A DNA stretch of 34,891 bases from Pseudomonadota bacterium (lineage in GTDB: Bacteria; Bdellovibrionota; Bacteriovoracia; Bacteriovoracales; Bacteriovoracaceae), in contig JAIYDC010000038.1 in NCBI GenBank assembly GCA_027487685.1, forward strand, positions 1-34,891. Direction: 5' to 3'. The notes beneath the pieces were generated by a model. The model did no database searches, was not told the origin of the DNA, and worked only from the letters and a program-made list of their open reading frames with translations. Each line of letters starts with the position of its first letter. Position 1 is the first letter of the stretch. A program made the position numbers and the translations under genes. Shown one piece after another: positions 1 through 34,891 of the stretch.

Positions 1-255
1 GGCATGGAGATTCGACTCACCGGGTGGCTCTGCAAATACGATAACAGTGACTATAACATTCAGCAGATCGAAACAATGATTCAGGAATTTCAGCGGCTCT
101 TACCTGGATACTCAGTAACAGGTGATTTCGACAACTGGAACTTCAGTACCGAGCACATAACCTTCCTCGGTGACCGCACGAAAGATGACAACGAAGAAGA
201 ATCAGTCCTTCTCTTCGAAAACACCTCTACGGATTATGACTCGGAGGCAAGCTAG
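1..255 (+). CDS. hypothetical protein, 5' end possibly outside window
   Basis: The frame is open from the first base and ends at a TAG stop. There is an ATG at position 4, but only three bases precede it, so a ribosome binding site cannot be judged and the real start may lie upstream. The visible 83 residues have no signal peptide or membrane segment and end in a very acidic tail (DDNEEE, then STDYDSE). I do not recognise a family. The gene converges on tatC and overlaps its 3' end by 29 bases. It could be the C-terminus of a larger protein or a complete small acidic protein. Confidence 0.45.
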   Translation, partial: GMEIRLTGWLCKYDNSDYNIQQIETMIQEFQRLLPGYSVTGDFDNWNFSTEHITFLGDRTKDDNEEESVLLFENTSTDYDSEAS

Positions 256-997
256 AGTCGGTGCCCATATGGCGACGCCGGAGATAAGGGTGAACAATCA
301 GTGCCACGGCGAGGATTCCGATTTCGTACAGAACCATCATCGGAATCCATACACACATCATCGATAAAATGTCTGGGGTGGGTGTAATCACCGCCGCTGC
401 AATAGCAAAGGCCACGGCCAGGTAGCGCCGCATGCCTCGCAGTGAGTATTTTGTCACGAGTCCCATGAAGCCCAGGATCACGATCACGTTGGGAAGCTGA
501 AAAAGAAGACCTAAAAAGACCAGAACCTTGGATGAAAGTAAAAGGTAGTCCTGGAGGTTAAGCATCGCCTCGACATTGGCCACCCCGGCGGTAACAAGAG
601 TCTTGAAGGTAAAGGGGAAGATCACGTAATAGCCAAAAGCAACGCCAAAAATAAAAAGCAAGAACCCAACGATAATGAAGGGTCGAATCACGCGTACCTC
701 TGTGTCGTAGAGGCCAGGTTTAATAAAGAGCCAGGCCTCCCTAAACCAAAGAGGGCTCGCCAGGAAAACACAGGACCAAAAAGCGATTTGGAGCTCTGCG
801 AGGACTTTATCGAGAAGACCCGTGAACACGACTCGGCCATTTGTTCCAATCGCCTCGCGGAGCGGCGCCAAAAGAAATTCCTGGATCGTAGTCGAATAAA
901 AGTAGCAGACCCCGAAGGAAACAACGAGAATGACGAGCACTCGGATTAGCCGTGTCCGTAACTCTTCGAGGTGCTCCATGAAACTCATTTCTTTCAT
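227..997 (-). CDS. tatC: Sec-independent (Tat) translocase subunit TatC
   Basis: TatC is the inner-membrane receptor of the twin-arginine pathway; it binds the RR signal peptide of folded cargo and recruits TatA. The 256-residue protein has the family length and six hydrophobic segments. The N-terminal signature MEHLEELRTRL carries the conserved Glu (E12) and Arg. The first periplasmic/cytoplasmic loop keeps the F-x8-E signal-binding pattern (F91 and E100, matching E. coli F94 and E103). The ending PTPDILSMM...PMMVLYEIGI is also typical. No tatA or tatB gene is seen here, so they must lie elsewhere. No strong ribosome binding site precedes the first ATG; the in-frame ATG at residue 4 is an alternative start. 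The C-terminal tail overlaps the convergent gene by 29 bases. Confidence 0.95.
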   Translation of the reverse strand: MKEMSFMEHLEELRTRLIRVLVILVVSFGVCYFYSTTIQEFLLAPLREAIGTNGRVVFTGLLDKVLAELQIAFWSCVFLASPLWFREAWLFIKPGLYDTEVRVIRPFIIVGFLLFIFGVAFGYYVIFPFTFKTLVTAGVANVEAMLNLQDYLLLSSKVLVFLGLLFQLPNVIVILGFMGLVTKYSLRGMRRYLAVAFAIAAAVITPTPDILSMMCVWIPMMVLYEIGILAVALIVHPYLRRRHMGTDSSLPPSHNP

Positions 998-1051
998 TGG
1001 CGTATGATATCGTCGGAGCGATTTTCTGTCTTATCTTTTCTCTTTTTGAGA

Positions 1052-1057
1052 TACAAT
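1052..1057 (+). promoter_or_regulatory. candidate -10 box close to the start codon
   Basis: TACAAT matches five of six positions of the sigma-70 -10 consensus and lies seven bases before the ATG at 1065. No convincing -35 or Shine-Dalgarno sequence is visible, so this is a weak candidate for a leaderless transcript. Confidence 0.25.
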
Positions 1058-1064
1058 TTGGCTC

Positions 1065-1706
1065 ATGAAACGCACTACCCTATTCGCTCTCCTGTATTTC
1101 TCGATTGTGAATCTCTCATCGGCATCGAATCCAAGGGAAGAACGGCAAATCGTAAAATGCCTGGCCCAGGAAGAGCGACGGTTTCACCAAAAAAAACAAA
1201 CCGGCCCTGTCTATGATCTCAACCAAAGACTGATCGCCGAGCTGGTGCAGATTCCAAGGGTGGAGGTCACACCTGAAGACTATCGTGCAATCTGCGCGCA
1301 GGAGAAGTTTTCCGAGTCCTGGAAACTACTTGAGCTTTCGATCCGAAAGGGTAAAGGCCTGTTCCTCATTCCTGAAGACGTTTCCGGAATGCAGAAAAGC
1401 ATGTCCGAGGGAATGATCGAAGAATATGTTGATGCTACCCGTGAAATTCTTCTGGTCTTCATTTCTCAGATACAAACCCTTGCACCAAGTGCGACCTGTC
1501 TTAAAGAAGAAATTCCTGTGCTTGATCAGTTTTTTACAGAGATCAAGTATCTGCAAGAGGACGTTTCCATGAGGCAGCTCTTTGAGGGAAAAGACATAAA
1601 GATCTTCGACCACTTAAAGAATTATCCCCTCGCCTTTGAGAAATGTCGCGCTCGTCTTAAGAAAAAAGCCAAGTCCGCGTCACCGGCCGCTCCTAAAAAA
1701 TCCTGA
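1065..1706 (+). CDS. small secreted protein, unknown function
   Basis: This 213-residue protein begins with a typical Sec signal peptide: MKR, then a hydrophobic stretch, with likely cleavage after SSA near residue 20. The mature part is mostly helical in character and has only four cysteines (about C32, C77, C145, C194), which would allow two disulfides in the periplasm. The C-terminus is Lys/Ala rich. I recognise no family. There is no Shine-Dalgarno sequence; a -10-like TACAAT at 1052-1057 ends seven bases before the ATG, so a leaderless mRNA is possible. The last 85 bases overlap the convergent BFD-repeat gene on the other strand. Confidence 0.7.
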   Translation: MKRTTLFALLYFSIVNLSSASNPREERQIVKCLAQEERRFHQKKQTGPVYDLNQRLIAELVQIPRVEVTPEDYRAICAQEKFSESWKLLELSIRKGKGLFLIPEDVSGMQKSMSEGMIEEYVDATREILLVFISQIQTLAPSATCLKEEIPVLDQFFTEIKYLQEDVSMRQLFEGKDIKIFDHLKNYPLAFEKCRARLKKKAKSASPAAPKKS

Positions 1707-2656
1707 AGCTCTTTTCCTGTGGCTTCCTCTTCCCGCTGAGACACCTCCTTATCGAAGAGAATCACGACCTGCTTTCCTCGGAAGCTCGCAAGCTCCATCT
1801 TCCAGTCGAAGGCCTTAGGAAAACAGGAAAGAAGATAGTCAATATCTAGGAGCCAGTCAGCGACAGGTTTATCTTTATAATAGCGCCCCGACTTTTTGGA
1901 ATCAGGGGGAACCAGCCAACGCTTGAGCTGGGGAACACAGGTCCCACAACCAAGGCCTGCCTTAGTTGCTTTGCCCAACGTCTCAAGGGTCGGTTTGGAC
2001 TCACTTTGAAGGTGGGCCAGGATATCTGTCTCCCGGACTTTAAAGCAGCGGCAGACCAACGGACTCGACTCAGGATCAGTAAGAGATTTTTTCTCCTTCC
2101 GACTGACCGATGTACCGGTTTCAGGAGCAGACAGGATCTGCTTCAACTGGGGAACACAGGAACGGCAACCAAGGCCCGCCTTGGATACTCCCGCCAGCGT
2201 CTCAAGGCTCGGACTGGCCTCAGTTTCACAGTGAGCGACGATATCGCCCTGACGGGCACCAAAGCAGCGGCAGACGAGTGGACTTGACTCTTGATAGAGG
2301 TACTCTCGGCCCCGGTAGATGTCGAGAGTGGCCTTTAAGAGTTCAATTGCGGGGAAGAACAACTTAGTGCCACCGTCTTGCCTGAGGTCCCAGAACGACT
2401 GGTCATCCCTAAAAGACGTTTCCCAATCTGCCCAGGAAAAACGAAGGAGTTCGGAGAGGGTTTTCCCGTCGGCCATCTCACACAAAGAGCCTAGCCAGGG
2501 ATTGGGCCCACCGGCATAGCTGGCCTCTATCAAAATATCCTTCGAGTCAAACCGAAGAAAAAGGGTGTGGCCACCGAGCTGTGCGCTGACGGCCGGGGCC
2601 TCCAGCGAGCGATGATGCACTTCCTGCTCTAGTAGCTGATTAAATTTTTTCATCAT
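1622..2656 (-). CDS. NifU-like protein with two tandem BFD-type [2Fe-2S] domains
   Basis: The 344-residue protein has two near-identical BFD-like (bacterioferritin-associated ferredoxin) domains. Each starts SSPLVCRCF and ends AGLGC-x2-CVPQLK. The ligands are C129, C131, C164, C167 and C202, C204, C237, C240, giving two [2Fe-2S] clusters. The first ~120 residues resemble an IscU/NifU scaffold (GGPNPWLGSLCEM...GKTLSELL) but lack the usual three-cysteine set. The C-terminal ~80 residues are unassigned. The likely role is electron transfer or iron-sulfur handling in the cytoplasm; this is inferred. I chose the ATG at 2656 because GAGGA lies 11 bases upstream. A longer frame begins at 2680. The gene overlaps the end of map by 17 bases, so the two are probably cotranscribed. 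Confidence 0.75.
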   Translation of the reverse strand: MMKKFNQLLEQEVHHRSLEAPAVSAQLGGHTLFLRFDSKDILIEASYAGGPNPWLGSLCEMADGKTLSELLRFSWADWETSFRDDQSFWDLRQDGGTKLFFPAIELLKATLDIYRGREYLYQESSPLVCRCFGARQGDIVAHCETEASPSLETLAGVSKAGLGCRSCVPQLKQILSAPETGTSVSRKEKKSLTDPESSPLVCRCFKVRETDILAHLQSESKPTLETLGKATKAGLGCGTCVPQLKRWLVPPDSKKSGRYYKDKPVADWLLDIDYLLSCFPKAFDWKMELASFRGKQVVILFDKEVSQREEEATGKELQDFLGAAGDADLAFFLRRARHFSKARG

Positions 2657-3425
2657 CCGCGGTCCATTCCTCGGGTGCAAACTGAGTGAGAATCTCGCAC
2701 CCAGTTTCCGTTATGAGGATCGTATGCTCGAACTGAGCTGACCATGACTTATCCTTCGTTACGACGGTCCAGCCGTCGTCAAGAAGCTTGCAGTGGCGCT
2801 TACCCAGGTTAATCATAGGTTCAATGGTAAAGGTCATGCCCGGTCGCATTTCTGCACCGGTCCCGCGCTGGCCGACGTGAACAACCTGAGGCTCCTCATG
2901 GAATTTGCGGCCAATGCCGTGGCCACAGTACTCGTGAACGACCGAGTAGCCTTGGTCCAAAGCCATTTCTTCAATAATCGCACCGATGTCCCCAATCCTT
3001 GCACCAGGTTTACAAACGGAGATCCCGGCCATCATACATTCGTAGGTAACTTCTACAAGTTTCCTGACTTCAGGTTTTACATTACCAACTAGAAAAGTTC
3101 GATTTGTGTCGCCGTGAAAAGCCTTCCAAATCGTCGTAACATCCAGGTTCACAATGTCTCCATCCTTCAGGAAATCACTCTCCGAAGGGATTCCATGGCA
3201 AATGACTTCATTCCGGGAAGTACAAAGGGACTTCGGAAAGCCATGATAGCCAAGAGTAGCGGGAGTCCCTCCTCGCTTGATGGTGTACTCGTGACACATT
3301 CCGTTAATTTCTTCGGTGCTCATCCCGATCTTGAGATTCTGCCCCAGGAAGTGAAGCGTCTTGGCGGCCATCTTACAGGCCTCTCTCATGATCTCGATTT
3401 CGCGAGCTGACTTGATAGTTATCAT
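2640..3425 (-). CDS. map: type I methionine aminopeptidase
   Basis: This enzyme removes the initiator methionine from nascent proteins. The 261-residue protein shows every catalytic residue of the family: the dinuclear metal ligands D95 (IVNLDVTT), D106 (HGDTNRTF), H169 (CGHGIG), E202 (TIEPMI) and E233 (AQFEHT), plus the substrate-side H77 (VICHGIP). AAGGGAG lies a few bases before the ATG. The gene is divergent from the hydroxyacid dehydrogenase, with 47 bases between the starts, and its 3' end overlaps the BFD-repeat gene, suggesting a two-gene operon. No zinc-finger N-terminal extension is present. Confidence 0.97.
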   Translation of the reverse strand: MITIKSAREIEIMREACKMAAKTLHFLGQNLKIGMSTEEINGMCHEYTIKRGGTPATLGYHGFPKSLCTSRNEVICHGIPSESDFLKDGDIVNLDVTTIWKAFHGDTNRTFLVGNVKPEVRKLVEVTYECMMAGISVCKPGARIGDIGAIIEEMALDQGYSVVHEYCGHGIGRKFHEEPQVVHVGQRGTGAEMRPGMTFTIEPMINLGKRHCKLLDDGWTVVTKDKSWSAQFEHTILITETGCEILTQFAPEEWTADDEKI

Positions 3426-3472
3426 AGGGCTCCCTTATACACTTTTGACCCGATTTAAGCTAGTTTGAAAGG

Positions 3473-4441
3473 ATGATTAAAACCTACCAGGTCGCTCGCA
3501 CGCACGTCTCGCCGTACCAAAATAAGGACTTTCTAAAAATAGAAAAGGAACTTATTGAAGAGATTCCAGGGCTCTCCTATAGGACTCTAGAAGAGCTCAC
3601 TGAAGAACCGGTGATTTTACTCACGAATACCCACACCCAGCTGCGAAACCTACCCGCTAAAGTTCTCGCTAAGACCGAGTTAATCGTCCATCCGAATTCA
3701 GGCTACGATCACTTCGCTCCCGAGCACGACCTCTGGAGGAATATCCCGCTGGTGATCGGCCATCGGATCCGCGCTCAGGCAGTAGCCGAGTTTTCCCTCA
3801 GTGCTATCTTCGAAGGCCTCGTTGCCCTACCCCGCCACCTCGCCTGGGATCGTAACCGGAAGTGGGATCGCACTCTTCTCGCAGGCTCAGAGGTTTGGGT
3901 CTTCGGTTATGGCCATATAGGCTCAGTGGTCGCAGATACCCTCGGCACTCTTGGCCTTTCCGTGACCGTTGTGGATCCCTTCATCACACGCTGTCCTCAC
4001 CGGCGTCTAGCTCACTGGCAAGACGGTGACCTCACCAGCGCCCGAGTCGTCGTATCAGCGATGAGCCTCAATCGAACTAGCCGACATCTCTGGAACAAGG
4101 ACTTCTTTAGTGCGCTCGGAAACGAAGTCTTGCTGGTCAACGGAGCGCGAGGTGGGCATATCGACGAGAGGGAACTCAAGGATTACCTCGCAAGGGCCCC
4201 CCGGTCTTTCGCCTTCCTTGACGTCTTTGAGCGGGAACCCTTCGGGGATGAGTGGCACGGAGTTCCTCAGGTGTGGAAGACGAGTCATATTGCGGGTGTT
4301 GAGAAAGAGCTTGATAATAAGATCCTGAAGTTCGAAACAGGTATCCTCCGGGACTTCCTGGCCATGGCACCCGCTGCCTTCACTGAGAGGTACGGCCGCG
4401 AACTCCTGCAGAATAAGTGGATCAAAGGAGAATTGATTTGA
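3473..4441 (+). CDS. D-isomer-specific 2-hydroxyacid dehydrogenase family protein
   Basis: The 322-residue protein has the two-domain fold of NAD(P)-dependent D-2-hydroxyacid dehydrogenases. The central nucleotide-binding motif is GYGHIG (145-150), with Asp168 about 20 residues later, consistent with NAD preference. The catalytic triad is complete: R226 (NGARGG), E255 (DVFEREPF) and H272 (SHIAG). The substrate is not evident. The length is similar to the catalytic core of PdxB or SerA without regulatory domains. GAAAGG precedes the ATG. The stop overlaps the TTG start of the next gene (TTGA), so translation is probably coupled to the ureohydrolase. Confidence 0.85.
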   Translation: MIKTYQVARTHVSPYQNKDFLKIEKELIEEIPGLSYRTLEELTEEPVILLTNTHTQLRNLPAKVLAKTELIVHPNSGYDHFAPEHDLWRNIPLVIGHRIRAQAVAEFSLSAIFEGLVALPRHLAWDRNRKWDRTLLAGSEVWVFGYGHIGSVVADTLGTLGLSVTVVDPFITRCPHRRLAHWQDGDLTSARVVVSAMSLNRTSRHLWNKDFFSALGNEVLLVNGARGGHIDERELKDYLARAPRSFAFLDVFEREPFGDEWHGVPQVWKTSHIAGVEKELDNKILKFETGILRDFLAMAPAAFTERYGRELLQNKWIKGELI

Positions 4442-5511
4442 AAGACATTCCTAACCTCCTGACTCTCCCTGGCAGCGGCGTCTTCACCGTCAACACGGGG
4501 AAAGAGAAAAAAGAGCGCCTCACAGAGGCCTACTACGGGACCAAAGATCCAGATAAAGCGCGAAAGAAGTGGCTTAAGAGCTTCGAGGAGCTCCCTCATG
4601 ACATCCCATGGGTACTCGGTATTCCCTCTGATAACGGGGGCGGGATCCAGCGAGGTGCCAACTGGGGTCCACTGGTGCTAAGGCAAGAGCTCCTGTCTGA
4701 CAAGGATCTCTTCTTTGACCTCGGCGATGTCCGAGTTATCCCCCATCTCCTTCACGATAAGTACCTCAACGACCAGACTATTCGTATCTGCCGGAAAGCT
4801 CTCTATGGAAAGGTGAACCGCCTTCCCGTCTCACCGCTCTCTATCGCCGAGAAGGCCGTAACTGACCTCTATAAAAAGCACCCTCATGCGCGAATCCTGG
4901 GCTTCGGCGGTGATCACTCTACCAGCTACCCACTAGTCAAGGCCTGGCTTCGAAGCAGGCAGGACATCGGGACCGCAGCGGTTTTGCACTTCGACGCTCA
5001 TACAGACTTACTGGATGCACGTCTCGGAATCGACCTGTGCTTCGGCACCTGGACCTACCACATCCTCGATGAACTAAAAAATCGCGACCACATCCTTCAG
5101 GTTGGGATTCGCTCTTCCGGGAAGACAAAAAAATACTGGAAAGACACTCTCGGTGTAGAACAGATCTGGGCCGGGGACGTTCAGCGCTGGGGGGTTGAAA
5201 AGACCTATAAAAAGATTCGTGACCATTACCGAAAACTTGGCGTTCGCGAGGTCTATGTAAGCTTTGATATTGATGCCCTCGACGAGAAGTATGCCGCGGC
5301 AACTGGAACTCCGGAGAAGGAGGGTTTACTCCCTACCGACTGCGCCGTCATTATTCGAATGCTGGCGGAAGAGTTCCAAGTCACAGGAGCGGACCTTATG
5401 GAAGTCGCACCCTATGTCCTCCCTGAGGGTGTCGAGCCTCGAGATCAGGCCGCCTCCCTGACAGTGGCAGGAGACATCGCTCGGCTACTCCTGGACGTTC
5501 TCCGCCCATGA
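4438..5511 (+). CDS. arginase/agmatinase/formiminoglutamase family ureohydrolase
   Basis: This is a metal-dependent hydrolase of guanidino or formimino groups. The dimanganese site is complete: H160 (GGDHS), D186, H188 and D190 (FDAHTD), and D277 and D279 (SFDIDALD). The ATGTPEKEGL and LMEVAP segments are also typical. The 357-residue length is longer than most arginases, with ~50 extra residues at the N-terminus. The exact substrate (arginine, agmatine, formiminoglutamate or another) cannot be read from the sequence. I chose the TTG start at 4438 because AAAGGAG lies seven bases upstream and the start overlaps the previous stop as TTGA; a GTG at 4417 in the same frame has no binding site. 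The gene overlaps aat by ATGA. Confidence 0.85.
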   Translation: MKDIPNLLTLPGSGVFTVNTGKEKKERLTEAYYGTKDPDKARKKWLKSFEELPHDIPWVLGIPSDNGGGIQRGANWGPLVLRQELLSDKDLFFDLGDVRVIPHLLHDKYLNDQTIRICRKALYGKVNRLPVSPLSIAEKAVTDLYKKHPHARILGFGGDHSTSYPLVKAWLRSRQDIGTAAVLHFDAHTDLLDARLGIDLCFGTWTYHILDELKNRDHILQVGIRSSGKTKKYWKDTLGVEQIWAGDVQRWGVEKTYKKIRDHYRKLGVREVYVSFDIDALDEKYAAATGTPEKEGLLPTDCAVIIRMLAEEFQVTGADLMEVAPYVLPEGVEPRDQAASLTVAGDIARLLLDVLRP

Positions 5512-6188
5512 GAAGAAGAATTGTCTTCCCACCAGTTGAGACTGCCAACGATGACGGACTCGTTGCCGTCGGGGGAGACCTTGAGTTCGACACACTCCTT
5601 GAAGCTTACCGGCGAGGAATTTTTCCCTGGCCTATTTCAACATACCCTCTAAACGCAGCAGTGCCGCACACGTGGTTCTCTCCAGATCCACGGGGTCTTT
5701 TAGATTTTCCGAACCTTCATGTCCCACGTTCTTTTCTCAAGTTTCTCCGGAACACCCCCTACCGGGTAACCTTCAATCAGGCGTTTGAAGATGTGATCAG
5801 GCAATGCGCCCGGACCCCAAGAAGAGACCAACCCGGAACATGGATCACCCCCGACATCATGGGTGCCTATATCAACCTCTTTCAACGAGGCCACGCTTAC
5901 TCGGTAGACGTATGGGAAGGGGACCATCTGGTGGCCGGGCTTTATGGTGTTGTCATAGGTGAGTTTCTTTCCGGTGAATCCATGTTCACTCATCAGGATA
6001 ACGCTTCCAAGCAAGGGCTCTACACCCTCGTGCATCACCTCGAAGAGAAAGGTATAACCTGGCTTGATACACAGATGGTCACGGAAGTCGTCCGTCAGTT
6101 CGGTGGGGATTACGTCCCCAGACAGAACTTCCTAAAACGGCTCGACGCTTGCGACTGGAAAAGACCTAGGGCAACGATCTTCCCCTAA
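5508..6188 (+). CDS. aat: leucyl/phenylalanyl-tRNA-protein transferase
   Basis: Aat transfers Leu or Phe from aminoacyl-tRNA to proteins with N-terminal Lys or Arg, marking them for ClpS/ClpAP degradation. The 226-residue protein has the family signatures EAYRRGIFPWP (32-42), WFSPDPRG (56-63), then FLSGESMF and TWLDTQMVT in the second half. Its length is normal. The ATG overlaps the ureohydrolase stop (ATGA), making it the third coupled gene of the operon. A hairpin at 6194-6214 follows the stop and may end transcription. Confidence 0.95.
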   Translation: MRRRIVFPPVETANDDGLVAVGGDLEFDTLLEAYRRGIFPWPISTYPLNAAVPHTWFSPDPRGLLDFPNLHVPRSFLKFLRNTPYRVTFNQAFEDVIRQCARTPRRDQPGTWITPDIMGAYINLFQRGHAYSVDVWEGDHLVAGLYGVVIGEFLSGESMFTHQDNASKQGLYTLVHHLEEKGITWLDTQMVTEVVRQFGGDYVPRQNFLKRLDACDWKRPRATIFP

Positions 6189-6193
6189 AAACA

Positions 6194-6214
6194 AAGGCCA
6201 CTTTCGCGGCCCTT
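6194..6214. terminator. possible bidirectional hairpin between convergent genes
   Basis: GGCC at 6196-6199 pairs with GGCC at 6208-6211 around an eight-base loop. The stem can be extended by AA/TT across one bulged C. There is no clear T run on either side, so terminator function is uncertain. It sits in the 36-base gap between aat (+) and the desaturase (-). Confidence 0.3.
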
Positions 6215-6224
6215 GTAAGAGATA

Positions 6225-7301
6225 CTAAACGTAAGAAAGCTTTAAGCGTTGATTCGCCCGATAAGTCCGGCGAACTTCGGCCATGAACTCACGGACCGAT
6301 TTCTCAAGCTTAACCTTTTCTCCAGAATACGATGCTTCAATACGAGCTTTTAGATCCTGATAATTGAGATTTAACTCTGCTGCCAACTCTTCGAAGCGCT
6401 TCTTAAAGCGATAATCTTTTTCGATGAGTTCGACCACTTTCTGAGCGAACTCCTGCCGAAGTGTCGCCGGCGAGTAGACGGATCGCAGGTCAGCAAGACC
6501 AAGCCAACTCAAAATCTTCAGATAAAAAAAGCCAACGTCGAACTCGAACCATCGGTGGCGGAAAGAACAGGACTTCATGTGGGCGTGGTGATTGTTATGG
6601 TCGAGTTCTCCGCAGATGATAAAATTCAGAGGCAGAAGGAAGCCGAGGTTCCGGCTGTTATCGGTAGTCACATGATTCCGGTAACCCCACCAATGAGCGA
6701 GAGCATTAACACCCCCAATAGCAAAGATTGGGGACACAAGGAAATTAAGGACTGATACGAGAGCGCCCCAGACCGGACCGAAGAGCACTAAAGTTACGCA
6801 TGTAAGGATAACAGGTCCTGTGAACGAATTCTGGTGGATAAATGTTTCGAGCTTGTTTGCCGGAATCGTTTTCTTAATTTTAACCACCTCGGGCCAAGAT
6901 TTAGCTCGAGTGTAGTCGAAAACACCAAGGAAGAGAGCGTGCCAGATCCCCTTGTGGAGTGGACTATGGGGATCACGCTCCTGATCAGAGTGCGCATGAT
7001 GCCAGATATGAACCGAGACCCAGTCAACTTTTGAGAGTGATGTGACCATCCACAGCCAGATCTGCATGGGTAAGTCTACCCACTTATTAATGATGACGCC
7101 TTTATGCGTATGATAACGGTGGAAAGAAAGGCTCATAGCGGTGATAGTCAGGTGAGAGATCGCGACCACGTAGATAATTAAGAAAAGTACTGGATGATTA
7201 GCGAGCGAGTCACCCACAAGGCCATTCGCACCAAAAACACCTCGAATGAGGTAGTACGCTAGGACGTAGAGAACAGAGAACACAGACAGAAGCTTAACCA
7301 T
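6225..7301 (-). CDS. acyl-CoA (stearoyl-CoA type) fatty acid desaturase
   Basis: This membrane diiron enzyme inserts a double bond into a fatty acyl chain using O2 and two external electrons. All histidine ligand motifs of the stearoyl-CoA desaturase family are present: HRYHTH (H61, H64, H66), HIWHHAH (H98, H101, H102), NALAH (H203) and HNNHH (H235, H238, H239). There are hydrophobic segments around residues 1-25, 37-60 and 160-200. No cytochrome b5 or rubredoxin domain is fused, so a separate donor is needed; the ferredoxin gene lies 15 bases upstream. A charged, helical C-terminal extension of ~85 residues follows the core and is unusual. The start is ATG 7301, with AAGGA nine bases upstream; a TTG at 7310 is less likely. 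Confidence 0.92.
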   Translation of the reverse strand: MVKLLSVFSVLYVLAYYLIRGVFGANGLVGDSLANHPVLFLIIYVVAISHLTITAMSLSFHRYHTHKGVIINKWVDLPMQIWLWMVTSLSKVDWVSVHIWHHAHSDQERDPHSPLHKGIWHALFLGVFDYTRAKSWPEVVKIKKTIPANKLETFIHQNSFTGPVILTCVTLVLFGPVWGALVSVLNFLVSPIFAIGGVNALAHWWGYRNHVTTDNSRNLGFLLPLNFIICGELDHNNHHAHMKSCSFRHRWFEFDVGFFYLKILSWLGLADLRSVYSPATLRQEFAQKVVELIEKDYRFKKRFEELAAELNLNYQDLKARIEASYSGEKVKLEKSVREFMAEVRRTYRANQRLKLSYV

Positions 7302-7316
7302 GAATAACAATCCTTA

Positions 7317-7694
7317 TCAAGACCGATGCATGCCTGATATCTCGGAGGGGATGATGAGAATCCCCGGAGGGGCCACATCCAAACAGAGTCCACAGGCAAT
7401 GCATCCACGATCGTCGATAGTGAAGGCGTTTGCAGTCACTGTGATCGCTTGGGTCGGACAAAGTGTCTCACAGTTTTTTGAGTCTTTCCACTTTGTCAGG
7501 AGCTCAGTATTTCCCGTAAACCGCGGAATTCTCTTTAATCGAGGTGAATAGAAATAAATTTGGTCAGGGAGCTCAGTCCGATGCAGCTTAAATGCTCGAA
7601 ATACCTTCCTTCCCTGAAGTTTGCGCAGTTGCCGCGAGTTCCAGAGTGACCGCAAAAGAGAAACCTTACTGTAGAAATTTCGGCTTAAAATCAT
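7317..7694 (-). CDS. NuoI/HyfH-like ferredoxin retaining one [4Fe-4S] cluster
   Basis: The 125-residue protein aligns with NuoI: a basic N-terminal region, then PRFTG matching the DRFRG of the nearby NuoI, then a ferredoxin fold. Motif I keeps only C75 and C79 (NCETLCP); its first two cysteines are replaced. Motif II keeps C98, C101 and C104 but has Ala108 where the fourth cysteine should be. In bacterial two-cluster ferredoxins, the cluster of motif II uses the last cysteine of motif I. C98, C101, C104 and C79 would therefore still hold one complete [4Fe-4S] cluster, while the other is lost. AGG precedes the ATG. The gene lies two bases after the NuoCD-like gene and 15 bases before the desaturase, making it a candidate electron donor (inference). 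Confidence 0.75.
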   Translation of the reverse strand: MILSRNFYSKVSLLRSLWNSRQLRKLQGRKVFRAFKLHRTELPDQIYFYSPRLKRIPRFTGNTELLTKWKDSKNCETLCPTQAITVTANAFTIDDRGCIACGLCLDVAPPGILIIPSEISGMHRS

Positions 7695-7696
7695 AA

Positions 7697-9322
7697 TTAC
7701 CTGTCCATTTCAAATCGAGAGAAACCCAGACTTAAGAGCGAAGCTCTCAGCTGCTCCTCAGGGAGTCCGCGCACAAAAATCTCGAGGGACTGGGCGAGCG
7801 TAAAGCCAGGGGTCTTGAGCTTCAGACGCGCTGGTCTTATGGGAGTTCCGAGCTTGAGCAGGTAGCCGGCCTCACCTCCCGGAGCCTCCTGTGTAGCGTA
7901 ATGCCATTCGTCTGGTACCTTGAGCGAGGCAAAATATTCATGAAGCTCAAGCAAGTTTTTTGAGAACTCCTCACCAATAACACCCCCAAGCGGAAGATTA
8001 TCAATGACCTGAATAATGATACGGAAACTTTGAACAATTTCTTCGTAACGGATAAGGTAGCGATCAAATGCAGCACCGTGAATACCCACAGGAATGTCGA
8101 AGTCGATGTCGCGGTAGAAATAAAAGGGTTGAGATTTCCTGAGATCGAAATTAAGTCCCGCCGCTCGCATTGCTGGACCGGTTACACCCCACTGGAGGAT
8201 GCACTGAGCGTCGACGGGATTGCCAGCGAGAGTATTGCGAAAACGGGTCTGTCCTAGGAGCGAATTCTGAATGGTACGAAGGTTTCTGCCAAGTATGTCG
8301 ACGGCGGCCTGACATTCGACGACCCAACCAGCAGGAAGGTCTTCCTTAACTCCACCGATGACTGCGGTCCCTTGCCCGTGACGGGAACCACAGGACTTTT
8401 CTAACAGCTCAACGATTTTTTCCCGAGCGTTGATCAGAAGACGCGCCTCAGGAAGATTGAGCGCACCACAGATCGCCGACATGACACCGAGGTGATCTGT
8501 GACACGTGCGAGCTCAAGCATAATGATCCTAATCGCCTGGGCGCGCTCAGGGATGCGGATACGGTACATATCTTCAATCGCTTTGGCCCAAGCGATTGAA
8601 TAGGTTGGGCCGACGCTGAGGTTTATCCGGTCGACAAGCTGGAGGATTTGAAAAATGTCCTTTTCACCTAAGAGTCGCTCAAGGCCTTGGTGATGAAAAC
8701 CAATACTCAGCCGCGACGACACAACATGGAGGGGGTCAAAGCACACCTGCCACTCAAAATTCCCGTCAGTGACGGGAGAGAAGAGGTCGAAGGTCTTCCA
8801 TCGGTAGTTCTCTTCAGGGTACGGAACTTCGGACTTATTAGGATTGTAGCGAAGTGCCGGATGGGTCTGGGCGAGTTCAAAAGGCCAGGTCATTGATGCG
8901 ACCGAGGAACGGAGTGGAAAGTTTTTTTGCCCTTCTGGGAGCAAAAGCGCATGAAGAGGTCGATCGAACGAAAGTCCGAGCATCTCCGCTTCCTCGCGCT
9001 CATACCAATCGGCGTTGGAAAAGAAGCGAGTGACACTTGGAATGATTTCTCCAACGGCTGCATTGACATGAAGATTAAGGCGCTGGTGAGTCCCCATGCT
9101 CAAAAGATTATAAACGAGCTCACAGGCCCCAGTTTCTGGGACATAGGCCGCAATGTCGTCGAGAGTAAAAAAACCTAAGTCCTCTTTTACAAATTCCACC
9201 CACTCAAGAAGATCGGTGGGTCTAAGCGTCAGGTGATGTTGACCCCAAGCATCGCGATAGCGATCTCCGCCAACGTGGGATAAGACCGCTTTTGCCTTCT
9301 CAAATTCCTTCCAACTAAACAC
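7697..9322 (-). CDS. NuoC-NuoD fusion paralog (HycE/HyfG-like), no Ni ligands
   Basis: The 541-residue protein fuses a NuoC-like domain (about 1-140, with ADWYEREEAEMLG near 104-116) to a NuoD-like domain (about 180-541). The second half closely tracks the genuine NuoD: TGPAMRAAG, RKSQPFYFYRDIDFD and DRYLIRYEEIVQSFRI. The paired CxxC motifs that bind Ni-Fe in group 4 hydrogenases are absent, so it is not a hydrogenase. The quinone-site residues of NuoD are also gone: the HPAMHG hairpin is missing, and the Tyr in DRLNY is Leu235 (DRINL). The start is GTG 9322, overlapping the upstream gene by eight bases. It is probably a soluble-arm protein with a non-quinone or structural role (inference). 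Confidence 0.8.
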   Translation of the reverse strand: MFSWKEFEKAKAVLSHVGGDRYRDAWGQHHLTLRPTDLLEWVEFVKEDLGFFTLDDIAAYVPETGACELVYNLLSMGTHQRLNLHVNAAVGEIIPSVTRFFSNADWYEREEAEMLGLSFDRPLHALLLPEGQKNFPLRSSVASMTWPFELAQTHPALRYNPNKSEVPYPEENYRWKTFDLFSPVTDGNFEWQVCFDPLHVVSSRLSIGFHHQGLERLLGEKDIFQILQLVDRINLSVGPTYSIAWAKAIEDMYRIRIPERAQAIRIIMLELARVTDHLGVMSAICGALNLPEARLLINAREKIVELLEKSCGSRHGQGTAVIGGVKEDLPAGWVVECQAAVDILGRNLRTIQNSLLGQTRFRNTLAGNPVDAQCILQWGVTGPAMRAAGLNFDLRKSQPFYFYRDIDFDIPVGIHGAAFDRYLIRYEEIVQSFRIIIQVIDNLPLGGVIGEEFSKNLLELHEYFASLKVPDEWHYATQEAPGGEAGYLLKLGTPIRPARLKLKTPGFTLAQSLEIFVRGLPEEQLRASLLSLGFSRFEMDR

Positions 9323-9710
9323 GATTGACCCGCTTATGGCATTTCATAAGTGCTTCGAGGATATCTTCAGGAAGAATATTCCATCCGGGTAGATCTACTG
9401 CGTTGATGGACAGAGGGTCGACCAGGTCAACGAGCGGATTGCTCTGGAAAAGAGTTGCTGACTCCCCCATCAAAAGGAGAATCTTAGATCCTCTTGCGTC
9501 CGAAAGAATACGTTCGGCTGCACTTCGATTGCGGGCCGTGATCACGCCATCCCACAAAACAACATCCGCTGCGTCGTAATCAGTTGTGATCTCCCATGCA
9601 AACGGAAGAGCATGAGCGTACTTATCTCCAGTCAATGCAGGAAGCTCCGTTGCATACAAAAGATGAGAGAAACTAAAAATCCGAAGAGGTTGTTGAGTAT
9701 CTTTCTTCAC
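9315..9710 (-). CDS. degenerate NuoB-like protein lacking cluster N2 cysteines
   Basis: The 131-residue protein matches NuoB in outline. LLYATELPAL occupies the position of the SCCGIE segment, ADVVLWDGVITARN matches [13 protein letters not shown], and DLPGWNILPEDILEAL matches the [15 protein letters not shown] region. All four ligands of cluster N2 are missing; the only cysteine (C124) lies near the C-terminus and has no counterpart. The genuine NuoB in the same window keeps C35, C36, C101 and C130. The protein therefore probably binds no [4Fe-4S] cluster. The start is GTG, overlapping the lipoprotein stop as GTGA; the 3' end overlaps the NuoCD-like gene by eight bases. The homology is distant and rests on position and context. 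Confidence 0.6.
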   Translation of the reverse strand: MKKDTQQPLRIFSFSHLLYATELPALTGDKYAHALPFAWEITTDYDAADVVLWDGVITARNRSAAERILSDARGSKILLLMGESATLFQSNPLVDLVDPLSINAVDLPGWNILPEDILEALMKCHKRVNRV

Positions 9711-11185
9711 AAGATGATCTTCATTTTGTCCGAGATGTCCCGAACTTTGCGCGGTTTCCAGCCGGCGTCTTCCGGAAACACACGAAGACTCCTTAATGGT
9801 TCAGCGTTGGGGTCCTTCTCACAGCCCAAACGATGGGACTTCACTCGCACCCAAGAATAGAGCTTTTGATGTGTCCCTCGTGTGTGGTTATCGTAGTCGA
9901 TGAAACGATAAAAATCCCGCTCATTCTTAAGTGTGGTCAGAAAATTGGGAAGATACTCCATCGCTCGGTCGATATCCCCATCCCGGCAAGACTCTATCCC
10001 TTCCTGTAGCTGGTAAACAGGGACTCCACCGTCGTTAATCAAGTTCTTCTGCCAAACCTTTGAGCGACAGTCAAAATAGTATCCCTCGCGGTGAAGCCGG
10101 AAAAAGATGCCCGCATAGCTCAGGAACCAAAAGGATTCAGGGTCGCGGTTCACATTCCCGTGATAGACAAACTTCTCGCAGGTCCCGAGCTCTTTCCCAT
10201 ATTTCTTAGTGAAGCGCTGAAAGCGGGTGGCGAAATCCATGGCCAATCCTTTCTTCCTGAGCTCCTCTCTAAGTTCAAGTTTTTTACGGAGTTCTTCCGT
10301 GGTCTTCGCCGCCCGATCCTCTGGACGCTCTTTACCAACCTCATCCCACAATGAATCATAGAGTCGGTGGCAACCCCGCTGGATCCGTTTGAGCTCAGTT
10401 TCAGTCATGAGGATAGAGCGTTTCTTGAAGTAGTCGAAAGCCTCGTCAAAATGAATCAGCTCTCCGATGCGAGTCTGAGGAAAGCCAGTGCCACCAATAA
10501 CATTTCGTCCATCAAGGTTCCCGAGGTAGGCATGGGCCGTCTCCCAATCAACCTCACGCCGAAAATCCACCAGTGTCTTAACATTATCGTAAGCCGCATC
10601 ATCGGCATCGACGGCAACGAACACTAGCCGCGAGAGCCAGTTACTTTTCCCAAGACAGTTGCCCTCAGGACAGGTTTGCTCGACAAAGGCGCCCACAAGG
10701 CGACCTCGTTGAAAGTTTGTCCCCGCCGTTGTCGAAAAATTACGTTTAGACCAAAGGATAACTTTGTGTGGTTCTCCGAGCTGATCGAGAACTCTTGGGA
10801 TGTAGCCAATTGAGAATGGAGGCCGACCCAGCTCTCCCCCGTATTTTCCCCAGACGTCACTTTGGGAACAATAAGTGTGAGAGTAAAAACGTTGGCCTGA
10901 GCCAAGGTCAAGCCCGTAGGCATAGGGGGATTTCCGAGGGGTCAGGATGATGACATTCACCTCTTGCCCCTGAAAGTCCGGAGTGGGATCAAAGAACAGA
11001 TGAGGCACTGGATCAGCGTAGTTATCACTGATCGAGTGCCGGAGGTTGGTACTAAACCAGCGGTTGGGATAAGTCGTGAGCAGCTCTCGCGAGTAGCGTT
11101 CGTCCCTGAAAGTGCAGGAAGAAATGCCAACTGCAAGTGCCATGACGGCCGGAAGGCTTTTCAATTGACATAATCTCAAGAACAT
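9707..11185 (-). CDS. predicted lipoprotein, unknown function
   Basis: The 492-residue protein has a lipoprotein signal peptide ending in the lipobox ISSC (Cys near residue 24), so it is probably anchored in the inner or outer membrane facing the periplasm. It has many Trp, Tyr and Phe residues and about ten cysteines, plus a charged helical stretch around 290-320 rich in EELRKK. I recognise no family. It is the first gene of the operon with the NuoB-like, NuoCD-like, ferredoxin and desaturase genes, overlapping the next start by four bases. No Shine-Dalgarno sequence is seen; a -10-like TATGAT lies only three bases before the ATG. Only 26 bases separate it from the divergent tRNA-Leu gene. 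Confidence 0.7.
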   Translation of the reverse strand: MFLRLCQLKSLPAVMALAVGISSCTFRDERYSRELLTTYPNRWFSTNLRHSISDNYADPVPHLFFDPTPDFQGQEVNVIILTPRKSPYAYGLDLGSGQRFYSHTYCSQSDVWGKYGGELGRPPFSIGYIPRVLDQLGEPHKVILWSKRNFSTTAGTNFQRGRLVGAFVEQTCPEGNCLGKSNWLSRLVFVAVDADDAAYDNVKTLVDFRREVDWETAHAYLGNLDGRNVIGGTGFPQTRIGELIHFDEAFDYFKKRSILMTETELKRIQRGCHRLYDSLWDEVGKERPEDRAAKTTEELRKKLELREELRKKGLAMDFATRFQRFTKKYGKELGTCEKFVYHGNVNRDPESFWFLSYAGIFFRLHREGYYFDCRSKVWQKNLINDGGVPVYQLQEGIESCRDGDIDRAMEYLPNFLTTLKNERDFYRFIDYDNHTRGTHQKLYSWVRVKSHRLGCEKDPNAEPLRSLRVFPEDAGWKPRKVRDISDKMKIIL

Positions 11186-11193
11186 AACATCAT
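11165..11193 (+). promoter_or_regulatory. candidate sigma-70 promoter for tRNA-Leu
   Basis: A perfect -35 TTGACA (11165-11170) is followed after 17 bases by CATCAT (11188-11193), a four-of-six match to the -10. Transcription would begin near 11200, about 12 bases before the mature tRNA. The -35 and most of the spacer lie inside the first codons of the divergent lipoprotein gene. Confidence 0.5.
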
Positions 11194-11211
11194 AGCTCTA
11201 CTTTTCTTCGC

Positions 11212-11298
11212 GCCCGGGTGGTGGAATGGTAGACACAAGGGATTTAAAATCCCTCGGGTGAATAACCCGTACGAGTTCGAGTCTCGTCTTGGGCACCA
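11212..11298 (+). tRNA. tRNA-Leu (anticodon TAA)
   Basis: The sequence folds as a class II tRNA. The acceptor stem GCCCGGG pairs with CTTGGGC (two G-U pairs). The anticodon stem is AGGGA/TCCCT with loop TTTAAAA, giving anticodon TAA at 11245-11247. The long variable arm pairs CGGGT with ACCCG. The T arm is ACGAG-TTCGAGT-CTCGT. The discriminator base is A, and the CCA end is encoded (11296-11298). It decodes UUA/UUG. No integrase gene or repeated attachment site is seen next to it. No clear terminator follows within the 174 bases before the next gene. Confidence 0.97.
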
Positions 11299-11472
11299 CT
11301 ACTTCCATTCTAAAATTTTACAATCAATTCAACAAATTAAACAAACGCTAATCGGCATAAAGACGAAATCTGCCAATTTAATATCCCCAAACTGCCCCGG
11401 GTCAATGACGCTAAAGAGGGAGGAAGGTCAGGCATTTTAGAGGTTTGACCGGTCTATCCTGGGGTGCTCAGC

Positions 11473-11736
11473 TTAGGCTAGAAAATTGACACCGGCGTAA
11501 TATTGAAACGGAATCTGCTGAATTTCCTTCCCAGTGATAAATGGCTTCGTCTTTCTTTCAATCTGATGCTGAATCAGCTTGATTTGAGCAGGATCACCTT
11601 CGAGGCTGAGCTCAACTTCTTTCTCGCTCACCTTGCGGACGACACCAGTTATTTCGTTCTTTCGGGTGATGTCGAACATAGTTCCCACCACCTCATCGTT
11701 AAAGTTACCACGGTAAGTAATTTTTCTCGCAATCAT
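11473..11736 (-). CDS. acylphosphatase-like domain protein, catalytic residues absent
   Basis: The 87-residue protein has the size and strand pattern of an acylphosphatase. The clearest match is ITGVVRKVSEKEVELSLEG, which corresponds to the GLTGWVRN...DGSVEVxAEG core of that family. The catalytic Arg of the phosphate loop (VQGVxFR) is not found, and the catalytic Asn after VR is Lys, so hydrolysis is unlikely. It is in the same orientation as nuoN, eight bases downstream, with AGAGGG before the ATG, so it is probably the last gene of the nuo operon. A structural or regulatory role is possible. The family assignment is moderate because the protein is short. Confidence 0.5.
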   Translation of the reverse strand: MIARKITYRGNFNDEVVGTMFDITRKNEITGVVRKVSEKEVELSLEGDPAQIKLIQHQIERKTKPFITGKEIQQIPFQYYAGVNFLA

Positions 11737-11744
11737 AGACCCTC

Positions 11745-13223
11745 TTATTTCGAAATCATTTTAACGAACGACATCACCGCTCGAGGGAACAAACCAAACT
11801 GGAGCGTAGCTGCTGCTGAAACAATGGCCGCAAGACCAGCGCCTTTGAGTGCCTGATAAGTCGCGGCCTCTCCAGTGCTCTCTTTCATGAACATATAAAC
11901 GATCACGCGGAGATAGTAGTATACGGAGACGACAGAGGTAAGGACTGCAATAACGACGAGCGGCACTTCCCCAGCAGTCACGGCGGAGCTGAAGAGCCCA
12001 TACTTACCGATAAAACCGGAGGTTAGCGGAATGCCCGCCATCGAGAGCAGAAAGACAGTCAAAAAGGCACCGAGGAACGGATGACGGACGCCCAGACCAG
12101 CGATCTGATCAAGAGTCAAGTCCTTCTGATTACGCTCTTCAAATTGAGAGATCACAGCGAAGGCCCCAAGATTGGAGAGGGCGTAGAAAAAGAGGTAGAG
12201 GATCAAGTCCTGCGGCGACGTCGAACCAAGGTTCATGGCGTACAGTCCAAGCAACAAATAGCCGGTGTGAGCGATGGTTGAGAAGGCCAGCATACGCTTG
12301 ATTTCGGTTTGAGCAATAGCAACAAAGTTTCCATAGATCATTGAAGCGGCTGCAACAAGCCAGATGTAACTCTGGAACCACTCGAGGCCCGCGACATTCT
12401 CGAGAAAGACCATGTGCTGACAGATCTTGGCCAGAGCCATAAAGGCCGTGAATTTCACTGCGGCACCCATGAGGCCTGTAACGTTTGTCGCTGCTCCCTG
12501 GTAAACGTCCGGCACCCAGCTGTGGAAAGGGACCGCCCCAACCTTGAAAAGCATGGCGGTCAATACAAGTCCGAGGCCAAGGTAATAAATGAACGATGGA
12601 TTTGGATGAGAACTCAGGAACATAGAAATCTTCCCAAGATCAAAGGTCCCCGTCGCACCGAAGACGAGGGAGGCGCCATAAAGAAAGAGGGCCGAGGCAA
12701 GTCCTCCGAGAATGAAGTACTTAAGCCCAGCCTCAGCAGAGAACGAGCTCGTTCGCCGCATGGCCACGAGGACGTAAATAGCAAGGGACATGATCTCAAG
12801 GGAGATAAACATAAACAGAAGGTGCTGGGTGCTGACCATCAGCACCATTCCCGCTGTGGCAAAAAGAATGAGGCCATAGATCTCGGCCAGAAGGCCCTCT
12901 TTTTTATCCTGTCCATAGGTCAAGACTACGGCAATGGCAGAAAACGAGAGGAGCATAAGCGATAGAGTCTTTGTAAACGGACTAAAAACTAATGTCTCAC
13001 CGAGAATACTCACATCACTAGTAAAGAGAACCGCGTTCCCCTGGAACAGCGCCATGACGACCGCCGCAAACGCGACTACGAAGGCGCGAAAGTGTCCACT
13101 CTGCTTATGAGTCCCAGCAAGGAGACTTAGAAGCCCTCCACCAGAAAGGATAAGGACTGGTAGTAAGTTAATGTACTCAGTAAGACCGAGGGCCGTTAGA
13201 GGAAATGCTTCAATTAGGGTCAT
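11745..13223 (-). CDS. nuoN: NADH-quinone oxidoreductase subunit N
   Basis: NuoN is one of the three antiporter-like proton-pumping subunits of complex I. The 492-residue protein is hydrophobic throughout, consistent with about 14 membrane helices. It has the family segments LEIMSLAIYVLVA, GGLASALFLYGAS and FKVGAVPFHSWVPDVYQGA, the last carrying the Lys and His of the proton path. The ATG overlaps the nuoM stop (ATGA). It is the last standard subunit in the operon. Confidence 0.96.
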   Translation of the reverse strand: MTLIEAFPLTALGLTEYINLLPVLILSGGGLLSLLAGTHKQSGHFRAFVVAFAAVVMALFQGNAVLFTSDVSILGETLVFSPFTKTLSLMLLSFSAIAVVLTYGQDKKEGLLAEIYGLILFATAGMVLMVSTQHLLFMFISLEIMSLAIYVLVAMRRTSSFSAEAGLKYFILGGLASALFLYGASLVFGATGTFDLGKISMFLSSHPNPSFIYYLGLGLVLTAMLFKVGAVPFHSWVPDVYQGAATNVTGLMGAAVKFTAFMALAKICQHMVFLENVAGLEWFQSYIWLVAAASMIYGNFVAIAQTEIKRMLAFSTIAHTGYLLLGLYAMNLGSTSPQDLILYLFFYALSNLGAFAVISQFEERNQKDLTLDQIAGLGVRHPFLGAFLTVFLLSMAGIPLTSGFIGKYGLFSSAVTAGEVPLVVIAVLTSVVSVYYYLRVIVYMFMKESTGEAATYQALKGAGLAAIVSAAATLQFGLFPRAVMSFVKMISK

Positions 13224-14764
13224 TTTGAACTCACTTTCTGGATGAGAGAGGTGCCGTAGGACTCCAAGGTAGCGTCGGACTTCCAGAAGAAGACCTTCGG
13301 AAAAAAGCCGATGCCGAAGACGAAGACGATGAGCACACTCATCGCAACGATTTCTTTGAGGTTAAGATCAGTCAGGCCATCAAGATCTGTGCGGGTTTGC
13401 GGTCCGAGCATCACAAGCTGATACGCTTTGAGCGCGTAAACCGCGCCAAGAATCACGCCGGTTCCTGCGAAGAGGACATAAACCGGCTGGACCTGAAATG
13501 CTCCAATGAGGATCAGGAATTCTCCCACGAAACCATTGGAACCAGGGAGTGCCACGGAAGAAAGAGTCATAATCATAAAACCGATCGCCATCAGCGGAAC
13601 GGTCTTCGCAAGTCCACCGAACTCTTGAAGATTTCGGGTATGAAGACGTTCGTAAAGGAAGCCGACAATGAGGAATAGACCTCCGGCCGAAATGCCGTGG
13701 TTAATCATCTGATAGAGGGCACCGGCAATCGCGACTTTTTGGAAGGCGAAAAGACCGATCATTATGTAGCCCATGTGGGAAACCGAAGAATAGGCCACAA
13801 GCCTTTTGAAGTCAGTTTGATGAAGGGCGCAGAACGCTCCGTAGATAATTCCGATCACTCCCAGTACGATGAAGAGTGTGGAGAAATAGTGAGCAGCCTG
13901 TGGGAAAAGTGGGATCGCAATCCGCATGAGGCCGTAGGTCCCCATTTTGAGCAGAACGGCCGCCAGGAAGACTGAGCCAACGGTAGGGGCCTGGACGTGG
14001 GCGTCTGGAAGCCATGTGTGAAAAGGAACCATGGGAACTTTGATCACAAACGCGAGAGCGAAGGCCAGGAACAGTAATCCTTGAGGGGACATTAGAGCCG
14101 CTCCGAGGGAAGATCCGTCGAAAGCGAAGTTAAGTTTGGCCAAAGCAGCGAGCTCACCAGTAGGCGCACCAAACTCGGCAGCACCAGTTTTCAAGAGCCA
14201 GAAGATCGCTACGAGCATCAGGAGGGAGCCTACCATAGTATAGAGGAAAAACTTGACCGTGGCGTAAATCCGATCCTTACCACCCCAAATGCCGATCATG
14301 AAGAACATAGGAATCAGAACGACTTCCCAGAAAAAATAAAAGAGGAAGATATCGGCAGCGAGAAAGGTTCCGTACATACCGCTCTGGAGCGCCATAATAC
14401 AGAAAACAAAAAACTTTTCCTTCTTAAGCCCAGCGCCGTGATGCAGATCAGGCCATGTTCCGAGGATCGCAACTGGTGCAACGTAAGCGGTGAGCATCAT
14501 GAGAGGAAGACTAATCCCGTCTATTGCGACGAGATAGTTGATTCCCCAATCTGGCAGCCACTCGACGAGGTGGACAAACTGCGATGCCGCCGAAGCGCCG
14601 TCGAAGTTTAAATAGACCACTGTCGCAAGGACCGCATTGACGAGAGTCTGGATGAAGGCCACCTTACGGAACTGCTCTTCAAGGCGCTGTGGAAGAAGTG
14701 CAACAATGAGCCCGAAAAGAAGCGGAGTGAAGATAATCCAGGAAAGTAAGATCGATGTTTCCAT
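13220..14764 (-). CDS. nuoM: NADH-quinone oxidoreductase subunit M
   Basis: NuoM is an antiporter-like membrane subunit of complex I. The 514-residue protein has the conserved helix FFWEVVLIPMFFMIGIWG with the essential Glu (E147). It also has FVIKVPMVPFHTWLPDAHVQAPT and the loop LHQTDFKRLVAYSSVSHMGY. AAGGA lies nine bases before the ATG. The gene sits 11 bases after nuoL and overlaps nuoN. Confidence 0.97.
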   Translation of the reverse strand: METSILLSWIIFTPLLFGLIVALLPQRLEEQFRKVAFIQTLVNAVLATVVYLNFDGASAASQFVHLVEWLPDWGINYLVAIDGISLPLMMLTAYVAPVAILGTWPDLHHGAGLKKEKFFVFCIMALQSGMYGTFLAADIFLFYFFWEVVLIPMFFMIGIWGGKDRIYATVKFFLYTMVGSLLMLVAIFWLLKTGAAEFGAPTGELAALAKLNFAFDGSSLGAALMSPQGLLFLAFALAFVIKVPMVPFHTWLPDAHVQAPTVGSVFLAAVLLKMGTYGLMRIAIPLFPQAAHYFSTLFIVLGVIGIIYGAFCALHQTDFKRLVAYSSVSHMGYIMIGLFAFQKVAIAGALYQMINHGISAGGLFLIVGFLYERLHTRNLQEFGGLAKTVPLMAIGFMIMTLSSVALPGSNGFVGEFLILIGAFQVQPVYVLFAGTGVILGAVYALKAYQLVMLGPQTRTDLDGLTDLNLKEIVAMSVLIVFVFGIGFFPKVFFWKSDATLESYGTSLIQKVSSK

Positions 14765-14775
14765 TATAGTAATCC

Positions 14776-16746
14776 TTAAACCAGTACTTTAAAAATAAAG
14801 AGCATACCCAGAAGCAAGCCGCCAAGTATCAGGATGCCGTAAGTCTGGAGATCCCCTGTCTGAACTGCGCGGAGTGTAGAGCCTATAACCCGAACGCCAC
14901 GACCAACCCCATTCACAGCACCATCAACCAAATATTTATCAACCACATCCCCCGCGAACGCCGCGATCTTTTTAACGGGCGTCACAATGATCATCTGGTA
15001 GAACTCGTCAATATAGTACTTGTTCGCAAGGAGCTTCTGAAGCGAAGAAAAGCCTCCAAAAATATCGGAGATAAACTCGATCCTTTTAAACATCGCAATT
15101 CCAGCGAAGAAGGAAACGAGAGCGATCACAGAAGAGCCTAACATCACGACAGCTTCGTGAAGCGGAAGCTTAACGGCCACCAGTGGAAGCACCTTTGCAG
15201 GGACAACCGGAGAAAGCCACTGAGAGAGGAGATGCGGCATATGACCGAAGTAATCCCCAAGAAGGTGCGGAACGCCCAGAAATCCGCCAAAGGCCGCCAG
15301 GCCCGCGAGCACATAAAGGGGAGCTGTCATGAGTGCTGGAGACTCGTGCAGGTGGTCCCGAACTTCATGGGTCATTTTCTCATTACCATAAAACGTAAGA
15401 GACATCATGCGACCAGTATAGAAAGCAGTCAACATCGCGGTAAGGACACCAATCACAAAGAGATACGAAACCCCATTCGGGAGTGCAATCGCAGAATAAA
15501 GGATCTCATCTTTGGAGAAGAAGCCAGAGAAGAAAGGAATACCGGAAATCGCCAGGGACCCGATGAGCATAGTGAAGTGGGTGTGAGGTAGGTATTTTTT
15601 CAGGCCACCCATCTTGGTCATGTCCTGCTCACCTGAGCAAGCGTGAATAACAGAACCAGAACCAAGGAACAGAAGTGCTTTAAAGAACGCATGGGTCATG
15701 AGGTGAAAGACGGCCGTCTGGTAAGCTCCTACGCCACAGGCGAGAAACATAAAACCTAGCTGGGAAACGGTGGAGTATGCTAAGACCTTCTTAATATCCG
15801 TCTGCGCTACGGCGATGGAGCCTGCAAACAGCGCAGTGAGGGCCCCTGTGTGAGCAATCACAGAAAGTGCTAGAGGCGAAAGTTCAAACAGAGGGTTCAA
15901 TCGGGCGATCATGTAGACACCCGCGGTGACCATGGTCGCTGCGTGGATGAGTGCCGAGACAGGAGTTGGACCGCTCATGGCATCCGGGAGCCAAACATAA
16001 AGTGGAATCTGCGCTGATTTGCCAGTTGCGCCGACGAACAGAGAAAGGCAGATGAGGGTCGCTGAAGGCATGATCCGGGTCACAACGGCCGGGTCGGCCA
16101 GGAGTGTATTTATCTCGGTGAGTGAAAGGGTGCCGAGTTCGCGGAAGAGCAAGAACATTCCGATCAGGAACCCTAGATCTCCGATGCGGTTAACAATGAA
16201 GGCTTTTTTTCCCGCATTGGCCTTCTCGGTGTCGGTGTACCAAAAGCCAATCAGAAGATAAGAGCAAAGACCCACACCCTCCCAACCAAAAAAGAGGAGA
16301 GGGAGGTTATTCCCCATGACTAAAAGGAGCATGTTAAAGCAGAAAAGATTCAGGTACGAGAAGTATCGGCCGACACACTCTTCGTCATGCATATAACTCG
16401 TAGAGTAAAGGTGAATGAGCGTGCCGATTCCAGTGATGATCATCACTAGAGTTCCTGAGAGCCTATCGATTCGGAGTTCGAAAGGTATCTCGAGGCCTCC
16501 GAAGTTAAACCATTCAAAACAGTAGGTCACAAGCGAAGGATTCTCCCCTCCCATGAGCTTCCCAAAGGCCATCCCAGCAAGGACGAAGGAGAGACCGATG
16601 AAGAAGGTCGCTGTTCCTCCGGCAGTCTCTGCGCTCGTTTTTGCGAATCCTTTGAGTTTCAACGGGTATACGACCCCGTTGATAAAGAAGCCGATCAGCG
16701 GCGAAATCAAAATAAGAAGCGGCAGTGATGAGTGCATTGTTTCCAC
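14776..16746 (-). CDS. nuoL: NADH-quinone oxidoreductase subunit L
   Basis: NuoL is the distal proton-pumping subunit of complex I, with a long lateral helix along the membrane arm. The 656-residue length includes this C-terminal extension. Diagnostic segments are FFGWEGVGLCSYLLIGFW (conserved Glu), KSAQIPLYVWLPDAMSGPTPVSALIHAATMV (given here in parts: KSAQIPLYVWLPDAM and SALIHAATMV) and AQTDIKKVLAYSTVSQLG. The start is uncertain: GTG 16746 has AAAGGA eight bases upstream, while an in-frame ATG three codons later is also possible. Confidence 0.97.
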   Translation of the reverse strand: METMHSSLPLLILISPLIGFFINGVVYPLKLKGFAKTSAETAGGTATFFIGLSFVLAGMAFGKLMGGENPSLVTYCFEWFNFGGLEIPFELRIDRLSGTLVMIITGIGTLIHLYSTSYMHDEECVGRYFSYLNLFCFNMLLLVMGNNLPLLFFGWEGVGLCSYLLIGFWYTDTEKANAGKKAFIVNRIGDLGFLIGMFLLFRELGTLSLTEINTLLADPAVVTRIMPSATLICLSLFVGATGKSAQIPLYVWLPDAMSGPTPVSALIHAATMVTAGVYMIARLNPLFELSPLALSVIAHTGALTALFAGSIAVAQTDIKKVLAYSTVSQLGFMFLACGVGAYQTAVFHLMTHAFFKALLFLGSGSVIHACSGEQDMTKMGGLKKYLPHTHFTMLIGSLAISGIPFFSGFFSKDEILYSAIALPNGVSYLFVIGVLTAMLTAFYTGRMMSLTFYGNEKMTHEVRDHLHESPALMTAPLYVLAGLAAFGGFLGVPHLLGDYFGHMPHLLSQWLSPVVPAKVLPLVAVKLPLHEAVVMLGSSVIALVSFFAGIAMFKRIEFISDIFGGFSSLQKLLANKYYIDEFYQMIIVTPVKKIAAFAGDVVDKYLVDGAVNGVGRGVRVIGSTLRAVQTGDLQTYGILILGGLLLGMLFIFKVLV

Positions 16747-16751
16747 AGTCC

Positions 16752-17054
16752 TTATCCTTTCAATGTCGTTGCGGACTGAGTCTTAATAGACCCGAAATTC
16801 CGGTAGAGGTTAACAAGGATCGAAAGTCCGACTGCTGATTCAGCGGCCGCAATAGTAATCACAAAAAAGACCTGAATCTGACCTTCGATCATTCCGGCAG
16901 ATTTCGAAAATGCTACGAGGGAGAGGTTCGCAGCATTTAAGAGAAGCTCGATCCCCATCAGGATCATGATGGTATCTCGGCGCAGGAGGACGACCAGCAT
17001 TCCAATGCAAAAGAGAAAGGCTGCCAGGATCTGGAGAAGAACATCATTAGTCAT
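16752..17054 (-). CDS. nuoK: NADH-quinone oxidoreductase subunit K
   Basis: NuoK is a small membrane subunit with three helices. The 100-residue protein keeps both glutamates needed for proton transfer, E36 (MGIELLLNAANLS) and E72 (AAAESAVGLS), at the same numbering as in E. coli. AAGGGT precedes the ATG. The stop lies five bases before the nuoL start. Confidence 0.97.
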   Translation of the reverse strand: MTNDVLLQILAAFLFCIGMLVVLLRRDTIMILMGIELLLNAANLSLVAFSKSAGMIEGQIQVFFVITIAAAESAVGLSILVNLYRNFGSIKTQSATTLKG

Positions 17055-17063
17055 AATATACCC

Positions 17064-17588
17064 TTAATCGAATTTTCTTTTAGCAAGGACTACAGCGGCG
17101 ACGATCGCAATCAAAAGTGCAAGCGATATGACTTCGAAGGATACGTAGTACTGGGTAAAAAGCGAGTGTGCCAGGACCTTAGAGTTACCTCCAAGCGAAG
17201 TTACATACTCAGACGTGAAGGCACCCGAAACAACGTCTCCACGATGGTTCCTATAGTGTTCAGTGAGTGCGTAGACTATGAAGCCAAAGACCGCGAGGCC
17301 TAATGCGACTGCGCCGGCAAAGGCCCCCGGGTGATCCTTGTAATCTTTCTCCTCAGTATTGAGGTTCAAAAGCATGATTGAGAAGATGAAAAGGACCATA
17401 ATCGCACCAGCATAGACGACGAGCTGGATGGTTGCGATGAGATGTTCTCCGATGAGACCATAAATTCCCGCCGTCATAATGAGAACTCCGAGGAGGCAAA
17501 TCGCCGAAGTAATCGCATTGCGGGTGAAAAGCATGGTGAGGGCGAGGATTGCCGAAATGACAGAGAGGATGACTATTACGGGACTCAT
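17064..17588 (-). CDS. nuoJ: NADH-quinone oxidoreductase subunit J
   Basis: NuoJ is a five-helix membrane subunit near the quinone site. The 174-residue protein has the typical helix IATIQLVVYAGAIMVLFIF, containing the conserved Tyr and the pi-bulge region, followed by MLLNLN. GAAGGA precedes the ATG, which overlaps the nuoI stop by one base (TAATG). Confidence 0.96.
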   Translation of the reverse strand: MSPVIVILSVISAILALTMLFTRNAITSAICLLGVLIMTAGIYGLIGEHLIATIQLVVYAGAIMVLFIFSIMLLNLNTEEKDYKDHPGAFAGAVALGLAVFGFIVYALTEHYRNHRGDVVSGAFTSEYVTSLGGNSKVLAHSLFTQYYVSFEVISLALLIAIVAAVVLAKRKFD

Positions 17589-18103
17589 TAGCTATCCTTC
17601 TTTTCGTGGCGCCCGTTCATCGGTCGCTTGAGTTGGTCGAGGTCTACGATGGCATCTTCCCGTGAATAGGTTGCCATTTCATAATTGGTCGAAAGCTTGA
17701 TAGCGTCCTTCGGACACGCCTCTTCACAGAAACCACAGAAACAGCACCGAAGGAGATCGATGTCAAAACTCGCAGGCTTCTTTTCTTTGGCAACGCCGTA
17801 AGTGTTATCGGCCTCATCCCTTTCCTCGGCGACAATGTGAATACACTCAGCCGGACAGACTGTCTCGCATAAGAAACAGGCAGTACAGTTCTCGGTTTTC
17901 TTAGGATCAACAGAGATGAAGTGGGCCCCTCGGAAGCGGTCAGAGTAGTCGCGCTTCTTCTCTGGATACATGATGGTCCAGCTTTTCCGGAAGAGGAACC
18001 CCTGGATAAAGCGCTTCATCGTGATCTTCATCCCGATGAGTATCGCCGGCAGGTAAGCCTTCTCGACTGCCGTATATTTCTTAGAAACGTTGATAGTTCC
18101 CAT
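17588..18103 (-). CDS. nuoI: NADH-quinone oxidoreductase subunit I (2x[4Fe-4S])
   Basis: NuoI carries clusters N6a and N6b, which pass electrons from NuoG to NuoB. The 171-residue protein has both complete motifs: C73, C76, C79, C83 and C120, C123, C126, C130. The N-terminal region contains an amphipathic segment that docks on the membrane arm. GAGAGG precedes the ATG. The ferredoxin at 7317-7694 is a shortened paralog that has lost one of these clusters. Confidence 0.97.
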   Translation of the reverse strand: MGTINVSKKYTAVEKAYLPAILIGMKITMKRFIQGFLFRKSWTIMYPEKKRDYSDRFRGAHFISVDPKKTENCTACFLCETVCPAECIHIVAEERDEADNTYGVAKEKKPASFDIDLLRCCFCGFCEEACPKDAIKLSTNYEMATYSREDAIVDLDQLKRPMNGRHEKKDS

Positions 18104-18112
18104 GGGGCCTCT

Positions 18113-19180
18113 CTATTGGTTGAAGTAGTAGACCCCAAGGGTCACTAACACGAGGTTAATAAGGGAAAGCGGGAATAGGATCTTCCACCCAAGGTCCATC
18201 AGCTGATCGAACCTAAAGCGTGGAAGGGTCCACCGGATCCAGACAAAGAGGAACATAAAAAATGCGACTTTCGAAGCGAGGGAGGCGAATTGGAAAACAG
18301 CTGTCACATTCGTTGTTCCAACCGCGCCAAACCCGAAGAACTCAGAGATAAGTGTCACCAGGAGACTCATTCCTGGAAGGAGAGAATAGCCACCGAAGAA
18401 GAGCGTCGAGATCAGTGCCGAGGCCATAATCATGGCGATGTACTCTGCCATGAAGAAAAGCGCGAACTTCATCGCGCCGTACTCGAGGTGATAGCCCGCC
18501 ACAATCTCAGACTCGCCTTCAGCAAGATCGAACGGGAGTCGGTTAGTCTCGGCGAAAATAGAGACTAGAAATACGAGAGCACCAAATGGATTAACCACCG
18601 CTCCCCAGTAGTTATTAACCTGCCATGACACCATTTCGTGAGGATTAAATGAGCCGTAGACTATCAACATGGAAAGGAGTGCCAGCCCCATTGAGATTTC
18701 GTAGGAAACAATCTGGGAAGATCCGCGAAGAGCACCGAGGACCGAATACTTATTCTTCGAGGCCCAGCCTGCGAGGATAAGGGGGTAAACTTCAAGGCCC
18801 GCGAAAGCTAGGATGAAGATCACTCCGGAGTCCATCTGAGCGATCTGGAGGACCACTTGGCGGCCTCCTACAATTGCCTTATCTCCAAAAGGAATGACCG
18901 CAAGAGCACAAAGTGGAGCGATCAGGGCAATAAGAGGCGCTAGATAATAATAGAACTTGTTAGCATCCTTAGGAACGAAGTCCTCTTTATGGATAAACTT
19001 CAACACATCCGCGAGTGGCTGCAGGAGACCAAAAGGTCCCACTCGGTTAGGGCCTACTCGACCCTGCATCCAGGCAGCACCGCGCCGCTCAAACCACACG
19101 GTCACCGGAACGACCCCAAGGCAAACCCCAACAACAAGGAGTATCTTTGCAATCAACTGGAGGAAATCAAAGTATTCCAT
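18113..19180 (-). CDS. nuoH: NADH-quinone oxidoreductase subunit H
   Basis: NuoH is the membrane subunit that forms the quinone entry channel with NuoB and NuoD. The protein is about 355 residues with eight hydrophobic segments. It has the signatures RVGPNRVGPFGLLQPLAD and PFDLAEGESEIVAGYHLEYG, the latter with the conserved acidic cluster. The start is taken as ATG 19180, in reach of GTGAG; an in-frame GTG at 19189 is the alternative. Confidence 0.96.
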   Translation of the reverse strand: MEYFDFLQLIAKILLVVGVCLGVVPVTVWFERRGAAWMQGRVGPNRVGPFGLLQPLADVLKFIHKEDFVPKDANKFYYYLAPLIALIAPLCALAVIPFGDKAIVGGRQVVLQIAQMDSGVIFILAFAGLEVYPLILAGWASKNKYSVLGALRGSSQIVSYEISMGLALLSMLIVYGSFNPHEMVSWQVNNYWGAVVNPFGALVFLVSIFAETNRLPFDLAEGESEIVAGYHLEYGAMKFALFFMAEYIAMIMASALISTLFFGGYSLLPGMSLLVTLISEFFGFGAVGTTNVTAVFQFASLASKVAFFMFLFVWIRWTLPRFRFDQLMDLGWKILFPLSLINLVLVTLGVYYFNQ

Positions 19181-19192
19181 ATAACTCACTTC

Positions 19193-20734
19193 TTACTTGT
19201 TAGCGCTCAGAAGACTAATAACATGATGAGCGGAGACCGCTCCCCCGCGATGCTCTATCGCCGGATGAAATTTCTGTACGATACCATCTGCGTTCTTAAA
19301 GCTACCCTCTTTTTCAATCGTCGCAAGGCCCGGGATCAACGCAAGAACGTTGGTAGTAGGAAGTGCTTTAACTTCGTCAATAGTCCAGACGCCCCAAAGG
19401 ATCACCTTTTGATTCGCAGAGAGCTTCGGAGTTCCCGCCCGGCCGTTCCTGAACAGGATCACGATATCCGCCGATGCTTCCCCGTTGGCAAGAGCAGCAA
19501 GGCCTGTCTCTTCTACACCGCGAGTATTGGGCGTTTTATCTGCCATACGAAGAAGAGCATCAAGTTTCTTATCTTCGCCTGAGGTACGAATAAAACCATT
19601 ATGGTAGCTAACACTTACTGGCCTTCCAAAAGCAAGTGTAGACTTCTCCTTCAAAAGTGCCGCTTCCTCGCGAGTCGCATCGGTTCCGACGATGAGCTGA
19701 ACAGATCCGGCGGACGCTACTGACTTCTTGATCTCACCGAGGACCGTGTCAAGGCTAGCGGCCGTCATAGCACCATTGTGATTCAGGAGCGGGGAAATAA
19801 CCCTCTTCGGGTTCATGAGGTCCTGGAAGGAAGAGCGACCTTCGTCACACATCCAGTGTCCGTTCACGAGTTCATTGAAAACCGGGACGTACCGGTAGGC
19901 GATATCTTTATCGGAATGGACTTCAATATTGCAGCCCTTAGAGCAGCGGTCACATATCGAGGCTTTCTTGTCCAGGAACCATGAACGTTTTTGGAAGCGA
20001 AAATCGTTCCATGTAAGGGCGCCGACCGGACAGAAGTCCGTTAGGCAGCCTTGGTAGTCATTGAACAGACCGCGCTCGTCAGCGACGTCAAGTTCCTTGT
20101 GCCAACCGCGGTTCACCATCACGAGGTCATTAGTCTTCGTGACATCATCAGTGAAGCGCACACAGCGCTCGCAGTGAACGCAGCGGTTCATGTTGAGTGT
20201 GACCTTGTCGGAAAGCACTTTAGTCGTGGCGTTTTCGAAGACGCGCTTTTCTTCTTTAAAGTTTGATTTCGATGGCCCGTACTCGAAATTGTAATCCTGG
20301 AGCTTACACTCTCCGGCCTTATCGCACACTGGGCAATCAAGCGGATGGTTAGTAAGCAGGAAATCCATGACTCCCGTCCGTGACTTCATAACCTTTTCGG
20401 ACTTCGTATGCACCACCATGCCATCGGCCGCAGGGGTCGAGCACGAGGTCATAAGTTTTGGCGCCTTCTCCACCTCTACTGTGCACATCCGGCAAGTGCC
20501 GGCGATTGGCATCCCCGGATGATAGCAGTAGCGAGGGATTTCCTCATGGAGCTTGTAGCGCTCAGTGACCTGCATAATCGTATCGCCAGGTTTAAACTCA
20601 AACTGCTTTCCGTCGATGGTGATCTTCGGAAGTGGCTTGGCATCAGGAGAGGGATCCGAGTGGACCGGTCTCAAAGCTGATGTGTAGTTGAGATCTTCCT
20701 TGGGCTTCTTAATTTCGAGGGTTGGGTTAGACAT
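19193..20734 (-). CDS. nuoG: NADH-quinone oxidoreductase subunit G, short form
   Basis: NuoG carries several clusters of the peripheral arm. In the numbering of the longer frame (start 20740), the ligands are: [2Fe-2S] C72, C83, C86, C100; N5 H132, C136, C139, C145; the next [4Fe-4S] C187, C190, C193, C237; and a fourth set C263, C266, C270, C298 that matches cluster N7. The protein is only ~513 residues, compared with about 900 in E. coli, so most of the molybdopterin-like domain is missing. A ~35-residue N-terminal extension precedes the ferredoxin fold. The start is taken as ATG 20734, with TAGG upstream, overlapping the nuoF stop by eight bases. Confidence 0.93.
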   Translation of the reverse strand: MSNPTLEIKKPKEDLNYTSALRPVHSDPSPDAKPLPKITIDGKQFEFKPGDTIMQVTERYKLHEEIPRYCYHPGMPIAGTCRMCTVEVEKAPKLMTSCSTPAADGMVVHTKSEKVMKSRTGVMDFLLTNHPLDCPVCDKAGECKLQDYNFEYGPSKSNFKEEKRVFENATTKVLSDKVTLNMNRCVHCERCVRFTDDVTKTNDLVMVNRGWHKELDVADERGLFNDYQGCLTDFCPVGALTWNDFRFQKRSWFLDKKASICDRCSKGCNIEVHSDKDIAYRYVPVFNELVNGHWMCDEGRSSFQDLMNPKRVISPLLNHNGAMTAASLDTVLGEIKKSVASAGSVQLIVGTDATREEAALLKEKSTLAFGRPVSVSYHNGFIRTSGEDKKLDALLRMADKTPNTRGVEETGLAALANGEASADIVILFRNGRAGTPKLSANQKVILWGVWTIDEVKALPTTNVLALIPGLATIEKEGSFKNADGIVQKFHPAIEHRGGAVSAHHVISLLSANK

Positions 20735-22067
20735 GGGCACCTACAAGTTTGTGAGATAGAGATTCCTGCCGGCCAACACCCTTGAGTCCTCCGCGAGTGA
20801 CAAGCTCTTCGAACTCGCCACGGAACTTACGGACTGAAGAAAGGGCAGGACCAGTGACAGCGTCGGCGAAAGCGCAGATTGTCTGGCCGGCCATATTTGC
20901 GCAAATTTTAGCAATGTAATCGAGGTCGTCGTGTGTGCCGCCACCGTCGAGGATGCGCTTAAACATCCGTGCGAGCCAGTGTGAGCCCTCGCGGCACTGA
21001 GAGCACTGCCCGCATGACTCATGCTCGTAAAATTTGAGCAGTGTGTACGTGGCCTCTACAATGTTTACGGTGTCGTTCATGACAATGAGTCCACCGGATC
21101 CGGCCATCGTTCCGGCCTTCATGAGAGAGTCGTAATCGGTCTTCACATCGCACTCGTCGGCCCGGAGCATCGGGGCAGAGGCACCACCAGGGATCACGGC
21201 CTTGAGTTTGCCACCCTTGGTCCCACCAGCGATCTCAATAATCTCATTGATGGTAAGGTTCATCGGCAGTTCATAGACGCCCGGCTTGTGGACATGGCCT
21301 GAAACGCAGATAAGACGAGTTCCACCCGAGCGCTCAGGACCCATCTTAGCGTACCTTTCCCAGCCTTTATCGATGATGTAGGGAACGGCAGCGAAAGTCT
21401 CGACGTTGTTCACACATGAAGGCATACCATAAGCCCCGACTTGAGCAGGGAATGGCGGCTTAAGCCGAGGCTCGCCCCGTTTGCCTTCGAGGGAATTTAG
21501 GAGTGCAGTTTCTTCGCCGCAGATATAAGCGCCGGCACCCTTATAAATAACAAGATCGTAGTTGAATCCTGAACCCAGGATATTTTTTCCAAGAAAGCCA
21601 CTCGCGTAGGCGTCGTCGAGCGCTTTCTGCATGAGACGAATTTCTTTGTGCCACTCGCCGCGGATATAAATAAAGCCCTTGTTCGATCCAATAGCATGGC
21701 CGCCGATGATCATACCTTCGATCATACGGTGCGGTGTTTTCGTAAAGATGAGACGGTCTTTGAAAGTGCCTGGCTCCCCTTCGTCGGCATTACAGACGAG
21801 GTACTTAGGCTTTGGATTCCCGTTGGCGTCAACTGGATTTGCGGGCATGAAGGACCACTTCATCCCTGTCGGGAACCCCGCTCCACCACGGCCACGGAGG
21901 TTAGATTTCTTGACTTCCTCGACCACATCCGCCGGCTTCATCTTGAGCGCTTTCTCAAGCGCCTTATAGCCATTTTCCTTCTCAACGTAAAAACTCAGCG
22001 TCTCGCAACCGGGAACGGTGACATTCGGGGTGATAACCGGTTCGAAATGCTCGTTATTATACTTCAT
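20727..22067 (-). CDS. nuoF: NADH-quinone oxidoreductase subunit F (NADH/FMN-binding)
   Basis: NuoF oxidises NADH through FMN and cluster N3. The protein has the FMN/NADH loops GRGGAGFPTGMKW, NADEGEPGTFKDR and GAGAYICGEETALLNSLEG, and the N3 ligands in CGQCSQCREG plus a Cys about 40 residues later (C352, C355, C358, C398). I chose ATG 22067 because GGAG lies eight bases upstream and it overlaps the nuoE stop as ATGA; the ATG at 22073 is too close to that site. The length is about 446 residues. Confidence 0.97.
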   Translation of the reverse strand: MKYNNEHFEPVITPNVTVPGCETLSFYVEKENGYKALEKALKMKPADVVEEVKKSNLRGRGGAGFPTGMKWSFMPANPVDANGNPKPKYLVCNADEGEPGTFKDRLIFTKTPHRMIEGMIIGGHAIGSNKGFIYIRGEWHKEIRLMQKALDDAYASGFLGKNILGSGFNYDLVIYKGAGAYICGEETALLNSLEGKRGEPRLKPPFPAQVGAYGMPSCVNNVETFAAVPYIIDKGWERYAKMGPERSGGTRLICVSGHVHKPGVYELPMNLTINEIIEIAGGTKGGKLKAVIPGGASAPMLRADECDVKTDYDSLMKAGTMAGSGGLIVMNDTVNIVEATYTLLKFYEHESCGQCSQCREGSHWLARMFKRILDGGGTHDDLDYIAKICANMAGQTICAFADAVTGPALSSVRKFRGEFEELVTRGGLKGVGRQESLSHKLVGAHV

Positions 22068-22588
22068 GGCCATACTCCATCTTTTTGAGTGCTCTTACCG
22101 ACCTTCTTACCGGCGTCGAGGTCACGTGAAGCCTGATCGAGAAGCTGTTCCATGCCCCTCTCGTCCACTTCTTCATAGTAATCCTGATTAATCTGAATGG
22201 CCGGGGCGGTACCGCAGGCCGCCAGACACTCCACCTGAGTCAGGGTGAACTTCCCGTCCTTCGTGGTCTCTCCAGCGTGGATACCAAGTTTACGCTCAGC
22301 ACAAGCCAGGACCTTGTCAGCTCCATTTAGCCAGCAGGAGATGTTGGTACAGATCTGGACGTCAACCTTACCCACGGGCTTGAGGTAATACATGGTATAG
22401 AAACTCGCGACTTCGCGGACCTTTGATACAGGTAGATTGAGAAAAACTCCTGCATCCTTCATGTGTTCCATGGAAATCCACCCGTGTTCGTTCTGAATTT
22501 CGTGGAGTAAAGGAAGAAGAAGTGCCTGCTCCGTTGGGAACTGGTGACGGATGCCATTAATCGTATTCTTAATCGTTTCAGACAACAT
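22064..22588 (-). CDS. nuoE: NADH-quinone oxidoreductase subunit E ([2Fe-2S])
   Basis: NuoE holds cluster N1a next to NuoF. The 174-residue thioredoxin-like protein has the ligands C80, C85 (CTNISC) and C121, C125 (CLAAC). The start is ATG 22588, with AGGAG eight bases upstream, 10 bases after the nuoD stop. A longer frame beginning at 22621 would run into nuoD and has no binding site. Confidence 0.96.
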   Translation of the reverse strand: MLSETIKNTINGIRHQFPTEQALLLPLLHEIQNEHGWISMEHMKDAGVFLNLPVSKVREVASFYTMYYLKPVGKVDVQICTNISCWLNGADKVLACAERKLGIHAGETTKDGKFTLTQVECLAACGTAPAIQINQDYYEEVDERGMEQLLDQASRDLDAGKKVGKSTQKDGVWP

Positions 22589-22598
22589 AGTTTTTCTC

Positions 22599-23804
22599 CT
22601 AGCGATCGAGCTCGCCGGCAATAATATTCACGCTTCCAAGGTGAGCGACGGCGTCCGGAATCTTCCCGCCTTTAACCGAGGCTTCGAACGCCTGGAAAAG
22701 CATGAAGGACGGAGACTTTACGCGCATACGCCAAGCCTTCGGACCTCCGCGGCTTACTACATAGAAGCCTAGCTCACCGTTAGGTCCCTCAACGCAGGTG
22801 AAGGCTTCGCCCTTGGGCACGTCGATACCTTCCATGAAAATCTTAAAGTGGTGGATGAGGACTTCCATTTTACTATAAACCTCAAGCTTCTCAGGAATCA
22901 GTACGCGTTTATCTGTTGTCCAGAGGGGGCCTGAAGGCATCTTTTGATTGACCTGCTTCAAAATTCTAACCGACTGCCGCATTTCTTCGAGGCGGACGAG
23001 GTAGCGGTCATAGACATCACCGTTTGAGCCAACGACGACATCAAAGTCGAGGTCGGGGTAGATGTAGTAAGGTCGATCCCGGCGAAGATCGTGATCGACG
23101 CCCGAAGCCCGTAGGCACGGGCCAGTGATAGAAAACTTCAGGGCGTCTTCTTTAGAAATAATCCCGACACCCCGAGTCCGGTCAATCCAAATTCGGTTAG
23201 AGGTTAGAAGACCCTCAACCTCATCGAGTGCTCGCGGGAATTCTTCGCAAAACTTCCAGAGTCGTTCGTTAAGAGTGTCGGGTAGATCATAGCTCATCCC
23301 GCCTATACGGGCATAGGTCGTTGTGAGGCGCATGCCACACATGGATTCAATCATGGTGTAGGCTTCTTCACGCCACTGGTAAAGAAGCCAGAAGACAGTC
23401 ATTGCTCCGAGATCGAGAGCATTGATGGCAACACAAATGATATGATCTATGATTCGTGAAAGTTCCATGCACATCACGCGGATGTACATGCAGCGCTCAG
23501 TAACGGAGATACTCATGATGTTTTCGACGGCCATCGCATAAGCAATATTATTATTTAAGGCCGAGCAGTAGTTCAGACGGTCGGTATAGACCATCCACTG
23601 ATGGTAGGTCTTGTCCTCACCTAGCTTCTCGATCGCACGGTGGAGGTAGCCAATTTCGCAGTTGGCATCCTCAATCGTTTCACCGTTGACCCGGCACATA
23701 ACACGGAGAGTTCCGTGCATCGCTGGGTGAGACGGTCCAAGATTAATGAGGACGTTCGGGTTGTAAAAATCTTTCTGTGTGGAGTCTTGAGTCTTGACGG
23801 CCAT
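22599..23804 (-). CDS. nuoD: NADH-quinone oxidoreductase subunit D
   Basis: NuoD forms the quinone headgroup site with NuoB. The 401-residue protein keeps the hairpin HPAMHG with the quinone-binding His (H30) and the partner Tyr79 (DRLNY). EIGYLHRAIEKL and TGPCLRASG are also typical. It is a separate gene, not fused to nuoC. GGGAG precedes the ATG. It is the direct comparison for the NuoCD-like paralog at 7697-9322. Confidence 0.97.
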   Translation of the reverse strand: MAVKTQDSTQKDFYNPNVLINLGPSHPAMHGTLRVMCRVNGETIEDANCEIGYLHRAIEKLGEDKTYHQWMVYTDRLNYCSALNNNIAYAMAVENIMSISVTERCMYIRVMCMELSRIIDHIICVAINALDLGAMTVFWLLYQWREEAYTMIESMCGMRLTTTYARIGGMSYDLPDTLNERLWKFCEEFPRALDEVEGLLTSNRIWIDRTRGVGIISKEDALKFSITGPCLRASGVDHDLRRDRPYYIYPDLDFDVVVGSNGDVYDRYLVRLEEMRQSVRILKQVNQKMPSGPLWTTDKRVLIPEKLEVYSKMEVLIHHFKIFMEGIDVPKGEAFTCVEGPNGELGFYVVSRGGPKAWRMRVKSPSFMLFQAFEASVKGGKIPDAVAHLGSVNIIAGELDR

Positions 23805-23806
23805 GG

Positions 23807-24394
23807 TTAATTCTCACTCCCTTCCGTGATGTTGGTATTGATCTCCATAGGATTCGCACCAAGATGGAAGCCAATATTATCGTTAAAGGGTTCTCTCTGT
23901 TTAATAGGATATTCTTTCCGGAGCGGGTGCCCGGTAAAACGCTCATCCATCAGGATGCGTCGAAGATTCGGGTGACCTGTGAAAGTCACGCCATACATGT
24001 CAAAGACTTCGCGCTCGAGCCAGTTAGCGGCTAAAAAAATATCTGTAAGGGTCAGTGCCGGTTCAGACTCGTCGAGCAGGCACTTAATCCGAACACGCAC
24101 GTGCTTGGTTGTGGAATACTGCTGATAAACCAGTACGAAACGCTTCTCCCCATCTTCACCGTCCTTATTATCATAGGCCGTGATGTCCGAGAGGAAGTCC
24201 ATCTTAAAGGCATCGTCGAGCATGAAGGTACGAAATAGAAGTTTCGCGTCCTCCGGTGTTTTCGCCCAGATGACTGGCTCATTGAGCTTGTCGAACTCAA
24301 CTTTGCGACCTGGTCCGTATTTTTCTACGAGACGCTTACCGAGGGCTTCCTGATCTTTAAGGTATGAGGCCTTCGGAGCAATTGAAGTTGTCAT
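23807..24394 (-). CDS. nuoC: NADH-quinone oxidoreductase subunit C
   Basis: NuoC is a cluster-free subunit of the peripheral arm. The 195-residue protein has the family core [17 protein letters not shown] followed by [29 protein letters not shown] lies upstream, and the ATG overlaps the nuoB stop by four bases. The gene lies two bases before nuoD. Confidence 0.96.
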
Positions 24395-25020
24395 GAGTTC
24401 TGCTCCTCTTTAACTTTGAGGTCTTTCGCTTTGAGCTCTTGCTGCTCCTTAACGTAGTCTGGGGTAACGGTAAAGTTTGCCTTGATTTCGTGGCCTAAGC
24501 CTTTGCGATAGGTCATGGCGTTCATCGCATCGTCGTAGCTTGGGCGCTCCGCTGGCTTGCGATCCATGCCTTTAGCTATCTTATTCTGTAAGTGAATGAT
24601 CGCATGAATCAGGCCTTCTGGAATTGGCGGGCAACCTGGGACGTAGACGTCGACCGGCATGATCTCGTCGATTCCCTGAAGGACGGAATACGTATCGAAG
24701 ATTCCGCCAGACGAGGAGCAAGCCCCCATGGCAATAACCCATTTTGGCTCGAGCATCTGATCATAGATAGTCCGGAGCACAGGTGCCATTTTAGTCGTAA
24801 TTGTTCCTGCAACGATTAGCATATCTGCCTGCCGCGGAGAGAAACGGACAACCTCTGCGCCGAAGCGGGAGAGGTCATAGGTCGACGAGAGCGTCGACAT
24901 CATCTCGATTCCGCAGCACGAAGTTCCAAATGGCATTGGCCAGAGAGAATTCTTCTGGGCCCACTTGGCGGCCTCAGTCAGAAGTGTTGGATAAAAAAAT
25001 GAACTTCCGTCTTTTGACAT
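24391..25020 (-). CDS. nuoB: NADH-quinone oxidoreductase subunit B (cluster N2)
   Basis: NuoB holds the terminal cluster N2, which reduces quinone. The 209-residue protein keeps all ligands: the tandem C35-C36 (SCCGIE), C101 (ACSSSGG) and C130 (GCPPIPEG). A ~40-residue charged C-terminal tail follows the core. GGGAG precedes the ATG. The gene lies 10 bases after nuoA. Confidence 0.98.
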
Positions 25021-25030
25021 AAGATTCTCC

Positions 25031-25420
25031 CTAGTCCCAGCTCAGCGCGCCTCTTAGGCGAAGGTAGAAATACCCGCCGAGAAGCAAACTGAAAAAGAGT
25101 CCCATCTCTAAAAGGATGAGTGGGCCCGATTTAATGTAGGTTTGGTAAACGATCGTCCAAGGGTACATAAAAACAACTTCAACATCAAAAATGAGAAAAA
25201 TGATACCGACAAGGTAGTAACGTACAGAGAACTGCTGATGAGCGTCGCCTTCATATTCAACGCCGCACTCATATGTTTCATACTTCTTCTTGGTAATCTC
25301 CTGAGGCCGGGTACCCATGATCTTATTGATGGAGATAACCGCCGTTGCGATGACGACGCCAATGATCATTAGGATTAAAACAGCTAAATAATCGAGCGAA
25401 CCTTCAACCGGTAGAAACAT
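25031..25420 (-). CDS. nuoA: NADH-quinone oxidoreductase subunit A
   Basis: NuoA is a three-helix membrane subunit near the quinone channel. The protein has the conserved loop [20 protein letters not shown] with its Cys (C52) and the helix [12 protein letters not shown] with acidic residues D79 and E81. The start is ATG 25420, with AGGG five bases upstream; a GTG two codons earlier is less likely. It is the first gene of the nuo operon. Confidence 0.97.
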
Positions 25421-25447
25421 AAACACCCTATGGAAAATGAATGACTT

Positions 25448-25476
25448 AATCTAGCACCCCGAAATTACAAACTCAA
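25448..25476 (-). promoter_or_regulatory. candidate promoter of the nuo operon
   Basis: On the - strand, TTGAGT (25476-25471) and TAGATT (25453-25448) are separated by 17 bases, a five-of-six and four-of-six match to sigma-70 boxes. Transcription would start near 25441, leaving a ~20-base leader with AGGG before the nuoA ATG. Confidence 0.45.
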
Positions 25477-25502
25477 TGATTCTCAAGAAAAGCTCAAGAA
25501 GT

Positions 25503-25532
25503 TTGACACACCAAACGAGAAAAAAGTTAGAT
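25503..25532 (+). promoter_or_regulatory. candidate + strand promoter
   Basis: TTGACA (25503-25508) and TTAGAT (25527-25532) are 18 bases apart. It is divergent from the nuo promoter and could serve the gene at 25738 with a leader of about 200 bases. No riboswitch or terminator-like fold is evident in that leader. A second candidate, TTGATA (25703) with TAACTT (25726), lies directly at the start codon. Confidence 0.35.
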
Positions 25533-25737
25533 GGAAATATTTTGGATTGATAAAACCTGTCGGCCAGGTCCGTGTCTTTTTGAAATCCAAGAGGTGGTGG
25601 AGAAAGTTGGGGCCCCAGTTCCAGCATTATCTAACGCCCATGGACAAGCAACATCCCGACTAAAACAATCGGTCTTACCTCGACCGTGGAGCGAAACGAA
25701 GCTTGATACAAGATCTTCTCTCCCGTAACTTAAATAG

Positions 25738-26439
25738 ATGACACAGACTCAAGAAATAATCCTCGAAGGCAGCTATCAGTATTTTGAGAAAGACCTGAAC
25801 TACTCTCAGGAGAATTTCAAACTTTCGCAGTATGAAGACACCAAGGCCTACACATTTGCTGCGGAGATTTTATCCCGGCTCGAAAACGGCGAGTTCCTGA
25901 AGCTCATGATCCGTTATGAAATGGCCGCAAACTTCTATCCTTTCTCGGTAAGGATAGAAAAGTCAATCGGTAGTCGCTACGCACTAGAGACATATAAGAT
26001 TGACGTCGCAAACCTCGAGCTTAAGTACACTTTTCAAAACTCCACGGGTACGCAAGATTTTCGCCGTGCCGTAAATTCGAAGCACTTCCTGACATCCCCC
26101 GCACTCTGTACGGCCGGTGTCTTCGCGCTGACGAAGCGGTTCGACGCTACCGGCCGCACGCCAGTAACATTTATCAGCTCTGATAATGACTGGAGCTACA
26201 AAAGTCCGCCAAAAGAAAAAATTGTCTACGCTGAGCCCCAGCGGGACACGGAAGATTTTAGTTTAAACGGTGCTCCGCTGGCAGTGTCGCATATAGCTCT
26301 ATTCGATAATGACTCAGGACATGGGAGTGTGGAGGATCGTGTTGACCTACACCTCTCAAAACACTTCTCAGTCCCCTACCAGTTGACTCAAGGGTCTCAG
26401 AGAATGGTCATTAAACAACTTAAGCGTAACACCCTCTAG
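25738..26439 (+). CDS. hypothetical protein, beta-rich
   Basis: The 233-residue protein has no signal peptide or membrane segment. It alternates short hydrophobic and polar stretches typical of a beta-rich fold (for example FLKLMIRYEMAANFYPFSVRIE and VANLELKYTF). I recognise no family. No Shine-Dalgarno sequence precedes the ATG; a TTGATA-17-TAACTT pair ends six bases upstream, so a leaderless transcript is possible. Its stop shares the CTAG palindrome with the stop of the convergent helicase gene. Confidence 0.7.
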   Translation: MTQTQEIILEGSYQYFEKDLNYSQENFKLSQYEDTKAYTFAAEILSRLENGEFLKLMIRYEMAANFYPFSVRIEKSIGSRYALETYKIDVANLELKYTFQNSTGTQDFRRAVNSKHFLTSPALCTAGVFALTKRFDATGRTPVTFISSDNDWSYKSPPKEKIVYAEPQRDTEDFSLNGAPLAVSHIALFDNDSGHGSVEDRVDLHLSKHFSVPYQLTQGSQRMVIKQLKRNTL

Positions 26440-29291
26440 ACATTAAAATAAGCAGCGATCTCCCGACAAGCTTCGGGGAGATTCACGGAAACGATCTCAT
26501 ACGGCTCCATCAACTTCTGAAAGGTACGTAAAGTGTTTCCCTTCCATTTCTTCACTCGATTATCCACCAACAGGATTGCTCCGTGATCATTCTCGGAACG
26601 CAGAAGACGACCGAATTTTTGATGCAAGGATCGAGTCCGATGAGCTAGGAAGTAATCGTTAAACTCATTTCCGAACTTCGACTCAAAAAAGTCTCGACGC
26701 TTCTGAATGACTAGGTCCTGTCGCACATCCGGAATTTTGTCGACTACAATGAACGAAAGCTTTTCGCCAGGAATATCGATTCCCTCGCCGAAGCTTTCCA
26801 TGCCGATAAGAATCGCCGACTTCTCCTTTTTAAATTCTTCAACTACATTCTTCCCCAATCCCTGAACGAAAACAGGAATTTTCCCCTCAAACTCCCGGAG
26901 AATCATGTCGGTTGCTCTTTCGAACCTGAGCCTCGAGGAGAAGAGCAAGAGGGTCCGGCCTCCGAGCTTACTAATGAGAGGATTAACTTCTTTCAGGAGC
27001 TCTGGCACAAATAGTGGATCAGAAATATTACGGGTATCTGGGCAAAGGAAGACCTTAGAGTTCGTTTTATAATCGTACACAGCATCTAGAAAGAGTCCCG
27101 TCTTAAACCGTTTATCTGCCGGGAGGTACGTGTAACCGGTCATCCACTCTACTCCCTGAACGCCTGAGTCGCCATGGGCATTTCCTAAGGTTGCAGAGGT
27201 AAAAACCACCGCCGTGGATTGGGAGAGGAGTTCGTCATGAATCCGGCGGCCTACGTCAATCGGTGCCGACTCGATAGCGTAGCCGTCATTTTCGGAGAAC
27301 TTCACGATTGTACACCAGTCGCTCGGGCCTTCGAGGTAGTGCTTGAAACAAGTCACAAGGCGCTCGAGATTTCCGAAGTTAGACTCGAACACGGCGAAAG
27401 CTTTTAGTTTCTGTGGCTCGCCCTTAAGCTCCCGATTCTCCCAACGTGAAAGGTACGGCAAGTAGAGGTTGTAAAGTGATTCGAAGATAAAGCCAAGAGA
27501 TTCGACATGGTTAAGAATCGCGGCGGAGAGGGCGTCTTTTAGCTCGCTTTTTTTAGGGAATGGCAGCTCGTTAGAGTAGGCCGGGCTGTAATTCGGAAGC
27601 TTCTTGAACCATGCCTCGACCACTCCCGGTAAAGCCTCGAAGTGATCACGTAGCATTTTCAAATTAAACTGGGTTTGCTCCCGAAGCGTCTGGATGGAGG
27701 CTTCGACCGCGAACTCATCTTCAAGAGTACCAAGAAGATAGATCAGCGCACCCATCCCCTGAGGAAAATTCTTTAAAAAGGCGTCAATGCTCCGGTGCTG
27801 AATCTCAAGAGTGTAGGCCTTGGTGGCCTCCTGTTCAAGGCGATGTGCCTCATCTACAACGATAAAAGGGGGGCGAGGAAGACTCCGGGGCCAAGTCAGC
27901 ATCAACGCATGATTTCCAATGATCACGTTGGCCTCTTTAGCCTCGCGTAGACCCTGGATGTAGGAGCAGTTATTGGACAGTGGACAAGCAGGACCAGCGC
28001 AGGCGCGGTAATCCACTGCCAGCGAAGCCTCTTTCTCAGCTAGCTCAGGAGCAAGCTTCTTGAGCACAAAAGGAATTTGTTCGCGGGTGAGTTTCTTTTC
28101 ATAGGGGACGCGGGTATTATGGAAGAACAAAAGTTCGAAGTAGGCGCGTGCGAAAGTTTCACCGAACGGCATGATGAACGATCGTTCGATGTCCTCCTCC
28201 CGGAAAAGAAGCTCGCACAAGTGGTTCGATGAACCGACTAGCTTCACCACCCGCATCTCGTCTCCGAGATTCAAAAGCCTCTTCATCTGTGGAACGTCTT
28301 TGGCGAGGGCCTGATCCTGGAGGGTTTTTGTACCAGTTGCGATGAGGCAGGTTTCCTTAAAATTCATCGAGAAGAGAAATGAAGGCAAAAGGTAGCCCAT
28401 CGTTTTACCTGTTCCAGTCGGGGCCTGTATCAGAGCGTGAATCCCGTTTTTAAACGCCTGACCTACCCGTAGTGCGAGCTGCTCCTGGGCCTCACGGTAA
28501 GAGTAGTGCGGGAGGATCTCAGTCACGCTCACTTCATCCCGGAGGATTTGCTGAATATTCTGGCCTGAGAAGTCGCGCTTAAACCGATCGAAGGTATCTG
28601 TCCGGAACGGTTCGACTTGAGTCAGGAGCTGATAGGACTTCGCCTTCTCAATGACTGGGTAATCGATGGCCTCGCCGATCTCTACAAGTTCATCGGGGGA
28701 GAGGGCAAAGAAACGCCGATAAAAGAAATCATCTGGGAATTCCAAAAAAACTTCACTGAGCTTGAGCCGCATTTCTCGGTCTTGATGAGTCATGAAGGTT
28801 GCAAGTAAAAGCGTCTTCAGAAGATCGCGCGAGTCGGCTAGACCTCGATGCTCTTCTTTCTCCGCAATCCCTAACATATTTATGAAGTATTCCAGGTTGA
28901 GGGTCGAGGCTTGAGGAAAAAGGAGTGCCAGGTAAAAAAGCGAATCATGATAGCTCTCACGGCCCTCAGGCTGGGGGATGCGATCGAAATAGCGCTTTAA
29001 GAAACTCTCTTCAAACTTCGCATTGTGCGCCAGCAAATCATGGGACTCAAGGCTCAATAGTTCTGGTTCTACAGTGAGCCAGAGCGGGGCGCGCCGTAGC
29101 TGTTCGTTTGTAATTCCAGTCAACTTTGTAATGAAGGACGAAACCTCATTAGAAGGCCGGACCAACGACGAGTAAGATCGCACGAGGGTAGTTCCGTCAA
29201 ACTGTAAAAAACCGACGTCGATGATTTCGTCCGTCGCGGGATTAACTCCGGTTGTTTCGATGTCTAACACGGCCCAAGAACCAAGACCCAT
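26436..29291 (-). CDS. DinG-family helicase with N-terminal DnaQ-like exonuclease domain
   Basis: The 951-residue protein joins a DEDDh exonuclease domain (1-170) to an XPD/DinG-type superfamily 2 helicase. The exonuclease has D10 and E12 (DIETTG), HNAKFE (90s) and H148...D153. The third acidic position is Glu94 instead of the usual Asp. The helicase has Walker A PTGTGKT (291-297), DEAH (480-483) and the QKFGRLLR motif VI. Four cysteines C359, C431, C436 and C442 match the [4Fe-4S] domain of XPD/DinG enzymes. This exonuclease-helicase layout is known for DinG of Gram-positive bacteria. It probably acts in DNA repair or removal of R-loops and replication blocks. AAAGGGA precedes the ATG. Confidence 0.9.
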   Translation of the reverse strand: MGLGSWAVLDIETTGVNPATDEIIDVGFLQFDGTTLVRSYSSLVRPSNEVSSFITKLTGITNEQLRRAPLWLTVEPELLSLESHDLLAHNAKFEESFLKRYFDRIPQPEGRESYHDSLFYLALLFPQASTLNLEYFINMLGIAEKEEHRGLADSRDLLKTLLLATFMTHQDREMRLKLSEVFLEFPDDFFYRRFFALSPDELVEIGEAIDYPVIEKAKSYQLLTQVEPFRTDTFDRFKRDFSGQNIQQILRDEVSVTEILPHYSYREAQEQLALRVGQAFKNGIHALIQAPTGTGKTMGYLLPSFLFSMNFKETCLIATGTKTLQDQALAKDVPQMKRLLNLGDEMRVVKLVGSSNHLCELLFREEDIERSFIMPFGETFARAYFELLFFHNTRVPYEKKLTREQIPFVLKKLAPELAEKEASLAVDYRACAGPACPLSNNCSYIQGLREAKEANVIIGNHALMLTWPRSLPRPPFIVVDEAHRLEQEATKAYTLEIQHRSIDAFLKNFPQGMGALIYLLGTLEDEFAVEASIQTLREQTQFNLKMLRDHFEALPGVVEAWFKKLPNYSPAYSNELPFPKKSELKDALSAAILNHVESLGFIFESLYNLYLPYLSRWENRELKGEPQKLKAFAVFESNFGNLERLVTCFKHYLEGPSDWCTIVKFSENDGYAIESAPIDVGRRIHDELLSQSTAVVFTSATLGNAHGDSGVQGVEWMTGYTYLPADKRFKTGLFLDAVYDYKTNSKVFLCPDTRNISDPLFVPELLKEVNPLISKLGGRTLLLFSSRLRFERATDMILREFEGKIPVFVQGLGKNVVEEFKKEKSAILIGMESFGEGIDIPGEKLSFIVVDKIPDVRQDLVIQKRRDFFESKFGNEFNDYFLAHRTRSLHQKFGRLLRSENDHGAILLVDNRVKKWKGNTLRTFQKLMEPYEIVSVNLPEACREIAAYFNV

Positions 29292-29409
29292 TTCTCATCC
29301 CTTTGAGTGATTTATGCGAAGTGGCATGCAAGTGATCTAACATAAATTAATAGGCAGACTTTCGTCAATTATGCTAAGTTGCATTATCGTACTTTTTCAT
29401 CGAGGATAC

Positions 29410-29799
29410 ATGGAAGCCTTGTTCATGCAGATTCAATCTTTCTGCATCGTCATTCTAATGGCACTGGGTATCTATGTTAACAAGCGCCGGAAGCTTCATG
29501 TTAAAATCATGAGCCTAGCGATGATCTGGGACGTAGCCCTTATACTCCAAATTGAACTTAGTCGTTCAGCTATCCTCAAGGCTTCAAAGGCCATGGACAA
29601 TGGACTTGCGCTGAATATTCACGTGTCCATCGCAATCTCGACCGTAGTTTTTTACTGTTTCATGCTCTACACTGGGCGCGCAGTACTTAGTGGAAAAAAT
29701 GCTTTCCGCAAACGCCACCGCGCACTCGGCTATACGACTTTTCTCCTGCGTATCCTGACGTTCGTGACGAGCTTCTGGGCCGTGGCACCAAAAGGATAA
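29410..29799 (+). CDS. small four-helix membrane protein (DUF420-like)
   Basis: The protein is about 129 residues with four hydrophobic segments. Conserved-looking polar residues lie at the helix ends: LHVKIM, a Asp in MIWDVALI, the IELSRSA motif, NIHVSIA and RKRHRALGY. This pattern of histidines resembles DUF420-type membrane proteins, some of which act in cytochrome oxidase or heme assembly; the match is tentative. The start is ATG 29410, with GAGG just upstream; a longer frame begins at 29371. It is the first gene of the operon with bolA. Confidence 0.6.
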   Translation: MEALFMQIQSFCIVILMALGIYVNKRRKLHVKIMSLAMIWDVALILQIELSRSAILKASKAMDNGLALNIHVSIAISTVVFYCFMLYTGRAVLSGKNAFRKRHRALGYTTFLLRILTFVTSFWAVAPKG

Positions 29800-29803
29800 C
29801 CAA

Positions 29804-30055
29804 ATGAGTGATTTTAAGTTTGTCGAAGACCTCATCAAACAGGGCCTACCAGACGCTGAGGTTTCGGTGGAAGATATGACAGGAACCAGGGATCACCTTG
29901 CGATCACAGTCGTAAGCGACGGCTTTAAGGGAAAGCTTCTTTTCGAGCAGCACCAAATTTTGATGACGCTCCTAAAAGAAGAGCTTAAAGGCCGGATACA
30001 CGCCGTGAAGCTTCAGACATTTACCAAAGAAAAATTTTCCGCAAGAAAGGAGTAA
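29804..30055 (+). CDS. bolA: BolA family protein
   Basis: The 83-residue protein has the BolA fold signature: GTRDHLAITVVSDGFKGK, then LFEQHQILMTLLKEEL, then IHAVKLQTFT. H50 and H66 are candidates for ligands of the [2Fe-2S] cluster shared with a CGFS glutaredoxin. That partner is encoded two bases downstream. AAGGA precedes the ATG. BolA-Grx pairs take part in iron sensing or iron-sulfur cluster delivery. The bolA symbol is used for the family, not for orthology with E. coli BolA. Confidence 0.9.
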   Translation: MSDFKFVEDLIKQGLPDAEVSVEDMTGTRDHLAITVVSDGFKGKLLFEQHQILMTLLKEELKGRIHAVKLQTFTKEKFSARKE

Positions 30056-30057
30056 GT

Positions 30058-30423
30058 ATGTCGTTTAATGTTCTTAACAATGATACCAATGAAATCGAGC
30101 ACACTGACAAGTCCAAGGACCTCAAGTCTCAAATCGAAGACCTCTTGAAGAGCTCTAAGGTGGTCCTCTTCATGAAAGGCAATTCACAGATGCCTCAGTG
30201 CGGTTTCTCGGCGAACTCGATCGCGATTCTAAAGCATCTTGGTGTCCAGTTCAAAACGTTCAACATCCTCAACGACCAGGAAATCCGTCAGGGTGTTAAG
30301 GAATTCTCAAACTGGCCAACCTATCCTCAGCTTTACGTAAATGGAAAGCTCATCGGCGGGAACGACATCATCACAGAAATGTACCAGAGCGGCGAGCTGC
30401 AGGAATACCTGAAGAATAACTAA
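30058..30423 (+). CDS. grxD: monothiol CGFS glutaredoxin (Grx4/GrxD type)
   Basis: The 121-residue protein has the monothiol active site CGFS (48-51), the FMKG loop (38-41), WPTYPQLYVNG and GGNDIITEMYQSGEL, all typical of the iron-sulfur-binding glutaredoxins. An extra ~20 acidic residues precede the core. These proteins bind a bridging [2Fe-2S] cluster with glutathione and deliver it to targets, often with BolA, encoded just upstream. AAAGGAG precedes the ATG. Confidence 0.95.
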   Translation: MSFNVLNNDTNEIEHTDKSKDLKSQIEDLLKSSKVVLFMKGNSQMPQCGFSANSIAILKHLGVQFKTFNILNDQEIRQGVKEFSNWPTYPQLYVNGKLIGGNDIITEMYQSGELQEYLKNN

Positions 30424-30434
30424 AAGAAACAACC

Positions 30435-31694
30435 ATGAAGAGAGTCATCGGGAAACTGAACCCAACTGATAAGAATGTAAACATCTGGGGGGCCGGGTTT
30501 TCGGGACTCGTCATCGGTTACTACCTGAAACAGAAAGGCTATCGAGTCACTATCTATGAGCGCTCGGGAAAGATCGGCGGGAAGATAGGCACAAGAAAGA
30601 CCTCGAGCGGACTTATCGAAATGGGCGCAAATGCGCTTTACATGAACGTCGATGCCACAGACCTTCTGAAGGAACTCAGACTCGAACCAATTCCGGCCTC
30701 GAAAAAGCTCAGGCGCCTTTTACTTTTAAATGGCAGACCTAAGAGACCACTGCAACTGGCCCTGCTAACAAAGCTTGCGGTCAACGGTCGCAGGAAGCCA
30801 CCACTGATCTCCGACGGTCTTACGGTTGCCGAGTTCTTCCGTCCTCTGCTGGGATCTGAGAATATAAGCAAGTTCATCTCTCCAGTCCTGGGTGGCATTT
30901 ACGCCACACCGGCGGAGCAGCTCCATTTTAAGTCAGTCTTTAGCGACTTCGCCCATCAGGCGCAATTTGACTCCTACTGGGAGTTCACGAAGTTCATGAT
31001 TCGAAATCAGAAGCTTAAACCTAAGCTCGAGGTTTCGGGTTCTGTCAGCTTCGAAGGTGGCATGCAGACGTTGATTAACCGGCTTGGTGAGACACTCAGG
31101 ACTGAGATAAAACTAAACTATAAAGAACCGTTCAAGATAAAGGGTAATACGATCCTCTGCACAGATGCCGCAACAGCGGCAAAGCTACTCTCGGAGCTGC
31201 GGCCCGAAATGAGTACCGAACTGGCCCGAATCCGCTACCAGGAGCTCACCAGTGTAACCGTGTTCCTAAAACGTGAGATCCGCTCACTCCACCACGCCTT
31301 CGGAGTACTCATTCCCCTTGAGAACGGCTTCAACTCTATCGGCGTGATCAATAACAAGGCCATTTTCCCTTCCAACAACGAAAACATTTACTCTTACACG
31401 TTCATCTCAAGAAAGATGTGCTCTAACGAAGAGATCATGTCAGATATTAAGGCCCTCTACGGAGAATTCGTTCTGGAAGACGTCGACTTCATCGAAAACA
31501 CCTATTGGGAGCGGGCGCTTCCCATTTACGATCTCCAGCGATACCTGAGCGTAAAGAAACTTCATCAACTCGCTCAGGCCGGGGATAACATTGCGATCTT
31601 CGGAAATTATGCTGCGGGAATTTCTTTGCGAGAAATGATCAGCGCTGCTAGAGATTTCGCCTTGAATCCGCTCGAATACAAGGAATCTCCATGA
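30435..31694 (+). CDS. HemY-like FAD-dependent oxidase (protoporphyrinogen oxidase family)
   Basis: The 419-residue protein has an N-terminal FAD site: WGAGFSG (18-24) and the ribose-binding Glu42, followed by IGGKIGT. The middle segment ISPVLGGIYATPAEQLHFKS matches the PVxGIYAGDPxxLS region of HemY-type protoporphyrinogen/coproporphyrinogen oxidases. The C-terminal IAIFGNYAAGISLREMISAA matches their FAD-contacting end. It could be another flavin amine oxidase. Context with a DUF420-like membrane protein and iron-sulfur genes fits heme synthesis. Its stop overlaps the next start (ATGA). Confidence 0.65.
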   Translation: MKRVIGKLNPTDKNVNIWGAGFSGLVIGYYLKQKGYRVTIYERSGKIGGKIGTRKTSSGLIEMGANALYMNVDATDLLKELRLEPIPASKKLRRLLLLNGRPKRPLQLALLTKLAVNGRRKPPLISDGLTVAEFFRPLLGSENISKFISPVLGGIYATPAEQLHFKSVFSDFAHQAQFDSYWEFTKFMIRNQKLKPKLEVSGSVSFEGGMQTLINRLGETLRTEIKLNYKEPFKIKGNTILCTDAATAAKLLSELRPEMSTELARIRYQELTSVTVFLKREIRSLHHAFGVLIPLENGFNSIGVINNKAIFPSNNENIYSYTFISRKMCSNEEIMSDIKALYGEFVLEDVDFIENTYWERALPIYDLQRYLSVKKLHQLAQAGDNIAIFGNYAAGISLREMISAARDFALNPLEYKESP

Positions 31695-32509
31695 CCGACT
31701 TCCCCTACCTCCACGGATTCTCTTCGACAGAGCAACTGCGGCTCCGGACCCAGGCCGAATTTGCCGAATATTCTGTCTTCCAGAACATCAACTTTGCATC
31801 ATCGAAGAAGCTTCTTGAAGTTGGGTGCGGTGTCGGTGCACAAACAGAAATCTTGCTCCGCCGCTTTCCAAGATTGCATGTCACTGGCGTCGACCTAAAC
31901 GAAAAGCAGCTTGAGGCGGCCAGGACCTTCGTCGGCGGTCTTCCGGGTAGTGCAGGCAGATTCGATTTTCATAAGATGAGCGGAGACAACCTGTCCTTCG
32001 ATGCACAGACTTTCGATGCCGCATACCTATGTTGGATCCTAGAGCATGTTCCAAACCCCGCTCAGGTTTTGAGCGAAGTTCGCAGAGTCTTGAGGCCTGG
32101 CTCCGAAATCGTCGTCACTGAGGTGATGAACTCCTCTTTTTTCCTAGATCCTTATTCTCCCAGCGTTTGGAAATACTGGATGGCGTTTAACGACTTTCAA
32201 CACACTCACGCCGGTGACCCGTTTATTGGGGCGAAACTTGGAAACCTCCTGACCCAAGTGGGCTACCACCAAGTCAGAACCGAGGTGAAGACCTGGCACT
32301 TCGACAACCGCCAACCCGCCCTACGTAAACAGGCGATCTATTTTTGGACCGACCTTCTTCTCTCAGCGGCCGATAAACTGGTTGCGGAAAACTATGTCGT
32401 CCAAGAGACGGTGGATAAAGCACGCGAGGATTTAGGCCGCGTTGCGAATGATCCCAACGCGGTTTTCCTCTACTCATTCATGCAGGCCAAAGCCCAGGTT
32501 TATTTTTAA
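31691..32509 (+). CDS. class I SAM-dependent methyltransferase
   Basis: The 272-residue protein has the Rossmann methyltransferase motifs: LLEVGCGVGAQTE (41-53) and acidic D68 (GVDLN) at the ends of strands 1 and 2, then FDAAYLCWILEHVPNP for motif II and VLRPG for motif III. The substrate is not evident; the C-terminal ~110 residues are family-specific. It is coupled to the HemY-like gene by a four-base overlap, so it may act in a porphyrin, quinone or lipid pathway (inference). Confidence 0.85.
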   Translation: MTDFPYLHGFSSTEQLRLRTQAEFAEYSVFQNINFASSKKLLEVGCGVGAQTEILLRRFPRLHVTGVDLNEKQLEAARTFVGGLPGSAGRFDFHKMSGDNLSFDAQTFDAAYLCWILEHVPNPAQVLSEVRRVLRPGSEIVVTEVMNSSFFLDPYSPSVWKYWMAFNDFQHTHAGDPFIGAKLGNLLTQVGYHQVRTEVKTWHFDNRQPALRKQAIYFWTDLLLSAADKLVAENYVVQETVDKAREDLGRVANDPNAVFLYSFMQAKAQVYF

Positions 32510-32523
32510 TCCAGGCCACATCT

Positions 32524-34302
32524 TTAGTTCGGAGTTTGAGCATTAAACTTTATGTCGGAGATATCTACCCCAAGGATGAGATAGGCGCCTTGGTTAATTC
32601 CGATGGACTTCGGTTTAAACTCTACTCCAGAATTATTTAAGTATTTAGTGACATCCACGCTGTATGTTTTATTCGTATGTGGCTCTAAAGCCACTTTCAA
32701 CTGGCCCATGATCCCATCTTTTACAAGGTCTGTGGTCAAGGGAATATTAGTCGGATAATTAAACTTATTAGGCAGCACTTGGTTCGTGAAGGGAGATATA
32801 ACTCGAATATCGAGCCCCATACCACCATTCCGTAGACGCCTGAATGTCGGCACCATAGATACTTCGATCGGGAAGAAGATAATCCCATTGTTATTATTCC
32901 GCTCTAGGAAAGAAGCAACCCAAGTTGCAATCCTTGAGCGCATCCCCGTGGACTCAAGCTTCTTGAGATCAACCTCTGCATTGACAACACCAACGAGTGC
33001 CTGGTCTCCAGAAAAATGAAGTTTGACACTCTTTATGGTGATTCCTTTGATGGGTGCTACACTCTCGAGCATTTTCTGGAAGAGATCCGCAGAATTGGCC
33101 AGATCCAGAGCGGAGTTGATCAATGGCTCGGAGATGACTAGGTTCAAGTCATTCCTCCTATGCGATGAGAGATCCAGACGCGGAAGAGTACGACTAGAAT
33201 TACCAAGTGTGTTTCTTGTCGTGATCTGTTGATTCCCGAGCTTAAAATCAACGAGCCCAAAGAGTTCGATATCTTTACTCCCTGGGGTCGCGATTCTGTT
33301 AAGAGCAACCCCAACCTGTGAGCTTCGAAGAACATCAGAGATCTGACCTAGCATGCGGGACATAGGATCACCACCACTTGGAGGTGTTCGCGGACGATAA
33401 GGAGGGGGTGTCCGCCGTGCGCGGTTTGTAACGAACTGGTCAAATGAGACACGTCCGTTCTCTTGCTGAAAGACAACATAAGAGGTTGCAACCTCCCGAT
33501 CTACCAGATAAACGTTCATCATCTCAACAACGTCGTTGGCCAGGAACTCAGCGGCGAATGTTATCAGCTTATCAGCGAGGAAGTCGCGCTGCTCAACGAA
33601 GGTCTCTCGGAGCCTCCTCCTAACGATCGGAGTAACCAGACCGTCCATGAAATTAGCAGGGGGAACATCTAAGGACTCGAAAGAGATCTCGAGATTAGGG
33701 GCATCTGGTCCAGATAAACTTGATTCAACCGATTTGACGGAGAGTCGGGCAACACGCCCGTCGTTCCGGAAGCGAAGTACTGAACTTATAGTGATGGGCC
33801 TATTCACGGTCGCGATTCGGAGACCCTTGACCTGGACCTTTATTCCGTCTGCGCACTCTTTCTCACCTGCCTGTCGGTTCTGGCAAAGAGTCAGTTCAGG
33901 GCCTTGTATTACAACATTCGAGAGGGAGACGGAAATTCGAACGTCGAAACCATTATTGCTCGAATTAGAGATCTCCGTGCGAAGACTTCGCTCGTCGACG
34001 GCCCCGGTGATGCGGATATCTGAGGTCTTTAAATAGTAGGGAAGGTCTTCATTAAGATTGATTCCTCTCATCTGCCCGAGCACTCGGATCAAAGGGTTTA
34101 CCTGGAACGACCCCTTTTTCAGGACGAATTCGTACAGGTTTTGCGGAATCACCATATCTTGTCGGCCCGCGGAGTTGTATCTAACCGCCATGGTGAGTAC
34201 CTTCATGATCCCTTGCTCGTTAAATCGTACCGCTAACTGCTCCTGAGCGTAGAGTTGGGCCGAGGCAAGACAAACGACTAGCAATAGTCTCCAATTCAAC
34301 AT
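32524..34302 (-). CDS. secreted TULIP/BPI-like two-domain protein
   Basis: The 592-residue protein has a clear Sec signal peptide (cleavage after LYA near residue 19). After it comes an amphipathic segment AVRFNEQGIMKVLTMAV, which resembles the first helix of BPI-type TULIP domains. Two beta-rich halves (about 20-290 and 315-590) are joined by a Pro-rich linker (296-312, PPPYRPRTPP). A helix-rich segment LVTPIVRRRLRETF (about 222-235) lies at the end of the first half. C140 and C150 could form a disulfide. TULIP proteins bind lipids in a hydrophobic groove; that role here is inferred from layout, not from a clear motif. AAGGGAG precedes the ATG. Confidence 0.5.
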   Translation of the reverse strand: MLNWRLLLVVCLASAQLYAQEQLAVRFNEQGIMKVLTMAVRYNSAGRQDMVIPQNLYEFVLKKGSFQVNPLIRVLGQMRGINLNEDLPYYLKTSDIRITGAVDERSLRTEISNSSNNGFDVRISVSLSNVVIQGPELTLCQNRQAGEKECADGIKVQVKGLRIATVNRPITISSVLRFRNDGRVARLSVKSVESSLSGPDAPNLEISFESLDVPPANFMDGLVTPIVRRRLRETFVEQRDFLADKLITFAAEFLANDVVEMMNVYLVDREVATSYVVFQQENGRVSFDQFVTNRARRTPPPYRPRTPPSGGDPMSRMLGQISDVLRSSQVGVALNRIATPGSKDIELFGLVDFKLGNQQITTRNTLGNSSRTLPRLDLSSHRRNDLNLVISEPLINSALDLANSADLFQKMLESVAPIKGITIKSVKLHFSGDQALVGVVNAEVDLKKLESTGMRSRIATWVASFLERNNNNGIIFFPIEVSMVPTFRRLRNGGMGLDIRVISPFTNQVLPNKFNYPTNIPLTTDLVKDGIMGQLKVALEPHTNKTYSVDVTKYLNNSGVEFKPKSIGINQGAYLILGVDISDIKFNAQTPN

Positions 34303-34496
34303 GAGGTCTCCCTTATTGATTCTTTGCTCGGTAGGATCTGCAAACTAAATGCCAATAAATGAGCAAGGATGCTCGACAATCCCGTGACAGGGCCGTCGAA
34401 AAAAATGACAGCGTCTAAGGAGTTGACACGACTCCAGGGAGTTGAAGGTTCTTTTGCATTTAATGAGACTAAAGTTTACTCGTAACTAGAATGAAG
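34303..34496. other. intergenic region with small inverted repeats
   Basis: This 194-base gap separates the TULIP-like gene from the short frameshifted gene. It holds an inverted repeat GGAGT/ACTCC (34419-34423 and 34431-34435) and a second one CGTAAC/GTTACG (34481-34486 and 34496-34501). Neither is followed by a T run, so neither is a convincing terminator. No gene is seen. Confidence 0.4.
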
Positions 34497-34768
34497 TTAC
34501 GTAGAAAGATGCTTATACTTTTTTGCCAAATAATATTGAACATAAACCTGCCAGCGCTTCTTCTCTGTATCGAGTAAGCACCATTGAAGTTTAGCCAGGT
34601 CTACTATCGTGACGCTCTCATCTCGCCGTTTGCAGCCTTCCGCTCGAGATTTCTGGGCTTCATATTTAAACTCGAGTAATCGTTAATATACGTTCCATCC
34701 TTGACATCCACCGGTGCCCCCGACTCTCGCCAGTTATCGCATTGAGAAAATGCGTACTCTATTTTCAC
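34497..34768 (-). CDS. short gene with apparent -1 frame continuation (frameshift or pseudogene)
   Basis: A GTG-initiated frame runs from 34768 to a TAG at 34604 (54 residues, starting MKIEYAFSQCDNW). A second frame, open from about 34685 to a TAA at 34497, has no good start codon but a protein-like sequence (VTIVDLAKLQWCLLDTEKKR, then WQVYVQYYLAKKYKHLST). The two overlap, and the second lies in the -1 frame. At the overlap the zero-frame codons read AG-T TTA AAT, which fits the X XXY YYZ slippery heptamer. Slippage there would fuse them into a ~90-residue protein. The alternative is a decayed gene with a one-base change. I recognise no family. No Shine-Dalgarno sequence is present. Confidence 0.45.
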
Positions 34769-34781
34769 GGTCTGCACTGTT

Positions 34782-34790
34782 ATTATAGCA
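34782..34790 (-). promoter_or_regulatory. extended -10 promoter for the short frameshifted gene
   Basis: On the - strand, TGC-TATAAT (34790-34782) is a perfect -10 hexamer with the TGn extension. No good -35 is seen. Transcription would start near 34775, leaving only 5-7 bases before the GTG at 34768. Confidence 0.5.
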
Positions 34791-34891
34791 CATAAGGTTT
34801 ATACTAAACTTCTCCCAATTTAAATTTCAGGTAGGGCCTTCACGGCCCGTCTGATCTTCGCTATCCTGAGTCCATGCCAGGTTTTTTGACC

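What the first reader, a model, noticed from the sequence alone, without database searches (positions are those of the whole stretch)
6225..11185. Five-gene operon joining a derived complex I quinone module to a fatty acid desaturase
Seen: lipoprotein, NuoB-like, NuoCD-like, NuoI-like ferredoxin and desaturase genes run in one direction with overlaps or gaps of -4, -8, 2 and 15 bases. No membrane-arm or NADH-module paralog accompanies them. Known: complex I and group 4 hydrogenases share the B-C-D-I module, and stearoyl-CoA-type desaturases need an external one-electron donor. Inferred: the module was detached from an energy-converting complex and reused, perhaps to feed electrons to the desaturase or to tie lipid unsaturation to respiratory state. 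I know of no described system with this composition.
Basis: partly seen in the sequence, partly recalled or inferred. Interest (0 to 1): 0.8.

Follow-up and report, generated by a model that had tools for sequence, protein, structure and literature searches.

The report
Catalytically dead complex I remnant operon
In a family of predatory-bacterium relatives, a second copy of the respiratory enzyme complex I has lost nearly every residue needed for its chemistry yet is still kept by selection, and this window holds its most stripped-down form, next to an odd lipoprotein and a fat-modifying enzyme that joined later.

Summary
The five genes and their spacing (-4, -8, 2, 15) are real and under strong purifying selection. 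The trio is not a quinone module feeding the desaturase. It is the last remnant of a second complex I of this Bacteriovoracaceae-type family.

One genus still has the source: lipo-B-CD-E-F-G-I with intact motifs, plus a second A-H-J-K-L-M-N membrane arm at another locus. Other genera lost E/F/G and the quinone residues. Several lineages, including the window's clade, lost the N2 cysteines of B. The membrane arm survives in most genera as A'-H'-J'-K'-L'-M'-N', barely recognisable as complex I. In the window's genus that arm is gone and only lipo-B'-CD'-I' (one 4Fe-4S cluster) remains.

The lipoprotein carries a family I pyrophosphatase fold with all catalytic residues replaced and eight invariant cysteines besides the lipobox.

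Linked desaturases occur in one clade only (5 of about 36 genera), are lost repeatedly there, and occur elsewhere without the module. Genomes with no canonical complex I still keep the module, so it is no complex I accessory.

Best reading: a selected, non-quinone-reducing scaffold descended from complex I. Its origin is well supported; its function is inferred.

The parts
9707..11185 (-). Lipoprotein (492 aa): signal peptide with lipobox Cys24; residues about 64-261 have the fold of a family I inorganic pyrophosphatase with all catalytic residues replaced; helical C-terminal part; eight further invariant Cys
   Evidence: invariant Cys; model, Foldseek, VIA-align Z 11-12.6 to PPases; profile hits only PPases, weak; hhalign prob 96.9, E 1.5e-10; catalytic residues
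9315..9710 (-). B': NuoB-derived protein (131 aa, GTG start) without any of the four N2-cluster cysteines
   Evidence: ligand positions read L-Y-S-W instead of C-C-C-C; fold: NuoB chains are best hits, E 7e-5
7697..9322 (-). CD': NuoCD-derived protein (541 aa, GTG start); quinone-site His and Tyr lost, core LRA.G...D.RK and DR motifs kept
7317..7694 (-). I': NuoI-derived protein (125 aa); one 4Fe-4S ligand set complete (C5 C6 C7 + C4), the other lost (one of four)
6225..7301 (-). DesA-type membrane fatty acid desaturase (358 aa, ATG at 7301), three His boxes; late, clade-specific addition to the locus
11745..25426 (-). Context, not part of the system: complete canonical NADH-type nuoA-N of the same genome, directly upstream
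11212..11298 (+). Context: divergent tRNA-Leu (anticodon taa), 26 bases from the lipoprotein start codon

Best explanation
The operon is the terminal remnant of a second, paralogous complex I of this family that lost its redox and pumping chemistry step by step while part of the assembly stayed under selection for another, non-redox purpose. SHOWN by sequence: the lipoprotein locus began as lipo-B-CD-E-F-G-I with intact motifs. E/F/G, the quinone-site residues, the N2 cysteines and one NuoI cluster were then lost in different lineages. The unlinked membrane arm of the same complex became an almost unrecognisable A'-H'-J'-K'-L'-M'-N' set and disappeared in the window's genus. The exported lipoprotein is a pyrophosphatase-fold protein without the catalytic residues. 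The desaturase gene joined late, in one clade. INFERRED: B', CD' and I' still form a small peripheral-arm-like scaffold on the inner face of the cytoplasmic membrane, attached through the conserved N-terminus of I' and in most genera through the ghost membrane arm. It does not reduce quinone; the remaining cluster of I' is structural or sensory. The lipoprotein works with it from the periplasmic side in envelope or lipid homeostasis, and the desaturase (in other genera a GT2 glycosyltransferase in the same slot) is a lineage-specific client or co-regulated neighbour.
For: Source state: g34 loci L147-L158 and L136 carry B-CD-E-F-G-I with intact NuoF NADH/FMN motifs, NuoB CCCC, NuoI 8 Cys and NuoD His/Tyr; g34 also has a second tandem membrane arm A-H-J-K-L-M-N. 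Graded decay: PF00146 bits for the second NuoH fall from 358 (G295) through 120, 99, 47 and 41 to 21 (G110), then below detection. Order A'H'J'K'L'M'N' and TM pattern persist before the same TPR gene. H' vs NuoH hhalign 88.9%, E 2.4e-6, against 0.2% or less for other subunits. Conserved pump and E-channel residues are mostly lost where alignable. Selection: dN/dS about 0.02-0.11 for window genes where dS could be estimated; intact ghost-arm ORFs with pN far below pS in g5. Coupling: no genome examined has a ghost arm without CD', and the four examined without CD' (G031, G249, G028, G254) lack the arm. Independence from real complex I: G034, G278 and G066 have no NuoH hit and only the derived CD, yet keep the module. 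Lipoprotein fold. Desaturase late and clade-limited.
Against: No direct evidence of function or of complex formation. J' is too diverged for significant homology in any genome, and L', M' and N' in most; their identity there rests on position, order, size and recognisable intermediates in G156, G271 and G134. Membrane attachment without the arm (window genus) is conjecture. The lipoprotein is also kept in genomes where B, CD, I and the arm are all gone (G031, G249), so it may act alone. Most genomes are MAGs. The lipoprotein model has mean pLDDT 56. The tree is the quick version.
Confidence: 0.6

Rival explanations
1. One reading: the trio is a re-used electron-transfer module, and I' hands electrons from its single 4Fe-4S cluster to the desaturase's di-iron site (or reports respiratory state to it).
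For: Tight operon; linkage kept in five genera of one clade; all linked clades have a decayed B; I' keeps one complete 4Fe-4S ligand set. Ferredoxin is a known donor for some acyl-lipid desaturases (PMC9825965).
Against: The cluster is equally conserved in genomes without the desaturase. G003, G004, G010 and G012 lost the desaturase but keep B'-CD'-I'. G028, G254 and G285 have the desaturase without the lipoprotein locus, and in G120 and G134 it is unlinked beside zinc-ribbon-like I' remnants. In G267 the I' motif is broken beside an intact desaturase. No electron input remains (no E, F, G, N2).
Confidence: 0.12
2. The module is an accessory, assembly or inhibitory factor of the canonical complex I encoded directly upstream.
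For: In the window and several g1 genomes it lies just downstream of nuoN; B' and CD' keep the fold of complex I subunits.
Against: G034, G278 and G066 have no NuoH hit and only the derived CD, yet keep the module. G003 and G012 lack the upstream NADH-type operon but keep the module. Elsewhere in the family the locus is not next to nuo genes.
Confidence: 0.07
3. A relict in neutral decay: pseudogenes on their way out, with no function.
For: Stepwise loss of genes and motifs across the family, ending with the lipoprotein alone in G031, G249 and G263.
Against: Intact overlapping ORFs throughout the genus; dN/dS about 0.02-0.11 where dS could be estimated, 0.07-0.09 in the G003/G012 pair that lacks the desaturase; ghost-arm ORFs intact with pN far below pS in g5; parallel retention in many genera.
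Confidence: 0.06
4. A different redox activity: the scaffold binds a new substrate in the old quinone cavity and uses the one cluster of I' with an unknown partner.
For: One 4Fe-4S ligand set is complete in nearly all I'; the core of CD' around LRA.G...D.RK is strongly conserved.
Against: No cluster can sit next to the old cavity because B' lacks all N2 ligands. In G120, G134 and G191 I' has become zinc-ribbon-like, and in G267 its motif is broken.
Confidence: 0.15

Closest known systems
Respiratory complex I (NDH-1, NuoA-N)
   Same: B', CD' and I' descend from NuoB, NuoCD and NuoI; NuoB fold retained; gene order B-CD-I; ghost membrane arm in the order A-H-J-K-L-M-N in relatives
   Different: No NADH module, no N2 ligands, no quinone-site His/Tyr, one instead of two NuoI clusters, no membrane arm in the window genus; joined to an exported pyrophosphatase-fold lipoprotein
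Energy-converting (group 4) [NiFe] hydrogenases and the related Ehr complexes that lack the NiFe ligands (from own knowledge; no paper found)
   Same: Share the B-C-D-I module; Ehr is a precedent for loss of an active site in this superfamily
   Different: Sequence affinity is to NuoCD, not hydrogenase; the losses here also hit the N2 ligands, the NuoI cluster and the ion-translocating arm
DesA-type / stearoyl-CoA-type membrane desaturases
   Same: Three His boxes, full-length similarity to NCBIfam NF049918 and to SCD1
   Different: Score 205 against an equivalog cut-off of 400; electron donor unknown; sits behind a complex I remnant in one clade
Family I (soluble) inorganic pyrophosphatase
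   Same: Domain 64-261 of the lipoprotein matches the whole fold
   Different: Exported lipoprotein, none of 13 catalytic residues conserved as in PPase, eight invariant Cys, extra helical C-terminal half

Membership tests
Respiratory complex I (NDH-1) | NuoB with four Cys ligands of cluster N2 | tested here: not met
   Ligand positions read LYSW in the window and never CCCC in genus g1; intact CCCC in g34 and most other genera
Respiratory complex I (NDH-1) | NuoI with two 4Fe-4S clusters (8 Cys) | tested here: not met
   One ligand set 4/4, the other 1/4 in the window
Respiratory complex I (NDH-1) | Quinone-site His and Tyr of NuoD (T. thermophilus His38, Tyr87) | tested here: not met
   SPVTDG and DRINLSVG in the window against SHPAMHG and DRLNYCSA in canonical NuoD; naming of the residues from PMC7434922
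Respiratory complex I (NDH-1) | Membrane arm A, H, J-N belonging to this copy | tested here: not met
   Absent in the window genus: nuoN of another complex I is followed directly by the TPR gene; degenerate arm in most other genera, intact in g34
Respiratory complex I (NDH-1) | Descent from and fold of NuoB/NuoCD/NuoI | tested here: met
   and the series of intermediates
Group 4 [NiFe] hydrogenase | Two CxxC motifs binding NiFe in the large subunit | tested here: not met
   No CxxC at either place in CD'; C-terminus reads RFEMDR (sequence)
Membrane fatty acid desaturase | Three conserved His boxes | tested here: met
   FHRYHTHKG, HIWHHAHSD, GELDHNNHHAH
DesA family desaturase NF049918 | Equivalog score cut-off 400 bits | tested here: not met
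   205 bits, E 2e-60
Family I inorganic pyrophosphatase | PPase fold | tested here: met
   VIA-align Z 11-12.6 over residues about 64-261, hhalign prob 96.9 with controls under 1; the model itself is of modest confidence
Family I inorganic pyrophosphatase | Catalytic Glu, Lys, Arg, Asp and Tyr residues | tested here: not met
   None of 13 positions conserved as in PPase over 79 sequences
Bacterial lipoprotein | Signal peptide with lipobox cysteine | tested here: met
   Cys24 invariant in 79 sequences; acylation and final location not testable here

The most novel reading that the evidence does not exclude
A multi-subunit machine built on the complex I scaffold but without electron transfer or proton pumping, spanning the inner membrane in most of the family and paired with an exported pseudo-pyrophosphatase lipoprotein, performs a new envelope function; the window shows its smallest surviving core, with a desaturase recruited to it.
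Probability: 0.35. Interest if true: 0.92.

Novelty: new variant of a known kind. Interest (0 to 1): 0.74.

Why it matters
All complex I relatives known to me convert energy (redox-driven pumps, hydrogenases, antiporters). Here a copy has lost its redox and, as far as alignable, its pumping residues in graded steps over dozens of related genomes, and the remainder is still under selection, even where no working complex I exists. That gives a rare dated series for how a large enzyme becomes a non-enzyme, and a direct way to ask what the complex I scaffold can do without its chemistry. It also shows an exported pyrophosphatase-fold lipoprotein not covered by Pfam or NCBIfam.

Tried and rejected
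Electron donor to the desaturase: rejected as the general role. Accessory of canonical complex I: rejected. Pseudogene decay: rejected. Hydrogenase: no CxxC motifs. Pfam and NCBIfam on the lipoprotein gave nothing; only fold and profile comparison placed it. Profile-profile comparison of J', L', M' and N' with the canonical subunits using the nine most diverged genomes was not significant; less diverged genomes were needed. The desaturase tree is weakly supported where the unlinked copies attach (supports 0.006-0.5), so one gain of linkage rests on the lipoprotein tree, not on the desaturase tree. Literature searches for a redox-inactive complex I or for this family's Nuo sets found nothing relevant.
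Full report
Observation. They are lipoprotein, NuoB-like, NuoCD-like, NuoI-like and desaturase. One statement needs correction: a complete canonical nuoA-N operon sits directly upstream on the same strand (11745-25426), separated by an acylphosphatase-like ORF and a divergent tRNA-Leu. The genome has further NuoD and NuoH copies elsewhere. Named close relatives are MAGs titled Bacteriovoracaceae, Bacteriovorax stolpii or Proteobacteria; I call the group the Bacteriovoracaceae-type family (f1).

What is missing from the trio. B' has none of the four N2 cysteines (L-Y-S-W), though its predicted fold (pLDDT 78.5) has NuoB chains as best PDB matches. I' keeps one 4Fe-4S ligand set (C5, C6, C7 + C4) and has lost the other. 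CD' has lost the quinone-site His and Tyr but keeps the LRA.G...D.RK and DR cores. No electron path from NADH to quinone remains in these proteins.

Where it comes from. A profile of the lipoprotein finds the locus in 82 genomes of the family and, weakly, in one genome outside it. Except in fragmentary or most reduced loci it lies at the same place, convergent to aat, an arginase-family gene and a 2-hydroxyacid dehydrogenase gene. Gene content is graded. Genus g34 and L136/G295 have lipo-B-CD-E-F-G-I with intact NuoF NADH/FMN motifs, NuoB cysteines, NuoI cysteines and quinone residues. Others keep only G, or degenerate F and G. Most keep B-CD-I. Some keep CD alone or the lipoprotein alone.

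The matching membrane arm. The family's common complex I is split between two loci, A-H-J-K-L-M-N and B-C-D-I, without E/F/G. In g34 a second A-H-J-K-L-M-N set follows the first in tandem, which makes the lipoprotein locus the peripheral arm of a second complex I (inference from gene content). In other genera the same position holds seven small membrane-protein genes in the same order. The second NuoH can be followed down by PF00146 score: 358 (G295), 120 (G178), 99 (G148), 47 (G188), 41 (G159), 21 bits (G110), then below detection. All ghost subunits except J' have recognisable intermediates, e.g. G156 (A' 33, H' 117, L' 119, M' 168, N' 121 bits) and G271 (K' 49, M' 182). H' matches NuoH by profile comparison at 88.9%, E 2.4e-6, and no other subunit. 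Where they can be aligned, the conserved NuoH E-channel stretch and many antiporter Lys/Glu positions are gone. In the window's genus and in G058 the ghost arm is absent; in G029 and G267 only A'-K' and a stub remain.

Still selected. Window against G006: dN/dS is 0.02-0.09 for lipoprotein, CD', I' and desaturase; B' has dN 0.16 with saturated dS. In the G003/G012 pair, which has no desaturase, lipoprotein, B' and CD' give 0.07-0.09. The ghost-arm genes of g5 have pN 0.18-0.32 against pS 0.72-0.92. dS is saturated in several pairs, so the ratios are only indicative there. In the genomes examined, none has the ghost arm without CD', and the four examined without CD' (G031, G249, G028, G254) lack the arm; this link between two distant loci argues for a shared function. 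G034, G278 and G066 have no NuoH hit and only the derived CD, yet keep module and ghost arm.

The lipoprotein. Lipobox Cys24 and eight more cysteines are invariant in 79 sequences, as expected of an exported, disulfide-bonded protein (inference). Its model is of modest confidence (pLDDT 56), but the top 50 Foldseek hits listed are all family I pyrophosphatases, as are the 50 VIA-align entries shown, Z 11-12.6 for the best. The only PDB profile hits are PPases at E 0.03-0.26. A profile comparison with four PPases of the family gives 96.9%, E 1.5e-10, over the whole domain, against under 1% for six control families. None of 13 catalytic positions is conserved as in PPase.

The desaturase. All linked copies fall in one clade of the lipoprotein tree (support 98, quick tree), in genera g1, g5, g10, g31 and g55, out of about 36 family genera with the locus. 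In g1, 20 of 24 genomes have it and G003, G004, G010 and G012 do not, with no ortholog elsewhere. It occurs without the lipoprotein locus in G028, G254 and G285 and unlinked in G120 and G134. All 36 loci with an intact NuoB N2 motif lack it, but all linked cases lie in one clade, so this is one correlation, not many. In other clades the slot behind I holds a GT2 glycosyltransferase or a methionine sulfoxide reductase.

How it may work. Shown: descent, stepwise losses, selection, co-retention with the ghost arm in relatives. Inferred: B', CD' and I' still assemble on the cytoplasmic side, held by the conserved N-terminus of I', and serve a structural or sensory role. In the most reduced I' of G120, G134 and G191 the cluster motif has turned into CxxC...CxxC pairs, which fits a structural site better than electron transfer. 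That the lipoprotein acts with them in the envelope is a guess from operon membership.

Novelty. I found no report of a redox-inactive complex I lineage in the open-access library, which lacks most subscription journals. By descent it is a variant of a known kind; if a function is shown it may be a new kind.

Noticed in passing
L202-L209 and L061-L064: Family-wide complex I without E/F/G, split into A-H-J-K-L-M-N (next to mfd and a TPR gene) and a separate B-C-D-I locus
   Followed up: partly
11745-25426: Complete NADH-type nuoA-N in the window; G003, G012 and G018 of the same genus lack the corresponding NuoD/NuoH, so it is variably present
   Followed up: no
L160, L162, L119 (I' remnants): NuoI remnants turned into small zinc-ribbon-like proteins (CxxC...CxxC) that keep the NuoI N-terminal segment
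   Followed up: partly
L200:257-3475 and L218:3213-6413: About 1060-aa TPR protein with one predicted TM segment always follows the membrane arms, also where the ghost arm is gone; function unknown
   Followed up: partly
L033:6200-6907, L041:6531-7226: GT2-type glycosyltransferase overlaps the end of I in g3 and G035, in the slot used by the desaturase elsewhere
   Followed up: partly
11212-11298: tRNA-Leu(UAA) divergent to the operon, only 26 bases from the lipoprotein start codon; in L036, L038, L044 and L045 the lipoprotein frame runs on into what looks like the same tRNA sequence, so the operon promoter probably overlaps it
   Followed up: no
G019:C103 (L042): A nuoB-C-D-E-F-G-I contig in a g1 MAG resembling complex I operons of other families of the phylum; possibly contamination
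   Followed up: no
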